Shown here piece after piece: positions 1 through 64,000 of a stretch of 64,000 nucleotides of DNA. The first letter of the stretch is position 1. Each line of letters begins with the position of its first letter. Under the pieces are notes generated by a model. The model saw nothing but the letters and a program-made list of their open reading frames with translations, was not told the origin of the DNA and made no database searches. Source of the stretch: Caballeronia sp. dw_276 (GTDB lineage Bacteria > Pseudomonadota > Gammaproteobacteria > Burkholderiales > Burkholderiaceae); NCBI RefSeq assembly GCF_018449635.1, contig NZ_JAAVUV010000017.1:1-64000 (forward strand), read 5' to 3'. The position numbers and the translations under genes were made by a program.

Positions 1-1230
1 AAGTGGCGCGGAGCGCAACACGTTGACATCTTTCGCACTCACCGGCGTGCCGTGATTACCCCACGCGGTACGGATATACGTGACCACGGCCGCGACCTCG
101 ACATCCGAAAGCGATTGCGCGAAAGGCGGCATACCGTAAGGCATGGGGTTTTTCTTCGTGCCCGGCGCATAACCACCGTTGAGCACCATGCGGATCGGGT
201 TCACCGACGACGTCATCTGAATGGACTGGTTTGCGGCAAGCGGCGGGAAATGCGGCAGCTTGCCCTGACCCTGCGCGGCGTGACAGACGGCGCACTGCGC
301 GTCGTAGATCTTCTTGCCGAGCGGCGACATAGTGTTCTTTTCTTCAGCAAGCGCTGGCGTAGGCGGGGTGATTTTCTCGCCAGCGCGCGAAGGCAGCGTC
401 TTCAGATATACAGCTACGGAACGGATGTCTTCATCGGAGAGATACTGGAAGCTGTCGTACACGACTTCCGCCATCGGGCCGTAAACAGCGCCACGATTCG
501 ATACCCCCGCTTGCAACAGATCGGCAATGTCTTCGATACTCCAGTCGCCGAGCCCCGCTTCCTTGTTCGATGTCAGCGACGGTGCGTACCAGTTCTGGAT
601 CGGGATCAAACCGCCCTCGAAACGCTTGGACGCAGAGTTGCCGCCCAGCGCATTGATTGCGGTATGACACATCGTGCAATGGCCGAGCCCTTCGACCAGA
701 TAGGCGCCGCGGTTCCATTCGACCGACTGCGTGGGATCAGGCTGGTATTCGCCCGCGCGGAAGTACAAAGCGCGCCAGCCATACAACAGTGAGCGCTGGT
801 TGAACGGAAAGCGCAGTTCGTGAGCACGGTTGGGCTGCGGGATAGGCGGCGTCGACAACAGATACGCAAAGATCGCATCGGAGTCGGCGCGCGTGACTTT
901 GGTGTACGACGCAAACGGCATGGCGGGATAAAGCAGCTCGCCGGTTCGCGATTTGCCCGTATGCATCATGTTGTAGAATTCTGCTGCGGTCCATTTGCCG
1001 ATACCGTTTTCCTTATCCGACGAAATGTTCGGCGTATAGAGCGTGCCAAATGGCGTTTCCATGGGCCGGCCACCTCCAAAGAGCTTGCCGGCGGGAACGG
1101 TATGACATGCGATGCAATCGCCGGCACGCGCGAGATACTCGCCACGGGAAACGACCGACGGATCGGCTGCTTGCGCATTCGACATCACAACAAACATGCA
1201 AAGAAGCATCAGGGTCCGGAAACTGAACAC
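1..1230 (-). CDS. Three-haem cytochrome c, partial (3' end outside window)
   Basis: The reading frame is open from a GTG at 1230 to the left edge, giving 410 residues without a stop. A hydrophobic N-terminus ending near Ala-Gln-Ala-Ala (about residues 17-22) looks like a Sec signal peptide. Three CxxCH haem sites lie at C39-H43, C185-H189 and C313-H317, the layout of cytochrome c subunits of membrane-bound alcohol, gluconate and aldehyde dehydrogenases. These pass electrons from a periplasmic dehydrogenase to ubiquinone or an oxidase. GTG is chosen because GAGGAA lies just upstream and it is followed by the signal peptide. It is 15 bp downstream of the two-haem cytochrome gene, so the two are probably cotranscribed. 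The dehydrogenase partner is not visible. It is a paralogue of the three-haem cytochrome at 8776-10050. Confidence 0.88.
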   Translation of the reverse strand, partial: MFSFRTLMLLCMFVVMSNAQAADPSVVSRGEYLARAGDCIACHTVPAGKLFGGGRPMETPFGTLYTPNISSDKENGIGKWTAAEFYNMMHTGKSRTGELLYPAMPFASYTKVTRADSDAIFAYLLSTPPIPQPNRAHELRFPFNQRSLLYGWRALYFRAGEYQPDPTQSVEWNRGAYLVEGLGHCTMCHTAINALGGNSASKRFEGGLIPIQNWYAPSLTSNKEAGLGDWSIEDIADLLQAGVSNRGAVYGPMAEVVYDSFQYLSDEDIRSVAVYLKTLPSRAGEKITPPTPALAEEKNTMSPLGKKIYDAQCAVCHAAQGQGKLPHFPPLAANQSIQMTSSVNPIRMVLNGGYAPGTKKNPMPYGMPPFAQSLSDVEVAAVVTYIRTAWGNHGTPVSAKDVNVLRSAPL

Positions 1231-1245
1231 GTCGATTTCCTCGCC

Positions 1246-1962
1246 TTAAGGGTTAGGTACGGTGCCGCAAGCAAGCGGCATCTTGAGAGAGCCGGCAGCG
1301 ACCGGAACGGGATCGGCTGGAGCGGGCAACGACGCCAGATAAGCCGCTATAGCCGTGATGTCGCGCTCGGCCAGCCTGGTGCTTATTTCATGCATGCAAT
1401 CGGGCGCGAGCGTCTTGCGCGTGCCGTAACGCCACGCGCCCAACTGCGCGCTGATGTAGTCGGCATGCAAACCCAGCAGGCCCGGGATGGCAGGCTCCAT
1501 ACCGGTAAGCGCCGCACCGTGACAGGCGGCACATGCGGGGATCTTGCGTGAGGGCGCGCCGTTATTTACGAGCGATTTGCCGAGCGCGAGTGTTGTTGCA
1601 TCAGCGGTAACCGGTGCAAGCACCGGAAACGGCGGCCGCTCGCCAGCGAAATGTTCCGCAATCTGCTGCAGATAAGCGTCCGGGAGATAAGCCAATAAAT
1701 AATTCATTGGCGGGTATTGCCGACGCCCGTCCCTAAAAGCAAGCAACTGGTTGTAGAGATAACCCGCGGGCTTGCCGGAGAGCCGCGGATAATAATCGTT
1801 GCTCGTACCTTCGCCTTGCGCACCGTGACATGCGGCACATGCCAGAACGCGCGCCTGCATGGTGTCGGGCGCCTTTTCAGCGGGCGCAGCGCCGGCGGCG
1901 AATGCGCCCGCGCTCGATAGCGCGAGGAGCACTAATGAAATGACGACGCTGCGAATGCCCAC
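1246..1962 (-). CDS. Two-haem cytochrome c (c4-like), exported
   Basis: This 238-residue protein has a signal peptide (residues 1 to about 25, ending Ala-Phe-Ala-Ala-Gly) and two CAACH haem sites, C42-H46 and C144-H148, each followed by a class I cytochrome fold. That two-lobed pattern is typical of cytochrome c4 and related periplasmic electron carriers. The start is GTG at 1962, with GAGGA about 8 bases upstream. It precedes the three-haem cytochrome gene by 15 bp on the same strand, so the two likely form an electron-transfer module in the periplasm. A candidate FNR-type site lies about 230 bp upstream (2191-2204). The natural donor and acceptor cannot be read from the sequence. Confidence 0.85.
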   Translation of the reverse strand: MGIRSVVISLVLLALSSAGAFAAGAAPAEKAPDTMQARVLACAACHGAQGEGTSNDYYPRLSGKPAGYLYNQLLAFRDGRRQYPPMNYLLAYLPDAYLQQIAEHFAGERPPFPVLAPVTADATTLALGKSLVNNGAPSRKIPACAACHGAALTGMEPAIPGLLGLHADYISAQLGAWRYGTRKTLAPDCMHEISTRLAERDITAIAAYLASLPAPADPVPVAAGSLKMPLACGTVPNP

Positions 1963-2190
1963 CGTTGTGTCCTCGATCGGGTTTTTGTATCTGTAGTCGT
2001 GCGCTACAGCGAATTGTTATACGACGCTATTGTGTTGGCTTTGGACTTTGGAAAATGCATTGAGTGCGGCATGAGCGAAGCTTAAAGCACTTAAAGGATT
2101 TTGCCGAGAGCCAAGATTCACACGACCTCGTGGATTATTAATCATTTAAGTGATGATTCAAAAGCGCGAAATAAAGAGCTTCGACGTTCA

Positions 2191-2204
2191 ATGATCAAGA
2201 TCAA
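2191..2204 (-). promoter_or_regulatory. Candidate FNR/ANR box
   Basis: Read on the minus strand the site is TTGATCTTGATCAT, which matches the FNR/ANR consensus TTGAT-N4-ATCAA at 9 of 10 defined positions. It lies about 230 bp upstream of the cytochrome c operon start at 1962. That is far for a classical activator position, so the real start site, or a repression role, would need to be known. The match is read directly; binding is inference. Confidence 0.45.
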
Positions 2205-2251
2205 TAAAGGCGCGGAATTTCGCTCGGCGCAGATAATTTCCTAAAGTAATT

Positions 2252-2313
2252 CCTTAGCGAAATAACGCTAAGGCGAAATTGAAGCGATCGCTTGAGCTTA
2301 GCTGCTCAAGCGA
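2252..2313 (-). terminator. Tandem hairpins after norR
   Basis: Two perfect hairpins follow the norR stop at 2335. In the norR direction the first is at 2313-2288 (10-bp arms TCGCTTGAGC and its complement, 6-nt loop) and the second at 2273-2252 (8-bp arms CCTTAGCG and CGCTAAGG, 6-nt loop). Neither has a long T-run, but the stretch after each is T-rich. They probably end the norR transcript before it reaches the cytochrome promoter. Confidence 0.55.
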
Positions 2314-2334
2314 CCTTCGTGTATGACCAAAGCG

Positions 2335-3879
2335 TTACTTAAGGCCCAGGCGCTTGGCGAGCCGGTTGAGGTTGGCGCGGTCGATTTGCAACTCACGCGC
2401 TGTCGATGCCCAGTTCTCGTTATTGCGCGCCAAAGCATTCTGCAGGACCGTTCGCTCAAACGATGTGACAGCGGTGCGAAAATCCTGGGCCGCCGTTTCC
2501 GGTGTGGAAGCATCCAGGTTCACGCTTTCCTGCTGTGTATCGTCCAGTCCAAGATGCGCGGCGGTCAGGCTCAGAATGCGCGGATGCTCAGCTTGAGACG
2601 CGAGCGCTTTTAAAGCACTGCGGCCAATCAGGTGTTCGAGTTCGCGCACATTGCCGGGCCATGCGTAGTCGAGCAGCGCGGCTTGGGCATCGCTGGAAAG
2701 ACGCAAGCTCGCCAAGCCCAGCCGCGAGCGGTTTTCCTCAAGGAAGCTCCCTGCCAGCATCAATACGTCACGGCCACGCTCGCGCAACGGCGGAACCCGT
2801 AGCGGATAAACGCTCAGCCGATGATAAAAATCCGCCCTTAGCCGCCCCGCCCTTACCTCTTCCACCAGGTCGCGATTGGTTGCGGCGATCACGCGGACAT
2901 CGACGGTATGGTCGCGGTCCGAACCTATGCGTTGCAGCTGGCCGTTCTGCAGGACGCGCAACAGCTTTGCCTGCACGCCGAGAGAAAGTTCGCCGACTTC
3001 ATCGAGAAACAGCGTGCCGCCGTCGGCGAGTTCGAACTTGCCACGCCGGTCCGAAGACGCGCCGGAAAACGCGCCACGTACATGACCGAACAATTCGCTC
3101 TCGACCAGCGTGTCGGGTAGCGCCGCGCAATTCAGGCTGATCAGCGGCTTGTTTGCGCGCGGCGACGCCGCATGAATTGCATTTGCAACGAGCTCCTTGC
3201 CAACGCCTGTCTCGCCGGTGATCAGCACGGTCAGGTCGCTGCCAGCAACGATCCCGATCTCCTGAATCATGCGCTTGTGGGCCTTGCTGTTGCCGATCAT
3301 CGTGCGATGACCTTGGCCGTGCGCTTGCCGGTATGCGTCGGCACGGCGCCGTTCTTCCTCGCCCGTTCGAGCCAGCGTATCGATGCGTTCCACCACGCTG
3401 ACGGTCGCGGCGGCAAGGCTCAGGAAAGCGCTGAGCGACGACATATCGATACTGTCGAAACGCGCCGGGTCGAGCGCGTCCAGCGTAAGCAAACCCCAAG
3501 GCCGGCCGTTGATGACGAGCGGTGATCCGAGACAATCGTGCACCTCGAGGTCGCCGGACACCGCCTGCACGAGGCCATCGTATGGATCAGGAAGATCGGA
3601 ATCCGAAGCAAACCGCGTCGGCCCCGAGTTGGCAAGCAGTCGCTCGAAACGCGGATGGTCAGCCACGCGAAAACGCCGCCCGAGCGTGTCCATGCTCAAA
3701 CCCTCGATAGCCAGCGGCACCAGCGTATCGCCTTCCAGCCGTAATAACGCGGCGGCGTCGGCGGGAAACAGCGTGCGCATGGTGTGTAACAGCCGCCGGT
3801 AACGCTCGGAATCGGCGAGGTCGCGCGACAGATCCTGCATGAGTGGCACAAGCGCATCGAGCAAAAATCGTGAGGTCAT
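2335..3879 (-). CDS. norR: NorR, nitric oxide-responsive sigma-54 activator
   Basis: This 514-residue protein has the NorR plan: an N-terminal GAF domain (about 20-165) that holds a non-haem iron for NO sensing in the family, an AAA+ domain (about 195-430) and a C-terminal Fis-type helix-turn-helix (about 470-514). Visible motifs are Walker A GETGVGKE (222-229), Walker B LFLDEVGEL (from 290), and PDPYDGL, whose D101 aligns with the E. coli NorR iron-ligand candidate D99. The sigma-54 contact loop reads GAFSGA (269-274) rather than GAFTGA. The frame could start at 3924, but the 15 extra residues do not look conserved and would cover two of the NorR-type sites, so the ATG at 3879 is preferred. 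It is divergent from hmp, its likely target. Confidence 0.93.
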   Translation of the reverse strand: MTSRFLLDALVPLMQDLSRDLADSERYRRLLHTMRTLFPADAAALLRLEGDTLVPLAIEGLSMDTLGRRFRVADHPRFERLLANSGPTRFASDSDLPDPYDGLVQAVSGDLEVHDCLGSPLVINGRPWGLLTLDALDPARFDSIDMSSLSAFLSLAAATVSVVERIDTLARTGEEERRRADAYRQAHGQGHRTMIGNSKAHKRMIQEIGIVAGSDLTVLITGETGVGKELVANAIHAASPRANKPLISLNCAALPDTLVESELFGHVRGAFSGASSDRRGKFELADGGTLFLDEVGELSLGVQAKLLRVLQNGQLQRIGSDRDHTVDVRVIAATNRDLVEEVRAGRLRADFYHRLSVYPLRVPPLRERGRDVLMLAGSFLEENRSRLGLASLRLSSDAQAALLDYAWPGNVRELEHLIGRSALKALASQAEHPRILSLTAAHLGLDDTQQESVNLDASTPETAAQDFRTAVTSFERTVLQNALARNNENWASTARELQIDRANLNRLAKRLGLK

Positions 3880-3921
3880 TTTGACTTCATTGTGAGTCTT
3901 TTCGACCAGAGTCTTTTTAAC
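3875..3921. promoter_or_regulatory. Three NorR-type enhancer sites (GT-N7-AC)
   Basis: Three 11-bp elements of the form GT-N7-AC lie at 3875-3885 (GTCATTTTGAC, a perfect inverted repeat GTCA-N3-TGAC), 3896-3906 (GTCTTTTCGAC) and 3911-3921 (GTCTTTTTAAC). Three such sites are the known arrangement needed for NorR action at the E. coli norVW promoter. They lie 43-90 bp upstream of the -24 element of hmp. The first overlaps the norR start codon, which suggests that NorR also limits its own expression. Confidence 0.78.
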
Positions 3922-3963
3922 CATCTAAATTCGCAAACCATTGATTTCAATAGGATGCAAGTG

Positions 3964-3979
3964 TGGCACGAAACTTGGA
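3964..3979 (+). promoter_or_regulatory. Sigma-54 promoter of hmp
   Basis: TGGCACG-N4-TTGG starts at 3964 and closely matches the -24/-12 consensus TGGCACG-N4-TTGC; only the last C is replaced by G. It lies 63 bp upstream of the hmp ATG at 4042 and just downstream of the three NorR sites, as expected for a NorR-activated promoter. Confidence 0.72.
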
Positions 3980-4041
3980 TTAAATGGTTCAGCGACTGCT
4001 TGTTTCCGCTCCGCTCAACATCGAACATAAGGAATTCCACC

Positions 4042-5223
4042 ATGCTATCCGCAGAACACCGTGCCATCGTCAAAGCGACCGTCCCACTTCTTGAAAGCGG
4101 CGGCGAGGCGCTGACCACGCACTTTTACGGGCTGTTGATGAGTGAACACCCGGAGGTGCGTCCGTATTTCAACCAGGCGCACCAGGCGAGCGGCGCACAA
4201 CCGCGCGCACTCGCAAATGGCGTGTTGATGTACGCAAAGCACATAGATCAGCTCGAACAACTCGGAGACCTGGTTTCGCAGATCGTGAACAAGCATGTGG
4301 CGCTCGACATCCTGCCCGAGCACTATCCGCTCGTCGGCTCATGCCTGCTTCGGTCCATTCGTGAAGTGCTGGGCGCAGAGATCGCGACCGATGCCGTGAT
4401 CGAAGCATGGGCTGCCGCGTACGGGCAACTCGCGGATTTGCTGATCGGTCTCGAGGAAACAATGTACGCCGAACGTGAAAACGCGCCGGGCGGCTGGCGC
4501 GGCACGCGCTTGTTCCGCGTTGCGCGCCGGGTCGTGGAAAGCGATGAAATAACGTCGTTCTATCTGCGACCGGATGATGGCGGTGAACTCCTCTCCTTTC
4601 AACCGGGGCAATACATTGGCGTGCGGCTGGTTCTGGATGGCGAGGAAGTCCGCCGCAACTATTCGTTATCGGCGGCGGCGAACGGCCGCGAGTATCGCAT
4701 CAGCGTGAAGCGCGAGCCTGACGGCCGGGTATCAAAGCATCTGCATGCGAATCTCAAGGAGAATGACACCATCGAACTGTTGGCGCCCGCGGGCAACTTC
4801 AAACTCGAACATAGCGACAAACCACTCGTGCTGATTACGGGCGGTGTCGGCATCACGCCGGCGCTCGCCATGCTCGAAACAGCGCTGCGAAGCGAACGTC
4901 CGGTGTATTTCATTCATGCCGCCCGAAACAGCGGTGTTCATGCATTCCGCGACTTCGTCGATGCACAAGCTGAAAAGCATCCGCGCCTGAAACGCTTCTA
5001 CTGCTATTCTGAATCGCGACCAGGCGATGCGCCGGCTCATGGCACCGGTTACCTCGATGAGGCACGGCTTGCAAAGTGGCTGCCCGAAACACGCGATGTA
5101 GACGCTTATTTTCTTGGACCGCTACCGTTCATGAAAGCGATGAAGCGGACCCTGAAGACGCTTGGCGTGCCTGAAGCGCAAACTCGCCATGAATTTTTTG
5201 GTCCGGCAGCTGCGCTTGAATAA
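4042..5223 (+). CDS. hmp: Flavohaemoprotein Hmp, NO dioxygenase
   Basis: This 393-residue protein is full length for Hmp. Residues 1 to about 140 form the globin domain, starting MLSAEHRAIVKATVPLLESG with the proximal histidine region further on. About 150-255 is the FAD domain, with the RNYSLS motif, and 260-393 the NAD-binding domain (LITGGVGITPALAML) ending with the conserved HEFFGPA. The enzyme oxidises nitric oxide to nitrate in the cytoplasm using O2, FAD and NAD(P)H. The frame is open from 3892, but ATG 4042 is chosen because AAGGA lies 8 bp upstream, the protein aligns from there, and the upstream part contains the promoter. Placement beside norR and a sigma-54 promoter indicates NO induction. 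Confidence 0.96.
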   Translation: MLSAEHRAIVKATVPLLESGGEALTTHFYGLLMSEHPEVRPYFNQAHQASGAQPRALANGVLMYAKHIDQLEQLGDLVSQIVNKHVALDILPEHYPLVGSCLLRSIREVLGAEIATDAVIEAWAAAYGQLADLLIGLEETMYAERENAPGGWRGTRLFRVARRVVESDEITSFYLRPDDGGELLSFQPGQYIGVRLVLDGEEVRRNYSLSAAANGREYRISVKREPDGRVSKHLHANLKENDTIELLAPAGNFKLEHSDKPLVLITGGVGITPALAMLETALRSERPVYFIHAARNSGVHAFRDFVDAQAEKHPRLKRFYCYSESRPGDAPAHGTGYLDEARLAKWLPETRDVDAYFLGPLPFMKAMKRTLKTLGVPEAQTRHEFFGPAAALE

Positions 5224-5283
5224 AGATGCTTGCATGCAGCAAAGATGTCTTGCGTTCATTAGCAACTTAATGCTCGTAGACTC

Positions 5284-5336
5284 CCGCTTAGGCGAATGCG
5301 ATTGATTGTTTGGCGTATCTGCATTCGCTTAAGCGG
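5284..5336. terminator. Long hairpin between hmp and the DUF4148 gene
   Basis: A 16-bp inverted repeat, arms 5284-5299 and 5321-5336, pairs throughout with one G-T wobble around a 21-nt loop. It lies between two converging genes, so it may serve as a two-way terminator. It lacks a T-run on either side. Confidence 0.45.
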
Positions 5337-5378
5337 AGTGCCCTGCTTTATTGCCCCGGCCTTGAAGAACTTTGGTAA

Positions 5379-5720
5379 TTACGAACCTGCATAGATATTG
5401 CAGAAGCTGACGGGACCTACACAAGTGTCATGACCTTGCGTACCCGGCATTGCCATGCGCGGTGCGCTCACGCTGGAACCCGAGGCAACCCCGCCATACG
5501 ACGCAGAACTTTCCTGACGATTAGCAAACCGGCTTTGAAATGCCGGGCTGATATCCGGATACGATGCATCAGTCACGTACTCCGAACCATTTTGTTGTGC
5601 TTCCACCAGTTGCTGGCGAACTTCCGCACGGGTAAGTCCTTCTGCGAATGCACTCGGCGCGAAAGCGCTGGCCGAAACAATGGCAGCAACGGACAAGGTA
5701 AGCAGGGCAAGCTTTTTCAT
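5379..5720 (-). CDS. DUF4148-type exported small protein
   Basis: This 113-residue protein begins with Lys-Lys and a signal peptide ending Ser-Ala-Phe-Ala (about residue 26). The mature start, with the pattern LTRAEVRQQLVEAQQNGSE and then a predicted short linker, fits the DUF4148 family, which is abundant in Burkholderia and relatives and has no established function. The C-terminal half is Ser/Gly rich with two cysteines near the end. The ATG at 5720 is used because GGAG is 8 bases upstream; an upstream in-frame start would put a poor leader before the signal peptide. It is likely periplasmic. A second family member is at 45450-45734. Confidence 0.8.
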   Translation of the reverse strand: MKKLALLTLSVAAIVSASAFAPSAFAEGLTRAEVRQQLVEAQQNGSEYVTDASYPDISPAFQSRFANRQESSASYGGVASGSSVSAPRMAMPGTQGHDTCVGPVSFCNIYAGS

Positions 5721-6072
5721 TTTCAACTCCGGTAGATTGAGGGTAACCAACGCAACGTGTTGCGGTTGGTACAAGGGCTAACCCATCAATCGCCGCTTTT
5801 ATTCCTGCGATATCCATAATTTATTTGCGCTGCATTGTTGTGTTCGAAGACGCTCGGAATACGCGTGTTCTTCATCCGGAGCCGGCCGCCTCATGCGAAA
5901 TCGGTAAGGCAATTGGAAGCTATGCCATCGGGTGGTTTATTCCGATTTGGAGTTACTCGCGCGCGAATGCGATTTATGGACTTATGTGAATTCAGCACGA
6001 ATCGTCGTAATCTTGTATAAGGACTTGCGGTAAGACAGACCAAAAATATCCTCACGACAACTGGAGTTGCAG
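5721..6072. other. Divergent intergenic region
   Basis: This 352-bp gap separates the DUF4148 gene (minus) from the molybdenum hydroxylase operon (plus) and should hold both promoters. I see no clear -35/-10 pair, operator or small gene in it. Confidence 0.4.
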
Positions 6073-6528
6073 ATGACGACCCTTTCCATAAACGGCGAAT
6101 CTCACACGGTCGATGCCCCACCTGACATGCCCCTGCTCTGGGTGCTCCGCGATCTCGTAGGTCTCACAGGTACAAAATTCGGCTGCGGCATCGCCCAATG
6201 CGGTGCTTGCACCGTGCACCTGGACGGCGTTGCCGTTCGCTCCTGCGTACTTCCGATTGCAGCAGTCGGCAGTCGCAAGGTGACGACTATCGAAGCGGTC
6301 AGTGCCACGCCCGCCGGCAAGAAAGTGCAGGACGCGTGGGTGGCGCTGGACGTTGTGCAGTGCGGCTACTGTCAATCGGGTCAAGTGATGTCGGCGGCGT
6401 CGCTCATCGCCGCCAACCCCGATCCATCTGACGCCGAGATAGACGCCGCCATGGCCGGCAACATCTGCCGCTGCGGCACCTACAACCGCATTCGCGCCGC
6501 GGTCAAGCACGCCGCCAAGGGGGCGTGA
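6073..6528 (+). CDS. 2Fe-2S subunit of molybdenum hydroxylase (isoquinoline 1-oxidoreductase alpha type)
   Basis: This 151-residue protein has the two [2Fe-2S] domains of xanthine dehydrogenase-family small subunits. The plant-ferredoxin-like site is [12 protein letters not shown] with a further Cys near VRSC, and the second site is CGYCQSGQ plus CRCGTY. It carries electrons from the molybdenum subunit to the cytochrome. The ATG at 6073 is preferred over a TTG two codons earlier because CTGGAG lies about 7 bases upstream. Its stop is 1 bp before the next start, so it is cotranscribed with the large subunit. The two-subunit form without an FAD protein is characteristic of isoquinoline 1-oxidoreductase and related periplasmic aldehyde dehydrogenases. 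The substrate is not determined. Confidence 0.9.
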
Positions 6529-6529
6529 C

Positions 6530-8764
6530 ATGTCGCGAGGACTGCTGGAAGCACAAAATCGCCGCGCGCCCACCGGCGTGAACCGGCGCACGTTTTTGAA
6601 GGTTGGAGTATCGGTTGGCGCGGCCGTGGGCGGCGGCCTGATGCTTGGTTTCAGCCTCCCGGCTGCAAGCCAGGGCGAGGCGCCCAAGGGCAAATCGGTG
6701 ATCGGCGGCGACGCCAACGAAACGCCGCAAAGCGGCGTATTCGAACCGAACGCATTTATCCAGATCGATGCAACCGGCAAGGTGACGCTGGTGATCCCCA
6801 AGGTCGAGATGGGCCAGGGCATCTACACGTCCATCCCCATGTTGATCGCTGAAGAACTTGAAGTGCCGCTTGATAGCGTTGTGATCGATCACGCGCCGCC
6901 AAACGAAAAACTCTTCAAGGATCCTTTGCTTGGCGGTCAGCTCACGGGCGGCTCGACGTCCATTCGCTATGCATGGGAGCCCATGCGTAAGGCGGGCGCA
7001 ACTGCACGCACGCTGTTGATCTCTGCTGCGGCACAGCAATGGCAGGTTGAACCGGCAACGTGTCACGCCGAACGCGGCGAAGTGGTGCATATGGCGACGA
7101 GCCGGCGTATCGGTTACGGACAACTGGTGGATGCCGCATCGAAACTTCCCGCACCGCAAAACGTGACGCTCAAGGATCCTAAGGATTTCAAACTGATCGG
7201 CACCGCGCATAAGCGCCTGGATTCACCGGAGAAAGTTGACGGGACAGCTGTGTTCGGTCTGGACGTGCGCTTGCCCGGCATGGTGTACGCGGCAATCGTG
7301 AACAGTCCGGTGTTCGGCGGCAAGCTGGTTTCAGTCGACGACACCAACGCGAAAAAGATCCCCGGCGTACGCCAGGTGATTCGTTTCGACAACGGCGTGG
7401 CGGTGATCGGCGACCATACGTGGGCCGCCAAACGCGGCGCGGCGGCGCTCGATCTCAAATGGAACGAAGGCCGCGGCGCGGACTTTTCGACGGCGAAAGT
7501 CGTGCAGCAACTCGCGGATGCGTCGAAGAAAGATGGAGCCGTCGCCCGCAAGGACGGCGACACGAAAAAGGGTTTCGACGACGCCAAGACGCGCGTCGAT
7601 GCCGTGTACCAGCAACCCTTCCTTGCGCACGCGACCATGGAGCCGGTGAACTGCACAGTGTCGGTACGTGCCGACGGCTGCGACATCTGGGTCGGCACGC
7701 AAGTCCCGACGCGCGCCGTCGATACAGCCATGAAGATCACCGGCCTTCCCGCCGACAAGATCTCCGTCCATAACCATTTGCTCGGCGGTGGTTTTGGCCG
7801 GCGACTGGAGACGGATTTCATCGAGCAGGCATTGAAGATCGGCAAGCAGGTCGGCACGCCCGTAAAGGTCACGTACACGCGCGAGGAGGACGTCCAGCAC
7901 GACATGTATCGCCCGTATTACTACGACGTGATTTCGGCCGGCCTCGATGCCAACGGCAAACCGATTGCATGGCAGCACAGGATTGTCGGGTCCTCGGTCA
8001 TGGCGCGCTTCGCGCCGCCGGCCTTCAAGAACGGACTCGATCCCGACGCGGTTGAAGTCTCCGCCGATTTGCCATACGACTTGCCGAATCAGTTCATCGA
8101 CTACGTACGTCAGGAACCGATGGACATTCCTACCGCATTCTGGCGCGGCGTAGGTCCGACGCGCGGCACTTTCGTGGTCGAAAGTTTCATGGATGAACTG
8201 GCGGCGCAGGCCAAGATCGATCCGGTGAAGTACCGCCACGACCTGCTCGGCAAAACGCCGCGCGCGCAAAACGTGCTCGACGTCGCCGCCCAGAAAGCCG
8301 GCTGGGGTGGTACGCCACCGAAGGGTCAGGGGCGCGGTGTATCGGTCATGCACGCGTTCGGCAGCTTCTTTGGCATGGTCGTCGACGTGACCGTGAACAG
8401 CGACGGTGAAGTTGCGGTCAACCGCGTGGTATGCGCGGTCGATTGCGGCATGGTCGTGAATCCGAATACCGTCGAGGCGCAGATTCAGGGCGGCATTATC
8501 TTTGGCATCACAGCCGCGCTTTATAGCGAGATCACGATCAAGGACGGCCGCGTAGAACAAGCGAATTTCACCGACTACCGCATGTTGCGGATCGACCAGA
8601 CACCGCCCATCGAGGTGCACATAGTCAAGAGCAGCGAAGCGCCTGGAGGGATCGGCGAACCCGGTACGGCGGCGCTTGCGCCCGCACTGACCAACGCGAT
8701 CTACGCCGCTACCGGCAAGCGTCTGCGGCAGTTGCCCGTGGGCCGTCAACTGCTGAGCGCGTGA
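6530..8764 (+). CDS. Molybdopterin-binding subunit of molybdenum hydroxylase (isoquinoline 1-oxidoreductase beta type), Tat-exported
   Basis: This 744-residue protein starts with a twin-arginine signal, NRRTFLKVG at about 18-26, followed by a hydrophobic stretch, so it is expected to fold with its cofactor and then cross to the periplasm. The rest matches the single-protein molybdopterin subunit of isoquinoline 1-oxidoreductase-type enzymes: repeated Mo-cofactor contacts such as MGQGIYTSI, GGGFGRR and the late GGIGEPG segment containing the likely active-site glutamate. The enzyme hydroxylates an N-heterocycle or oxidises an aldehyde with water as oxygen source. The operon order (2Fe-2S, Mo, cytochrome c) implies electrons leave through the cytochrome. 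The true substrate remains open. Confidence 0.9.
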   Translation: MSRGLLEAQNRRAPTGVNRRTFLKVGVSVGAAVGGGLMLGFSLPAASQGEAPKGKSVIGGDANETPQSGVFEPNAFIQIDATGKVTLVIPKVEMGQGIYTSIPMLIAEELEVPLDSVVIDHAPPNEKLFKDPLLGGQLTGGSTSIRYAWEPMRKAGATARTLLISAAAQQWQVEPATCHAERGEVVHMATSRRIGYGQLVDAASKLPAPQNVTLKDPKDFKLIGTAHKRLDSPEKVDGTAVFGLDVRLPGMVYAAIVNSPVFGGKLVSVDDTNAKKIPGVRQVIRFDNGVAVIGDHTWAAKRGAAALDLKWNEGRGADFSTAKVVQQLADASKKDGAVARKDGDTKKGFDDAKTRVDAVYQQPFLAHATMEPVNCTVSVRADGCDIWVGTQVPTRAVDTAMKITGLPADKISVHNHLLGGGFGRRLETDFIEQALKIGKQVGTPVKVTYTREEDVQHDMYRPYYYDVISAGLDANGKPIAWQHRIVGSSVMARFAPPAFKNGLDPDAVEVSADLPYDLPNQFIDYVRQEPMDIPTAFWRGVGPTRGTFVVESFMDELAAQAKIDPVKYRHDLLGKTPRAQNVLDVAAQKAGWGGTPPKGQGRGVSVMHAFGSFFGMVVDVTVNSDGEVAVNRVVCAVDCGMVVNPNTVEAQIQGGIIFGITAALYSEITIKDGRVEQANFTDYRMLRIDQTPPIEVHIVKSSEAPGGIGEPGTAALAPALTNAIYAATGKRLRQLPVGRQLLSA

Positions 8765-8775
8765 GGGAACACACA

Positions 8776-10050
8776 ATGATCAAACAACTTGTTTCCGCAA
8801 TCGCCCTCACGTTCAGCCTGCCGATGCTTTCACAAGCTGCCGTTCCGGCCGACGACCCGCTCGTGACCCGTGGCGCATATCTCGCGAAAGCCGGCGATTG
8901 CGTGGCCTGCCATTCCGCACCCAAGGGCAAACCGTTTGCCGGCGGCCTGCCGATGAATACGCCCATGGGGAAGATCTACACGACCAATATCACGCCGGAC
9001 CCGGAGACGGGCATCGGCAAATGGACCGAGGAGGATTTCGAAAAGGCGTTACGTCAGGGGGTATCGAAGGATGGGCACAATCTTTATCCAGCCATGCCCT
9101 ATCCTTCCTATACCAAGGTTCGCGACGACGACGTGAAGGCGCTTTATGCATACTTCATGAAGGGCGTGGCGCCGGTCAACCAGGCAAATCGTGCACCGGA
9201 TATTCCGTTCCCCTTGAACATGCGCTGGCCGCTTAAATTCTGGAACATGGTGTTCCTCGACAAAGGCGTTTATCGCGACAAGGACGGTAAGGACGTTGCA
9301 TGGAATCGCGGTGCGTACCTGATCCAGGGCCTCGGCCATTGCGGCTCGTGCCATACACCGCGCGGTATCGCGTTCCAGGAGAAGGCGCTCGATGAAAGCG
9401 GCGGCGCATGGCTCACGGGCGGCGTGCTCGACGGCTGGTTTGCGTCGAACCTGACCGGCGAGCAGAACGTCGGACTGGGGCGCTGGTCAGACGCGGATTT
9501 GACGCAGTTCCTGAAAACCGGCGCGAACGCGCACGCAACGGCGTTCGGGTCCATGACTGACGTGATCAACCACAGCACGCAGGGCATGAACGATCAGGAT
9601 CTGGCTGCCATGTCCACGTACCTGAAGTCGTTGCAGCCGGCGGGCGGCACGAACGCGCCGGCCTATGCATACGATCCGAAGGCTACGACGGCATTGCTCG
9701 CGCATCCCGCCAACGACGCTGGCGCGAAGGTCTACACCGCGTACTGCATGCACTGCCACGGCGTGGACGGCAAGGCGTTCGCCCCGCTGCTTGCACCGCT
9801 TGCGGGTAATCCGAACTTGCTGGAGAAGGATGCTTCGTCGCTGATCAACGTGACGCTGAACGGCACGCAGGATCTCGTGATCCAGGGCATTCCGGCCGCG
9901 TACCCGATGCCGAAATACGCACCGGTGCTAAGCGACCAGCAAATCGCCGACGTGCTTACATTCATTCGTGCGGGCTGGAACAACGGCGCGCCGGCCGTTG
10001 CCGCGGGTGATGTTGCGAAGCTGAGGAAGTCGACACAAGCAGCGCAATGA
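8776..10050 (+). CDS. Three-haem cytochrome c, partner of the molybdenum hydroxylase
   Basis: This 424-residue exported protein has a signal peptide (about 1-21, ending Ser-Gln-Ala-Ala) and three haem sites, C42-H46, C189-H193 and C324-H328. This is the size and spacing of cytochrome subunits of quinoprotein or Mo-dependent periplasmic dehydrogenases. The ATG at 8776 is preferred to the GTG at 8761, which overlaps the previous gene, because GAGG precedes the ATG and the signal peptide follows it directly. It is the last gene of the operon and is followed by a strong terminator. It is a paralogue of the cytochrome at the left edge, with matching segments around the first haem and PAMPYPSYTKV. 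Confidence 0.92.
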   Translation: MIKQLVSAIALTFSLPMLSQAAVPADDPLVTRGAYLAKAGDCVACHSAPKGKPFAGGLPMNTPMGKIYTTNITPDPETGIGKWTEEDFEKALRQGVSKDGHNLYPAMPYPSYTKVRDDDVKALYAYFMKGVAPVNQANRAPDIPFPLNMRWPLKFWNMVFLDKGVYRDKDGKDVAWNRGAYLIQGLGHCGSCHTPRGIAFQEKALDESGGAWLTGGVLDGWFASNLTGEQNVGLGRWSDADLTQFLKTGANAHATAFGSMTDVINHSTQGMNDQDLAAMSTYLKSLQPAGGTNAPAYAYDPKATTALLAHPANDAGAKVYTAYCMHCHGVDGKAFAPLLAPLAGNPNLLEKDASSLINVTLNGTQDLVIQGIPAAYPMPKYAPVLSDQQIADVLTFIRAGWNNGAPAVAAGDVAKLRKSTQAAQ

Positions 10051-10085
10051 AAAATGGCGGCGGACTTGAAATCCGCCGCCATTTT
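10051..10085. terminator. Bidirectional intrinsic terminator
   Basis: A perfect 14-bp stem (10051-10064 with 10072-10085) surrounds a 7-nt loop. The stem is GC-rich at its core (GGCGGCGGA) and has A/T runs at both feet, so it can end the cytochrome transcript on the plus strand and msrA on the minus strand. Confidence 0.9.
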
Positions 10086-10086
10086 C

Positions 10087-10827
10087 TTATTCCGATGCCA
10101 CTTTCAACAACACCGGCTGATCCCGATAAAACGCCGGATATAACCGTTTGAGGTTTTCCACCTTGGGCAAATCGTTGATTGCGATGTAAGGCGCATCCGG
10201 ATGCAGCGTCAGGTAGTTCTGGTGATAAGACTCAGCCGGATAGAAACCCTTCAGCGCGTCCGTTTTGGTCACGATCGGCGCCGGAAACACGTGCGCTTTG
10301 TTCAACTGCGCAATATAGCTTTGCGCCACCTGCTTTTGCATGTCGTTGGCCGGAAAAATTGCCGAACGATATTGCGTGCCGCTATCCGGACCTTGCCGGT
10401 TGAGTTCGGTCGGATCGTGGGCGACCGAGAAGTAGATCTGCAGCAGTTGGCCGTAGGTTACTTTGGTCGGATCGTAGGTGATCTGCACCGACTCCGCGTG
10501 ACCCGTTTGACCGCCGCTCACGGTCTCGTATTGCGCAGTATCGGCTTGGCCGCCTGCATATCCGGAGACGACTTTCGTCACACCATTGACGTGCTGGAAG
10601 ACACCCTGCACGCCCCAGAAACAGCCGCCTGCCAGCACCGCCGTTTCCTGACGCGTGGCGCCCACGGGTTCATCGACTGTGGGCGGCGCCAGCACGACCG
10701 CTGCTTCGGAAGAATGCGCGACGTGCATCGACAAGAACAGGACAGTCGCGCCCAGGCTGATTGCGCTAAGCAAGCCGGCACCACGCGAGCGCATGGCGTA
10801 CAACGTTTTTTGGTTCGGGAAATTCAT
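10087..10827 (-). CDS. msrA: Peptide methionine-S-sulfoxide reductase MsrA, exported form
   Basis: This 246-residue protein carries the MsrA catalytic motif GCFWG with active-site Cys69, preceded by a 60-residue N-terminal extension. The extension contains a hydrophobic segment (about 17-37) that looks like a signal peptide or membrane anchor, so the enzyme is predicted to act in the periplasm. Conserved family parts follow: GYAGG, a GHAESVQ segment, and YHQNYL. MsrA reduces the S form of oxidised methionine in proteins. The ATG at 10827 follows GGAGG by about 7 bases; a start at 10866 has no better site. Its stop lies against the shared terminator. Confidence 0.92.
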   Translation of the reverse strand: MNFPNQKTLYAMRSRGAGLLSAISLGATVLFLSMHVAHSSEAAVVLAPPTVDEPVGATRQETAVLAGGCFWGVQGVFQHVNGVTKVVSGYAGGQADTAQYETVSGGQTGHAESVQITYDPTKVTYGQLLQIYFSVAHDPTELNRQGPDSGTQYRSAIFPANDMQKQVAQSYIAQLNKAHVFPAPIVTKTDALKGFYPAESYHQNYLTLHPDAPYIAINDLPKVENLKRLYPAFYRDQPVLLKVASE

Positions 10828-10981
10828 GGATGAGCCTCCGGGTTTCGGGACGTTCATTCGCTGCACAAGCTGCGCATGAACCCCTTTCGCCTTATGTTAG
10901 CGCGCCCGGAAGGCGATAAATGCTTGATGACAAAGATGTAATCAAGAGGTCAGAGAAAGCGTGGCTAGCTGAAAACGCAAA

Positions 10982-12220
10982 TCACTCCGGACTTAGCAGA
11001 TCGGCGAGCGCAATCGCAATGGTTTTCGTTGCGACTTTCAGGTCTTCGAGCGCCACCCGTTCATCCGCGCGATGTCCGTTCGCCTCAAGCAAGGTACGCG
11101 GGCCGGCGCCATAAATGACAGTCGGAACGCCAGCTTCGCAGTACAGCCGGGCGTCGGTGTAGAGAGGAACGCCTTCGGTTGGAATGTCGCGATGCAACGT
11201 AATCGTGGCCGCGCGTTGCAACGCCTGCGACAGGCGCTCGGCACCGTCGAGCGAACGCAGTGGAGAAGTGACAAGGATCTCCTCGATATCGACATCAATA
11301 CCCTGCAAATCCCTGACCGCGCCCACGATCAGCGCTTTGAGCGTACGCAACACGTCCTCAGGATTTTCTTCAGGCACGACCCGCCGGTCGAGCCGCAAAG
11401 TGACCTTGTCGGGCACGACATTGGTATTGATGCCGCCCTTGATCAAGCCGACGACCAGCGTCGGATGTTCGATGCCCGGTGTATTCGATCGAATATCACG
11501 CAATGCCGCCCGATGCGCATACAACGCGTTGAGCACCGCCGTCGCGGCTTCCAGCGCATCATGTCCGGTATCGGGACGTGCGGCATGCGCGGACTTGCCG
11601 CGCACTGTGACTTCGAGGTGAATCGCACCGTTGTGCGCGGTCGTGACTGCGTAAGAAAAGCCGGCGCAGATAGCGTAATCCGGCTTCACAATGCCCTCCT
11701 TAAGCAACCAGCCCGGTCCGATCAACCCGCCGGTTTCCTCGTCATAGGTGAGATGCAACTCGACGGTTCCGGCCAGCGCCGCACCACTGCCGATCAGGGC
11801 TTTCAACGCAAACGCATAGGTCGCAAAATCCGACTTCGACACCGCCGCACCACGCCCGTACATGAAACCATCGCGGATTTCGGCGCCGTAGGGGTCGGCA
11901 GTCCAGCCATCGCCCGGTGGGACCACGTCGCCATGCGCGTTCAGCGCAATGACCGGCCCGGCCCCGAAGCGATGACGAATCACCAGATTTGTCGCGCTGA
12001 TCATGCCGGCGCGGCGGACATCGTCGGCAGGAACTGCGTGGCGCTCGACCTTGAAGCCTGCTTGTTCAAGCCATTTCGCGGCCATCTCGGCATGGTCCGC
12101 GCAATCGCCCGGCGGATTGTCCGATGGCTTTTGTACAAGCGCGGAAAGGAACGCGAGTTCATCGTCGAACTGGCTGTCGACTCGGGCCATCAAGGTTGCG
12201 GCAAGGGCGGGCTGGGTCAT
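10982..12220 (-). CDS. M20-family amidohydrolase (ArgE/DapE/carboxypeptidase G2 type)
   Basis: This 412-residue protein has the M20 metallopeptidase fold: metal ligands in LNAHGDVVPPG (His and Asp), YDEETGG (the general-base Glu and a ligand Glu), and later histidine motifs, with the dimerisation domain between about 180 and 290 (HNGAIHLEVTVRGKSAHAARP). Relatives remove acyl or peptide groups from amino acids using two zinc ions. The substrate cannot be called from sequence. It is transcribed away from the kynU-kynA operon across a 270-bp gap. The ATG at 12220 fits the start of homologous proteins, but no strong ribosome binding site is visible. Confidence 0.85.
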   Translation of the reverse strand: MTQPALAATLMARVDSQFDDELAFLSALVQKPSDNPPGDCADHAEMAAKWLEQAGFKVERHAVPADDVRRAGMISATNLVIRHRFGAGPVIALNAHGDVVPPGDGWTADPYGAEIRDGFMYGRGAAVSKSDFATYAFALKALIGSGAALAGTVELHLTYDEETGGLIGPGWLLKEGIVKPDYAICAGFSYAVTTAHNGAIHLEVTVRGKSAHAARPDTGHDALEAATAVLNALYAHRAALRDIRSNTPGIEHPTLVVGLIKGGINTNVVPDKVTLRLDRRVVPEENPEDVLRTLKALIVGAVRDLQGIDVDIEEILVTSPLRSLDGAERLSQALQRAATITLHRDIPTEGVPLYTDARLYCEAGVPTVIYGAGPRTLLEANGHRADERVALEDLKVATKTIAIALADLLSPE

Positions 12221-12443
12221 GGGCGTGGGTCTAAGGTCGATACGAGGGCATGGTAACGGCGAACGCCTGAGTTAAGCGAACTCACGGCAGATAACCGCCA
12301 GCTTAGCGGACGCGAGACCCGGCTTGCTAAGCGCAGCCGAATTCCGTGCATAACGGATCGCGTTAAATATCTATCCATTCGGCGATGATTTGATCGAACA
12401 TTGTTGCTAAGGGTGGCCAAGGCCGCGTTACTTTTGCAATCAT

Positions 12444-12472
12444 TTGACGACGGTTCTCAGCTAAGCTTTATG
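12444..12472 (+). promoter_or_regulatory. Possible kynU promoter
   Basis: TTGACG (12444-12449) matches five of six -35 bases and is followed after 17 bp by TTTATG (12467-12472), a weak -10 box. The kynU ATG at 12491 lies close downstream. The -35 is good and the -10 is poor, so this is only a suggestion. Confidence 0.3.
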
Positions 12473-12490
12473 CACCTTCACCAAGATTCA

Positions 12491-13753
12491 ATGAGCACTT
12501 CAATGAACAACCGAGACGACGCCGCAACCCTCGACCGCAACGACCCGCTGCGCCCTTTGCGCGAACAGTTCGCGCTGCACGACGACGTGATTTACCTCGA
12601 CGGCAATTCGCTCGGCGTGCCACCCAAAGCCGCAGCTTTGCGCGCGGCGCAAATCATTGCGAATGAATGGGGCGACGGCCTCATCCGCTCGTGGAATACC
12701 GCAGGATGGTTCGCTTTGCCCAAGCGCCTGGGCAATAAACTTGCGCCGTTGATAGGCGCTGCGCAAGACGAAGTGGTCGTTACCGACACCATTTCCAGCA
12801 ATCTGTTCAAAGTGCTATCCGCTGCGTTGCGCGTTGCAAACGAGCGCGATCCCAGGCGTCGCGTGATCGTTTCGGAACGCTCGAATTTCCCAACGGACCT
12901 CTACATAGCGCAGGGTTTGATCGAACAACTGGATCGCGGGTATGAATTGCGCCTGGTCGATCATGCGTCGGACCTGCCCGGCGCTATCGATGAAAACACG
13001 GCGCTCGCCATGATCACGCACGTGAACTATCGCACGGGCGCGATGCACGACATGTCCCCGCTGACGCGCATCATTCACGATAAAGGCGCGCTCGCCGTCT
13101 GGGATCTCGCGCATTCAGCCGGCGCCGTTCCAGTCGACTTGCACGGCGCGAACGCGGATTATGCCGTGGGCTGCACGTATAAATATCTCAATGGCGGTCC
13201 CGGCTCGCCTGGTTTCATTTGGGTGCCCAAGCGTCTTCAGGATGCGTTCTCGCAACCCCTGTCCGGCTGGTGGGGTCACAAGAAACCCTTCGATATGGTT
13301 CCGGAATATCGTCCGGATGACGGCATTGGCCGTTTCTTGTGCGGTACGCAACCCATCATCTCGATGGGCCTCGTTGAATGCGGCCTCGACGTCTTCGCGC
13401 AAACCGACATGGCGGCGCTGCGGCGCAAGTCGCTCGCTCTGAGCGATCTTTTTATCGAACTGGTCGAGACGCGATGCGCCGAATTCCCTTTGCAACTCGT
13501 GACGCCTCGAACGCACGCCGAGCGCGGGTCGCAGGCGAGCTTCGAGCATCCGCACGGTTATGAAGTCATGCAGGCGCTGATCGCGCGAAACGTGATTGGC
13601 GATTACCGCGAGCCGCGCATCCTGCGTTTTGGCTTCACGCCGCTCTATACGCGGTACGTCGATGTGTGGGACGCGGTAGAAACCTTGCGCGACGTGCTCG
13701 ACACGCAAGCATGGCGCGAGCCCGAATACGCCGAACGTGGCGCTGTAACCTGA
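12491..13753 (+). CDS. kynU: Kynureninase
   Basis: This 420-residue PLP enzyme splits L-kynurenine into anthranilate and L-alanine. The family motifs are clear: [11 protein letters not shown] near the N-terminus, the PLP lysine in [14 protein letters not shown] (K231), WGHKKPFDM and the C-terminal [12 protein letters not shown]. The length equals the usual 416 or so. The frame is open from 12401, but residues before the ATG at 12491 are not like the family; a second ATG at 12503 is also possible. No strong ribosome binding site separates the two. kynA follows 19 bp later, making a tryptophan catabolic operon. Confidence 0.95.
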
Positions 13754-13772
13754 TTTGCAAGGAGAACGCGCG

Positions 13773-14663
13773 ATGACACGACAAGACCAGAATGAAAGCG
13801 CCGGCACTTGCCCAATGGGTTATGGCGCGTCTGCCGAAAAGGCGGAAGGCTGGCACGACGCGCAGCTCGACTTTACGGATTCAATGAGCTACGGCGATTA
13901 TCTGTCGCTCGGCACGTTGCTCTCGGCGCAGCATCCGTTGTCGCCGGATCACAACGAGATGTTGTTCATCGTGCAGCATCAGACGAGCGAGTTGTGGATG
14001 AAACTCGCGCTTTACGAATTGCACGCGGCACTCGCCGCTGTTCGCCGCGATGAACTTCCGCCCGCCTTCAAGATGCTCGCGCGGGTTTCGCGAATCCTCG
14101 ATCAGCTTGTGCAGGCGTGGAGCGTGCTCGCGACCATGACGCCATCGGAATACACTGCAATGCGGCCTTATCTGGGTGCATCGTCCGGATTCCAGTCGCA
14201 TCAATACCGGCAGATCGAGTTCACGTTGGGCAACAAGAATGCGCAAATGCTCAAAGCCCATGCTCACAGGCCGGAGATTTTTTCTGAAGTAAAGGCGACG
14301 CTGGAGGCACCCTCTTTCTACGATGAAGTCATCCGCTTGCTCGCGCGGCGCGGCTTTCCGATTGCGCCGGAAAGACTTGAACGCGACTGGACCCAGCCGA
14401 CTACGCACGATGCAAGCGTGGAAGCCGCGTGGCTCGAGATTTATCGGAATCCGGGCGAGCATTGGGAACTGTACGAGATGGCGGAAGAACTGGTCGATCT
14501 CGAAGATTCATTCCGGCAATGGCGCTTCCGGCATGTGACTACAGTCGAGCGGATCATCGGATTCAAACAGGGCACCGGCGGTACGAGCGGTGCGCCATAT
14601 TTACGAAAGATGCTCGACGTTGTGCTGTTTCCCGAGCTTTGGCACGTTAGGACCTTGCTCTAG
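13773..14663 (+). CDS. kynA: Tryptophan 2,3-dioxygenase
   Basis: This 296-residue haem enzyme opens the indole ring of L-tryptophan to N-formylkynurenine. It shows the family signature throughout: [26 protein letters not shown], and the C-terminal [19 protein letters not shown], where the histidine is the proximal haem ligand of the family. The ATG at 13773 is preceded by AAGGAG at 8 bp; a TTG at 13755 lies before that site and is not used. Its position 19 bp after kynU indicates coexpression. The formamidase (kynB) that links the two steps is not in this window. Confidence 0.96.
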
Positions 14664-14735
14664 CGGCTCTTCGGTTTATCGTGCGGCAACTTGCGGTTCC
14701 AGCACGCGCAGCGCGTTGCCCGACTTTCCCCGATA

Positions 14736-15587
14736 ATGACCCGCATGAAAACACTCCCACCGCCCTCCACCGTCCGGCGCCTGTTGCTCGCGCTGCCCGC
14801 AGCGTTGCTGCTAGCGTCCTGCGCAATGCCTGCCGCACCGGAATCGACTTCGCTCGATGCCGCCATCGCCGCGCCTTACCGCGGGCAGAAAGCGCAGGCC
14901 CGCGATGTCTACCGGCACCCTAAGGAAACACTGGAATTCTTCGGCGTCGCGCCCACGCAGAGCGTGCTGGAGATCGCTCCGGGCGGCGGCTGGTACACGG
15001 ACATCCTCGGGCCTTACCTGAAGGATCGCGGCACCTTGTACGAGGCCGAATACGTCGGCGTGGCAGGTTCGCTGCCGGCAGCCGAAGCCCGGAGCAACGC
15101 CGCTTTCGAACAAAAACTCGCATCGAATCCGTCCATATACGGCAAGGTTCCGTTCGGCACGTTGCAGTCGGGACAGTTCGTCGGCTTGCCTGCGGGGCTC
15201 CAGGTCGATCGTGTGCTGACCTTCCGCAATATCCACAACTGGATTGAAGACGGCCAGATCGATGCCAACTTGCGCGCGTTCTATTCCGTGCTGAAACGCG
15301 GTGGCGTACTGGGCGTTGAAGAACATCGCGCCAAGCCGGGAACGCCGCTGCAACAGATGATAGATACGGGTTACCTCACCGAAGCCTACGTGATCCAGCA
15401 TGCGCAAGCCGCCGGTTTCAAGCTCGTTGCGAGCAGCGCGATCAATGACAATCCCCGCGATACAAAGGATTATCCGAACGGCGTCTGGTCGTTGCCACCC
15501 ACTTACCGCGGCGGCGATGTGGATCGCGCGCGCTTTGCGGCTATCGGCGAATCGGATCGCATGACGCTGCGTTTCGTCAAACCTTAA
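14736..15587 (+). CDS. Methyltransferase-like lipoprotein
   Basis: This 283-residue protein has a lipoprotein signal: a hydrophobic stretch and the lipobox LASC at about residue 29, so it is probably anchored in the cell envelope. The mature part contains a Rossmann-type SAM-binding pattern (VLEIAPGGGWYTDIL), similar to predicted methyltransferases of the COG4798 type. A SAM-dependent enzyme outside the cytoplasm would lack its cofactor, so the activity is doubtful. The start at 14736 or 14745 is uncertain; neither has a clear ribosome binding site. It is followed 15 bp later by another lipoprotein gene. Confidence 0.75.
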   Translation: MTRMKTLPPPSTVRRLLLALPAALLLASCAMPAAPESTSLDAAIAAPYRGQKAQARDVYRHPKETLEFFGVAPTQSVLEIAPGGGWYTDILGPYLKDRGTLYEAEYVGVAGSLPAAEARSNAAFEQKLASNPSIYGKVPFGTLQSGQFVGLPAGLQVDRVLTFRNIHNWIEDGQIDANLRAFYSVLKRGGVLGVEEHRAKPGTPLQQMIDTGYLTEAYVIQHAQAAGFKLVASSAINDNPRDTKDYPNGVWSLPPTYRGGDVDRARFAAIGESDRMTLRFVKP

Positions 15588-15602
15588 GCCATCACCCGCC
15601 TC

Positions 15603-16724
15603 ATGCCGACCGCCTTCACATGGCCCACGTCTGCCCGCTCAAGACGGGCATTACTTACGTTCTTGGCAGTTTTGTCAGTCGCGGGCTGCGCGACGAAGAC
15701 CCAGTCCGCCGAACCTCAAGGCTCTAGCATGACTCATCACACGGCTGACGGTTACGAAAACAACTATTCGCCGCTGCCGCGTGCATCGCTTCTGAAATGG
15801 CAATGGGAACGCCTGGTCAATGGCTTGCCAAAACCGCCGGCGAACGGCTATCACTTCCCGATCGATCATCCGGATGTTGCGTGGATCAAAGCCAACCGGA
15901 CCGAGACAACGCTTACATGGGTCGGCCACGCGACCGCGCTGTTGCAGACGAACGGCGTCAACATCATTACCGATCCCATGTTCTCGCGGCGCGCATCGCC
16001 GTTCCAGTTCATTGGTCCGGAACGCAAGGTTCCGCCCGGGCTGGCGCTCGCTGATCTGCCGCATATCGATATCGTCCTGATCTCGCACAATCATTACGAT
16101 CACCTCGATACCGCCAGCGTCGAGCAGTTGAACAAGCAGCCCGGCGGGCCACCGCTTTTCTTGGTTCCTATGGGTATCAAGGCGTGGATGCATGACAAGG
16201 GCATCGACAACGTGCAGGAACTCGACTGGTGGAACGAGACGCACGCTTCCGGCCTCGACATGTATTTCGTCCCTAGCCGGCACTGGTCGGCGCGCGGTAT
16301 CGGCGATCGGCAAAAAACGCTTTGGGGCGGCTGGGTCGTAAAGACGCCTCAAGGTAACGCGCATCCGTTTTCGTTTTATTTTGCCGGCGACACCGGCTAT
16401 TCGCCTGACTTCAAAGATATCGGCGAACGTTTTGGCAGCTTTGATTTATCGCTGATTCCAATTGGCGCTTATGCGCCCGAGTGGTTCATGCGCCCGCAAC
16501 ACGTGAACCCGTTCGAAGCCGTGCAAATTCACGAAGACGTTCGTTCGAAGAAATCGATAGGCATTCACTGGGGCACGTTCGAACTCGCAGATGACCCGCT
16601 CGACGAACCGCCGCGTCTGTTGAAACAAGCCGTGAAAGAAGCGGGCTTGCCGGAAGATGCGTTCGTGGTGTTGCATCACGGACAGATGATCAAGCTTGGT
16701 GACGCTAAGACGTCGGGACCGTAG
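15603..16724 (+). CDS. Metallo-beta-lactamase-fold lipoprotein (NAPE-PLD-like)
   Basis: This 373-residue protein begins with a lipoprotein signal ending at the lipobox VAGC (about residue 29). The body is a metallo-beta-lactamase hydrolase of the type that resembles N-acyl-phosphatidylethanolamine phospholipase D: SHNHYDHLD supplies the HxHxDH zinc site, preceded by LTWVGHATALLQ and followed by later histidines in GIHWGTFEL and the Asp of FAGDTGYSPDF. Family members hydrolyse phosphodiesters in membrane lipids, but the bacterial substrate is not known. It is 15 bp downstream of the methyltransferase-like lipoprotein and likely cotranscribed. Confidence 0.85.
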   Translation: MPTAFTWPTSARSRRALLTFLAVLSVAGCATKTQSAEPQGSSMTHHTADGYENNYSPLPRASLLKWQWERLVNGLPKPPANGYHFPIDHPDVAWIKANRTETTLTWVGHATALLQTNGVNIITDPMFSRRASPFQFIGPERKVPPGLALADLPHIDIVLISHNHYDHLDTASVEQLNKQPGGPPLFLVPMGIKAWMHDKGIDNVQELDWWNETHASGLDMYFVPSRHWSARGIGDRQKTLWGGWVVKTPQGNAHPFSFYFAGDTGYSPDFKDIGERFGSFDLSLIPIGAYAPEWFMRPQHVNPFEAVQIHEDVRSKKSIGIHWGTFELADDPLDEPPRLLKQAVKEAGLPEDAFVVLHHGQMIKLGDAKTSGP

Positions 16725-16738
16725 CGTTATGGCGCGCT

Positions 16739-17431
16739 TTAATGCGGACGCCGGTGATTCAGCGCGATGAACACCGCCATCAGTATTAGAAACGCAACCA
16801 CCAGCAGGCTGGCGTTGAGCAGCACATGCGGATAACCAAGCTCGCCCACATCAATAAACGGGTACGGATAAAAGTCCGATGTGCTGCCGCGCCATAACGT
16901 GATGCACAAGTAACCTAGCGGATAGATCAGCCAGAGCAGCGTCTTGTGCACGGTCAGGTGAAAGCGCGGTACGAACAGCACCCAGTAAACCGCCGACAAG
17001 ACCGGTACCAAGGTATGCAAACATTCGTTGAGCACTGCCCGATATCCTGAAGGTGTCCATAGATATCGCAGCAACAGGTTGTACGCGAGTCCCACGAACA
17101 CGATATAAACCACGACCGCGGTAACCACCGGCGGCTTGCGGAAAAATCGTCCGACGGGCGAACCCGCGCGCGCCGCCACACACGAAAAGCAGATGGCAAC
17201 CGCGAAGATTGTCAGGTTGGTCAGATAACTGCTCAAACGTTCGATGCCATCGAATACGCTCAAGCCACGCGCAAGCATGCGGTGAACGGTGATATCGGTT
17301 TGCGCCGCGAGCGCGAGCCACGCGATGGTCGCAATCGAGGCTGCCAGAAGCAGGGACGCCGTGCTGGGCGTATGCAACGGCAATTCGTGCTCGACCGCGT
17401 GCTGGCTCTGGGAGGAAATAGGCTTCGACAT
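16739..17431 (-). CDS. Six-segment integral membrane protein (Pr6Pr-like)
   Basis: This 230-residue protein has about six predicted membrane segments (near 30-50, 68-90, 100-122, 138-158, 163-183, 205-225) and short loops. The pattern RFHLTVHKTLLWLIYPLGY and DFYPYPFIDV resembles the Pr6Pr membrane-protein family, whose role is not known. It is the minus-strand gene facing the lipoprotein pair end to end. Start ATG 17431 is used, as a longer in-frame version is not supported. No function can be assigned. Confidence 0.78.
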   Translation of the reverse strand: MSKPISSQSQHAVEHELPLHTPSTASLLLAASIATIAWLALAAQTDITVHRMLARGLSVFDGIERLSSYLTNLTIFAVAICFSCVAARAGSPVGRFFRKPPVVTAVVVYIVFVGLAYNLLLRYLWTPSGYRAVLNECLHTLVPVLSAVYWVLFVPRFHLTVHKTLLWLIYPLGYLCITLWRGSTSDFYPYPFIDVGELGYPHVLLNASLLVVAFLILMAVFIALNHRRPH

Positions 17432-17485
17432 GCCACGATTTTATACGCGGCAAGAATGCGCTGCAGGCGAAGAATTAAAGCGCGA

Positions 17486-17737
17486 TCAGGAAATCTTGAA
17501 GATGTTTTGCGCACCGCGAACGTAGAGGCTTTCGGCTTTCAGCAGAATGCGTTCACGATAAAGATCGAATGCCGCAAGCACGGCGGTCTCGTCCGATCCC
17601 ATTTGCGGATTGAAGCTGGAGAGCGCGGCGTCGCCAATCTGGAACGAGATCTCGCGCGAGCCGTCATACCCCCAGAAGCACACACAGTGCCGGGAGGTAT
17701 CGTAGGAACGGCTGGGATTGGGGAAATTGAGTTTCAT
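17486..17737 (-). CDS. DUF1488-family small protein
   Basis: This 83-residue protein has the compact pattern of DUF1488: an early MKLNFPNPSRSYD, then FWGYDGSREISFQI and a closing helix. Members are cytosolic and of unknown function. The ATG at 17737 has GGGACT upstream. It sits 54 bp upstream of the Pr6Pr-like gene on the same strand, so the two may be cotranscribed. Confidence 0.7.
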   Translation of the reverse strand: MKLNFPNPSRSYDTSRHCVCFWGYDGSREISFQIGDAALSSFNPQMGSDETAVLAAFDLYRERILLKAESLYVRGAQNIFKIS

Positions 17738-17908
17738 ACGCCATCGTAGTCCCTTTCATGCAAACGGCGCGACGCTCATGTCGATAGTGATTACCCTTAG
17801 GACTTATTTCTACGAAGTCGTACGCCATTTGTAATGAAGCGGACAAGGGCGCGCTTCAAGTAGACTTTGGTCCCACGTATTCGATTGAACCCAAGACGCT
17901 CTGCCCTT

Positions 17909-19330
17909 GTGAAACCTGTCAACTTCCGCCTCACCGCCGCAATCGTCGCGAGCGCGCTCTTTATGCAGAACATGGATGGCACCATCGTTGCCACGGCGTT
18001 GCCTTCCATGGCGCGCGACCTGGGCGTCGATCCGGTCCATTTGAGCAGCGCGATCACGGCCTATCTCGTTGCGCTGACCGTCTTCATTCCCGCGAGCGGA
18101 TGGGTCGCTGACCGCTTTGGCGCAAAACGCGTATTCATGTGGGCAATCGCGTTGTTCACTATTTCTTCCGTCGCGTGCGCGGCGGCGGCGAACCTGCCGG
18201 AACTGATCGGCGCGCGCATCGTGCAAGGGCTCGGCGGCGCAATGATGGTCCCGGTCGGCCGGCTGATCCTGTTTCGTGGCGTCAAGCGCGAGGAGCTTTT
18301 GCAAGCGACCACATGGCTCACCATGCCCGCGCTCATCGGACCATTGATGGGGCCTCCGCTAGGCGGATTTCTCACCGATGCGCTGTCGTGGCGCAGCATC
18401 TTCTGGGTCAACGTGCCGGTTGGGATCGTGGGAATCTTGCTGACGTGGAAGTTGCTGCCGGCGTCGCCTGCGGAACGTCCGGTGCCGCCGGACTTGCGCG
18501 GCATGACCATGATCGGCGGCTCGCTGACGCTCTTCATGATCGGCATTGAATGCGCGGGACGCAACGTGCTTCCGCCCTTCGTGGCGCCTGCCTGCATTGT
18601 TGCGGGCGTGCTGGTTTTCTGGCTGGCCGTGAAACATTGCCGTCGTGTACCCGATCCCGCTGTCGATTTTTCGCTGCTCGCCATTCCGACGTTTCATGCC
18701 GCCACGGTGGCGGGAAGTCTTTTCCGCGCCGGCGCCGGAGCCTTGCCGTTTCTCGTGCCGCTGACGTTGCAAACCGGATTCGGTTATAGCGCGTCCGCTA
18801 GCGGACTCGTCACGTTCGCGAGTGCGTTGGGGTCGTTTTGCATGCGGCCGATGACATCGACCGCATTGCGGCATTTTTCTGTGCGCACGGTCTTGTGCGC
18901 GGGCAGCGTTTCGTTTGCCGCGATGCTCGTTGCGTGCTCTTTCATGTCGCAAAGCTGGCCCGCGGCCGCCATATTCATGTTGCTGCTTTTTGGCGGCCTC
19001 TCACGCTCGCTTGGCTTCGCAACCATGGGCGCGCTGGCTTTCGCCGATGTCCCCAAAAGCAAGCTTGCATCGGCGACATCGTTTCAAGGAACCGCGCAGC
19101 AGTTGATGAAAGCGGTGGGCGTGACGGTTGCCGCCGGGACCATCCAGGTCACGCTGATCCTGTCGCCGGGAGCTCACGCGCAACGCTGGCAACTGGCGGC
19201 GGCGTTCATCGTGACGGCGATGGTGGTGCTCGCTTCTTATCCGATGTTCGCACGCATGCCGCCCGAAGCAGGCGAAGGCATCTCTGCTGCGCGCGGACGT
19301 GGACGCGGCGCAGCGGCAGAGATGAAATAA
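17909..19330 (+). CDS. MFS multidrug efflux transporter (DHA2 type, 14 segments)
   Basis: This 473-residue protein starts with the membrane-entry pattern NFRLTAAIVASALFMQNMDGTIVATALP, typical of DHA2-family drug:H+ antiporters with 14 segments, and keeps the motif GWVADRFGAKRVF between segments 2 and 3 and GGFLTDALSWRSIFWVNVPVG after segment 5. Such pumps export drugs or dyes from the cytoplasm. The frame is open from a TTG at 17867, but GTG 17909 matches the expected N-terminus. There is no adaptor (EmrA-like) gene next to it, so it probably works alone. The substrate is unknown. Confidence 0.85.
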   Translation: MKPVNFRLTAAIVASALFMQNMDGTIVATALPSMARDLGVDPVHLSSAITAYLVALTVFIPASGWVADRFGAKRVFMWAIALFTISSVACAAAANLPELIGARIVQGLGGAMMVPVGRLILFRGVKREELLQATTWLTMPALIGPLMGPPLGGFLTDALSWRSIFWVNVPVGIVGILLTWKLLPASPAERPVPPDLRGMTMIGGSLTLFMIGIECAGRNVLPPFVAPACIVAGVLVFWLAVKHCRRVPDPAVDFSLLAIPTFHAATVAGSLFRAGAGALPFLVPLTLQTGFGYSASASGLVTFASALGSFCMRPMTSTALRHFSVRTVLCAGSVSFAAMLVACSFMSQSWPAAAIFMLLLFGGLSRSLGFATMGALAFADVPKSKLASATSFQGTAQQLMKAVGVTVAAGTIQVTLILSPGAHAQRWQLAAAFIVTAMVVLASYPMFARMPPEAGEGISAARGRGRGAAAEMK

Positions 19331-19339
19331 CGCAACTCA

Positions 19340-20461
19340 TCATGCGCCGATCAGCACGCCTGTCCTGAACGGAATCGCCCCGGTCACGCGTCCGAGCGGC
19401 GCGCCGGCAATCACGAAGCGAATCGCACGGCGCATATAGAAGATGCCGTCGTTCTTCGTGCAGAGCGTGGTGACTTCGTCGGTGATCGGATCGACGATAT
19501 CGAAGACCGGATCGCCCGCTTTCAGATACGCGCCAACCGCCGCACGATGCACCAGCACGCCGCTCACCGGCGCGATGAATTGCTCGCTGCCGGCAAGCGG
19601 TGTGGCGGGATGATTGAGCGGTGGCAGCGCGCGCGCCTCGCCTTCTATCACGCCGCGATGCGTTAGGTAATCGATGATCCCCTCCGCGTCCTGCTCCGCG
19701 AATTCATATGTCACGTCGCGCTGTCCACGATGCTCGACCGTCAACGCCACGTTGGGCGCGGCGAGCGGCGCGGTATCGCCAAGAAGATCACGTACCTCGT
19801 TCCACAACTGCGTGTGGACTTCATCGAATGACTGCCCGCCTGAATCTGCCGCCAGCAACACGCCACTTGCGCCGAGATAACGCGCGAGCGGTTCGACCGA
19901 TGGCCAGCTCGCCGGACTCGTGTACAAGTGCATGGTGGCTTCGAGCGAACAATGCAGGTCGATGATGAGATCCGCGTCGGCGGCCAAGATCATCATCTCG
20001 CGGCGCAGCGATTCGAATTCGTTTTTCGGCTTCACTTCGGCGAGCATTTCGCATACGGCGCGGCGCAGCAAACGCGTGTTGCTCTCGGCGTCCTGCGTCC
20101 ATTGCGTGCCGATACGCTCCATCAACGCAGCCGCGGACGGCAGCGGAAAACTGCGATTGAAATTGTGGCCGCTGTTCAGCTCGAAACGTCCGAGGAATTG
20201 TCCGAGCACGTGTTGCGAGAGTCCGATTGGATTCGCGACCGGCACGAGGATCACTTCTCCCTTGATGCGCCCTGCACTCTCCAGTTCTTTCAAACGATGC
20301 TTCAGACGCCACGCGGTGAGCATGGCGGGCGTTTCGTCGGCATGCAGCGACGCTTGCATATAGACCTTCTCTCCCGCACCGGGCGTGCCGAAGTGAAAGC
20401 TGACGAACTCGCGATGAGTGCCGATGGAAGTCGAAACCAGCGGCGTGTGTTGAATGTGCAT
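19340..20461 (-). CDS. Succinylglutamate desuccinylase/aspartoacylase-family zinc hydrolase
   Basis: This 373-residue protein has the zinc site of the AstE/aspartoacylase M14-like family: H40 and E43 in LHADETPAML and H170 in DLHCS. The C-terminal domain (from about 285) is a biotin/lipoyl-like fold seen in many members. These enzymes hydrolyse N-acyl amino acids or amides. It is 32 bp downstream of a periplasmic amino-acid binding protein gene and likely in its operon, so an imported amino compound may be its substrate. A LysR gene is divergent from the operon and is the probable regulator. Confidence 0.85.
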   Translation of the reverse strand: MHIQHTPLVSTSIGTHREFVSFHFGTPGAGEKVYMQASLHADETPAMLTAWRLKHRLKELESAGRIKGEVILVPVANPIGLSQHVLGQFLGRFELNSGHNFNRSFPLPSAAALMERIGTQWTQDAESNTRLLRRAVCEMLAEVKPKNEFESLRREMMILAADADLIIDLHCSLEATMHLYTSPASWPSVEPLARYLGASGVLLAADSGGQSFDEVHTQLWNEVRDLLGDTAPLAAPNVALTVEHRGQRDVTYEFAEQDAEGIIDYLTHRGVIEGEARALPPLNHPATPLAGSEQFIAPVSGVLVHRAAVGAYLKAGDPVFDIVDPITDEVTTLCTKNDGIFYMRRAIRFVIAGAPLGRVTGAIPFRTGVLIGA

Positions 20462-20493
20462 TGAATGCTCCTGCAGAATCGGTGAAATACGGC

Positions 20494-21282
20494 TTAATTT
20501 CCGTACACGTCGAAATCGAAATACTTGCGCGAGATCTTCTGATACGTGCCGTCCGCACGCATGCTGGTGATTGCCTGATCGATCTTCGTCTTGAGCGCCG
20601 CGTCGTCCTTGCGCATGCCGATACCCGTACCGTGATCGCCCATCTCCAGCGGCCCGCCGACGAAATCAAAGCCCTTGCCGCGCGGCGTCTTCAGAAAACC
20701 ATGCTCGGCTTCAACCGATCCCAGCAGCGCAGCATCGAGACGACCTGATGTCAGGTCGTTGAACACGCCCTCCTGACTCTGGTACGCGACGATCTCCGCG
20801 CCGCCCGGCTGCCAGTTTTTCTGCGCGTACGTCTCGAACTGCGTGCCGGTCTGCACGCCAATGCGCTTGCCGCGCAAACCGTCGGCGCTGACCGTCATGG
20901 GCGCGCCGGACTTCGCGATCAGGCGCGACTTGAACTGGAACAGCTTGGTCGAGAACGCGATCTGCTGCATGCGCTTTTCGGTGATGGCCATCGACGAAAT
21001 GATCGCGTCGATCTTGCGTGCCTGCAGCGCCGGAATCATGCCGGAGAATTCCATCTCGACCCATTCGCAATGCATCGCGATCCGGCGGCAGATTTCATCG
21101 GCGAGATCGACGTCGAAACCAGCAACCTTGCCGTCGGGCAATTTCACGTCCATTGGCGGATAAGTCGGGTCGATGCCGAGCCGTAACACGTTTGCATCTT
21201 TCGCCATGGCCGGCGCAGCGAAAATCATTGCGGCGGCGATGGCGATCGCGGCGGCTGCACGTGCGGAAAGGAAGGGTTTCAT
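20494..21282 (-). CDS. Amino-acid ABC transporter periplasmic binding protein
   Basis: This 262-residue protein has a signal peptide (about 1-26, ending Ala-Met-Ala) and the family-3 solute-binding fold: LRLGIDPTYPPMDV, GFDVDLADEICRRI, and later MAITEKRMQQIAFST. Family members bind cationic or polar amino acids, such as lysine, arginine or histidine, in the periplasm. Neither a permease nor an ATPase gene lies next to it, so it may serve a transporter encoded elsewhere. It shares an operon with the aspartoacylase-like hydrolase gene and is divergent from LysR across 125 bp, which should hold the control region. Confidence 0.9.
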   Translation of the reverse strand: MKPFLSARAAAAIAIAAAMIFAAPAMAKDANVLRLGIDPTYPPMDVKLPDGKVAGFDVDLADEICRRIAMHCEWVEMEFSGMIPALQARKIDAIISSMAITEKRMQQIAFSTKLFQFKSRLIAKSGAPMTVSADGLRGKRIGVQTGTQFETYAQKNWQPGGAEIVAYQSQEGVFNDLTSGRLDAALLGSVEAEHGFLKTPRGKGFDFVGGPLEMGDHGTGIGMRKDDAALKTKIDQAITSMRADGTYQKISRKYFDFDVYGN

Positions 21283-21407
21283 CGGCGCTCACTCAAAGTG
21301 GTTGTCAGTTTGTACGGGCTCTTTCGAATAGTAAGAGTGCAAAATGCCCTCAAACAGGGCCGATTTACTTATCATGATCACTTTTACATATCACCCGGGC
21401 GGCGCGT

Positions 21408-22334
21408 GTGGAACTGACATTGACTCAACTCCGCGTATTTGTCGCGGTCGCTCAGGCCGGTAGTCTGCGTGCCGCCGCCCGCCGCCTTGGCATTGCACAA
21501 AGCGGCGTGACGCAGCAACTGAGGAAACTCGAAATTACCGCGGGCGGCCCATTGTTCGAGCGCGGTCATCGCGGGGCGCGGCTGACATCGACCGGAGAGC
21601 GGCTCAGGATTCGCGCCGACGTCATTCTGGGCGAGTGTGCGAGGACTGAAGAAGAGATGCGCCAGTTGCGCGGCGAACTGACCGGACAGGTCTCGCTCGG
21701 CGTCGCGGCCGAAGCCATGATGCGTCTCTTCCCCGCGCTGCTCGCGAGTTTTCGCGAACGATGTCCGCGCATCGATGTGCATCTGACTAGCGCGACGTCA
21801 CGCGTGCTGACCGCGTGGGTGCGCGACGGCAGCCTGGACTTCGCGCTCGCGCTGGTCTCGGAAGAAGCCGACATCCACGATCTCGATGCAAGCACGCTGT
21901 TCGAATCAACGGTCGCGGTGATCGCGCGGCGTGATCATCCGCTGGTGAAATCGAAGTCCTTGCGGGCGTTGCGGCATTGCGACTGGGTGAGCACGCGGCC
22001 GCGCCATGCAAGCGACGTGGCCAATCGCCTGTCCACCTTGTTCGAGGATGCGGGGTTCGACCCGCCGCGCATTGCAGCCACGACCGAAGCCGTATTCGAT
22101 ACGCTGCATTGCGTTGCTAACAGCGATTATTTATCGCTTGAACCGGTGCGTCTCGCGCAACATCCGTTCTTTCGCGAGCATGTATCCGTGGTGCCGATCA
22201 GGGAACGTGTGCCGAGCACGCGCGTTTGCCTCCTGAGGCGAGCCGGTGTTCCGCTCACGCCGGTTGCGCAGGAACTGGCGTCGATGGCGGTATCGTTTGC
22301 ACGCATGATGCCGGAGTCGGGCACCAAGGCCTGA
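21408..22334 (+). CDS. LysR-family regulator
   Basis: This 308-residue regulator has a winged helix N-terminus (LTQLRVFVAVAQAGSLRAAARRLG, 5-28; helix-turn-helix about 16-40) and the usual effector-binding domain from about 90. The start is a GTG at 21408. Its divergence from the solute-binding/hydrolase operon across 125 bp is the classic LysR arrangement, so those two genes are likely its targets, with an amino compound as inducer. The effector is unknown. It is followed by a marR gene on the same strand after 68 bp. Confidence 0.9.
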   Translation: MELTLTQLRVFVAVAQAGSLRAAARRLGIAQSGVTQQLRKLEITAGGPLFERGHRGARLTSTGERLRIRADVILGECARTEEEMRQLRGELTGQVSLGVAAEAMMRLFPALLASFRERCPRIDVHLTSATSRVLTAWVRDGSLDFALALVSEEADIHDLDASTLFESTVAVIARRDHPLVKSKSLRALRHCDWVSTRPRHASDVANRLSTLFEDAGFDPPRIAATTEAVFDTLHCVANSDYLSLEPVRLAQHPFFREHVSVVPIRERVPSTRVCLLRRAGVPLTPVAQELASMAVSFARMMPESGTKA

Positions 22335-22402
22335 CGGAATGCCCGGCGTTTTACCGGCTATCATGTCGATCCAGGCGACACCTCCAGCATTTGGACACTT
22401 TC

Positions 22403-22987
22403 ATGACAGACAAGAAATCACCAGACGCGGCGCCGCGTGAGACCGCGGCGATGCTGCGCCATTGGCACGACACCGTGCCGAACGACCGCCTGGCTCATCT
22501 CGTCAAGGACGCAACGCGCGCAATGGTGCGGGCAATGCAACTGCGTCTGGCCGAACATGCCGTGTCGTACGGACACTGGACCTTCTTGCGAATACTCTGG
22601 GAAACCGACGGCCTGACACAGCGCGAACTGAGCGCGCAGGCGGGCGTGATGGAACCGACCACGTTCGCTGCCGTGCGGGCAATGGAGGCAATGGGGTTTG
22701 TCGAGCGCCAGCAGATGCCCGATAACAAGAAGAATGTGCATGTCTTCCTGACCGATCAAGGGCGCGCGCTGAAGGACAAGCTTGTGCCGCTCGCCGAGGA
22801 AGTCAACGAGATCAGCGTAGCGGGTATGAGCGAACGCGATATTAAAACGGCGCGCAAGGTGTTGCTCGCCGTGATCGAAAACCTGGCCGAAGATGAACTC
22901 GGTTCGACGAATCCGCGTCGACGTGTGCTGTCGACGCGGGAACTCGGGCGGATGGTTGCCGAGCGTGGCGAAGCGGTCGAGGACTAG
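22403..22987 (+). CDS. MarR-family regulator
   Basis: This 194-residue protein has the MarR winged helix fold: LRILWETDGLTQRELSAQAGVMEPTTFAAVRAMEAMGFVERQQMPDNKKNVHVFLTDQGRAL, with the recognition helix near PTTFAAVRAM and the wing at NKKNVHV. The ATG at 22403 is chosen over the in-frame codons from 22226, which overlap lysR. It is longer than typical MarR (about 145), with extensions at both ends. Such regulators usually repress nearby efflux or catabolic genes. The neighbouring aldo/keto reductase and SDR genes face it, but are not obviously its targets. Confidence 0.87.
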   Translation: MTDKKSPDAAPRETAAMLRHWHDTVPNDRLAHLVKDATRAMVRAMQLRLAEHAVSYGHWTFLRILWETDGLTQRELSAQAGVMEPTTFAAVRAMEAMGFVERQQMPDNKKNVHVFLTDQGRALKDKLVPLAEEVNEISVAGMSERDIKTARKVLLAVIENLAEDELGSTNPRRRVLSTRELGRMVAERGEAVED

Positions 22988-23005
22988 CTGTCTGACCGCT
23001 CTGCG

Positions 23006-24031
23006 TTAAACCGGCGCCGGATTGCGTTCGGCGAACCCGCTTTGGTGCCAGTACGGATAAGGCAGCGTCGTTGCGCTGGCTTTATCGAGGGCGGCGATTT
23101 GTTCTGCGCTCAACGACCATCCAATACTCCCCAGATTTTCGCGGAACTGCGCTTCATCTCGCGCGCCCACAATCACGTTGGCCACGGTCGGACGCTGAAG
23201 CAGCCAGTTCAGCGCAATCTGCGGCACGCTCTTGCCGGTTTCCTTTGCAATGGCATCGATTGCATCGACTACGTTGTACAGGTATTCGTCTGCAACCGGC
23301 GGCGCCTTGTCCGCTGTCACGTGCAGACGGCTGTTCGCATGTAACGGCGTGCCGCGACGGATCTTGCCGGTCAGGCGTCCCCATCCCAACGGACTCCAAA
23401 CGATCGTGGAAACCTTCTGATCGATTCCGAGCGGCATCAACTCCTGCTCGAAATCGCGGCCAATCAGCGAGTAGTAAGCCTGATGCGCCGAATGCCGCGC
23501 GAGTCCTTCGCGGTCTGATGCCGACAGCGATTTCATCAAATGCCAGCCCGAAAAATTCGAGCAGCCGATCACGCGGATCTTGCCCGCGCGCACGAAGTCG
23601 TCGAGCGTGCGCAGCGTTTCTTCCACGCGCGTCATCGCGTCGAAACCGTGCAGCTGATAGACGTCGATGTAATCGGTGTTCAGTCGCTTCAAACTGCCGT
23701 TGATGGCCTCGGTCAGATGATGCCGCGTCGAGCCCACGTCGTTTACGCCTGCGCCGAAACGGAACGTGCCCTTGGTGGATACGATCACCTCGGAGCGACG
23801 GCCCGCGATCGCCTTGCCGAGGATCTCTTCAGCCATGCCATCGGAATAGATGTCGGCGCTGTCGAACATCGAAACGCCGGCATCCAATGCAATGTCGACA
23901 AGACGTCGCGCACCATCGGCATCCGTGCTGCCCCATGCCTTGAAAAAATCGTTGCTGCCGCCGAACGTACCCGTGCCGAGGCTTAGTACGGGTACCTTGA
24001 ATCCTGATTCACCTAACAAGCGATATTCCAT
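23006..24031 (-). CDS. Aldo/keto reductase
   Basis: This 341-residue protein has the aldo/keto reductase barrel. Motifs are FDSADIYSDGMAEEILGKA (catalytic Asp and Tyr), the lysine in VIVSTKGTF, the histidine in VYQLHGFD, and the NADPH-binding end VIVGARDEAQF. It resembles the oxidoreductases of the YajO/PhnD-like group that act on small aldehydes or ketones. The frame is open from 24148, but the ATG at 24031 matches the family start (MEYRLLGESGFKVP) with GGAATCAACGGAA upstream. It is 68 bp downstream of the SDR gene on the same strand and likely cotranscribed. Confidence 0.92.
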   Translation of the reverse strand: MEYRLLGESGFKVPVLSLGTGTFGGSNDFFKAWGSTDADGARRLVDIALDAGVSMFDSADIYSDGMAEEILGKAIAGRRSEVIVSTKGTFRFGAGVNDVGSTRHHLTEAINGSLKRLNTDYIDVYQLHGFDAMTRVEETLRTLDDFVRAGKIRVIGCSNFSGWHLMKSLSASDREGLARHSAHQAYYSLIGRDFEQELMPLGIDQKVSTIVWSPLGWGRLTGKIRRGTPLHANSRLHVTADKAPPVADEYLYNVVDAIDAIAKETGKSVPQIALNWLLQRPTVANVIVGARDEAQFRENLGSIGWSLSAEQIAALDKASATTLPYPYWHQSGFAERNPAPV

Positions 24032-24099
24032 TTCCGTTGATTCCTTTCCATGTGAAGGGAGATAAGGCGCCACGGCCGGGTGTGCCGTGGCGGTCCGGA

Positions 24100-24954
24100 T
24101 TACTTCGAGCTTTCCGGGAAATCGGCGCCGATGGTTGTCTTCTCCCACGTGTCGAAGTCATGCTTGAGCAAATCGACTTTCTTGCGCGCAAGTTCCAGCG
24201 CCGCCTTGCCGAGCAGCAAACGCAACGGCGGCGTGTCGGACAAGGCGGCGTCGATGATCGCCTGCGCCGCGCGAACCGGATCGCCCGCCTGATTGCCGCT
24301 GCGCGCCTCGGTCTGCTTGCGGCGCTCGCCGGCGGTTTGCTCATATGCGTCAATACGTGTCGCCGATTGTTTGATCGACGGACCCGCCCAGTTGGTGCGG
24401 AACGGTCCCGGCTCGACAATCAGCACGTCGATACCCAGCGGTTTCACTTCGAGCGCCAGCGACTCGGAGATACCCTCCACCGCGTACTTGGTGCCGTGGT
24501 AATAACCGGTGGCCGCGAAGCTGGTGATTCCGCCGATCGACGAAATGTTCACGACAAGACCGCTCTTCTGTTCGCGCATGATGGGCAGCACGGCCTTGGT
24601 GATATCGACCAGACCGAACACGTTGGTCTCGAACATTGCGCGCACGGCATCGTCTTCGCCCTCTTCGATCGCCGCGAGATAACCGTAGCCGGCGTTGTTC
24701 ACGAGCGCGTCGATCCGGCCGAACTTCTGCTTGGATTGAGCGACGACGTCCGCGATCTGCTTGCGGTTGGTGACGTCGAGTTGCAGCGCGAGCGCGTGTT
24801 CCGGATAGCCTTCTGTCAGCTCCTTGAGTGTCGACGGATCACGCGCGGTGACCACGGCGCGCCAGCCGCGTTCGAGCACGAGCTTCGCGAGTTCACGGCC
24901 AAAACCTGTCGAGCAGCCGGTGATCAGCCATACGGGGTTGTCGCGATTCATCAT
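24100..24954 (-). CDS. Short-chain dehydrogenase/reductase
   Basis: This 284-residue SDR has the NAD(P)-binding motif TGCSTGFGRE (TGxxxGxG, near residue 11), NNAGYG, and the catalytic YHGTKYAVEG (Tyr-x-x-x-Lys). The C-terminal region carries two proline/glycine features common in classical SDRs. The ATG at 24954 follows AGGAG by about 7 bases; an ATG one codon later is also possible. Codons upstream of it are open but not family-like. It acts in the cytoplasm on an unknown alcohol or ketone. With the downstream aldo/keto reductase it forms a redox pair on the minus strand. Confidence 0.92.
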   Translation of the reverse strand: MMNRDNPVWLITGCSTGFGRELAKLVLERGWRAVVTARDPSTLKELTEGYPEHALALQLDVTNRKQIADVVAQSKQKFGRIDALVNNAGYGYLAAIEEGEDDAVRAMFETNVFGLVDITKAVLPIMREQKSGLVVNISSIGGITSFAATGYYHGTKYAVEGISESLALEVKPLGIDVLIVEPGPFRTNWAGPSIKQSATRIDAYEQTAGERRKQTEARSGNQAGDPVRAAQAIIDAALSDTPPLRLLLGKAALELARKKVDLLKHDFDTWEKTTIGADFPESSK

Positions 24955-25238
24955 GGAAAGCTCCTGTATATGTTTCAGAAAGTGGGTTGAATCAATGCGG
25001 GGAATTTCGCAAGGGAGCTTCGCCGCGAACCGTACGGCAAGCCGCCTGGCGAAGCAAAGGTGTCTGCGTGAATGCGCTCGTTGCACCGGTCGCGCCGCCA
25101 GAACCGTGCCCAGGAATGGACGCCCGGCTAAAGCTTACTCGCGATGCGCGATTGCAGCACAAGCGGCCCGAACGTGCCGGGCGCTGAGTGGAAGATAAAA
25201 ATACACGCGGGGGGCACGTTGCCGCCCTGCGGCATGAT

Positions 25239-26048
25239 TCAGGCGCTGACGAGTTCCAGATGCCGCACGGGTGCGCGCTTGCAACCGGGCAGATTCGCAA
25301 GCCCGAACGTTGGACGGCCGAAATAAAAACCTTGCGTCAGCACATGCGGCCATTGCGCGAGCCACTTCGCCTGCGACTCGGTTTCAACGCCTTCGACCAC
25401 GACCGTAAGGCGCAAGGTCTGAAGCAGATTCAGCGTTGCAGATACCACCGCGCACGCACGCGGACACACCGGCACCTCCACAAGCAATTCCTTTGCGAGT
25501 TTCACGATGTCTATGTTCATCGCGCTCAACATGGCGAGCGACGAGTAGCCGGTGCCGAAATCGTCTATAGCGATCTGCACGCCGAGCTCACGCAAACCGG
25601 CCATCAATCCCTTCGACGCCAGCACGCGCGTGGCGTCTTCCGCTTCGGACAACTCGATCTGCAGCAATCCCGGCGTAATTCCGTTGGAACGCGCAATACG
25701 CTCTACGTGCTGAGTGAAGTGCTCGCTCATGGCGACCGACGGTGGCACGTTGACCGCAATCGGGAAAACGGGCCGCCCCTCGTGCTGCCACTGCCCGAGC
25801 TGGCGGCTCACGCTCTTGATGACGAAATACGTCATGTCGCGCGCGACCGCAGGATCCTCGATCGTGCAGATAAACGCATCGGGCAGCAAGGTGCCGTATT
25901 CCGGATGAAGCCATCGAATCAGCGCTTCGGCGCTCGATAACGCACCTGTCTTGACGTTATAAACGCCCTGAAATGCCAGAGCGAATTCTCCGGCACGCAA
26001 CCCTCTTCGAACTCGCTGACACAACTGGTCTTTTTCTATAGTTTTCAT
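25239..26048 (-). CDS. EAL-domain protein, probable c-di-GMP phosphodiesterase
   Basis: This 269-residue protein is a stand-alone EAL domain. Active-site features are present: AEALIRW (the EAL motif), NVPPS, IELSE, IDDFGTGYSS (two metal-ligand Asp), the lysine in IVKLAKE, EGVET and the closing QGFYFGRP. A cyclic-di-GMP phosphodiesterase role is therefore likely. There is no sensor or membrane segment, so control must come from expression or a partner. The ATG at 26048 has GGGAG 5 to 9 bases upstream. The gene is preceded by a 668-bp gap. Confidence 0.88.
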   Translation of the reverse strand: MKTIEKDQLCQRVRRGLRAGEFALAFQGVYNVKTGALSSAEALIRWLHPEYGTLLPDAFICTIEDPAVARDMTYFVIKSVSRQLGQWQHEGRPVFPIAVNVPPSVAMSEHFTQHVERIARSNGITPGLLQIELSEAEDATRVLASKGLMAGLRELGVQIAIDDFGTGYSSLAMLSAMNIDIVKLAKELLVEVPVCPRACAVVSATLNLLQTLRLTVVVEGVETESQAKWLAQWPHVLTQGFYFGRPTFGLANLPGCKRAPVRHLELVSA

Positions 26049-26716
26049 GGTGGTCTCCCGTCAGCTGCGCAATAAGCAGCGGCGTCCTGCACGCCATGTC
26101 TGGTCTGCCTTGAGAGTGACTCCAAAGGCAGCAAAATCCGCAGACGCGGCCATCTATGCACATGCCGTGCCAACGCATTATCTAGTGCGGATAACTGGCG
26201 TTTAAACCGCCAAAACCCGCGCATTAAACCCGCGGCCCTCGCTATTCACAGGATTCGGTGTCTATCTCACCAATAATCGGGCCTTTATAAGATTGGCGAT
26301 GTTACGTAGCGTTTTCTGGCTGTTACGGCGAACACAAATAGTCCACGTTCCGCAGAGGCATTTAAATACGCGTTCGAAGCCCGTTCCGTAAGGCCGGTGG
26401 TTCAACCCTTATTACGCAGATGCGTCGACGATCAATACCAGTGCATTAATCAGTCAGCTTTACGATGTACGCGGCCCGATCAGTATCTCTTGCGGCAATC
26501 CCGTCGCTTTTTTCGCCGTGCGTGGCCGATTATGCGTAACCGCCACACGGCAATAAACAAACCTTACAAATTTATCGACAGATGGCTCTCTTGTCGGACA
26601 TTTTGGCGGACACATAGTATTTGTATCTCCCACGATGCTTATAACGCGGGCCAGATAATGCGGCTCAATTCAAATCAGCAACAAATTCCCGGATTATCGA
26701 TTTGGATGACAAGACA
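26049..26716. other. Intergenic region, AT-rich
   Basis: This 668-bp gap holds the EAL gene promoter and the glycosyltransferase-like gene's upstream region. It contains a near-palindrome GGCGTTTAAACCGCC near 26191 but no convincing gene, tRNA or terminator. An overlapping 142-residue frame (26397-26825) shows no protein-like composition and covers the next gene's start. Confidence 0.4.
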
Positions 26717-27781
26717 ATGGAAATTTTTCCTTGTACGCTGGTGTTCGTCGATGTCGAAGCGACGGCCAGTCCCAATAGCACAAGTAAAGATCCACTCTCC
26801 TATGCACGTCAGGCGTTGTGCCTGAACAAGAGTCTGCTGCGCGCGGGCATGCCCCGCCTCACCCTGTTCACCAACGCGCGTGATCTCGTTGAATCGTTTT
26901 GTTCTTCCGAGCCGGCAGCGCAGCGCCCACATGTGGTCGAACTGATCACGAGCCTCAATGTCCCGAGGAACACGGAGTTTTACGGCGCGCACTTCAAGCT
27001 TGATCTTCTCGAACAAGTCGCAGACATGCTTCGGCCGGACACGCTGCTCATGTTGCTGGATTCGGACATCGTCGCAATGCGGCCGCTCGATCAGGAGTTA
27101 CTTCAGCGTTGCGCGGACGTAGGCGTCGGTGCGTTCGACATATCCGATCAAGTTTTTCCCGCGTACGGCAGCGACTGCGTGATCAAGGATCTGGAGATCG
27201 TCGCGGGCAGGCATTTGCTCAATCCACGCTGGTTCGGCGGCGAGTTCCTGATCGGCACGCCGGCGTTTCTCAAGACGCTGGTACCGCGCGCCCGCGCGCA
27301 TTGCGAACGATACGTCGATAACATGGCGCGCCTCCAGCATCATGGCGACGAATCCTTCGTATCGGCGGCGCTCAATACTCTCGCCGATGAAGGCCAGCAG
27401 ATCGTTGAACTTGGCGCGTATCAGGCCATAGGCAGGCACTGGACCGGCAATACACATCGCGACCTTCGATGGTTCCAGCATTGCGCCTTCGTGCATTTGC
27501 CCGACGGCAAGTCTTTGATCGAGCGCGAGTCGCGACATGCGGATTTCAACCCGGACCGATTCTGGCGAGCCGTTTCGACGGCGCATTTGTTGAACCGCGC
27601 GCGTTTTGGCATCAAGCTCTGTTTTCAGGCAACGTCCGTGGCGCCCCGGCTGCGCAAGATGATCAGCCGCAGCAAGCAGCCACCCATCACCGGGGATGTT
27701 GCAGCACCGTCCGTCGACGTCTTCACGCCCCGTGCCGTTCCCCAGCGCGAAGAGGAAAGCAGCAAGGAGCCGGTCTCGTGA
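26717..27781 (+). CDS. Glycosyltransferase-like protein
   Basis: This 354-residue protein looks like a GT-A fold enzyme: the first third has an alpha/beta pattern of sugar-nucleotide-binding type, and LMLLLDSDIVAMRP (about 112-125) contains the DxD motif that coordinates metal and the sugar nucleotide. GGEFLIGTPAFLK and HHGDESFVSAAL follow as acceptor-side features. It has no signal peptide and no membrane segments, so it is cytosolic. The C-terminus (from about 320) is a Pro/Lys-rich tail of low complexity. The ATG at 26717 is used instead of a TTG at 26702. No polysaccharide genes lie nearby, so the acceptor is unknown. Confidence 0.6.
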   Translation: MEIFPCTLVFVDVEATASPNSTSKDPLSYARQALCLNKSLLRAGMPRLTLFTNARDLVESFCSSEPAAQRPHVVELITSLNVPRNTEFYGAHFKLDLLEQVADMLRPDTLLMLLDSDIVAMRPLDQELLQRCADVGVGAFDISDQVFPAYGSDCVIKDLEIVAGRHLLNPRWFGGEFLIGTPAFLKTLVPRARAHCERYVDNMARLQHHGDESFVSAALNTLADEGQQIVELGAYQAIGRHWTGNTHRDLRWFQHCAFVHLPDGKSLIERESRHADFNPDRFWRAVSTAHLLNRARFGIKLCFQATSVAPRLRKMISRSKQPPITGDVAAPSVDVFTPRAVPQREEESSKEPVS

Positions 27782-27884
27782 TTGTCTAGGTCCACGTCAA
27801 ACTTCATACTGATTCATTGAATATTTTCGAGGCGCGGTACACGAGTTGCACATGTGATGCAGCAAACAACGCGAGGAGATACCG

Positions 27885-28100
27885 ATGAGTCAGACATTCA
27901 AGGTGAAGGATCACGTGAGCTGGAATAGCCCGCAAGGCGAAACCAGTGGACATGTCACGCGCGTGATCAAGGAACATACGAAAGTGGACGGACACGTTGT
28001 CAACGGCTCGGCGGATGACCCGAGTTATGAAGTCGAAAGCGAGAAAAGCGGCAAGCGCGCGGTGCACAAAGGCAGCGCGCTGCATAAAGTGAAAGGCTGA
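27885..28100 (+). CDS. DUF2945 (HVA1-type) small protein
   Basis: This 71-residue protein matches the DUF2945 family: VKWNSPQGETSGHV-like start (VSWNSPQGETSGHVTRV), a central DDPSYEVESEKSGK stretch and a closing AVHKGSALHKV. Members are short, soluble, hydrophilic beta-rich proteins with no known function, often near stress genes. GAGGAG lies 7 bases before the ATG. It is a single gene between the glycosyltransferase-like gene and the peptide transporter operon. Confidence 0.85.
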   Translation: MSQTFKVKDHVSWNSPQGETSGHVTRVIKEHTKVDGHVVNGSADDPSYEVESEKSGKRAVHKGSALHKVKG

Positions 28101-28113
28101 CAGGCGCACAAAT

Positions 28114-28138
28114 GCGGCGGCCCTGTTCAGGCCGCCGC
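28114..28138. terminator. GC-rich hairpin between DUF2945 gene and yejF
   Basis: A perfect 9-bp stem (GCGGCGGCC, 28114-28122, with 28130-28138) encloses a 7-nt loop and overlaps the stop codon of yejF. It sits between converging genes and can act on both, although no T-run follows it. Confidence 0.55.
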
Positions 28139-29740
28139 GCTCGCCACCAACGAGGCCGCAAGCAAGGCCTGCGTGTATGGATGCACGGGCGCTTGCAAAA
28201 CCTGCATCGTTTCTCCTATCTCCACGATCTTCCCCGCTTTCATCACGACGACACGGTGCGCCATTGCGCGCATCACGGCCAGATCGTGCGTGATGAACAG
28301 ATAACTCAGCGTGTACTTTTTCTGCAGGCGAGTGAGAAGGCTGAGCACTTGCTGCTGTATCGAGACGTCAAGCGCGCTCGTAGGCTCGTCAAGCACGAGG
28401 AGTTCCGGCTCGACCGCAAGCGCCCTTGCAATAGCAATACGTTGCCGCTGTCCGCCGGAAAATTCCTGCGGATAGCGCGGCAGCACCTCGGCCGGCAAGC
28501 CCACCTCTTCCAGCAATTGCGCAACCCGCCGACGCCGCGCAGCCGCATCCACCTCGGGCCGATGCAACGCGATACCCTCGCCCACAATTTGCTCGATCGT
28601 CATGCGCGGAGAGAGCGAACCGTACGGGTCCTGAAACACAACTTGCAGCCGCGATGAAATCATTCGTCGCGAGTTCGCGCTCTTGAGCGTGGACATGGGC
28701 TGTCCGTCTATATGGATTCCGCCGAGCGTCGGCCGCTGCAAACCCAGGATGGTCGCCGCCAACGTCGACTTGCCCGAGCCCGATTCGCCGACCACGCCAA
28801 GCGTTTCACCGCGGCGCAAGGTGATGTCGATATCATGCAATGCCCTGAACGATGACTGCGTGAACGCCGAGCGCCAACCCTTCGCCGGCGCGCGGTAATC
28901 AACTGCGAGACCCTGCACTTCGAGCAGTCTCCTGGCATTCGGCGCAATCGGTTCAATGGCGCGCTGCGGCTCGCTGTCAAGCAAACGGCGCGTGTACGGG
29001 TGCTGCGGATTCGCGAACAGCGCGGCGGTCGTGTTTGTCTCGACCAGCACGCCTTTCTCCATCACTGCGACCCTCTGCGCGAAGCGCTTCACCAGATTCA
29101 GGTCATGCGTGATGAGCAACACCGCCATGCCGCGATCGGCCGCTTCCTGTTCCTGCAAATCGATGAGCAGATCCACTATTTGCTGGCGCACGGTGACGTC
29201 GAGCGCCGTGGTGGGTTCATCGGCGAGAAGGAGCCTTGGGCGGCATGCGAGCGCCATTGCTATCATCGCGCGTTGCCGCTGACCACCGGATAATTGATGC
29301 GGATAACTATCTATCCGGCGTTCCGGCTCCGGAATTCCGGTTCGCCTCAACAATTCTATGCCGCGTTCGCGCGCTGCATTCGGCCGCAAGCCCTCGTGGA
29401 GACGCAAGCTCTCCGCGATCTGCTTGCCGATGGTGAAAAGCGGATTGAGCGCGGTCATCGGTTCCTGGAAAACCATGGCGACATCGCGGCCGCGAATGCC
29501 GCGCATCTGCTGCTCGGTCTTTTGCAGGAGGTCGTCGCCGTCCAGCAGGATACGTCCGGTCTGACGCGCGTTTTCAACGAGCCCGAGTATCGACAGCGCC
29601 GTCACGCTTTTGCCCGACCCCGACTCGCCAACGAGCGCGACACGTTCACCGCGTGCGATCGAAAGACTCAGGTCCTGGACCACGGTTTTATCTCCGAAAC
29701 CAATGGACAGATGATCGAGTTGCAACAAGGGCGTGCTCAT
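28127..29740 (-). CDS. yejF: Peptide ABC transporter ATPase, two fused domains (YejF)
   Basis: This 537-residue protein has two complete ABC domains: the first with GESGSGKS (about 37-44) and LSGGQRQR (about 155), the second with the same GESGSGKST (about 314) and FSGGQRQRIAIARAL (about 425), plus LLLADEPT and LVLDEPT Walker B motifs. The double-ATPase form is diagnostic of YejF of the Yej oligopeptide importer. It powers uptake across the inner membrane. It is the last gene of the operon and overlaps the yejE stop by 4 bp (ATGA). Confidence 0.93.
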   Translation of the reverse strand: MSTPLLQLDHLSIGFGDKTVVQDLSLSIARGERVALVGESGSGKSVTALSILGLVENARQTGRILLDGDDLLQKTEQQMRGIRGRDVAMVFQEPMTALNPLFTIGKQIAESLRLHEGLRPNAARERGIELLRRTGIPEPERRIDSYPHQLSGGQRQRAMIAMALACRPRLLLADEPTTALDVTVRQQIVDLLIDLQEQEAADRGMAVLLITHDLNLVKRFAQRVAVMEKGVLVETNTTAALFANPQHPYTRRLLDSEPQRAIEPIAPNARRLLEVQGLAVDYRAPAKGWRSAFTQSSFRALHDIDITLRRGETLGVVGESGSGKSTLAATILGLQRPTLGGIHIDGQPMSTLKSANSRRMISSRLQVVFQDPYGSLSPRMTIEQIVGEGIALHRPEVDAAARRRRVAQLLEEVGLPAEVLPRYPQEFSGGQRQRIAIARALAVEPELLVLDEPTSALDVSIQQQVLSLLTRLQKKYTLSYLFITHDLAVMRAMAHRVVVMKAGKIVEIGETMQVLQAPVHPYTQALLAASLVASAAA

Positions 29741-30858
29741 TTCTGCGCGCCTCCGAAAGCCGAGCCGCGCGTGCGCGTATCGAGAGCATTACGCAATGCG
29801 TCGCCCATGAAGGTCAGGAGCAGCAACGTGATCACCAGCGCGCCGAAAGCCGCGCCCGAGATCCACCATGCATCGAGGTTGTTCTTGCCTTCGGCAAGCA
29901 GTTCGCCAAGGCTCGGTGTGGGCGCGGGCACGCCGAGCCCGAGAAAATCGAGACTCGTCAGCGCAAGAATGGCCGCGCTCATGCGGAATGGCAGGAAGGT
30001 GATCACGGGCGTGAGGCTGTTGGGCAGCACATGGCGCCACATGATCTGCCAATTGGAAAGGCCCATCGTGCGAGCCGCGCGTACGTAATCGAGTGAACGG
30101 TTGCGGAGGAATTCGGCGCGCACATAGTCCGACAACGTCAGCCACCCGAACGCCGACAATAAAATAAAAAGCAGCCACAGCGTCGGCTCGAATATCGATG
30201 CAAAGATGATCAGGAGATACAGGTCCGGCATCGAACTCCAGATTTCGATCAGGCGCTGGCCGATCAAATCGGTTCGCCCGCCGTAGAAACCCTGCACGGC
30301 GCCCGCCAGAACGCCCAGCACGACGCCGGATATCGTCAGCGCGATTGCCATGAGGACGGAGAGCCGGAAACCGTACAGCAGGCGCGAGAACACATCGCGC
30401 CCGAACTGGTCAGTGCCGATCCAGTTTTTCACCGACGGCGGCGCGGGATTGGGTCGTGTTGCGAAGTAGTCGACAGTATCGTAGTGAAAATGAATCGGCG
30501 GATAGATTGCGAAGTTACCCTTCGATTCCAGCCGGTCGCGGATATACGGGTCGAGGTAATTCGTACGCGCGGGGAAATCGCCGCCGAAGATCTTCTCCGA
30601 ATAATCCTTCACCACCGGAAAATAGTAGTGGCCTTCGTAACGCACGATCAGCGGCCTGTCGTTTGCGAGCACTTCGCCGAGCAAGCTGATTGCGAACAAC
30701 ATCACGAACACGATGGTGCTCCAGTAGCCCAGCCGCTGGGATTTGAAACGCAGCCATACGCGCCGCCCGGGAGCGACTGAACGCACGGGTTCCGGCAGCG
30801 CGGTCACGCTCTCACCGGTCCAGCCGGTCGAACTGGATACGGGGGTCGACGAGGACAT
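29737..30858 (-). CDS. yejE: Peptide ABC transporter permease (YejE)
   Basis: This 373-residue membrane protein has the DppC/OppC-type permease domain, with an N-terminal periplasmic segment of about 130 residues between segments 1 and 2 that is the Yej form. The EAA-like loop is MGLSNWQIMWRHVLPNSLTP (about 277-297). It forms one half of the inner-membrane channel. It overlaps yejF by 4 bp and its ATG at 30858 lies inside yejB; the TTG at 30873 is an alternative. Overlaps of this size imply translational coupling. Confidence 0.93.
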   Translation of the reverse strand: MSSSTPVSSSTGWTGESVTALPEPVRSVAPGRRVWLRFKSQRLGYWSTIVFVMLFAISLLGEVLANDRPLIVRYEGHYYFPVVKDYSEKIFGGDFPARTNYLDPYIRDRLESKGNFAIYPPIHFHYDTVDYFATRPNPAPPSVKNWIGTDQFGRDVFSRLLYGFRLSVLMAIALTISGVVLGVLAGAVQGFYGGRTDLIGQRLIEIWSSMPDLYLLIIFASIFEPTLWLLFILLSAFGWLTLSDYVRAEFLRNRSLDYVRAARTMGLSNWQIMWRHVLPNSLTPVITFLPFRMSAAILALTSLDFLGLGVPAPTPSLGELLAEGKNNLDAWWISGAAFGALVITLLLLTFMGDALRNALDTRTRGSAFGGAQK

Positions 30859-31861
30859 AACAGACGTCTGCAATGAGCTTGGTCACAAGACCAATCAGGG
30901 TGAACAGGAACAATGATCCAAGCACGACCGGATAATCGCGGCGGATCACTGAATCGTAGGAAAGCTGGCCCATGCCATCGAGAGAGAAAAGCGTTTCGAT
31001 CAACAGATTGCCGTTGAGGAACGCGCCCACGAAGGCAGCAGGCAAACCGGTCAGGAGCGGGATCATCGCGTTGCGCAAGACGTGTTTCCAGAGCACGTCG
31101 CGTTGCGGCGCGCCCTTCGCGCGCGCGGTCAGCACGTATTGCCGCCCGATTTCCTCGAGGAAGGTGTTCTTCGTGAGGATGGTGACGATCGCAAAATTGC
31201 CGACGACCGACGCGGTAACCGGCAAAGCGATATGCCACAGATAATCGAGCACTTTCCCGGCGACGCTGAGCTGCTCGAAATCATCCGATGTCAGCCCGCG
31301 CATGGGGAACACCTGCCACATGGAGCCGCCGCCGAACAGCATCAGCAGCAACACGCCAAGCACGAAGCCAGGGATCGCGTAGCCGGCCAGCACCACGATG
31401 CTGGTGGCGGTATCGAAGCGTGATCCGTTGCGTATGGCCTTCGAGATTCCGAGCGGCACAGCGATCAGGTAGGTCAGCAAGACAGTCCACAGTCCAAGCG
31501 TGATGGAGACAGGCAGTTTGGATCGAATCACTGCCCACACACTTTGATGCTGGTAATAAGACTGACCGAGGTCGAACGTCGCGTAGTGCTTCAACATGAT
31601 GAAGTAACGCTCGATCGGCGGTTTGTCGAAGCCGAATTGTTTTTTCAGTTGCTCGACTTGTTGCGGGTCCACGCCCTGCCCGCCGTGATAACCACCGCCT
31701 CCGCCCGCCTCGCCGCCATGGTTCACACCGTGACGCAACTGGCTCATGATTTGTTCGACCGGGCCACCCGGCACGAATTGGGTGACCACGAAAGTGAGCG
31801 TGACCACGCCGATCAGGGTGGGAATCATCAGCAACAGACGTCTCAGTATATAAGCAGCCAC
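30812..31861 (-). CDS. yejB: Peptide ABC transporter permease (YejB)
   Basis: This 349-residue membrane protein opens with the DppB-type sequence YILRRLLLMIPTLIGVVTLTF and has a Gly-rich periplasmic loop (about 44-60) typical of YejB. The EAA loop reads ARAKGAPQRDVLWKHVLRNAMIPL (about 245-268). It pairs with YejE as the permease. It begins 7 bp after yejA and overlaps yejE by 47 bp, so all four are one transcript. Confidence 0.93.
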   Translation of the reverse strand: MAAYILRRLLLMIPTLIGVVTLTFVVTQFVPGGPVEQIMSQLRHGVNHGGEAGGGGGYHGGQGVDPQQVEQLKKQFGFDKPPIERYFIMLKHYATFDLGQSYYQHQSVWAVIRSKLPVSITLGLWTVLLTYLIAVPLGISKAIRNGSRFDTATSIVVLAGYAIPGFVLGVLLLMLFGGGSMWQVFPMRGLTSDDFEQLSVAGKVLDYLWHIALPVTASVVGNFAIVTILTKNTFLEEIGRQYVLTARAKGAPQRDVLWKHVLRNAMIPLLTGLPAAFVGAFLNGNLLIETLFSLDGMGQLSYDSVIRRDYPVVLGSLFLFTLIGLVTKLIADVCYVLVDPRIQFDRLDR

Positions 31862-31868
31862 GGCGGTC

Positions 31869-33707
31869 TCAATGTGTAGGTGCGATTGCTGCGGACGTGG
31901 GCTTCACGAACCAGTAATCGATCAGCCAGTCCTCGGCGTAATAAGAGTTCGGCAGGACCTTCGGATAGGCCATTCGCGCTTTGTACCCCACGCGCACATT
32001 CGGCGCATAGTACTCGGGCACGATGTAAAAGCCGTTGATCAGAATGCGGTCGAGCGCATGCGTTGCGGTCTGCAGATCGGCGAGCGTATTGGCTTTGAGC
32101 GCGGCGTCGATCATGGCGTCAGCGGCTTTCGATCTCACGCCAGGAAAGTTTTCCGACCCCGGTTGCGACGCGGCGGCGCTGCCGAACCGCCGCGTCAGCT
32201 CGCCGCCCGGAATGGTCACCGGCGAATAGATGTACGTGGTCATATCGAAATCGAATGCGTCCATGCGTTTGCCGTAGAGCGCACTGTCGAGTTCGCGCAT
32301 ATGCGCCTGGATGCCGAGCGTTTGCAACTGCTGCACGAACGGCATGACCACGCCATCCATGCCGGGTTGATCGTCCATGATTTCAATCGACATGGCCGTG
32401 CCGTTTGCATCGCGCAACGCACCATCGCGATAGGTCCATCCCGCCTCGTTGAGCAGCGCCTGGGCTTCGCGCAAGTTCGCGCGTATGGAATGCGGCGGCG
32501 TGGTATCGGGTTGCTTGAGCATGGGGCCGAATACGGACGCTGGAAGCTCTGACCGATACGGCTCCAGCAACGCCAATGCCTTTGCGTCCGGCACGCCGGT
32601 CGCACCAAACGGACTGTCCTGGAAATAACTTCCCGTACGCCGGTACTGGCCGTAGAACGTCAGCCGGTTCAGCCACTCGTAATCGAACGCAAGCGTTAGC
32701 GCGTGGCGTACGCGAGGATCGGTGAATTGGGGCCTGCGCGTATTCATGAAGATGCCCTGCATCTGCGCGGGGCCATCGGGGAAAAGACCTTTTTTCAGCG
32801 ACCCGTTCGCGATGTTCTTGCCGACGTACTTACGCGCCCACGTACCCGATGAATATTCCACGCGCATGTCCGTATGCCCCGCCTTGAAGTCCTCGAGCGA
32901 TGTGTAGTGATCGGTGAAGAGACGGAACGTGATGCGCTTGAACCGGTACATGCCGCGCCGCGAAGGCAAATCAGCAGCCCAGTAATCCGGATTGCGCACG
33001 TAGGTGATCTGCTTGTCGTTCTTGCGCTGTTCGATCAAATAAGCGCCGCTTGCAAGCGGCGGATCGCTGGCGATCTTGTCGAATGAAGGACGCGTGCCGT
33101 CCGGCTTCATGCCCCACTTCGGGGAGAACACCCACAGGTCTCCGGCGGTCAACGGCGCATCGCGGCGCGCTTCCTTGAAATCGAAACGCACCGTCAGGCG
33201 ATCGATCACCGTCGCCTTTGTGATGTTGGCGAACTGCGAGTTGTAGATGGGCGAGACCTGATTGCTCGAAAGCGTGTCGTACGAATACTTCACATCGGCT
33301 GCGGTGATCGGATCGCCATTCGAGAATCGCGCTTTCGGATTGATGTGAAAAGTCGCGGACTTGCCGTCGGACGCGACCTTTACGTCGTCGGCTATCAACG
33401 GATACTCCGATGCCAACTCGTCCCAGCTGCGCTGCATCAGCGTGTCGAACATGAGATTCTTCAGGTCGGGCGCAGGCGCGCCGCGAACCAGGAACGGATT
33501 CATCGAATCGTAGCTTTGCAGCTCGTCGTAGTTCTGGAAGTTCATGTCGCCGTCGTTCGGCGCGTCGGGGTCCGCGTAGTCGAAATGCGTGAAGTTCGCC
33601 GGATATTTTGGCTCGTCGTATTGCGCAATCGATGGACGGGCAAGCGTCCCCTGTGCCACGAACACCACGCCGAGCGCGAGCGTCATCAGCTTTACTGCAT
33701 TACTCAT
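31869..33707 (-). CDS. yejA: Peptide ABC transporter periplasmic binding protein (YejA)
   Basis: This 612-residue protein begins with a signal peptide (MSNAVKLMTLALGVVFVAQG, cleavage near Leu-Ala) and is a family-5 solute-binding protein of YejA type, with ending DWLIDYWFV. It captures peptides in the periplasm for the YejBE-F importer; the E. coli system imports microcin C and other peptides. The ATG at 33707 overlaps the stop of the upstream tonB by 8 bp (ATGAGTAA), so it is chosen over the frame's earlier start at 33749. It is longer than E. coli YejA by a few residues only. Confidence 0.93.
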   Translation of the reverse strand: MSNAVKLMTLALGVVFVAQGTLARPSIAQYDEPKYPANFTHFDYADPDAPNDGDMNFQNYDELQSYDSMNPFLVRGAPAPDLKNLMFDTLMQRSWDELASEYPLIADDVKVASDGKSATFHINPKARFSNGDPITAADVKYSYDTLSSNQVSPIYNSQFANITKATVIDRLTVRFDFKEARRDAPLTAGDLWVFSPKWGMKPDGTRPSFDKIASDPPLASGAYLIEQRKNDKQITYVRNPDYWAADLPSRRGMYRFKRITFRLFTDHYTSLEDFKAGHTDMRVEYSSGTWARKYVGKNIANGSLKKGLFPDGPAQMQGIFMNTRRPQFTDPRVRHALTLAFDYEWLNRLTFYGQYRRTGSYFQDSPFGATGVPDAKALALLEPYRSELPASVFGPMLKQPDTTPPHSIRANLREAQALLNEAGWTYRDGALRDANGTAMSIEIMDDQPGMDGVVMPFVQQLQTLGIQAHMRELDSALYGKRMDAFDFDMTTYIYSPVTIPGGELTRRFGSAAASQPGSENFPGVRSKAADAMIDAALKANTLADLQTATHALDRILINGFYIVPEYYAPNVRVGYKARMAYPKVLPNSYYAEDWLIDYWFVKPTSAAIAPTH

Positions 33708-34458
33708 CGTCGCTCGCGGTTGTCTTGAACGAGAACTGCACTTCACCAACGTATGGCTCCGGATTCTTCTCGCATTTATAACCCTTGCCTGCTGCGATCA
33801 CCGCTTCGTTGAAGACGGATGTCGGCGGCGAGACGCGCATGATCTTGACGTCGCTGACCTGGCCATCGGTGCCGATCGACAAGCGCGCTGTCACGGTCGC
33901 CGAGATACCGTCCTGCAGCGCCTTGCGCGGGATCTGCGGTTGCACGGACTGGCAATGACCACGGCCATCCACCACGCCATGCAAGCCCGGCGCCGGCGCG
34001 GGAGTGGGTGCGGCCGCCGCGGCAACCGGTGCAGCAGGCGTCGTGTTCGCCGGCGCTGTTGCGAGCGCGGGCGCGTTCGGCGTCGGATTGGCCGCGGCGG
34101 GAATGTTCGCTTCCTTCGGCGCGGGTGCAGGTTTCGCGGGCGGCGGTTTCGGGGTCGGCAATGGCTTGGGCTTGACCGGTGTCGGCTTCGGTTTTTCCAC
34201 CGGCGTGGGTGCGGGCGGCGGTTCGATCTTCTTCACTTCGGGCGGCGGCGGTGGCGGAGGGGGCGGCGGCGCCATGGTCACGCGCATCTCCTTGGGCGGC
34301 GTTTGCACCGGCGCAAAGTTCACGTGCGTGAGGCCGTAAATCATCAGCACCGTCACGACGACCGCCGCCGCGACGAACACGCCCATCGGCTGATGCCGAT
34401 GTTGCGCGTGCGCGGATGCCCATAGTGCGCCCTTCAATGGTTCATGCGAATCGTTCAT
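33700..34458 (-). CDS. TonB-family energy-transducing protein, copy 1
   Basis: This 252-residue protein has the TonB architecture: a short N-terminal cytosolic part, one membrane segment (about 26-48, GVFVAAAVVVTVLMIYG), a Pro-rich periplasmic spacer with a run of ten prolines near 65-74, Lys-Pro repeats, and a C-terminal domain (about 165-252). The last has the TonB fold pattern QPQIPRKALQDGISATVTARLSI but with IP in place of the usual YP. Two cysteines (GHC and YKC) are conserved in copy 2. It transmits inner-membrane energy to outer-membrane receptors. It lies 13 bp after the oppA-like gene and overlaps yejA. Confidence 0.88.
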   Translation of the reverse strand: MNDSHEPLKGALWASAHAQHRHQPMGVFVAAAVVVTVLMIYGLTHVNFAPVQTPPKEMRVTMAPPPPPPPPPPEVKKIEPPPAPTPVEKPKPTPVKPKPLPTPKPPPAKPAPAPKEANIPAAANPTPNAPALATAPANTTPAAPVAAAAAPTPAPAPGLHGVVDGRGHCQSVQPQIPRKALQDGISATVTARLSIGTDGQVSDVKIMRVSPPTSVFNEAVIAAGKGYKCEKNPEPYVGEVQFSFKTTASDDE

Positions 34459-34471
34459 GACGGGATTGGGC

Positions 34472-36124
34472 TCAGTGCTTGATGATGTACAGGTCTTCGC
34501 TGCGGTAGTGGTCCATCGGATTCTTCGTGGAATAACCGCCCACGTAGCTTTTCACGAGACGCACGAGCGTGTATTGCAGGAGCGGCAGCATTGGATAATC
34601 TTCCATTGCAACCTTGCCGGCTTCTGTTTGCAGCTTCAGGCGCGTGGCCGGATCTGTGGAATTCGAGGCTTCATGCATCAGTGCATCGGCTTTCGGATTG
34701 CAGGCCTGGTTGTCGTTCTGCTCCGAGCCGCACTGAACCAGCGTGAGGAACGTACTGGCGTCGTTGTAGTCGGCGACCCAGCCGTTGCGCGCAATCTGGT
34801 AGTCCCCGTCATGGCGCTTTTTCAGCAAGACCTTGAATTCCATCGCCTGAATGTCGGTGTCGAGCCCGAGCTTGCTCTTCCATTCCGATGCCGCGAAGAT
34901 CGCCATTTTCTTGTGATACTCGCTGGTGTTCATCGCGAATTGCAGCTTGGTGCCCGGCTTCACGCCCGCTTCCGCCAGCAGCTTCTTTGCCTCTTCCACG
35001 CGCTTCGCCATGGGCCATGAGGCCCAGTCATATGCGTTCACGTCCGCGCCCTTCACGCCTTTCACGATCACGCCATACGCCGCAATCTGGCCATCTGCCG
35101 TGACGCGCTGGGCGAGAATGTCGCGGTCTATGGCCATCGACAAAGCCTTGCGCACGCGTACATCCTTCAGCAACGGGTCTTTGTTGTTGAAGGAGTAATA
35201 GCGCAAGCCGAGCATGGGCGCGGCGCGCATCTCGTTCGGATACTCCTGCTTGTAACGCGCGAACGTGCCCGACGGCAATTGATAAACCCAGTCGTTGCCA
35301 CCCGACTCGTACTGCTTTACGTCGGTGTTCTCATCTTCGATAGGCAGGTACGTCACCTGGTTGAGTTGCACGTAACCCGCGTTCCAATAATTTGGGTTCT
35401 TCGCGAGCACGAGCCGATTGTTCACTTGCCAGTCTTTCAGCATGAACGCGCCGTTGCTGACCAGCTTGCCGGGCTTGGTCCAGTCCTTGCCGTTCTTCTC
35501 CATCGCAGCTTTATTGATAGGGCCGAAGTTCGTGTTTGTCATCAGGTCGGGCAGGAACGGCACCGGATACGGGGTCTTTATTTGCAGGGTATTAGCGTCA
35601 ATGGCCGTCACGCCAAGCGATGCAACCGGCTTCTTGCCCGCGACGATTTCCGTGCCGTTCAGGAGGAACATGCCGTAGGTGTTCGCGTACGGCGATGCCG
35701 TTTTTGGATCGACGAGCCGCTGGCAACTGAAGACAAAATCCGCTGCCGTGACCGGTTCGCCGTTGGACCACTTCGCGTTCTTCCGCAGATGAAAGATCCA
35801 CGTTGTCGGGTCTTTCATTTCCCACTTTTCGGCGACGCCGGGTACCGTTTCGCCATCGGAGCGAACGGCGGTCAGGCCTTCGAAGAGATCACGCGTGACG
35901 TTGTTCGCCGGCACGGACTCGGCGACGTTCGGATCGAGCGTCTCGACTTCGCTGCCGTTGTTGCGCACCAGTTCCTGCTTCGCGGCGAGTTGCGTTCCGG
36001 GCGGGATGATGGCTGCGCGGGCGAGATCAGGCAGGATTGCGGCGCTTACGAGACACGCGGCCAATAAAGCGGAGGACCGGCGCGATGAACGAACAGATGG
36101 GGAAGCGAACGAAGCGAAATACAT
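34472..36124 (-). CDS. Oligopeptide-binding protein (OppA-like), periplasmic
   Basis: This 550-residue protein has a signal peptide (about 1-38, ending Ala-Arg-Ala) and is a family-5 solute-binding protein in the MppA/OppA group: LVRNNGSEVETLDPNVAES, TWIFHLRKNAKWSNGEPVTAADFVF and DVRVRKALSMAIDRD. OppA-type proteins bind 2-5-residue peptides with little side-chain preference. It is encoded between two tonB copies, within the same apparent operon as Yej, though it has no dedicated permease. The ATG at 36124 follows GGGAG; a TTG 3 bp earlier is in the frame too. The gap upstream to copy 2 tonB is 156 bp. Confidence 0.9.
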   Translation of the reverse strand: MYFASFASPSVRSSRRSSALLAACLVSAAILPDLARAAIIPPGTQLAAKQELVRNNGSEVETLDPNVAESVPANNVTRDLFEGLTAVRSDGETVPGVAEKWEMKDPTTWIFHLRKNAKWSNGEPVTAADFVFSCQRLVDPKTASPYANTYGMFLLNGTEIVAGKKPVASLGVTAIDANTLQIKTPYPVPFLPDLMTNTNFGPINKAAMEKNGKDWTKPGKLVSNGAFMLKDWQVNNRLVLAKNPNYWNAGYVQLNQVTYLPIEDENTDVKQYESGGNDWVYQLPSGTFARYKQEYPNEMRAAPMLGLRYYSFNNKDPLLKDVRVRKALSMAIDRDILAQRVTADGQIAAYGVIVKGVKGADVNAYDWASWPMAKRVEEAKKLLAEAGVKPGTKLQFAMNTSEYHKKMAIFAASEWKSKLGLDTDIQAMEFKVLLKKRHDGDYQIARNGWVADYNDASTFLTLVQCGSEQNDNQACNPKADALMHEASNSTDPATRLKLQTEAGKVAMEDYPMLPLLQYTLVRLVKSYVGGYSTKNPMDHYRSEDLYIIKH

Positions 36125-36280
36125 CAAGGAAACTCCCGGAATTCATTACTTGCCGCAAATGGCCAACGGCCGTTCGCGGTTACAGCGGCCTTCGACATGC
36201 GTTACGCGTTGAGCGCCACACGCCGAAGGTTTGGTTCATGGTTGTGATCGATCAGCTCTGGCGAACGCGTTCGAGGCGCG

Positions 36281-37063
36281 TCATTCGTCGTCGCTGCTCG
36301 GCGCCGTCTTGAACGAGAAGGTCACCTCGCCAACATACGGTTCGGCGTTCTTCTCGCACTTGTAGGCCTTCGCGGCGGTCGTGACGGCTTCATTGAAAAC
36401 CGAAGTCGGTGGTGTTGTCCTGACGATTTTCACCGCGCCCACGCTGCCGTCCGGGTTGATCGTCAGATGCGCGATCACGTCGGCCGAGATGCCGTCCTGC
36501 AGCGCCTTGCGCGGAATCTGCGGCTGCACGGACTGACAATGTCCACGGCCGTCGACCACGCCATGCAATGCAGGCGGTGCGACAGGCGCTGCGCCCGTGG
36601 CTGCGACCGGCGGACCCGGCGGCGAATCGGACGGCGTCGTCGCCACGGCCGGCGCATTGGCGGACGGATTCGCCGCAGCCGGAATCTGCGCTTCCTTGGG
36701 CGCCGCCGATGGTTTGGCCGGCGGCGGTTTGGGCGTAGGCAACGGCTTGGGCTCGACCTTCTTCGGCACCGGCTTTTGCGGCGTGGGCGCCGGCGGCGGC
36801 TCGAGCTTCTTCACCTCGGGCGGCGGCGGTGGCGGAGGCGGCGGAGGCGCCATTCGCACCCGCAGTTCCTTTGGAGGCGGCGGCGCATCGGGCGTGAAGT
36901 TCACGTGCGAGAGACCGGCAATCAGCAACAACTCGACCAGCAGCGCGGCGCCGACCGCGACTTTCATCGATACCTTGCCGTCCTTCGATGCTCCCTTCGA
37001 CGCCCACAGCGCCCCGTCCAGAGGCACGCGAGGCGTGCTGACCAGATGTACAGGAGCGTTCAT
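36281..37063 (-). CDS. TonB-family energy-transducing protein, copy 2
   Basis: This 260-residue protein is a clear duplicate of the tonB at 33700-34458. The same order is kept: N-terminal segment, membrane segment (about 34-52), ten-proline run (about 73-82), Lys-Pro spacer and a nearly identical C-terminal region (LHGVVDGRGHCQSVQPQIP, TSVFNEAV, YKCEK, EPYVGEV). Differences cluster in the Pro/Ala-rich spacer and the N-terminus. It overlaps the exbD stop by 4 bp (ATGA), so exbB-exbD-tonB form a standard TonB complex. Which receptors each copy serves is not known. Confidence 0.9.
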   Translation of the reverse strand: MNAPVHLVSTPRVPLDGALWASKGASKDGKVSMKVAVGAALLVELLLIAGLSHVNFTPDAPPPPKELRVRMAPPPPPPPPPPEVKKLEPPPAPTPQKPVPKKVEPKPLPTPKPPPAKPSAAPKEAQIPAAANPSANAPAVATTPSDSPPGPPVAATGAAPVAPPALHGVVDGRGHCQSVQPQIPRKALQDGISADVIAHLTINPDGSVGAVKIVRTTPPTSVFNEAVTTAAKAYKCEKNAEPYVGEVTFSFKTAPSSDDE

Positions 37064-37482
37064 GTCGTCGGATTCGTCGCCAATGCCACGGAGCTGATGC
37101 CGGCCGCGCGCACCAGGTCCATTACGTGGATGATGTTCTTGTAGCTTGTGCCCTCGTCGCCGGAGATGGCGACGTCGACCTTCTTCGAATCGCTCACAAG
37201 GCCTTTGAGGCGCGTGGTGAGTTCGTCGGGCGTGATGGGTTTCGCGTCGAGGTAAAGCTCGTCGGTCTTAGTCACGCCGATCGATACCTTGATGGTCTGC
37301 TGCAACGCCTCAGCGGTGCTCGATTGCGGCAAGTCCAGCTTGATGCCCGCGCCCTGAATCATCTTGAGCGTGGCGAGCATGAAGAAAACCAGCAGGAACA
37401 TCATGATGTCGATCATCGGGATGATCTCGATGCGTGCCTTCTCTTCCGCGCCCAGATAATGACTGCGGTGATTTCTACTCAT
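37060..37482 (-). CDS. exbD: ExbD, TonB complex subunit
   Basis: This 140-residue protein has one membrane segment (about 21-43, IPMIDIMMFLLVFFMLATL) whose Asp25 in MIDIMM is the conserved proton-pathway residue of ExbD/TolR. A soluble periplasmic domain follows. ExbB and ExbD form the proton motor that drives TonB. AGAGG lies 5 bases before ATG 37482. It overlaps the next gene (tonB) by 4 bp and follows exbB by 75 bp. Confidence 0.93.
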   Translation of the reverse strand: MSRNHRSHYLGAEEKARIEIIPMIDIMMFLLVFFMLATLKMIQGAGIKLDLPQSSTAEALQQTIKVSIGVTKTDELYLDAKPITPDELTTRLKGLVSDSKKVDVAISGDEGTSYKNIIHVMDLVRAAGISSVALATNPTT

Positions 37483-37557
37483 CTCTTACCTCTTCTGTTT
37501 CCAAACGGCATTGATGCATGCGCGGCATACGGCTCGAGAGCCCTTTTATGCAGCAGC

Positions 37558-38211
37558 TCATGCAGCAATTTCAGGGCGCACTTCGGCGTTGCGGCGAACC
37601 GGCGCGGAGAAGCGCGAGACCAGCAGCGACTTGATCAGGTCGAACTGATTGACCGTCATGCGGATGCGTTTGTTGAAGTAGTTGAGAAAGATCACGCAGA
37701 TGATGGCGATGACAAGACCGCAAGCCGTGGCCGTCAGCGCATGTCCAATGCCGCCCGTCACGCCGTTGGGATTCGCCGTGCCGCTTGCGCCCAATACATT
37801 GAACGACTCCACCATGCCGATGATCGTGCCGAGCAGGCCGAGCAGCGGCCCGAGCGTGACGGCGGTATCGAGCACCCACAGGTTACGGTCGAGGCGCGGC
37901 ATCTGGAACATGATCGCCTCTTCCACTTCGCGCTCGACAACGGCTTCGTCGCGGCCATTGACCTTCATGGCGGTCTTCACGAGTTCGGCCTGCACGGTCG
38001 AGTCGTAATGCTTGACGAGCTTCGCGGCATCTTCGGGGTGGTTGGCCTTCAGGAGCTTCAGATCGTGCTCGATGGTCTTGCCAGCGCGCACCGCTCTCGC
38101 AAAGAACACCAGACGCTCGATGATCACGGCCATGCCCAGCAGGAAGATGACGCCGAGAAGGGGAATAAGGCCCATCGACTGGACCGAATAATTAATGAGG
38201 GTATTCAGCAC
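37558..38211 (-). CDS. exbB: ExbB, TonB complex proton channel subunit
   Basis: This 217-residue protein has the MotA/TolQ/ExbB pattern: membrane segments at about 13-33, 108-134 and 155-178, with LLGLLGTIIGMVESF and HALTATACGLVIAIICVI. It forms the pentameric channel around ExbD. The start is GTG 38211 with CGGAG upstream. It is the first gene of the exbB-exbD-tonB-oppA-tonB-yejABEF operon, so the operon promoter should lie within 38212-39228. Confidence 0.93.
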   Translation of the reverse strand: MLNTLINYSVQSMGLIPLLGVIFLLGMAVIIERLVFFARAVRAGKTIEHDLKLLKANHPEDAAKLVKHYDSTVQAELVKTAMKVNGRDEAVVEREVEEAIMFQMPRLDRNLWVLDTAVTLGPLLGLLGTIIGMVESFNVLGASGTANPNGVTGGIGHALTATACGLVIAIICVIFLNYFNKRIRMTVNQFDLIKSLLVSRFSAPVRRNAEVRPEIAA

Positions 38212-39228
38212 TGCGGACTCCGGTTAGGACAAACGACGCTAATCATTTTGTGGATGACGGTATTTCTTTATGCGGGCGGCTTCGTTTTCGACGCCGCTCG
38301 TAAAAGCGCGACTCTCTAAGCAACGGCTATGCCAAGCAATACGCTCGTGTTCCGCCCACTACGCTTGAAACGCGTTCGACCCGTTGATATTACGGCGAAT
38401 TTCCGGTTTTGACCCAATACATCGTTTGTTGTCCCTGATTCTGTCGGGCGCCGTAGCGCCTATATCGTTCGCCTGGAATAAGCTTAATTACGGCATGTCG
38501 ATCTTCTTCGCGGAATAAACCCATTCTTTGTGCACCAGATAATTATCATGGTGCTTATGAAAGCTGTACGTAATATATATGCCTCAGTCATGTTTTCGAT
38601 TATCGAGGATTTCGCATGCTCCGAAACCCTGAGCTTCCCGATCGGCCTCAACACCGCTATAGCAAAGAGTTTGCACGGGGTATTACATAAACGCATTGCT
38701 TATGTTTATACTGTGCACACACGTCGTGATAACTATCAATCGCGGCTTTCAAACCGTAATGCACATTGTGATGCAGCCCGCTCCCTTTCAAGGTGCAGGG
38801 GTTGCACCATATTAATTAGACTAAATCCTCTAACTCCCCTTACAAACAACAGCGCGTCAAAATAAAGGGTGTTATTGCGACTCTGGAATACTGTTTAACG
38901 TTAATTCCTAAACAGTAATTTCCAATAAAAATAAAAACGCATTCATTTCAAATTCTTACTGCAGAAATAAATAGCCGTATTCGGCTTTTCTGTTAATTCC
39001 TTTTCGCAAATTGGCATAACTCGTGCTCTTGGTGCAGCCGCTTATCAACGGCGCCTTTCAACACGATTGAGATTGCGCCTTGACTGACGATGTTCAAACG
39101 ACGCAACCAGCGTTTAGCGCGCCCCGCAATAAAAAGCGTCGACAAACATCGCATGACCGGTCCGTGCAACTCGCACGAGCCGGCCGGTTGGTTCGATCAA
39201 ATATGCTCACTGACAAGAGGGAGAGCAC
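38212..39228. other. Large AT-rich divergent intergenic region
   Basis: This 1017-bp gap separates exbB (minus) and the TonB-dependent receptor gene (plus). Short open frames at 38484-38696 and 38530-38865 do not look coding. It contains a possible promoter (TTACAT at 38683 and TATACT at 38707, 18-bp spacer), a small hairpin GGTGCA-N5-TGCACC (38792-38808) and a hairpin with T-run (AGCCG-TATT-CGGCT-TTTC, 38973-38990). GATAATTATC at 38538 and GATAACTATC near 38732 recall Fur-type half sites but are poor matches. A short RNA or a long 5' leader for the receptor would fit. Confidence 0.4.
38683..38712 (+). promoter_or_regulatory. Possible promoter upstream of the TonB-dependent receptor
   Basis: TTACAT (38683-38688) and TATACT (38707-38712) are 18 bp apart and resemble a sigma-70 promoter (-35 four of six, -10 five of six). 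It is 517 bp upstream of the receptor start, so it would make a long leader or a separate RNA. Confidence 0.35.
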
Positions 39229-41937
39229 GTGAAACAGAAGAGATTGGTAACGGCGATCAAGGGCATCATTGGCGCCGAACTCGTGCTGAGCGCTGCATTC
39301 ATTCCGATGGCGCATGCACAAACCGCAGACCAGAGCGGCACAGGCGGCGCTTCGGGCACGACTTCCACAACGGCCACGACACCCGCCGCGTCGACGTCCG
39401 CGGCTCCGACCAAACTTGAAAAAGTGGAAGTCACGGGCTCGCTGATCCGCACTTCGGACAAGGTAGGCAACACAGAAGTCCAGACTGTGACAGCCAAGGA
39501 GATCGAACAAAGCGGCTACACCACGGTCGCCGATTTCCTGCGCGGCGTATCGGCGAACTCGGCCAGCAGCTGGTCGCAATCGACAATGAACAGCACCGCC
39601 CCGGGCGGCGCCGGCATTGCGTTGCGCGGCCTCTCCGAGAAGTACACGCTGGTGCTCGTCGACGGCCAGCGCGTCGCGAACTACGCGCAAGCGGTGAACT
39701 TCACCGATACCTTCTTCGACATCAACACGATCCCGCTGAACACCATCGACCGGATCGAAATCGTGAAAACGGGCGCCGTATCACAATACGGTTCGGACGC
39801 CATTGCCGGCGTGGTGAACATCATCACGAAGAAGAACTTCCAGGGCTTCCAGATCGACAGCCAGCTCGGCAAGGCACAACACCCGGGCGACGCACAAGGC
39901 AGCTTCAGCGTGCTCGGCGGCTTCGGCAACCTGGCGACTGACCGCTTCAACGTCACGGGTTCGGCAAGCTGGTACCGCGATTCGGGCTCGACCCTCGCTG
40001 ATCGCGACATGACCAGCAGCCAGGACTTCACGCGCTTTGGCGGCAACAACCTGCCGGCCGGCAACAACCAGCAGACCTTCTGGACCCAGCCGGACGGCAC
40101 CAACGTCCCGCTCAACCCCTGCCCGCCGAACACCACGACGGGACGCACCGGCGGCAGCACGTGTACCTACAACACGGCGCATGACTATTCGCTGGTTCCG
40201 TCGACCACACGCCTGAACGCCAAGGTGCGCGGCACGTTCCAGATCAACGACGACATGCAGGCTTACGCCGAGTTCTGGGGCAGCCGCGACGAGACCGTGC
40301 AGTACGGCGGCCTGCAGTCGGCGAGCAGCTTGTCGAACGTGTACAACCCGCAGACCAACAGCATTTCGCCGCTCAACCGTACGGTGCCGGGCACCAATCC
40401 GTTCAACCCGTTCGGCGTCGATACACCGATCAACTACACCTTCCCGACAGCGGGCGTAGGCGTGGATACCGTCTCGACGTTCTGGAAGGCATCGACGGGG
40501 ATCAAGGGATCGTTCACCACGCCGAAGCTGGGCGACTGGGACTGGTCTGTCGATGCAGGCCATTCGCAAAGCACGGTGGACAGCCACTTCTACAACTCGC
40601 TGGATGTGGCCGGCTGGCAGAACGTGCTGCAAAACGGCACGTACAACTTCCTGAATCCAGGCTCTACGCCGAACGGTCTCGACGGCGTGTTCCGTGACGA
40701 CTTCCAGCAAGCCATCACGAAGCTCGATACGGTCAGCGCGAAGACCTCGACATCGAATTTGTTCACGCTGCCTACAGGCAACGTGGGCCTCGGCCTCGGT
40801 ACCGAGTTCCGTCATGAGAGCTCGATCATCAACCCGCGCACGTATTCGTCGCAGGGTATCGTGTCGCCGGCGCAGATCCAGACGGTGGACGGCTCGCGCA
40901 ACGTGGCGGCCGTGTTCTACCAGGTCGAGATCCCGATCATCCGTGCATTGACGTTTACGCAGTCGGGCCGCTATGACCATTACAGCGACTTCGGCGGCGC
41001 GTTCTCGCCGAGCTTCGCGTTGCGCTATCAGCCGGTGCAGGCGTTCACGACCTACGCATCGTTCAGCCGCGGTTTCCGTGCACCGACGCTGGTCGAAAAC
41101 TCGCAGGCTTCGTACACGGGTCACCAGAACCTGACCGACCCGTTCGATCCCCGTGGGCCGACCAAGGCCTTCACGACCGAGTTCACGAACGGCAACCCGA
41201 ACCTTCAGCCTGAGCACACGAAGAACTACAACATCGGCTTCCAGTTGTCGCCGGATGCAACGACCGACATTGGCGCAGGCTTCTACAAGGTTCGCATTGA
41301 CGGTGTGATCGGCACGCCGGATCCGGTGGCAGTACTCGCCGCAAACGATCCGACCCAGGTCATCCGCAACCCGGACGGCACGCTGCGCTACATCAACTCG
41401 CAGTTCATCAACTTGGGCTCGCTCGATACCGATGGCTTCGACTTCAACTGGCGCAAGACGGTCGGCACGCCGGTCGGTTCGTTCACGCTGTCGGGTGACT
41501 GGGCCTATGTGTGGCACTTCAAGCTGCATAGCCCGGGCGCTGCGACGGCGGACTTCGCCGGTAACAACCTGGCGTTGAACCAGCCGTTCGGTGCATCGAA
41601 TCCGCGCTGGAAGGGCAACACGGACCTGACCTGGGATTACCGCAAGTTCACGACCACGCTGACCTGGCAATACACGGGTCCGTACACGAACGCGATTGCG
41701 GATATCAACGGGGACACGCCGTTGTCGGTGGCGTCGTATAGCCAGTTCAACCTGTTCACGAGCTATCACGGCTTCAAGAACTGGACCATCTATGCGGGCA
41801 TCAACAACCTGTTCGATAAAAAACCGCCGTTCGATGCCGAATGGACCTCGGGTGCAGATTTGACGGGTTACGACCAGTCGCTGTACACGGATGTCGGCCG
41901 CTTCTTCCAGATCGGCGCGACGTACCGGTTCAAGTAA
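39229..41937 (+). CDS. TonB-dependent outer-membrane receptor
   Basis: This 902-residue protein has a signal peptide (about 1-30, ending Ala-His-Ala), a Thr/Ser/Ala-rich linker, a TonB-box region near LEKVEVTGSLIR, a plug domain (about 85-195: TVADFLRGVSANSASS, GLSEKYTLVLVDGQRV, YGSDAIAGVVNIITKK) and a 22-strand-type barrel ending in a terminal Phe-Lys strand (GATYRFK). The start is GTG 39229 with GGGAG upstream. It imports a ligand across the outer membrane using energy from TonB. It faces the exbBD-tonB-peptide transporter operon, so its ligand may be a peptide; the ligand is not known. A terminator-like hairpin follows. Confidence 0.93.
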   Translation: MKQKRLVTAIKGIIGAELVLSAAFIPMAHAQTADQSGTGGASGTTSTTATTPAASTSAAPTKLEKVEVTGSLIRTSDKVGNTEVQTVTAKEIEQSGYTTVADFLRGVSANSASSWSQSTMNSTAPGGAGIALRGLSEKYTLVLVDGQRVANYAQAVNFTDTFFDINTIPLNTIDRIEIVKTGAVSQYGSDAIAGVVNIITKKNFQGFQIDSQLGKAQHPGDAQGSFSVLGGFGNLATDRFNVTGSASWYRDSGSTLADRDMTSSQDFTRFGGNNLPAGNNQQTFWTQPDGTNVPLNPCPPNTTTGRTGGSTCTYNTAHDYSLVPSTTRLNAKVRGTFQINDDMQAYAEFWGSRDETVQYGGLQSASSLSNVYNPQTNSISPLNRTVPGTNPFNPFGVDTPINYTFPTAGVGVDTVSTFWKASTGIKGSFTTPKLGDWDWSVDAGHSQSTVDSHFYNSLDVAGWQNVLQNGTYNFLNPGSTPNGLDGVFRDDFQQAITKLDTVSAKTSTSNLFTLPTGNVGLGLGTEFRHESSIINPRTYSSQGIVSPAQIQTVDGSRNVAAVFYQVEIPIIRALTFTQSGRYDHYSDFGGAFSPSFALRYQPVQAFTTYASFSRGFRAPTLVENSQASYTGHQNLTDPFDPRGPTKAFTTEFTNGNPNLQPEHTKNYNIGFQLSPDATTDIGAGFYKVRIDGVIGTPDPVAVLAANDPTQVIRNPDGTLRYINSQFINLGSLDTDGFDFNWRKTVGTPVGSFTLSGDWAYVWHFKLHSPGAATADFAGNNLALNQPFGASNPRWKGNTDLTWDYRKFTTTLTWQYTGPYTNAIADINGDTPLSVASYSQFNLFTSYHGFKNWTIYAGINNLFDKKPPFDAEWTSGADLTGYDQSLYTDVGRFFQIGATYRFK

Positions 41938-42294
41938 ATTGCTTTAAACCTTGGTTGGCATCACAGCCGGATCTGTCCGGGGCACGGAAGTCTTTCGTGT
42001 CCCGGACAGCGCGTTTGCACGCTGGCATTTCCAACGTCCCTGAATCAAAACATTCGGATGCCGAAGTACATCGTTGTTATCGGACAGCGAGGCGTCACTA
42101 TCGGCCACGTTATGTGCGCCAGCCCACATAGCCCGTGATGCCGCCCCATGAAAGTGTCGCCGATGCGCATCAATGCGGCCTGGAAAACATACCGAGGTAC
42201 TAACTTCTGAACTAATTGCACTATTCTTATATGAACAATCCGGCTCGCATGATCGTTACCGAGCTGGCAAGACATCTGCCCAGGGGGCTTCGGC
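41938..42294. other. Intergenic region after the receptor gene
   Basis: This 357-bp gap contains the hairpin at 41973-42009 and the upstream part of the zinc-ribbon gene. I see no promoter pair that stands out and no gene. Confidence 0.4.
41973..42009 (+). terminator. Hairpin after the receptor gene
   Basis: A 14-bp inverted repeat (41973-41986 with 41996-42009; CTGTCCGGGGCACG, one G-T wobble) around a 9-nt loop lies 36 bp after the receptor stop. There is no T-run after it, so the role as terminator is probable but not proven. Confidence 0.55.
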
Positions 42295-44259
42295 ATGAGC
42301 CTGTTATCTTTTCGCGCGCCCGTCCTGTACGCGGCGTGTCATCGCTGCGGCAATGCGCTGACCCACGGCGAAGACGAATGCCCGCATTGCGGCACGAACC
42401 AGTCGCGCGCCCTGCGCGTGATGGGCGCATCCAATACGGTCGACTACGGCAACAATGTCGTGCTGATGCCCGGCCGCATGCTCGTGCCTTACCCAAGCGT
42501 GCCGGAAGAAATCGATACCGCGATGAACATCGCGCGCGAAAGAAAACGCGTGCTGAAACGCGCCGCGTTCTACCTGGCAAGTGCCGGAATGCTCGCGATG
42601 GCGCTGGGGCTGGCCTATGCACCGGCGCTGCGCTCGCCGGCGGTGCAGCGGCTGGCGGCATTGCCCGAGCCCGCAATGCGCCGGGCGGTAATCGCGCCGG
42701 TCGTTCCCGTGGCGCCCGAGGACAACGCGGACGTTGCCATTGCGTCAAGCGCGACTGTGCTTGCAGCTGCCAGTTCGACGAACGTGCGCGATGTGGTGCC
42801 TGCGCCTCGAGCGGTTGTAAAGACGATCCCGCCCGCGAGTGTGGCGTCAAACCAGCCGAGCCAGCCGGTTGCTTCGCATGTCGTGAAGCAAGCCGCCGTT
42901 GACAAACCAGCGGCTGTCACTCCGCCTGCTGTCGTGGCGGTAAAACCCGTTGCACCGCCTGTTGTAGCGGTTGCATCACCGGAAACGAGCACCAGTTCTG
43001 AAAAGACCGCTGAGGCTTACGCGTCTGTCTCCGCCATGGCAAGCAACGCGCTCGCGGCGACGGAAGCGCAGGCCCACGCATTCAACCAGAACGTTGCGAA
43101 CACGTACAACGCGCTGCTGGCATTGGCTGTATCGACGATCCATCCGGCGCCGGCGGAAGTTTCTGCTCAGGCCGAGGCGCCGCCCGCCGTCTCGAGTTCG
43201 GCACCTCCAGCAGGCAAACCCGCTACCATTGCGAAGGCGGCGGCTCCCGCGCGTACGATTACCGCAAATACCCCGACGGCAATCGTGCATGCACCAGCCG
43301 TCGAGGAAGCCAAGCCTCGGGTAGAGACCGCCGTCACAACCCAAGCAGCGCCGGCTATCGCGCCGCCCGTGCAGGTTATGACGACAGCTGCGGCAGCCGC
43401 GCCCCGCCCGGCTCCGCCCGCGCCCAACCCGACCGCTACCGCCGATGTCCCGATCGCGAGTCACGCGCCGGAACCCTCCGCGCTGACTGAAAACGGCCTG
43501 CCGCGCATGTCTATGGCGCCCATCTCGCCTGCCATGACCGCCGAGCGTCCGCCTGCCGGCAGTCCCGGCGAGACGCTGTATATCGCGCGTCTGGCGCTGC
43601 TCACGAACGACCTGAGCGCCGCGCGCAAAAATCTCGCAGAGGTTCCGTCGTCGCTTGTCGACGATGTCGAAGCAAAGCGCATCCGAGAAGAACTTGCCCA
43701 ACGTGAAAGCGCACGCGATACCGCCATGCAACGCGCCCGCGCCTGCGACGCCGCTTCGTCCTGGCGCTGCGCACGCCGTTACGCAAAAGAAGCGATAACG
43801 ATCGACGCCAGCTATCCAGACTCGCGCGTCCTGCTCAAACGGGTGAATTTCAAGGCAGCGCAGGCGAAGAAAGCCGCCGATGCCGCCGCGCTCCAGGCCG
43901 GCGCTGCGAACAATGCAGCGCATGCGCCAGTGCATTCGGCGCCGATCCGCGAATCGGTCGCGGTGTCCGCGGTTTCGCGTTCCGTGACGCCGGGCGCGCC
44001 GCAACAGAACACGTACGCCGCGCCACCGGCGTCGTCGAACAGCAACAGCGCGCCACATTTGTTCGCAACGCCGCCCGTGCGTACGACGCACGAATCACAC
44101 GTGATTCATGACGCACGGGAAACACGCCCTATCGTCGAAACGCGCGAACCGATTACCGTTGCGCCGCCTGTGAAGGCTCCCGAGCCGGAAGAGTCGCAAT
44201 CACGCGTCTTTGGCGGCGGCGTACCGATCCGTCCACCGGGCCGCGGCGACGCACATTGA
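42295..44259 (+). CDS. Zinc-ribbon Pro/Ala-rich single-span membrane protein
   Basis: This 654-residue protein has three parts. Residues 15-33 hold a zinc ribbon with two CxxC pairs (CHRCG and CPHCG). A membrane segment lies near 91-110. The rest, mostly outside the cytoplasm, is a very Ala/Pro/Val-rich low-complexity stretch with many Lys and Ser; a more ordered helical part (about 415-530) has the LARLALLTNDLSAARKNLAEV pattern resembling a tetratricopeptide-like element, with two cysteines in ARACDAASSWRCARRYA. The ATG at 42295 follows AGGGGG by 6-7 bases. I do not recognise the family. It converges on the lipoprotein gene with a 15-bp gap. Confidence 0.75.
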   Translation: MSLLSFRAPVLYAACHRCGNALTHGEDECPHCGTNQSRALRVMGASNTVDYGNNVVLMPGRMLVPYPSVPEEIDTAMNIARERKRVLKRAAFYLASAGMLAMALGLAYAPALRSPAVQRLAALPEPAMRRAVIAPVVPVAPEDNADVAIASSATVLAAASSTNVRDVVPAPRAVVKTIPPASVASNQPSQPVASHVVKQAAVDKPAAVTPPAVVAVKPVAPPVVAVASPETSTSSEKTAEAYASVSAMASNALAATEAQAHAFNQNVANTYNALLALAVSTIHPAPAEVSAQAEAPPAVSSSAPPAGKPATIAKAAAPARTITANTPTAIVHAPAVEEAKPRVETAVTTQAAPAIAPPVQVMTTAAAAAPRPAPPAPNPTATADVPIASHAPEPSALTENGLPRMSMAPISPAMTAERPPAGSPGETLYIARLALLTNDLSAARKNLAEVPSSLVDDVEAKRIREELAQRESARDTAMQRARACDAASSWRCARRYAKEAITIDASYPDSRVLLKRVNFKAAQAKKAADAAALQAGAANNAAHAPVHSAPIRESVAVSAVSRSVTPGAPQQNTYAAPPASSNSNSAPHLFATPPVRTTHESHVIHDARETRPIVETREPITVAPPVKAPEPEESQSRVFGGGVPIRPPGRGDAH

Positions 44260-44274
44260 GCCTTTAAAAGCACG

Positions 44275-45342
44275 CTAATTCGCCGGAATCGTCACGATCG
44301 GCGTCTTGGCGTCCTGATTGGACTCCGCAAGCGCCATCAGCATCTGCACGACGGTGAACGCATATTTCGAATCGAAATCACGCCGGTCGATCCAGTACTG
44401 CGACGGCCCGTACTGGATATCGATATACGCATCTTCCGGCGGTTTCTGGCCGACGTGGACCACGATCGTCGGCCGCGTCTCCACCCCGATCAAGCCGATG
44501 GTCGGTTTCGTCGACCCGTGCGCCACGAGTTCTTCCGGCACGTCGACCTGAGCGCCGAGGTCGGTGAGAATGCCGAGCACGGAGCGCGTGACCATAGGGA
44601 TGCGTTCGCCGCGCTGGGCGGATTGCCCATAGACGACCTCGTAGGTTTTCGTCTTCGGCGACAGCTTCAACAGACGCCGCACGAGCATCAGATCCTTCGA
44701 CGTCTCTGCATTCTCCCCGCTGGTGGTCGCGCCGAGCGTGATGTACACCCGGCTCACATGGTCTTCATCGCGTGTTTCCACGTTCAGCTGGCCCGCAAGC
44801 TGAAGCCGGCGGAACGCCTGGATCAATTCGAAGAAACCCACGCTGCCGTTCGCATTCGGTCCGCCCATTGCGTTCGCATTTTGTAAGCCGCCGACCGATT
44901 GCGCGGTGATGCGCAACAACAGGTCGATTGGAATCGCGCTTTCGGCAAGCGGCAGCACCAGCCCGGGCGCGAGCGGACGGATGTAGGCGGTCGCAAAGGC
45001 CTGGCCCGTCGTTGGCGTAAAGGTGAACGTGGGATGGTTCGAATAGGACACGCTGCCGGTTGCGGCGGCGAAGTTCTGCGTGGTGTCGCCGGCGCTGAAG
45101 GTGGAACCGGCGGTGGCATCGAAGGTATAAGCCGCGATGATCTGGCTGACGCTGAGGAACGCAGGCGAATCGGCGAAGCGGATGCCGACGAGCGCTGCGA
45201 GTATTTCGCGCTTTTTGGCTTCACCGAGCGCTCTCGCGTAATCGACCTGGTCGGCCTTGAGCCGTTTTGGACCGATGGCGGAACAGCCCCCGGCGGTGAT
45301 GCAGACACACAACATGGCGGACAGAAGGGCTTTTCTTCGCAT
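44275..45342 (-). CDS. Lipoprotein of unknown function
   Basis: This 355-residue protein has a lipoprotein signal with lipobox TAGGC at about residue 20, so it should be anchored in the envelope. The rest is soluble and has no motif that I recognise: a region with AAYTFDATAGSTFSAGDTTQNF and a later region LLKLSPKTKTYEVVYGQSAQRGERIPMVTRSVLGILTDLGAQVDVPEEL. The ending contains YIDIQYGPSQYWIDRRDFDSKYAFTVVQML. It looks like a conserved, structured envelope protein. The gene is single and lies between the zinc-ribbon gene and a DUF4148 gene. Confidence 0.75.
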   Translation of the reverse strand: MRRKALLSAMLCVCITAGGCSAIGPKRLKADQVDYARALGEAKKREILAALVGIRFADSPAFLSVSQIIAAYTFDATAGSTFSAGDTTQNFAAATGSVSYSNHPTFTFTPTTGQAFATAYIRPLAPGLVLPLAESAIPIDLLLRITAQSVGGLQNANAMGGPNANGSVGFFELIQAFRRLQLAGQLNVETRDEDHVSRVYITLGATTSGENAETSKDLMLVRRLLKLSPKTKTYEVVYGQSAQRGERIPMVTRSVLGILTDLGAQVDVPEELVAHGSTKPTIGLIGVETRPTIVVHVGQKPPEDAYIDIQYGPSQYWIDRRDFDSKYAFTVVQMLMALAESNQDAKTPIVTIPAN

Positions 45343-45449
45343 TCAGCTGGACCACGGTAATGCGGGCAGCACAATGCCGCCCGGCGAACCGCTGCCGTTG
45401 CAACTTCCGTTCCCCGACGTCTATTTCCTCTGTAGAAACCTTCTGCGCC

Positions 45450-45734
45450 CTATTGCGGCGTTGACGGCGTCATCGTCTTCTTCGGAGTTGTCGCGCCCGT
45501 TGCGCCAGAGCCATACGTGGCCTTTTCGGCGCGCTGAATGTCGTTCGGGTAAGTGGGATCATTGGCCGTCGGCTGATAACCATGGGCTTCGAGATTCTTC
45601 AGATCCGCCTTCTCCGATGCCCGCGTCGGCGGCGAATTATTCGGCTGCGCGGTTTGAGCCTGAGCGGACGCGGCAAACGAAATTGCCATCGTCATCGCTA
45701 CAAAACCAGTACGTACAAGATGAAGTTTCGACAT
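45450..45734 (-). CDS. DUF4148-like exported small protein
   Basis: This 94-residue protein has a signal peptide (about 1-27, ending Ser-Ala-Gln-Ala) and a mature part rich in Pro, Ser, Thr and Lys, with ASEKADLKNLEAHGYQPTANDPTYPNDIQRAEK, the recognisable DUF4148 region. The C-terminal quarter is repetitive. Its relative at 5379-5720 shares only the family pattern. Expected location is the periplasm; function unknown. Confidence 0.75.
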   Translation of the reverse strand: MSKLHLVRTGFVAMTMAISFAASAQAQTAQPNNSPPTRASEKADLKNLEAHGYQPTANDPTYPNDIQRAEKATYGSGATGATTPKKTMTPSTPQ

Positions 45735-45812
45735 GGCGGCCTCCGGGCTTTAGTTATCACGATGAATATCGCAACGCATCGCGCATGCCCGGCCTACTGG
45801 CCCAACTGACCG

Positions 45813-46496
45813 TTATGGATTCAGTCGCGCAGCCGCGCGTCTGACGATCTCAGTGCGAACTGCGCGCCCTGCTTCGCCACGATTCCACACGAGGTCGACT
45901 ACGGCCTTGGGCGCGGTATCCGGCGTGCCTGAATTGAAGGGCGGCGCGGGTGCGTATTCCAGTTGAAGCTGGATGGCTTGCCCTTCGGTTTCGCCAATCA
46001 AATCAGTCAACAGCGTCAGCGCAAAATCGATGCCCGCCGTCACGCCCCCTCCGGTCATGAGGTTGCCGTCCTGCACCACGCGCGCCTTGACGGGAATCGC
46101 GCCGAACTGATCCAGCCAATGATGAGCCGCCCAATGCGTTGTCGCCCGCCGGCCGCGCAGCAATCCTGCTGCCCCCAGCACCAGCGCGCCCGTGCAAACC
46201 GACGTCACGAAACGCGCGTTCGCCGCCTGCTTCCGGATGAAATCGAGCGCGAGAACGTCTTCCATCAATTCACCGACGCCCACGCCGCCGGGAATGCACA
46301 ACACATCGAGCTGTGGGCACTCGCCATAGATGATGGAGGGTATCAGCGACAGCCCGCTGCTCGACTTCACGGGTTCAAGCGTCTTGTTCACAAGATGAAC
46401 TTTTGCGCCGGGGACGGACGCGAAGACATCATGGGGACCGGTTAGATCCAGTTGCTGGACGCCGGAGAAAACAAGAAAGCCGATATGCAGGGTCAT
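45813..46496 (-). CDS. DJ-1/PfpI-superfamily protein, isonitrile hydratase-like
   Basis: This 227-residue protein has the DJ-1/PfpI fold with nucleophile Cys in VTSVCTGALVLGAAGLL (about residue 100) followed by THWAAH, and Asp in FSGVQQLDLTGPHDVF. This combination and length match isonitrile hydratase (InhA) of Pseudomonas, which converts isonitriles to N-substituted formamides, though close homologues may do other chemistry. The ATG at 46496 is preceded by GTGAGG; the frame's earlier ATG at 46511 is weaker. It is divergent from the GlxA-type regulator gene across 117 bp. Confidence 0.8.
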   Translation of the reverse strand: MTLHIGFLVFSGVQQLDLTGPHDVFASVPGAKVHLVNKTLEPVKSSSGLSLIPSIIYGECPQLDVLCIPGGVGVGELMEDVLALDFIRKQAANARFVTSVCTGALVLGAAGLLRGRRATTHWAAHHWLDQFGAIPVKARVVQDGNLMTGGGVTAGIDFALTLLTDLIGETEGQAIQLQLEYAPAPPFNSGTPDTAPKAVVDLVWNRGEAGRAVRTEIVRRAAARLNP

Positions 46497-46613
46497 GGTG
46501 AATCGCCTCACGAAGAGTGAACAACCGAACTGGACGGCTTGAAGATACCTCGTTAATCTTTGGCGAGATTGTCAATTGACCCTCGTTTCACGCCAAACTT
46601 ATTTCGAGTTGAG

Positions 46614-47618
46614 ATGAACCGCACGCCACGCCGTATCGATATTTTCGCGTTTCCCGATGTCCAACTGCTCGATGTTTCCGGTCCGCTGCAGGTGTTTGCA
46701 TCGGCTAACGAATTGTCGATTGCGGCGGGGCTCGACGCGCCTTACGTGCCGCGCGTCGTTGCGGCGACTTCCGGCGAAGTCCACAGCACCGCCGGACTCG
46801 GGTTGTTCGCGCATCCCTTGCCGTCCGCGAGCGAAACCACCGATACGCTGATCATCGCGGGAGGCCGGGGTGTGCACGCGGTATCGAAGGATGCGGCGCA
46901 GGTCGCATGGGTCCGGGAACGCGCGCCGCGGGCGCGGCGGGTGGCATCGGTATGTACCGGCGCCTTTCTGCTAGCCGCCGCCGGCCTTCTCGACAAACGC
47001 CGCGCCGTCACGCACTGGGCGCATTGCGACCTGCTGGGCAAGCGCTTTCCGGACGTGCGGGTGGACCCCGCGCCGATCTTTATCCGCGATGGCGCGGTGT
47101 GGACGTCGGCGGGCGTAACGGCGGGTATCGACCTCGCGCTCGCGCTCGTGGAGGACGATCTGGGCCGCGAGCTCGCACTCGATGTCGCGCGCGAACTCGT
47201 GGTTTTCCTGAAACGGCCAGGCGGCCAAGCGCAATTCAGCGCGACGTTATCGCTGCAAAAAGCAGGCGACCGGTTTGCGGAATTGCACGCGTGGATCGCG
47301 GAGAACATGGCAGCGGATTTATCCATCGCGATGCTCGCCGAACGCGCCGGCATGAGCGAGCGCAGTTTCGTGCGGCACTATCGCGCGCAGACCGGCGTCA
47401 CGCCCGCACGCGCCATCGACAGGTTGCGGGTGGAGGCGGCAAGGCGCCTTCTCGGCGACACCGCGTTCCCGATCAAGCGCGTCGCGGCGCGCTGCGGGTT
47501 TGGATCGGAGGAAACCATGCGGCGCAGCTTTTTGCGCTCGACGGGCGTCTCGCCGCAAGCGTATCGCGAACGATTTTCGGCGCTGGGCGGCGATTCGGAT
47601 ATGGGGACGCGGTCGTGA
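46614..47618 (+). CDS. GlxA-type transcriptional regulator (DJ-1-like domain plus AraC DNA-binding domain)
   Basis: This 334-residue protein has an N-terminal DJ-1/PfpI-like domain (about 8-175, with nucleophile-region VCTGAFLLAAAGLLDKRRAVTHW) and a C-terminal AraC-type DNA-binding domain (about 220-320: LSIAMLAERAGMSERSFVRHYRAQTGVTPARAIDRLRVEAARRLL). Such GlxA-family regulators control catabolism of small nitrogen compounds. The ATG at 46614 is used; the frame also opens earlier at a TTG. Being divergent from the isonitrile hydratase-like gene, it is the probable regulator of that gene, and the two share the DJ-1 fold. Confidence 0.9.
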   Translation: MNRTPRRIDIFAFPDVQLLDVSGPLQVFASANELSIAAGLDAPYVPRVVAATSGEVHSTAGLGLFAHPLPSASETTDTLIIAGGRGVHAVSKDAAQVAWVRERAPRARRVASVCTGAFLLAAAGLLDKRRAVTHWAHCDLLGKRFPDVRVDPAPIFIRDGAVWTSAGVTAGIDLALALVEDDLGRELALDVARELVVFLKRPGGQAQFSATLSLQKAGDRFAELHAWIAENMAADLSIAMLAERAGMSERSFVRHYRAQTGVTPARAIDRLRVEAARRLLGDTAFPIKRVAARCGFGSEETMRRSFLRSTGVSPQAYRERFSALGGDSDMGTRS

Positions 47619-47738
47619 CGCAACGCGGCGGCGCAGCAAACGGGCCGCCCTCAGATTTCAGGCCTTACGCCATGTCAAAAACGTGGAATTTCGGGATAAT
47701 GCTGCATTGCGCACGCCACAGTCCACATTTCCCGCCCC

Positions 47739-48974
47739 ATGTCCATTATCGATATCCCCAATGATCCGCTCGGGCGCGTCGTCGCCCCCTATGGCGCTGG
47801 TCCGGCAGAGGTCGCGCTTGCCGTAGGCGGACTGGCGATCGGCACAGGCGAATTTGCTTCCATGACCATCCTGCCGATCATCGCGCACGGTCTGGACACG
47901 TCGCTGCCCACCATGGGCCACATCATCAGCGCGTACGCGCTCGGTGTTGTGATCGGTGCGCCGCTGATCACCATCTTCTTCGCCAAGATCCCGCGCCGCG
48001 CCATGCTGATCGGCCTGATGCTGATGTTCGCGTTCGGCAACCTGCTGAGCGCGCTCGCACCCAATTACACGCTGCTGCTGATCGCGCGCTTTATTTCAGG
48101 TGTGCCGCACGGCGCGTATTTTGGTGTGGCCGCGTTGACGGCGGCATCGCTGGTACCGCCCGACCGGCGTGCGCGGGCCGTCGGACGCGTGATGCTGGGA
48201 TTGACCATCGCGAATATCTTTGGCGTGCCGCTCGCAACGTGGCTCGGCCAATGGCTCGGCTGGCGCGCGGATTTCCTGCTCGTCGGCACGCTCGGCATCC
48301 TCACCATGATCGGCGTGCGCGTCTTCCTGCCGCCTATTCACGCGGGCGGCGCCACGCCCCGGCGTGAACTCGGCGTGTTCCGCCGCGCGCAGGTCTGGCT
48401 GACGCTTTCGGTGATTGCGGTGGGTTTTGGCGGCTTGTTTGCGGTCTACACCTACATCACACCCACGCTGCTGAACGTGACCCACGTCGCGCCGTGGCGA
48501 GTGCCGTTGCTGCTCGGCGCGCTGGGCGTCGGCATGACGGCGGGCAGCTTGATCGGCGGTGTTCTCGCCGACAAATCCCGCCTCTGGACCATCTTCGGCA
48601 TGCTGATCTGGAACGCGGCGGCGCTGGCGGCGTTCGCGTATTCATCGGCTAATGAATGGACAGCGACGCTCAATCTCTTCGCGATGGGACTCGGCATCGC
48701 GGTTGTCCCTGCCGTGCAGACGCGCCTGATGGACGTGGCCGGCGACGCCCAGACCGTGGCCGCCGCGCTCAACCATTCGGCCTTCAATATTGCGAACGCC
48801 CTGGGTGCGTGGGCTGGCGGCGTGGTGGTCGCGCTCGGCTTCGGGCTCGAAGCAACGGGCTGGACGGGCGCCATCCTCGCCTGTGGCGGCATTGTGCTGC
48901 TCGGCGTTTCCGTTGCAGTCGAGCGACGCTCGTTGTTGCCCGGCCCACGCACGGCCGGCGCATACGCCGAATAA
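47739..48974 (+). CDS. MFS transporter (DHA1 type)
   Basis: This 411-residue protein has 12 membrane segments of the DHA1 sugar-efflux/chloramphenicol-resistance type. Early motifs are GGLAIGTGEFASMTILPIIA and YALGVVIGAPLITIFFAKIPRRAML, which are typical of the AraJ/YdeA subfamily that exports arabinose or other small molecules. It comes 120 bp after the GlxA-type regulator on the same strand. The substrate is unknown; it may clear a product of the adjacent pathway. Confidence 0.87.
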   Translation: MSIIDIPNDPLGRVVAPYGAGPAEVALAVGGLAIGTGEFASMTILPIIAHGLDTSLPTMGHIISAYALGVVIGAPLITIFFAKIPRRAMLIGLMLMFAFGNLLSALAPNYTLLLIARFISGVPHGAYFGVAALTAASLVPPDRRARAVGRVMLGLTIANIFGVPLATWLGQWLGWRADFLLVGTLGILTMIGVRVFLPPIHAGGATPRRELGVFRRAQVWLTLSVIAVGFGGLFAVYTYITPTLLNVTHVAPWRVPLLLGALGVGMTAGSLIGGVLADKSRLWTIFGMLIWNAAALAAFAYSSANEWTATLNLFAMGLGIAVVPAVQTRLMDVAGDAQTVAAALNHSAFNIANALGAWAGGVVVALGFGLEATGWTGAILACGGIVLLGVSVAVERRSLLPGPRTAGAYAE

Positions 48975-49215
48975 CTCGGGGCCGTATCCAACTCCTTTTG
49001 CACGTCGCATAATGCGGCTTCTGACGCTGGCCAAATAAATAATCGGTGGCGATTCCTTACGGAGTCCCTCAAGCCGGAAGCCGCATTTGCCGTTATTACA
49101 ATCAGGGCTGGCCAACAAGAGGGTCGTGAGATAGACACCCGCCGCGCCTGTTGTGAACGCCGACATCGAACAAAAGTGAGTCAAGAGCCGCATTCGCCGT
49201 CGGCTCGGAGCGCCG

Positions 49216-52137
49216 ATGAACGTCCATTCCGAAAAGCCGGCCACGCTCGTGGCGGATCAAAGCCACGATGAATCCGTCGTGGCTTTCGCACGCCCGGCGC
49301 CCGATGCGCCGAGGCATGCGAATGCGGACACGTGCATCGATTCGCTGTTGCGCAATGCCGCCACCCTCGCCGATACCACCTGTTGGGCGTGGTATCAGCC
49401 CGGCGCCGGCATGCATCTCGCGGCGCAGGGTTCGCTTGACGATGCCTGGCCCGCCGTTCTCTCCGTCGACGATTTCCACGCCTACTGCACGACGCATCGG
49501 CTGTGCCTCTGGCCGACCGGCAGCGGCGAAAATATCCTCGGCTGGCTGCTCGCGCCGGCGGCCGAAGCTGCGAACCGCTCGCTCGCCGACTTCGCGCGAA
49601 GCCTCGGCGAAGCGCTGCAAACAGATGCCCTCGCGCGCGCCCAGACCACGCAACGCGTGCTCTACGAGATCGCTTATCTTGCGAGTTCCGTGCGTGATCG
49701 TTCCGAATTCCTGCTCGGCGTGCATCGGCAACTTGCCACGCTCATCGACGCAGAGAATTTCTATCTCGCGCTCTACGATCCTTCGAACAACGAAATCACC
49801 TATCCGTATTACGTCGATGTCATCGATACCTGCGCGCTCGATCCGGCCGCTTACGACACGCTGGATTTATCGTGTCTGTCGCTTACTGGCCAGGTGCTGA
49901 CCACCGGCCAGCCGCTTTTGATCGATGCCGCCGGAATCGCCGCCGCCGAAACCGAAGGCCGTTTCTTTTGCGTGGGCGACCGCCCCGAATTCTGGATGGG
50001 CGCGCCGCTCAAGAACGCGTCCGACGAAGTGTTCGGCATGATCGCCATGCAGGTCTACGACGTTGCGCGGGTCTACAGCGTGGAGGATCGCGCGCTCTTT
50101 CTGGTGGTCGCGCGGCACGTGGCGATGGCGCTCGACCGCATCTTGCATCGGGCGGATCTCGAGGAAACGGTGTCGCGCCGGACTGCCGAGTTATCGGAAG
50201 TCAATCGCGCGCTGCGGCTTGAAATCGCGGAACGAAAACGTGCCGAGCATTTGCAGGGTGCGCTGTTCCAGATCGCCGAACTGTCGAGCCGGCATGGCGA
50301 CATGCTGGAATTTTTCCGCAGCTTGCACGGCATTGTCGGCGAGTTGCTGTACGCGCGAAACTTCTACGTTGCGCTGGTCGATATTGCTTCGGAGAACGTG
50401 TCGTTCCCCTATTACGTCGACGAACTGGTGAACACGTGCCCGGTTCCACGACGCGGCCGGCGCGGCCTCACCGAGTATGTGATTCGTGAACGCCGTCCGT
50501 GCCTGATCGATCTCGCTGAAGCAACGCGGCTGGTGGAAACGGGCGAAATAGAAGGCGCAGGCGAGAGCATCAAGTTGCGATCCTGGCTCGGGATTCCGCT
50601 GTTCGACGGCGACGAAGTGCGCGGCGTGCTCGCCGTGCAAAGCTATTCGTCGCGCGTGCGTTACTCGAAGCGCGACCAGGAATTGCTGACCTTCGTATCG
50701 CGTCATATCGATACCGCGCTGTCACGGCGCAGCGCCGCCGAGGCGCTGCACGCGGCGAACCTCGAACTCGAGGAACGCGTGCAGAACCGCACGCGCGAAC
50801 TCGACGACGCAAACGCCCGCCTGCAACACGAAAATTCGCACGACGCGCTGACCGGCCTCCCGAATCGCAGCCACATGTTGCATCGGCTGCAGCAAGCGTG
50901 GCGTGATCATCATTGCGACGGCGAACAACTGGCGGTGATGTTCATCGACCTGGACCGGTTCAAGGTCGTGAACGACAGCCTTGGCCATCATTTCGGCGAC
51001 ATGCTGCTGGTACAGGCCGCGAGTCGTTTGCGCGGATGCCTGCGGGACACCGACCTGCTTGCACGTCTGGGCGGCGACGAGTTCGCGGTGCTCTCGCCGG
51101 GTGCGTCCCTTGAAACCGCCGTGGATATCGCCGAGAGGATCCTGGCCGCATTCGACCTGCCGTTCCATATCGATGAACATGTGGTGTTTTCATCGTGCAG
51201 CATTGGCATTGTGAGTCCGGACCAGCAGTTTCATAAGGAGCCCGCCGACCTTCTTCGCGACGCCGATACGGCCATGTATCGCGTGAAAAATGGCGGACGT
51301 GACAGCTTCGTGGTGTTCAACCATGAGCTTCGGCGCGAGGTATCGGATCAGGTTGAACGCGAAGGCGCGCTGCGCAATGCACTCAAACGCGACGACGAAC
51401 TCGTGCCGTATTTCCAGCCCATCGTCTGCGCGAACTCGGGGCAACTGGTCGCGCTCGAAGCATTGATCCGATGGCGCCAGCCCGACGGCAGCGTGATCCC
51501 GCCCGGCGAGTTCCTGCCGGCAGTCGAAGGACTGCGTCTGATCGGGCGGCTCGACCTCTACATGCTTACGCGCGTGGCGGTCATCCTCGCGCAGCCCGAA
51601 CATGCAGACTGGCCGCCAGTCCACGTGAACTGTTCGAGCTACAGCATGACGCGCGCTGAATTCGCCGATGATGTCCTCGCTCTGCTCTCGCGATACGCCG
51701 TCTCGCCCTCGCGCATCTGCCTGGAACTCACGGAAGGCGCGCTCGTCGCCGAACCCGATCTTGCAAGACGAACCATGCAGCGTCTTGCCGATCACGGCAT
51801 GTCGGTCGTGCTCGATGACTTCGGCGCGGGATTTTCATCGCTGAGTTATGTGCATCAATACCGGTTTAGCGGCTTGAAGATCGACCGCTCGTTCATCTTC
51901 GAGCTGACCACGAGCCCGCGCAGCCGCGCGATCGTGCGAGCTATCGTGCGGATGGCGGAATCGCTCGACCTGACGGTGGTGGCCGAAGGCGTGGAAGATG
52001 CCGCGACGCTTGCCGTGTTGTGCGAAATGGGCGCGGCGCAGGCGCAGGGTTATTACTTCGCCCGCCCCATGCCATTGGAAGAACTCTTGCTCACCACGCT
52101 TCTGCCCCGTCTGCAAGTGCTGGCGCAGGAGCCTTGA
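49216..52137 (+). CDS. GAF-GAF-GGDEF-EAL protein
   Basis: This 973-residue protein has two GAF-type sensor domains (about 150-310 and 345-505), a GGDEF domain (about 545-700) with intact RLGGDEF and an EAL domain (about 715-965) with EALIRW, LELTEGAL, LDDFGAGFSS, the LKIDRSF lysine and QGYYFARP. The two GAF parts share motifs such as (Y/F)PYYVD near their middles, indicating an internal duplication. A region before GAF1 (1-150) resembles a weak sensor. Both active sites appear intact, so it could make and break c-di-GMP depending on the signal. No membrane segment is visible. GGAG precedes ATG 49216. Confidence 0.92.
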   Translation: MNVHSEKPATLVADQSHDESVVAFARPAPDAPRHANADTCIDSLLRNAATLADTTCWAWYQPGAGMHLAAQGSLDDAWPAVLSVDDFHAYCTTHRLCLWPTGSGENILGWLLAPAAEAANRSLADFARSLGEALQTDALARAQTTQRVLYEIAYLASSVRDRSEFLLGVHRQLATLIDAENFYLALYDPSNNEITYPYYVDVIDTCALDPAAYDTLDLSCLSLTGQVLTTGQPLLIDAAGIAAAETEGRFFCVGDRPEFWMGAPLKNASDEVFGMIAMQVYDVARVYSVEDRALFLVVARHVAMALDRILHRADLEETVSRRTAELSEVNRALRLEIAERKRAEHLQGALFQIAELSSRHGDMLEFFRSLHGIVGELLYARNFYVALVDIASENVSFPYYVDELVNTCPVPRRGRRGLTEYVIRERRPCLIDLAEATRLVETGEIEGAGESIKLRSWLGIPLFDGDEVRGVLAVQSYSSRVRYSKRDQELLTFVSRHIDTALSRRSAAEALHAANLELEERVQNRTRELDDANARLQHENSHDALTGLPNRSHMLHRLQQAWRDHHCDGEQLAVMFIDLDRFKVVNDSLGHHFGDMLLVQAASRLRGCLRDTDLLARLGGDEFAVLSPGASLETAVDIAERILAAFDLPFHIDEHVVFSSCSIGIVSPDQQFHKEPADLLRDADTAMYRVKNGGRDSFVVFNHELRREVSDQVEREGALRNALKRDDELVPYFQPIVCANSGQLVALEALIRWRQPDGSVIPPGEFLPAVEGLRLIGRLDLYMLTRVAVILAQPEHADWPPVHVNCSSYSMTRAEFADDVLALLSRYAVSPSRICLELTEGALVAEPDLARRTMQRLADHGMSVVLDDFGAGFSSLSYVHQYRFSGLKIDRSFIFELTTSPRSRAIVRAIVRMAESLDLTVVAEGVEDAATLAVLCEMGAAQAQGYYFARPMPLEELLLTTLLPRLQVLAQEP

Positions 52138-52141
52138 GCGC

Positions 52142-53059
52142 ATGCAAGTCGATGCTCTTCGCCGACAGCTATTGTTGCTCGCCGCGAGCGGCACATTGCT
52201 GCCCTTCTTTACCCGCCCGGCCTTCGCGCAGACAGGCTCTATGAACACGCGCGCGATTCCATCGACGGGAGAAATGCTGCCTGTCGTCGGCTGCGGCACA
52301 TGGCGAACCTTCGACGTTGGCAACGACCCCGCCGCGCAGGCACGTCTTGCCGACGTGCTGCAGATTCTCTTCGATAACGGCGGCTCGGTCATCGATTCAT
52401 CGCCCATGTATGGATCCTCGGAAGCGGTCGCCGGTTCGGTGCTGACGCGCATGGGCGCACACAAGCGCGCGTTTGTCGCAACCAAGGTCTGGACCGATGG
52501 ACGCAATGCCGGCATTGTGCAGATGGAAAATTCGCTGCGTCTCTGGCAGCAGCCGCGCATCGACCTGATGCAGATCCACAATCTGCTGGACTGGCAGACG
52601 CAACTTGCCACCTTGCGCGACTGGAAGGCGCGCGGACGGGTCCGGTATATCGGCGTGACGCATTACACGTCGAGTGCATTTGGCGAAGTGGAAGCCGTGA
52701 TGCGTTCGGAGAAAATCGATTTCGTGCAGATCAACTACGCCGCCGACGACCGCGCCGCCGAAGAGACCCTGCTGCCGTTGGCGAAGGACCGGGGTATTGG
52801 CGTGATCGTGAACCAGCCGTTTGGCGGCGGCGGCTTGCTTGGGCGGCTGAAGGACAAGCCCGTGCCTGAATGGAGCAAGGAGATTGAATGCACGACGTGG
52901 GCGCAACTGCTGCTCAAGTTCGTGCTTGCGAATCCGGCGGTGACATGCGTCATTCCCGGGACCGGCCGGCCCGAATACATGCGCGACAACGTACGCGCCG
53001 GCTTCGGCAGTTATCCGGATGAACTAATGAGGAAGCGAATCGCCGAGGCGGTGAGTTGA
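52142..53059 (+). CDS. Exported aldo/keto reductase
   Basis: This 305-residue protein begins with an N-terminal export signal (about 1-30) whose LRRQLLLLAASG may be a Tat-type signal, ending near FAQ. The body is an aldo/keto reductase with the catalytic tetrad in place: Asp and Tyr (VIDSSPMYGSSEA), Lys (FVATKVW) and His (LMQIHNL). The NADP-binding end VIPGTGRPEYM is also present. Export would need prefolding with its cofactor, which Tat can do. The ATG at 52142 is 4 bp after the stop of the GGDEF-EAL gene, so they may be cotranscribed. The substrate is unknown. Confidence 0.85.
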   Translation: MQVDALRRQLLLLAASGTLLPFFTRPAFAQTGSMNTRAIPSTGEMLPVVGCGTWRTFDVGNDPAAQARLADVLQILFDNGGSVIDSSPMYGSSEAVAGSVLTRMGAHKRAFVATKVWTDGRNAGIVQMENSLRLWQQPRIDLMQIHNLLDWQTQLATLRDWKARGRVRYIGVTHYTSSAFGEVEAVMRSEKIDFVQINYAADDRAAEETLLPLAKDRGIGVIVNQPFGGGGLLGRLKDKPVPEWSKEIECTTWAQLLLKFVLANPAVTCVIPGTGRPEYMRDNVRAGFGSYPDELMRKRIAEAVS

Positions 53060-53107
53060 CTTGGTGCGCTCGCGGCAACGTGGCCACTGGAACCGCACAA
53101 ACCTCTC

Positions 53108-54643
53108 TCACCCTGGCTGCCGCCCCTTATCCGCGACCACCCGCGCCTCCGGCAGTACCTGCTCATCCACCGGCTGCTTCGACTCCGACGCCTGTTTCAG
53201 CAGGTTATTTGCCGCCGGCTCGATCACATCTGTGAGCGGTTTTGGAAATACGCCAACTGCAAGCACAAGTATCGCCAATGCGCCCAGCGTGACGAACTCC
53301 CGCGTACCAAGATCCGGCAACTTCGCAACGCGATCATTCCCGAGCGGGCCGTAAATTGTCCGCTTGTACATCCACAGCGTGTAGGAAGCGCTCAGCACGA
53401 GCGTAGTGCAGGCCAGCGCCCCGATCCAGAAGTTGAACTTGATCGCGCCCATGATCACCATGAACTCGCCGACAAACCCGGACGTGCCTGGCAAACCGAC
53501 ATTCGCCATCGAAAACAGCATCATGAATACAGCGAAGCGCGGCATCACATTCGCGATGCCCCCGTAAGCATGAATGGAACGCGTATGCATGCGCTCCCAC
53601 AACATGCCGATACCCAGGAACATCGCGCCCGAAACGAAACCGTACGAGATCATCTGCACGATCGCGCCGTCAATGCCAATCTGGTTGAACAGGAAAATGC
53701 CGAGCGTGACGAGGCCCATATGCGCGATCGCGGAATAGGCAAGCAAACGGCTCATGTCGGTCTGCGCCAGCGCGACGAGGCTTGCATAGATCACGGCAAT
53801 CAACGACAACACGATGATCGTCGGCGCGAAGAAATGCGCGGCGTCGGGCGTAACGGGCAACGAAAATCGAATGAACCCGTAAGCGCCGAGCTTGAGCATG
53901 CCGAGCACCACGGACGCACCCGTGGGCGCTTCCAGATGCACTTGTGGGAGCCAGGTATGGATGGGCCACATCGGTACCTTGACGGCGAACGCGGCAAAGA
54001 ACGCAATGAACAGCAGCACCTGCGCCGTAAAGCCGAGGTGCAAGGCCTGCCATGCAGCTAGGTCGAACGTATGGGAACGATGGAACAGGTACAGCATCGC
54101 CACTAGCAACATGAGCGAGCCGCCGAGCGAAAAGAAGAAAAAGCGGAACGCCGCCATCACGCGATCTTTGCCGCCCCACGAACCAATCAACAGGTACATG
54201 GGGATCAGCGTGGCTTCGAAGAAGATGAAGAACAGCATGCCATCGAGCGACGTGAACACACCGACCATCAGGCCAGACAAGAACATGAACGACGCGAGGT
54301 ACTGGCTGCATCGCGTCTTGATGGCGGACCACGATGCCAGTACCACGATCAGCGTCGTGAATGCAGTGAGCACCGTCAACCACATGGAGATTCCGTCCAC
54401 GCCCAGGTGGTAGGAGATATCGAAATCAGGCAGCCAATTGATTCGCTCGACGAATTGCATGGACGATGAATGGGCATCGAACGCGGCGATCAACGGCAAG
54501 GTAATGGCAAAGCTCAGCGCCGCGCCGGCAAGTGCAAGCCAGCGGGCCGGCATGGGATTGGCGTCTGAGCCGATCGCCAGGATCGCCACGCCAAAGGCCA
54601 TGGGAATCCAAATTGCGAGACTGAGCAGCGGTATGAAGTGCAT
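53108..54643 (-). CDS. NuoM-like subunit outside a nuo operon
   Basis: This 511-residue membrane protein is a full-length proton-pumping subunit of the NADH dehydrogenase L/M/N type. Key charged residues are kept: Glu in FFIFFEATLIPMYLL (segment 5), Lys in FAVKVPMWPIHTWLP (segment 7), the His-containing lateral helix, and Glu in SGFVGEFMVIMG (segment 12). Start ATG 54643 is chosen from a frame open to 54709. It is a stand-alone gene, divergent from cyoABCD across 554 bp, whereas normal nuoM lies among nuoL and nuoN. It may serve a Complex I paralogue or another proton-coupled complex. Confidence 0.85.
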   Translation of the reverse strand: MHFIPLLSLAIWIPMAFGVAILAIGSDANPMPARWLALAGAALSFAITLPLIAAFDAHSSSMQFVERINWLPDFDISYHLGVDGISMWLTVLTAFTTLIVVLASWSAIKTRCSQYLASFMFLSGLMVGVFTSLDGMLFFIFFEATLIPMYLLIGSWGGKDRVMAAFRFFFFSLGGSLMLLVAMLYLFHRSHTFDLAAWQALHLGFTAQVLLFIAFFAAFAVKVPMWPIHTWLPQVHLEAPTGASVVLGMLKLGAYGFIRFSLPVTPDAAHFFAPTIIVLSLIAVIYASLVALAQTDMSRLLAYSAIAHMGLVTLGIFLFNQIGIDGAIVQMISYGFVSGAMFLGIGMLWERMHTRSIHAYGGIANVMPRFAVFMMLFSMANVGLPGTSGFVGEFMVIMGAIKFNFWIGALACTTLVLSASYTLWMYKRTIYGPLGNDRVAKLPDLGTREFVTLGALAILVLAVGVFPKPLTDVIEPAANNLLKQASESKQPVDEQVLPEARVVADKGRQPG

Positions 54644-55197
54644 CTTCTTGATCGACCTTGGGAAACTGCGGTAACTGGACACATTGCAGAACCGCTGCGC
54701 ACGTGGCATGCACGGGCTGCAATCGGCGGCGCAATCATAGAGACCATAAAAATCGCGCGCATCAGTGCAAAGTCTTTCAAAAGACCTTCTGATTTGCTCT
54801 TGATCCTGCAGTCTCGGACACCCGTTTCCCCTGAAGCTCTACAACTAAATCTTTGATGTACTAGGTAAAAACCCTAAATAGCTACACTAGTGAATCAGTA
54901 ATGAAATTGAAACCAACTCGATAACCGTCCGGGCGGTCTTTTTATTTATTGCGACACTATGTCGCATCGCAACATGCGTATTTTCGCTCGGGTAATAATT
55001 AGTAAATAAAAATCAGGGAATAATTCATAAAAATTCCGCTGTCAGCAATGCTGCGACACCACGCCGCGGCGTCCCAAAGTCAATTAATTTTTGCGTAAAT
55101 CGCCACTAATCACATTCGTTCTGAAACGTTACCCTTCGGCCCGCAACCAAAAAAATAACGGCGGAGACTGGAGAACCGACCTTCAGGATTTATACAG
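54644..55197. other. Divergent AT-rich region upstream of cyoABCD
   Basis: This 554-bp gap should hold promoters for the nuoM-like gene and for cyoABCD. It contains the palindrome at 54950-54966, a hairpin with T-run (ACCGT-CCGG-GCGGT then CTTTTT, 54924-54943) on the plus strand, and a GCGACACC half-site near 55051. No small gene is evident. The hairpin could end a short RNA, but no clear promoter for one was found. Confidence 0.45.
54950..54966. promoter_or_regulatory. Palindrome GCGAC-N5-GTCGC upstream of cyoA, RegA/RoxR-type candidate
   Basis: A perfect palindrome TGCGACA-N3-TGTCGCA contains GCGAC-N5-GTCGC, the half-site arrangement described for redox response regulators of the RegA/PrrA/RoxR group. 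These regulate terminal oxidases in proteobacteria. It lies about 240 bp upstream of cyoA. Binding is inference from the motif and the target type. Confidence 0.5.
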
Positions 55198-56085
55198 ATG
55201 AATGTAAAGCGATTAAAAAGGTATTGTAATTATTTTCCGGTGTTCGCTTCGTCTTTGGTTTCAGGCTGCAATCTTGATGTCCTGAACCCGAAAGGGAGCG
55301 TTGGCGTGGCCGAGAAGTCGCTGATCGTGGACTCGACCATCGCAATGCTCGTTGTCGTAGTGCCGGTAATAGCGTTGACGGCATGGTTTGCGTGGCGGTA
55401 TCGGGCTTCGAACAAAGCGGCGGCCTATCTGCCGAAATGGGCGCACTCCACCAAGATCGAAATAGTGGTCTGGACCGTGCCGAGCCTGATCATTGCGTAC
55501 CTCGCGATATTGACCTGGAATAGTACGCACGCGCTCGACCCGTATAAGCCTCTCCAATCGGAAATCAAGCCGATCAACGTAGAAGTTGTCGCGCTCGATT
55601 GGAAATGGTTATTCATTTATCCAGATCTGGGCATTGCCTCAGTCAATCAACTCGAATTTCCAGCCGGAACGCCGGTTAATTTTCGGATCACGTCTGATTC
55701 GGTGATGAATTCATTTTTCATTCCGCAATTAGGCGGTCAGATTTATGCCATGGCCGGAATGCAGACTCAATTACATCTATTGGCGAATGAGGCTGGCGAT
55801 TATGCAGGGGAATCTGCGAACTTCAGCGGGAAGGGATTTTCAGATATGAAATTCCGCGCTATTGCGACATCAAATGCCGATTTCGAAGCATGGGTGCGGA
55901 AAGTAAAGGCAGCACCGGCGCAACTCGATGCCGACGTTTATGGCGCCCTCGCCGCGCCAAGCGAAAAGAATCCGGTCGCCTACTACTCGCATGTCGGTCC
56001 GGCCTTGTTCAACAACATCATCGCAAAGTACAACAACGGGAACGTTCGCAGCATGAGCGACCCGCGTTGCGACACGAAGGGGTAA
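55198..56085 (+). CDS. cyoA: Cytochrome bo3 quinol oxidase subunit II
   Basis: This 295-residue subunit is a lipoprotein (lipobox VSGC near residue 24) with two membrane segments (about 42-64 and 88-106) and a soluble periplasmic domain (about 125-260). The domain lacks the cysteines of a CuA centre, as expected for a quinol rather than cytochrome oxidase. The ATG at 55198 follows a T-rich stretch without a strong ribosome binding site. It begins the cyoABCD operon (ubiquinol oxidation with proton pumping) and is followed by cyoB after 3 bp. Confidence 0.95.
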   Translation: MNVKRLKRYCNYFPVFASSLVSGCNLDVLNPKGSVGVAEKSLIVDSTIAMLVVVVPVIALTAWFAWRYRASNKAAAYLPKWAHSTKIEIVVWTVPSLIIAYLAILTWNSTHALDPYKPLQSEIKPINVEVVALDWKWLFIYPDLGIASVNQLEFPAGTPVNFRITSDSVMNSFFIPQLGGQIYAMAGMQTQLHLLANEAGDYAGESANFSGKGFSDMKFRAIATSNADFEAWVRKVKAAPAQLDADVYGALAAPSEKNPVAYYSHVGPALFNNIIAKYNNGNVRSMSDPRCDTKG

Positions 56086-56088
56086 GAC

Positions 56089-58080
56089 GTGGGAATCCTG
56101 TTCGGCAAACTCACATGGGCGGCGATTCCGTTCGACCAGCCCATCATCATGGGCGCAGGCGCCATGATGGTTATCGCGGCGCTGGCCGTGCTGGTCCCCG
56201 TGACCTATTACAAAAAATGGGGTTATCTGTGGAACGAGTGGCTGACGAGCGTCGATCACAAGAAAATCGGCGTGATGTATATCGTCATTGCGTTCATCAT
56301 GCTTTTGCGCGGTTTCGCCGACGCCATCATGATGCGTACCCAACTCGCGCTCGCTTATCACTCGCCCGGTTATTTGCCGCCTCATCATTACGACCAGATT
56401 TTCACCGCGCACGGCGTGATCATGATTTTCTTCATGGCGATGACTTTCATGGTCGGCCTGATGAATATCGTGGTGCCGCTGCAGATCGGCGCGCGCGACG
56501 TCGCTTTTCCTTTCATCAATTCACTGAGTTTCTGGATGACCGCAGTGAGCGTGGTGCTCATCAATATGTCGCTCGTGATCGGCGAATTCGCGCAGACCGG
56601 CTGGCTCGCTTATCCGCCGTTGTCTGAATTGCAGTTCAGCCCGGGGGTTGGTGTCGATTATTACCTGTGGAGCCTGCAGCTTTCGGGCGTCGGCACCCTG
56701 CTTACCGGCGTCAACTTCTTCGTGACCATTGTGAAGATGCGCGCGCCGGGCATGAGCTGGATGAAGATTCCGGTCTTCACCTGGACCGCGCTCTGCACGA
56801 ACGTGCTGATCATGGCGTCGTTCCCGATTTTGACCGTGACGCTCGCGCTGCTGGGCCTCGACCGTTATCTCGGCATGCACTTCTTCACCAACACGGCCGG
56901 CGGCAATCCCATGCTGTACCTGAACCTGATCTGGGCGTGGGGACATCCGGAGGTATACATCCTGATCCTGCCCGCGTTCGGCATCTTCTCCGAAGTCATC
57001 GCGACGCACGCGAAGAAAGCATTGTTCGGCTACAAGACAATGGTCTATGCGACCTGCTCGATCATGTTTCTTTCGTTCGTGGTCTGGCTGCACCACTTCT
57101 TCACGATGGGTTCAGGCGCCAACGTCAATTCGTTTTTCGGCATCATGACCATGATCATCGCGATCCCGACGGGCGTGAAGGTATTCAACTGGCTCTTCAC
57201 CATCTACAAGGGCCGGCTGGAATACAAACCGGCGGTGTTGTGGACCATCGGCTTCATGATCACGTTCACCATAGGCGGCATGACCGGCGTGATGATGGCG
57301 ATTCCGGGCGCTGACTTCGTGCTGCACAACAGCCTCTTTTTAATTGCGCATTTTCATAACGTGATCATCGGCGGGGTGTTGTTCGGGTATCTCGCGGGTT
57401 TCAATTACTGGTTCCCGAAGGCCTTCGGTTTCAAGCTCAACGAGAAGCTCGGCAAGCGCGCGTTCTGGTTCTGGCTCGTCGGTTTCTACGTGGCGTTCCT
57501 GCCGCTTTACGTGCTCGGTTTCATGGGCATGACGCGACGCCTCAATCACTATGACAATCCGCAATGGCATCCGTGGCTGCTGCTGGCCGAAGTGGGCGCG
57601 GTGCTGATCGCCATCGGCATTGCGCATCAACTGGCTCAGCTCTACGTCAGCATTCGCGATCGCAATCTTCCAGAGAACCGCGACTTGAGCGGCGATCCGT
57701 GGGATGGCCGCACGCTCGAATGGGCCACGAGTTCACCGCCGGCGCCATACAACTTCGCCGTCATCCCGCACGTTCACGGACTCGATGAATTCACCCATCG
57801 CAAGGAAACCGGAGAGCTTGAAAAGCCGGTTCATTTCCACGACATCCATATGCCTTCCAACACGGGCGCCGGCGTGTTTATCGGTGCGTTCAGCTTACTG
57901 CTTGGCTTTGGCGGGGTCTGGCATATATGGTGGCTCGCGATCGTTGGCTTGATCGGGATCGTGGTGAGCGTGATCGTGCATTCGAGCGTCGAGGACGGTG
58001 GTTATTTCATCCCGGCGGAAACGGTTCGCCGGATTGAAGAAGGCCGCGGCCATGCGGCGCTCGCGCAGGAGATCAAATAA
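56089..58080 (+). CDS. cyoB: Cytochrome bo3 quinol oxidase subunit I
   Basis: This 663-residue haem-copper subunit contains all the required ligands: H108 (AHGVIMIFF) for low-spin haem b, His-Tyr in [11 protein letters not shown] for Cu[10 protein letters not shown] for CuB, and HFHNVIIGG for both haems. Residues RGFAD (R74 and D78) and H100 match those near the ubiquinol site of E. coli CyoB. It has about 14-15 membrane segments. The start is GTG 56089, three bases after the cyoA stop. It forms the catalytic core that reduces O2 to water. Confidence 0.97.
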
Positions 58081-58697
58081 TGCTGCAAAAAGTAAATACC
58101 GTGCATCTCGCCGACGATGGTCCTGCGGCGCACCATCACCCCGAGTCGCATAGCGTGTTTGGTTTCTGGCTGTACTTGATGACCGACTGCGTGATCTTCG
58201 CTGCGCTGTTTGCCGTATTCGCGGTGATGAGCCATCAGTTCGCGGGTGGCGCGAGCGCCAAGGATCTCTTCGAGATTAAGGGCGTCGCGATAGAAACGGC
58301 GATCCTGCTGGTCAGCAGCATCACGTTCGGTTTCGGCATGATCGGCGCGCAGAAGCAGAACCGTGGCGCGCTGCTGTTCTGGCTCGCGGTGACGTTCTTG
58401 CTGGGGGTTTCGTTCATCGTGCTCGAGATTCGCGAGTTCTCGAATCTCGTAGCCGAAGGCAACGGGCCTGATCGCAGCGCGTTTTTGTCGTCGTTCTTTA
58501 CGCTGGTCGGCACGCACGGTTTGCACGTGACGCTTGGTCTGATATGGATGGTGGTACTCGCAGGCCAGGTGATCTTCAAAGGCAAGCTGAGCGCAACCAT
58601 GTTGCGCCGGCTCACCTGCCTCAGTCTTTTCTGGCACTTCCTGGATGTGGTGTGGATCTGCGTCTTTACATTTGTCTATCTCGCGAGCGTGGCCTGA
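58080..58697 (+). CDS. cyoC: Cytochrome bo3 quinol oxidase subunit III
   Basis: This 205-residue protein has five membrane segments and the CyoC start pattern HHHPESHSVFGFWLYLMTDC. The ATG overlaps the cyoB stop by 1 bp (TAATG). It stabilises the oxidase complex and takes no part in chemistry. The expected conserved Glu in EAL-like form is replaced by the typical CyoC arrangement. Confidence 0.95.
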   Translation: MLQKVNTVHLADDGPAAHHHPESHSVFGFWLYLMTDCVIFAALFAVFAVMSHQFAGGASAKDLFEIKGVAIETAILLVSSITFGFGMIGAQKQNRGALLFWLAVTFLLGVSFIVLEIREFSNLVAEGNGPDRSAFLSSFFTLVGTHGLHVTLGLIWMVVLAGQVIFKGKLSATMLRRLTCLSLFWHFLDVVWICVFTFVYLASVA

Positions 58698-59027
58698 ATG
58701 TCGAATTCAAACGTGCACAACGGTGAGACGCACGGCAGCGTGCGGTCCTACCTGATTGGCTTCGCGTTGTCGGTGATCTTGACGGCGGCGTCGTTTTTCA
58801 TCGTGATGGGGCATGGCGTGCAAACCAGCACGGCGGTCTTGTTGATTGCCGTGCTCGCGTTGATCCAGGTTGTCGTTCATCTGGTTTATTTTCTCCATCT
58901 GAATGCATCGTCGGAACAATCCTGGAACGTCATGGCGTTCGGCTTTACCGTGATGACGGCGGTGATCCTGATCGGTGGATCGATATGGATCATGCACAAC
59001 GTCAGCATGAACATGATGTCGCGTTGA
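58698..59027 (+). CDS. cyoD: Cytochrome bo3 quinol oxidase subunit IV
   Basis: This 109-residue protein has three membrane segments (about 16-36, 43-63, 78-98) with the CyoD pattern LALIQVVVHLVYFLHL. It starts directly after the cyoC stop (TGA-ATG) and helps CuB assembly in the complex. It ends the operon; the farnesyltransferase cyoE is not here and must be encoded elsewhere. Confidence 0.95.
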   Translation: MSNSNVHNGETHGSVRSYLIGFALSVILTAASFFIVMGHGVQTSTAVLLIAVLALIQVVVHLVYFLHLNASSEQSWNVMAFGFTVMTAVILIGGSIWIMHNVSMNMMSR

Positions 59028-59040
59028 TCCGGTCCTTGTT

Positions 59041-60861
59041 TTATCGTGCCGCCGCGAGTTCGCTCGAACCGGTCTCGTGACTCATTGAAGGCGCAGCGGC
59101 ACGCCCCGAACGCAACGCGAACAGTGACATGGCGCCTGCAAGACGGGCGCGAGTCTCACTGAAGGCAGTGGTTTGATTGGCGCCGCGCGCTGTCATACCG
59201 GTCAGCTCCCTTGCGGTCTGTACGCACGCAAAGAGCGGTCCAATAGCAAGTTCAACCTGCGTATTCCACGCGAACACGCGCTGCGTGCGCAAGGGCCGGA
59301 GCGCCACCTGCAACTCGTGCCAGCGACGGTCGAGCATACGCATGGACGCCATGCTTGCGTGCGCATCGAATGATGTTTCGCTTATGCGCTTGATCTCGTC
59401 GAGTGCGGCGAGCACGCCCTCCACCTTCGCTTCAATATGATGCGATGTGCGCAGCGGCATCATCAATACGGCGACCGCGACCGATACCGCGCAGCCTACG
59501 AAAACCTCTTCCACGCGCATCTCGACTAAAGGTCCGATCGCGAAGCCCAGTTCGCCATAGATAAGCCCGACCAGCACGGTGATAAAAAATACGCCTTGCC
59601 CGTAAGAAGTCAGGATGAAATAAGCCCATCCGAAAACGCACACGATCATTGCGGCGACGATGAACGCCGGCATGCCGTGAAGCGTCGCCACGAGCATCGC
59701 GCTGACCGCAACACCGGCCAGCGTGCCGAGAACACGTTCGCCAGTCTTGCGAATGGTATCGCCGCGCGAACGTGTACCGAGGAACACCACGAACGTGGTG
59801 ATGACTGCCCAGAACCAGCGTTCCGGCGATACCGAATGCCCGATCAACATGGCGATCAGCGCGGCCGTCGTGGCCCGGCTTGCGGGCAGCCACGATAGAA
59901 GCCCGCGCCAGGACGCCACGGACGTTTTTGTCACGGTGGCGCGCATGGTCGAACTCGCTGCGTCCCGACCCGCGCGCGCAAGACGTCTCAAGGCGATCCG
60001 CAGACGGTCGCCGGTCTGATCGGAAAGCGCGCCTTCTCTTGCGTGCACGGACGCGGAGACTTCCACATCGATCAACCTTGCGCGCAGTCGCTGTGCGCCG
60101 GAAAAGTCGAGCAGATCGAGTTGCTCTTCAACCGCCAGCGCCGCTTCGTTCAGGGAGGATAAATGTGCGATGGCTTGCGCTTCGTCTGCGCGGCGATCGG
60201 CGAGTACGAGCGCCGCGCGCTGCGCAACCGTACCGAGCGCGCGCTCCAAGGTGGCGCGCGCACGCGTGGGTACGAGTACGCGCCCGGTGAGCACCACAAT
60301 GCCGACGCCTGCCATCGATAACCCCAGCGTCATGCACACATGCAAAAAGCTCGGATGCAGATACAGCCCAAGGTAAAACGCGACGACGGCGGTCATTGCA
60401 CTGCCAAGCGCACGCGGTCCACACGCCTGTACCAGCATGCCGGTGAAGAGCACTGCGAGAAACGCGGCATCGGCGACAAGCGGCCACGCTGCAAGCGCAC
60501 TCGCGGCAACGAAACTCACACAGCCTGCGCCGTAGATTGCAGCGAGAGAAGCCAACCAGCCGCGCCATCTTGCATCGCGGAGAAACAGCGGCGCGATCAT
60601 CGCGAGCAACAGTGCAAATGCGGCGAGCGTCGGTGGTTGGTGTGTTGCGACGGTCCAGCCGATCGTCACGAACCCGGTCAGCAGGCACGCAAGCGCACTG
60701 CGCAACGCGGTATGCAGGCGCAACGAGCCAGGATCGGATCCAAGGAGGGAAGACAGCAGGCGGGATGAAGGAACGGGTGTACTGAATGCATGAGACGCAC
60801 CGGCAGCGAACCGATGACGTTGCGCGCGATGAAAAATCTGCGCGATGGAGGCAATGGACAT
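59041..60861 (-). CDS. FUSC-family integral membrane protein
   Basis: This 606-residue protein has the FUSC architecture: two sets of about six membrane segments (about 60-190 and 330-465) separated by soluble parts (about 200-320 and 480-606). The FUSC motif region appears as FGWAYFILTSYGQGVFFITVLVGLIYGELG. Related proteins include aromatic-acid exporters of AaeB type. No membrane-fusion protein gene is next to it, so the transporter role is uncertain. ATG 60861 is used; a TTG start at 60879 has no better site. It runs towards cyoD with a 13-bp gap. Confidence 0.8.
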   Translation of the reverse strand: MSIASIAQIFHRAQRHRFAAGASHAFSTPVPSSRLLSSLLGSDPGSLRLHTALRSALACLLTGFVTIGWTVATHQPPTLAAFALLLAMIAPLFLRDARWRGWLASLAAIYGAGCVSFVAASALAAWPLVADAAFLAVLFTGMLVQACGPRALGSAMTAVVAFYLGLYLHPSFLHVCMTLGLSMAGVGIVVLTGRVLVPTRARATLERALGTVAQRAALVLADRRADEAQAIAHLSSLNEAALAVEEQLDLLDFSGAQRLRARLIDVEVSASVHAREGALSDQTGDRLRIALRRLARAGRDAASSTMRATVTKTSVASWRGLLSWLPASRATTAALIAMLIGHSVSPERWFWAVITTFVVFLGTRSRGDTIRKTGERVLGTLAGVAVSAMLVATLHGMPAFIVAAMIVCVFGWAYFILTSYGQGVFFITVLVGLIYGELGFAIGPLVEMRVEEVFVGCAVSVAVAVLMMPLRTSHHIEAKVEGVLAALDEIKRISETSFDAHASMASMRMLDRRWHELQVALRPLRTQRVFAWNTQVELAIGPLFACVQTARELTGMTARGANQTTAFSETRARLAGAMSLFALRSGRAAAPSMSHETGSSELAAAR

Positions 60862-61084
60862 GTGTAATACCCGGGGCAAGTGCCGGCTACGGCTTGTGGC
60901 CGTTTCCGATACGACGAGTCCGATGCATATCGATTAGATCAATCGCAGCGAACCCTCCTGTTTGCGTCGGGCAAAAAATTCAGCCGGGATCGCCGGTGAA
61001 CGTCTTGCCAATGAGCGCGCACGAAACGTCTCGCGTTTCGCGTATACCCGAATACTACCGCGTCAAAAATCCGTGCTTCGGGGT

Positions 61085-61522
61085 TTACCCGATTTGTTCG
61101 GGCCGGCGCATTTCATCGACGGCTTCGCACGCTTCTGAAACAACCTGCGCAAGATCGACGAGTTCGGTCTCTGCCGTCGACGTCGCCTCGGCAAGCGAAG
61201 CAACCGCCGCGTCCAGTTCGCCCGCGGTGCCGCTCCCGTTCGAGAAATATTTGAGAGGCAAGCTGGCGAGCGCTTCGGCATTCGCTGACGCTTCGTCGGT
61301 CAGCGCACATAAACGCACCAGGTTCTCGCACAACAACTCGAGCGCCTGCGTTGCGCACTCGCACAGCGCCGGGTCGCTCGCCGGATCATGCGCCATGAGA
61401 TCGAGGATGCCTCGTGATCGCTCCACCTCACGTGCCAGCGTGTAGCTCCGATCGCGTGCCGCGCCGAGCCGCTTTGCATAGTCGCCGAGCTGCAGGACTT
61501 GCTGCGCCGTGTCGGTTGCCAT
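61085..61522 (-). CDS. Small helical protein of unknown function
   Basis: This 145-residue soluble protein is strongly helical and Ala/Glu-rich, with heptad-like stretches in ALELLCENLVRLCALTDEASANAEALASL and TSTAETELVDLAQVVSEACEAVDEM; it may form a coiled-coil bundle. I do not recognise the family. ATG 61522 is favoured because GGGAG lies 7 bases upstream; the frame is open to 61747 but the upstream part looks non-coding. A possible homology to regulators of c-di-GMP or chemotaxis helpers cannot be supported. Confidence 0.6.
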   Translation of the reverse strand: MATDTAQQVLQLGDYAKRLGAARDRSYTLAREVERSRGILDLMAHDPASDPALCECATQALELLCENLVRLCALTDEASANAEALASLPLKYFSNGSGTAGELDAAVASLAEATSTAETELVDLAQVVSEACEAVDEMRRPEQIG

Positions 61523-61844
61523 CGTCTTCTCCCGTGCTCTCTGCCCGGCCGCAAGCACACGCTGCAAAAGCGCGTGTCCCAAGCGGCCGGACTGCGATAT
61601 TGTTTTATGGTCAGTCCGCGCTTGCCCGTACATGCGGGCCCCCCGCGCGAACTTGTTGCGGCGCTCGTAAGCTGCCGCTGACAACGCCTTTACGGCATGC
61701 AAGGGAGAAGCTTTAACGAATTTTTCATATATCCGTGCGCGGGACAAATGGGAGCGATCTGCAAACGTTTGACGGCTTCAATGGGTGGGCAAGCGAGCCG
61801 ATCTGGGGCATGATTCGCCGTTCTCAAACGCGTTGGAGAATGCT
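61523..61844. other. Divergent intergenic region
   Basis: This 322-bp gap separates the helical protein gene and the glyoxalase-fold gene. It holds an inverted repeat CGGACTG-N17-CAGTCCG (61589-61619), which could be an operator. No other gene is supported. Confidence 0.4.
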
Positions 61845-62207
61845 TTGAAACTCTCGCCCGCCATCCCGATCTTCCGCATTTTTTCAGTCGATAAAGCCAA
61901 GGAGTTCTACGTTGATTTCCTTGGATTCAGATGGGAGTGGGAACACCCGTTTTCGGAAGACGCTCCGCTCTACGCGCAGGTTTCGCGCGATGAAATGACG
62001 CTGCATTTGAGTGAGCATTATGGCGATGCCACTCCGGGGTCGGCGTTGTTCGTTCCCGTCGAAGGTATCGACGAACTGCACGCCGAACTCACGGAAAAGA
62101 ACTATCGGCACGCGCGGCCGGGTATCGAGACCATGCCTTGGGGACGCGTGGTTGCGGTATCGGATCCTTTCGGCAACCGCATCAGCTTTTGCGAGCGCGC
62201 CGAATAA
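61845..62207 (+). CDS. Glyoxalase/bleomycin-resistance-fold protein
   Basis: This 120-residue protein has the vicinal-oxygen-chelate fold: SPAIPIFRIFSVDKAKEFYVDFLGF and the closing VSDPFGNRISFCE. The fold is used for glyoxalase, dioxygenase and drug-binding roles, so function is not set. TTG at 61845 is chosen as start because GGAG lies 6 bases upstream and the family pattern starts at MKLSPAIP; the alternative GTG at 61785 would add 20 residues unlike the family. The gene converges on the catalase-like gene across a terminator. Confidence 0.8.
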   Translation: MKLSPAIPIFRIFSVDKAKEFYVDFLGFRWEWEHPFSEDAPLYAQVSRDEMTLHLSEHYGDATPGSALFVPVEGIDELHAELTEKNYRHARPGIETMPWGRVVAVSDPFGNRISFCERAE

Positions 62208-62208
62208 A

Positions 62209-62241
62209 AACGCCCGGTTTGCATGACACAAACCGGGCGTT
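62209..62241 (-). terminator. Intrinsic terminator of the catalase-family gene
   Basis: A perfect 13-bp stem (62209-62221 with 62229-62241) encloses a 7-nt loop; in the minus direction it is followed by TTTTT. It ends the minus-strand gene and can also act on the plus-strand gene that ends at 62207. Confidence 0.9.
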
Positions 62242-62260
62242 CAATGAAACCTTTCTGTCG

Positions 62261-63367
62261 TCAGTCGGGCAAGCGGTCGAGCGACTTTGGTTCGTGCATT
62301 GGACAGCCATTGAACTGGCCGCGAAAGCCCGACGACATTTCATAAGCCGGCTTGCGTGAACGCTGCACTCCGCCTATGGGCCGATGCGCGCTCAGCCCAT
62401 GCCACGGGCTAAAGGCGAGGCCATCGTCGACTGCCGCAGAGCGGGCGTCGGTCCACGCGGGCTGAGCCGCCACGCGAATGCGAGCAACCGTCACGAAAGG
62501 ACTGTCTTCCTCCGACCATTTCTTCGATGCATCCTCGACCGGCATCTTCTCTATGTCGGTCGCGAGCTGCACCCGCACTTCCCACTCGCCGCCCGTGGTT
62601 GCAAAGAATTCGTTGACCGCTTCGCGCAAGCCGTTGGGTTTATCGTCCAGATCGACGGGCGCGTCTTTCAACGCAGCGAGTTCCGGCGATACCGGCACGA
62701 TCGCAATTTTCCCGTAGTACGAGCCATACAGAACCGGCACCACGGTCGTGTACGTTTCGCCGAGCAGGTTTGTTTTCGGATGACCGCCCAGGCTTTTCAA
62801 CGTGCCGCTCTCCCCGCCCAAGGCTTCAACCGCAGCCTCGGTTCCCCGCAAAACCGCCGATAACGCCTGCTTCATTCCCGGCGCTTTATCCGTTGTCTTC
62901 GCCAGCGCCTTGAGCGTGGTAAGGAAAGCCTTCGGCGTTGCAGCGGTGAACGCAAGCGCGTTTTGCATCACGAAGTCCTGCGTCACCTGTCCTTCAGCGC
63001 CAGGTAACCGCTCCCCTTCCACGCCGATGATCTTCAACGCGAGGCCGCGCGGCGTTGAGACTTTGTCATCGAGGATATCGCCGGGGTTCGTCGAGAAACG
63101 CATGACGACCGGAAAACTCCCCGCCTTAGCAAATGCGCCTTGTGCGAGTTCGGCCGGCAAACCCTCAGGCACGGTCAGTTCACCCTGCAGCAAGCCATGG
63201 CTTTTCGCGTGAACGCTACGTACTGCATGACCATAGTCGGCCGACGTGGTTTCGAGAATGCCTCGCAGCGTTTTGACCAGTTCCTGCGTGGTCTCCGTTT
63301 CGTCGGCGGGGATCTGCTCGAAAGTGGAATCGAACAACAAAGGGCGGATGCTTAACGGCACAGACAT
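62261..63367 (-). CDS. Catalase-family haem protein, short form
   Basis: This 368-residue protein has the catalase N-terminal fold: HAKSHGLLQGEL with the distal histidine, RFSTNPGD, PRGLALKIIGVEG and DFVMQNALAF. It is shorter than typical catalases (about 480) and I could not find the usual proximal Tyr motif (RxPxTxR..Y), so it is a catalase-related protein of the SrpA-like type rather than a clear catalase. Start ATG 63367 is chosen (TGGAG 10 bases upstream), with the frame open further to 63460. It may protect against peroxides or organic hydroperoxides; activity is not assured. Confidence 0.75.
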   Translation of the reverse strand: MSVPLSIRPLLFDSTFEQIPADETETTQELVKTLRGILETTSADYGHAVRSVHAKSHGLLQGELTVPEGLPAELAQGAFAKAGSFPVVMRFSTNPGDILDDKVSTPRGLALKIIGVEGERLPGAEGQVTQDFVMQNALAFTAATPKAFLTTLKALAKTTDKAPGMKQALSAVLRGTEAAVEALGGESGTLKSLGGHPKTNLLGETYTTVVPVLYGSYYGKIAIVPVSPELAALKDAPVDLDDKPNGLREAVNEFFATTGGEWEVRVQLATDIEKMPVEDASKKWSEEDSPFVTVARIRVAAQPAWTDARSAAVDDGLAFSPWHGLSAHRPIGGVQRSRKPAYEMSSGFRGQFNGCPMHEPKSLDRLPD

Positions 63368-63625
63368 GGTGGGGACTCCAGGGAATTTATATGAACTTAA
63401 CAAGCCAGTTACCGAGTTGTTCGCGCAATCGCTGTTCCCGAACCACTGCTCAACATCCACAAAAGCCTACTTTCATCAAACATGTTTATTACTTAATTAT
63501 TACGCCATGCGAGTTATTTCCTTTATTTAATAATTCCTACACGTGTAATTTCTATCCTCTCGCTAGTTCATTTGGCGTCATGCGTTCGCGCGTGACAACG
63601 TTTGCCTATCGTCCAGAGGCCGCTT

Positions 63626-63913
63626 GTGTTCAACAGATCCGTCACCATCGCCTGGATGCTTTGTGCGGTGCTTTTTTGCACGATGCTCGCCGCCTGCGGC
63701 GACCACGATGCGCCTTCCACGTCCGCCCCGTCTTCATTACCGCAAACCAATACTGCCGCGCCTCTCCCGGCTAGTTCGTCGGATATCCAGAACTGGGCAT
63801 TGCAGCAGACGCAGCCAGCCACGGCTGTATCAAGCCTTGCCCCACCGAAAGAATCACCCGCCTCGCCTGCGTCCGACCCCCTGCTGCCTCCCGTGATTCA
63901 CGAGGCGGAGTGA
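63626..63913 (+). CDS. Small lipoprotein of unknown function
   Basis: This 95-residue protein has a lipoprotein signal with lipobox LAAC near residue 24. The mature part is short, Ser/Pro/Ala-rich and of low complexity (PSTSAPSSLPQTNTAAPLPAS). The start is GTG 63626, following AGAGG, rather than an earlier TTG. It likely sits in an operon with the next genes at the right edge. Function cannot be told. Confidence 0.6.
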   Translation: MFNRSVTIAWMLCAVLFCTMLAACGDHDAPSTSAPSSLPQTNTAAPLPASSSDIQNWALQQTQPATAVSSLAPPKESPASPASDPLLPPVIHEAE

Positions 63914-63918
63914 TATCG

Positions 63919-63969
63919 ATGTACGACCCGCAACTCTCTTCCCCCACCCCGACTGACAAAAACCCATGA
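63919..63969 (+). CDS. Possible 16-codon leader ORF
   Basis: An ATG at 63919 opens 16 codons ending in a TGA that overlaps the next start (ATGA at 63966-63969). Overlap of this type suggests translational coupling, but so short an ORF may be chance; no protein function is implied. Confidence 0.2.
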   Translation: MYDPQLSSPTPTDKNP

Positions 63970-64000
63970 CCTTAAAAAGCCGACGTGACTTCCTCAGGGC
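63966..64000 (+). CDS. Tat-exported protein, first codons only
   Basis: The frame from ATG 63966 runs to the right edge and begins MTLKSRRDFLR, a twin-arginine signal (SRRDFLR) usually seen in cofactor-containing exported proteins. It overlaps the short ORF by 4 bp. The enzyme type cannot be known from these 11 residues. Confidence 0.55.
   Translation, partial: MTLKSRRDFLR

Follow-up and report, generated by a model that had tools for sequence, protein, structure and literature searches.

Peptide antibiotics can enter cells TonB-dependently. NppA1A2BCD of Pseudomonas has two binding proteins, and SppR-SppABCDF of Pseudomonas aeruginosa, which is linked to xenosiderophores, joins a TonB-dependent receptor (TBDT) to a family-5 ABC importer, as at the locus described here. 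A table in PMC5971595 gives sppR as PA2057. Our literature search for SppABCDF found no paper, and a phrase search for TonB-dependent peptide transporters found, among the papers covered, only RagAB of Porphyromonas.

RagAB of Porphyromonas gingivalis, a SusCD-type system, resembles our locus in its TonB-driven outer-membrane peptide uptake, at least in the cited portion of that work (PMC11817032). MbnT-MbnE likewise handles a peptidic molecule with a TBDT and a binding protein related to YejA, as the cited section of that account has it (PMC7558416). The importers YejABEF, YejBEF-YepA and NppA1A2BCD belong to the same ABC class as ours, in which one permease can take more than one binding protein, and Tn-seq did not pinpoint the outer-membrane route of phazolicin, as far as these two accounts go (PMC10128002, PMC9790009). 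Here we describe a locus in which a receptor, an energiser and a Yej-type importer lie together. It is found in the window, the 64,000-nucleotide stretch of Caballeronia sp. dw_276 DNA that we analysed.

Layout of the locus and its proteins

The original prediction placed a TBDT divergent from a minus-strand cluster in the order exbB-exbD-tonB1-oppA-tonB2-yejA-yejB-yejE-yejF. The ORFs and Pfam matches bear this out, and the ten-gene cluster is genuine, all ten ORFs being open over the positions in Table 1. A database search for the same gene order, using tblastn for the gene maps of relatives, found the ten-gene arrangement again, at 91–100% identity, in L006 and L007, two further genomes of the genus.

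Table 1. Features of the receptor-importer locus, with positions in the window.
Feature	Position	Strand	Evidence
TonB-dependent receptor (TBDT), 902 aa, outer-membrane entry	39229..41937	+	Pfam PF07715, PF00593
Divergent intergenic region, 1,017 bp; promoters and control sites presumed	38212..39228	.	Sequence, ORFs; islands conserved with L006, L007
exbB, 217 aa, proton-channel part, energiser type A	37558..38211	-	PF01618
exbD, 140 aa	37060..37482	-	PF02472
tonB1, 260 aa, proline-rich energy transducer	36281..37063	-	PF03544, tree
oppA-like periplasmic peptide-binding protein, 551 aa	34472..36127	-	PF00496
tonB2, 252 aa, second TonB	33700..34458	-	PF03544, tree
yejA-like periplasmic binding protein, 612 aa (ATG); 626 aa from upstream TTG at 33749	31869..33707	-	PF00496
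yejB-like permease	30812..31861	-	PF00528
yejE-like permease (ATG); alternative TTG start 30873	29737..30858	-	PF00528
yejF-like fused double ATPase, 537 aa	28127..29740	-	Two PF00005 stretches

The predicted overlaps of 4–8 bp at three junctions (exbD-tonB1, 4 bp; tonB2-yejA, 8 bp; yejE-yejF, 4 bp) and of 47 bp at yejB-yejE were all found. Short gaps had been claimed elsewhere, which holds for exbB-exbD (75 bp), oppA-tonB2 (13 bp) and yejA-yejB (7 bp) but not for tonB1-oppA (153 bp) or for the 1,017 bp between receptor and exbB. Receptor and minus cluster must be transcribed separately, and an extra promoter ahead of oppA is possible; with gaps of 153 and 1,017 bp, the cluster parts may or may not be co-expressed. 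Scans for sigma-70 promoters and terminators gave no excess over shuffled sequence. No Fur-box-like site occurs in the window at up to 3 mismatches from an E. coli consensus, a weak test since only 2 sites occur in the whole genome. A Fur-box signal was rejected, and a short GATAATTATC palindrome at 38538 is not conserved.

The receptor matches the Pfam plug (PF07715, 73.9 bits) and barrel (PF00593, 137.5 bits) models above their cut-offs. The Pfam scan found no STN domain on it, and no SusD domain in any of the ten proteins of the locus. The importer keeps the yejABEF order with a fused double ATPase, and Yej models are the best NCBIfam matches for B, E and F. All three score under the curated cut-offs (YejB, 427.9 against 445 bits; YejE, PRK15021, 395.6 against 439; YejF, 623.6 against 834), so we call the genes yej-like; with the same models, this genome's housekeeping Yej proteins reach 453.6, 386.2 and 630.6, and two of these three also fail. 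Solved relatives of the window YejA are 4ony (344 bits), 7z8e (340 bits), YejA entries (314–317 bits) and MbnE (289 bits). The housekeeping yej operon (C23:114648) has no adjoining TBDT, the nearest on its contig being ~89 kb away. It too has a yejB-yejE overlap, of ~53 bp by alignment, so this overlap is not peculiar to the window locus. Among the matches listed, locus-type YejA proteins are 64–100% identical to that of the window, versus ~50% for the housekeeping type.

ExbB (PF01618, 110.5 bits), ExbD (PF02472, 115.3 bits) and both TonBs (PF03544, 30.9 bits for tonB1 and 29.9 bits for tonB2, cut-off 24.6) pass the Pfam thresholds. Against NCBIfam, tonB1 falls slightly below the TIGR01352 cut-off (25.4 against 27.1 bits), and no ExbB, ExbD, TolQ or TolR model reaches its own (best TolQ, 67.5 against 221 bits; TolR, 83.4 against 127.3 bits), so ExbB and ExbD are named from Pfam and from the tonB genes next to them. 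This type A exbB recurs at 75–84% identity in L023, L033–L035 and L046. The TonB had been described as duplicated. There are indeed two genes, but tonB2 groups with the TonB preceding yejA in Paraburkholderia tuberum (L046; C-terminal identity 88%, local support 0.956) and not with tonB1 (75–78%, C-terminal), which rules out recent tandem copying. Two unlike ExbB-ExbD-TonB sets alternate among relatives, one or the other being present in 38 of 42 Yej-type loci and both together in none. In the window, an exbB-exbD-tonB set seems to have merged with an oppA-[tonB]-yejABEF set; such a merger would account for the two TonB genes and for an OppA without permease genes.

The OppA-like protein (PF00496, 298.7 bits) has as its best solved relative the periplasmic oligopeptide-binding protein 3zs6 (556 bits). 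It keeps the R-x-G-W-x-A-D-Y-N segment (RNGWVADYN, compared with RAGWCADYN in 3tcf and RDGWFADYN in 3zs6), which we take to hold the OppA peptide contacts Arg413, Trp416 and Asp419. Genes oppBCDF are absent beside oppA at the window locus and present in L033–L035, L046 and L127. Use of the Yej permease by OppA gains support from Caballeronia sp. SBC2, where TBDT-oppA-yejABEF lie on one strand with no adjacent oppBCDF, and from the cited report that YejBEF also works with an alternative binding protein, YepA (PMC9790009). The Yej permease may, on this comparative evidence, be the partner of the window OppA. At another place, however, the genome has a complete oppABCDF (L132), with an OppA 77% identical to that of the window, and the permease of this set could serve instead.

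Receptor and importer among relatives

We searched 200 Burkholderiaceae genomes, drawn evenly across the family. The receptor subfamily is present in 42 of them and in 9 of 25 sampled genera (E <= 1e-180, best 4 candidates scored per genome); in seven of these nine genera it has a Yej or Opp importer linked to it. Together with the recurrence of the ten-gene arrangement, this points to more than a chance association. An order-wide search (E <= 1e-150) found it in 1 of 300 genomes, the source genome itself. Within a search radius of 10 kb, locus-type yejA lies no more than 5.5 kb from the receptor at 36 of 37 places, with a median gap of 362 bp; all 36 genomes with locus-type yejA have the receptor, and YejA of either kind is found in 172 of the 200. 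Receptor copies outside the window's own genus are 45–74% identical to the window receptor, around one importer; that of Paraburkholderia xenovorans LB400 (P0042) is 70% identical. The receptor sometimes occurs as two side-by-side copies.

The importer is swapped inside the receptor's own clade. In three genomes of another genus (L033–L035) the same receptor and energiser adjoin a full oppABCDF with no locus-type Yej, other members have Yej, and two Paraburkholderia, P. tuberum (L046) and P. sprentiae (L127), have the receptor lying between a Yej and an Opp set. Locus-type yejA is missing within 10 kb of 12 of 56 receptor copies. In a wider table of 54 receptors (matches of at least 44% identity over more than 650 aligned residues, L126–L131 left out), 9 lack both Yej and Opp, and some of these nine lie at contig ends. 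Eighty of the 580 relatives are named genome-contig loci, and 71 of these fall outside that table; eight of the 71 have a family-5 permease or binding-protein match (L061, L062, L065, L068, L071, L079, L092, L102) and four more match the ATPase only.

As a control, we looked for family-5 binding proteins of any kind within 10 kb of the 15 TBDTs in this genome; 3 of the TBDTs have one, and we judged one of these three pairings an unrelated neighbour. We rejected a C23 locus (L002) as a further receptor-importer pairing, since the receptor there stands opposite a CobW gene and the family-5 importer, ~9 kb off, looks separate. Another TBDT-ABC-TonB-ExbBD cluster of this genome (L001) has a luciferase-like monooxygenase and looks sulfur-related.

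The 36 of 37 yejA places and the three genomes in which Opp substitutes lend good support to the predicted coupling of receptor, energiser and peptide importer. The genome comparison shows that the specialised yej paralogue is inherited with the receptor, and that other sets can replace the importer and the energiser under close receptor relatives. Across relatives, an inner peptide pump usually stays with the outer receptor, and other parts are swapped.

The 42 Yej-type loci were chosen by YejA, receptor or DNA similarity to the window and are unevenly sampled. Among them TldE is present in 18 and TldD in 16, with PmbA/TldD-family peptidases after yejF in 18; TldE was not found in 24, and 4 of the 42 have less than 1.4 kb past yejF. 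Some carry an RND pump beyond yejF, and L025 has a POT/PTR2 symporter after it. This genome lacks the locus-type TldE (best match only 27%), and a Pfam scan of 8 flanking ORFs, a subset of those in the window, found neither a peptidase nor methanobactin biosynthesis genes. Further afield, TldD/TldE matches lie near seven distant receptors, in Massilia, Rugamonas, Janthinobacterium, another Oxalobacteraceae and Stenotrophomonas. At the one such locus examined (Massilia, L068) the gene is a full-scoring TldD/PmbA beside YhdP, presumably a housekeeping context, and we dropped the association of TldD/TldE with the receptor superfamily outside Burkholderiaceae.

A candidate import line and its alternatives

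We propose that the locus probably encodes a single energised line that imports oligopeptides or peptide-like molecules. Its receptor would bind the ligand outside the cell, and ExbB-ExbD with TonB1, TonB2 or both would, judging from their families, open it using the proton gradient. YejA would pick up the peptide in the periplasm, with OppA probably serving a second ligand range, and YejB-YejE, together with YejF, the double ATPase, would pump it into the cytoplasm. There it would be degraded by cytoplasmic peptidases, perhaps TldE/TldD in relatives with copies in the cluster and general peptidases here. That the receptor stays constant while its peptide importers can be exchanged makes a good circumstantial case for energised uptake of peptides. 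Peptide as the ligand class, also part of the original prediction, is supported indirectly, through Opp replacing Yej, the PmbA/TldD-family neighbours and one POT symporter. Modified peptides and chelates of peptide and metal are also possible ligands.

In one alternative, to which we give some weight but which we consider unlikely, the cargo is not food peptides but a peptide-derived metal chelate or modified peptide (a peptidic siderophore, a methanobactin-like molecule or another RiPP). The pump would be of the peptide type because such a chelator is itself a peptide, and in relatives TldE/TldD would open it once in the cytoplasm. TldD/E have a role in microcin B17 maturation, and TldE/TldD are neighbours in relatives. 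The receptor divergence around one importer is what changing ligands would give, and a distant TBDT-yejABEF cluster of Pseudomonas spelaei (L071) has an ECF sigma factor and FecR. MbnT, a TBDT, and MbnE provide a copper-methanobactin precedent in the cited account (PMC7558416), MbnE being among the solved relatives of the window YejA. Against this reading, the receptor lacks STN and no siderophore-type biosynthesis gene, ECF sigma factor or FecI/FecR was found among the 8 flanking ORFs scanned; the missing Fur-box-like site, weak as that test is, and the unconserved palindrome count the same way. A further reading, which we regard as doubtful, would have Burkholderiaceae carry modular import lines for one modified-peptide class, with a fast-changing receptor that selects the molecule, a fixed or swapped pump and, in many members, opening by a TldE/TldD pair encoded in the cluster, aimed at competitors' ribosomal or peptidic metal-binding products. 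If it were true, the route could double as a Trojan-horse entrance.

It is quite improbable that family-5 binding proteins and ABC pumps are reused here for a ligand that is not a peptide, for instance haem, an opine-like molecule or a sulfur compound. Solved relatives of OppA include haem-, nickel- and agrocinopine-binding proteins, and family-5 ABC importers also carry non-peptides, as the sulfur-related look of L001 suggests, which counts against a peptide line. A haem-type model is the receptor's best NCBIfam match, but at 143 bits it is far beneath the cut-off of 317; the nearest importer relatives are peptide-type Yej and Opp in the same receptor context, and peptidases and a peptide symporter are neighbours among relatives.

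Scavenging of external cell-wall (muro)peptides, by YejBEF with OppA/MppA-like and YejA-like binding proteins, seems very improbable. The window OppA is related to murein-peptide-binding proteins (391–393 bits), but the best oligopeptide-binding proteins score 472–556 bits, though one group only 397. In the cited part of one study, Agrobacterium YejBEF-YepA imports muropeptides, but YepA is reportedly exclusive to Alphaproteobacteria (PMC9790009). That a stand-alone TBDT system merely lies beside a yej operon is scarcely credible: both gene families are common and 12 of 56 receptor copies are away from locus-type yej, but the housekeeping yej is elsewhere in the genome and locus-type yej is a separate paralogue, beside the receptor at 36 of 37 places.

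Comparison with known systems

Many Burkholderia and Paraburkholderia genomes keep a Yej importer clustered with a receptor and its private energiser. Such a cluster would give these bacteria a dedicated route by which peptides actively cross the outer membrane, and it names a receptor candidate for that route. It also makes testable what becomes of the receptor's ligand when the importer swaps, Yej for Opp, under an unchanged receptor.

FecIRA-type signalling receptors have an STN domain and an adjacent ECF sigma factor and FecR, whereas the window locus has neither (8 flanking ORFs scanned). RagA has a lid protein, RagB, in the cited portion of that work (PMC11817032), whereas our locus is without a SusD domain. 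For MbnT-MbnE the inner-membrane step is described as unknown in the cited section (PMC7558416), whereas the window locus links a whole yejBEF set. YejABEF, YejBEF-YepA and NppA1A2BCD are inner-membrane systems with no dedicated outer-membrane receptor, as far as the two accounts go (PMC10128002, PMC9790009); the window locus has a candidate for one. RagAB, MbnT-MbnE and YejBEF-YepA are precedents for parts of the locus.

Gene content of the locus and its linkage to the receptor

All ten reading frames of the original prediction, a TonB-dependent receptor (TBDT) facing a nine-gene cluster, are open and their products belong to the families named. From exbB downward, the junctions of the minus-strand cluster measure +75, -4, +153, +13, -8, +7, -47 and -4 bp. 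The best NCBIfam models for the energiser proteins were TolQ and TolR, all below cut-off; because TonB genes are adjacent, ExbB-ExbD is the likelier name.

Features of the window and of related loci
Feature	Position	Strand	Basis or remark
TBDT, 902 residues	39229-41937	plus	open reading frame, family match
exbB, exbD, tonB1, oppA, tonB2, yejA, yejB, yejE, yejF	38211 down to 28127	minus	open frames, family matches
654-aa protein near receptor	42295-44259	plus	without Pfam match; also in L006 and L007, two loci of the genus with the same arrangement
355-aa protein near receptor	44275-45342	minus	without Pfam match; also in L006 and L007
Palindrome GATAATTATC, divergent intergenic region	38538-38547		not conserved in two closest genomes
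L001: TBDT, luciferase-like monooxygenase, aldo-keto reductase, NMT1-type and family-5 binding proteins, permeases, fused ATPase, TonB, ExbB, ExbD	C12:507000-526500		
L071 (Pseudomonas spelaei): ECF sigma factor, FecR, two tandem TBDTs, yejABEF	6532-19589	one strand	
POT/PTR2-family peptide symporter after yejF	L025:17545-19200		
tldE after yejF	L008, L009, L014-L018, L020, L023, L024, L027, L041-L043, L046, L051, L058, L130		TldD also in 16 of 18

Of 200 Burkholderiaceae genomes in an even sample of the family, 172 encode YejA-like proteins. Among the matches listed they form two groups, one with 64-100% identity to the window's YejA (at least 889 bits; 37 places in 36 genomes) and a second with approximately 47-52% (at most 671 bits). 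The window genome holds one yejA of each kind. Its second yejABEF, on contig C23 (L045), is housekeeping-like (yejF, yejE and yejB 62-68% and yejA 50% to the window), and the nearest TBDT on C23 lies approximately 89 kb away. Many housekeeping-type yejA matches (e.g. in G072, G048, G148 and G136) were flagged with one internal TGA, perhaps an alignment overrunning a stop.

In the same 200 genomes, the receptor subfamily (E <= 1e-180) is present in 42, from 9 of 25 genera, including 3 among the 23 genomes listed of the window's own genus. For 36 of the 37 places with locus-type yejA, the receptor is no more than 10 kb away (median gap 362 bp, maximum 5.5 kb), and all 36 genomes with locus-type yejA possess the receptor. 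Counted per receptor, locus-type yejA is within 10 kb of 44 of 56 copies, and the link is found in 35 of the 42 receptor genomes. A full oppABCDF replaces Yej in the receptor cluster of G015, G036 and G052. In G016 the locus-type yej is unlinked, and one copy of the receptor lies next to a different family-5 importer (L031); only the energiser adjoins the receptor in the stretch read from G058 and G165, and a contig edge cuts off the neighbourhood in G038. As a control, 3 of the 15 TBDTs in the window genome (6.79 Mb, 83 contigs; 6 TonB C-terminal domains, 15 family-5 binding proteins) have a family-5 binding protein within 10 kb: the window locus, the C12 cluster (L001), and one that we judged to be an unrelated neighbour. 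The Pseudomonas locus L071 (TBDTs approximately 25-32% and yejABEF 34-52% identical to those of the window) is apparently an independent TBDT-Yej pairing.

Exchange of energiser and importer modules

Many Burkholderia and Paraburkholderia clusters have the order tonB-exbB-exbD-exbD-TPR protein-HTH/cupin regulator-receptor-yejABEF; a second common order places the regulator and receptor ahead of the tonB-exbB-exbD-exbD-TPR block. The clusters often have tldE-tldD downstream. This energiser differs from the window-type ExbB-ExbD-TonB set, the ExbD proteins sharing only approximately 22-32% identity. Among 42 Yej-type loci, an uneven sample in which four extend less than 1.4 kb past yejF, the receptor is present in 41, the TPR-containing energiser in 29, the window type in nine and both in none. 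In a tree of 54 receptors, the window's 16-row clade mixes Yej, Opp, both importers, and both energisers. In both L046 (Paraburkholderia tuberum) and L127 (P. sprentiae WSM5005), a single receptor stands between exbB-exbD-tonB-yejABEF and oppABCDF.

The tonB2 gene lies ahead of yejA, and its product clusters with the TonB encoded ahead of yejA in P. tuberum (88% over the C-terminal region, local support 0.956) and not with tonB1 (75-78%). The simplest reading is that two cassettes merged to give the window version. Once the orthologues of the window OppA (L006, L007, L128) are set aside, its nearest relative belongs to a complete oppABCDF at another place in the same genome (L132, 77% by BLAST), and its partner may therefore be the L132 permease or YejBEF. 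Caballeronia sp. SBC2 (L128), with a receptor 52% identical to the window's and the other energiser type, carries oppA (86%) then yejABEF (85-91%) on one strand without adjoining oppBCDF. This arrangement and the precedent of YepA, an alternative binding protein of YejBEF, lean towards YejBEF as a candidate partner.

Proposed ligand and known systems

Judged by its protein families, the locus would import its ligand from outside through the receptor, powered by TonB, to YejA or OppA and then through YejBEF into the cytoplasm. The ligand is probably peptide-like, since Opp replaces Yej under close receptors, PmbA/TldD-family metallopeptidases follow locus-type yejF (TldE in 18 of 42 loci, TldD in 16), a POT-family symporter does so in one locus, and the peptide-contact segment of OppA is kept. 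Counting against a peptide, neither Yej nor Opp is near 9 of 54 receptor copies, the receptor's best NCBIfam model is haem-type, though sub-threshold, the receptor-importer-energiser cluster L001 of the same genome is probably an energised uptake system for a sulfur compound, and other family-5 importers transport other substances. The original prediction of an energised peptide route is supported in part, its comparative backing being stronger than a first reading could supply. An AcrB-type RND pump gene (approximately 1,053-1,126 aa) after yejF in L010, L013, L022 (by Pfam) and L011 (by clustering) is uninformative about peptides.

A phrase search of the accessible literature on TonB-dependent peptide transport returned, among the titles and abstracts listed, only a paper on RagAB of Porphyromonas gingivalis. 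The 12 of 14 passages covered in a review of Burkholderia iron uptake under ExbB, peptide, oligopeptide and TonB system mention no such system (PMC5681537). Further searches were directed at proteobacterial systems that pair a TBDT with Yej or with oligopeptide uptake; none of the titles and abstracts listed describes the present arrangement, a weak negative in a literature set with few subscription journals. A known system with which to compare the locus is SppR-SppABCDF of Pseudomonas aeruginosa. SppR appears in a table row of PMC5971595.
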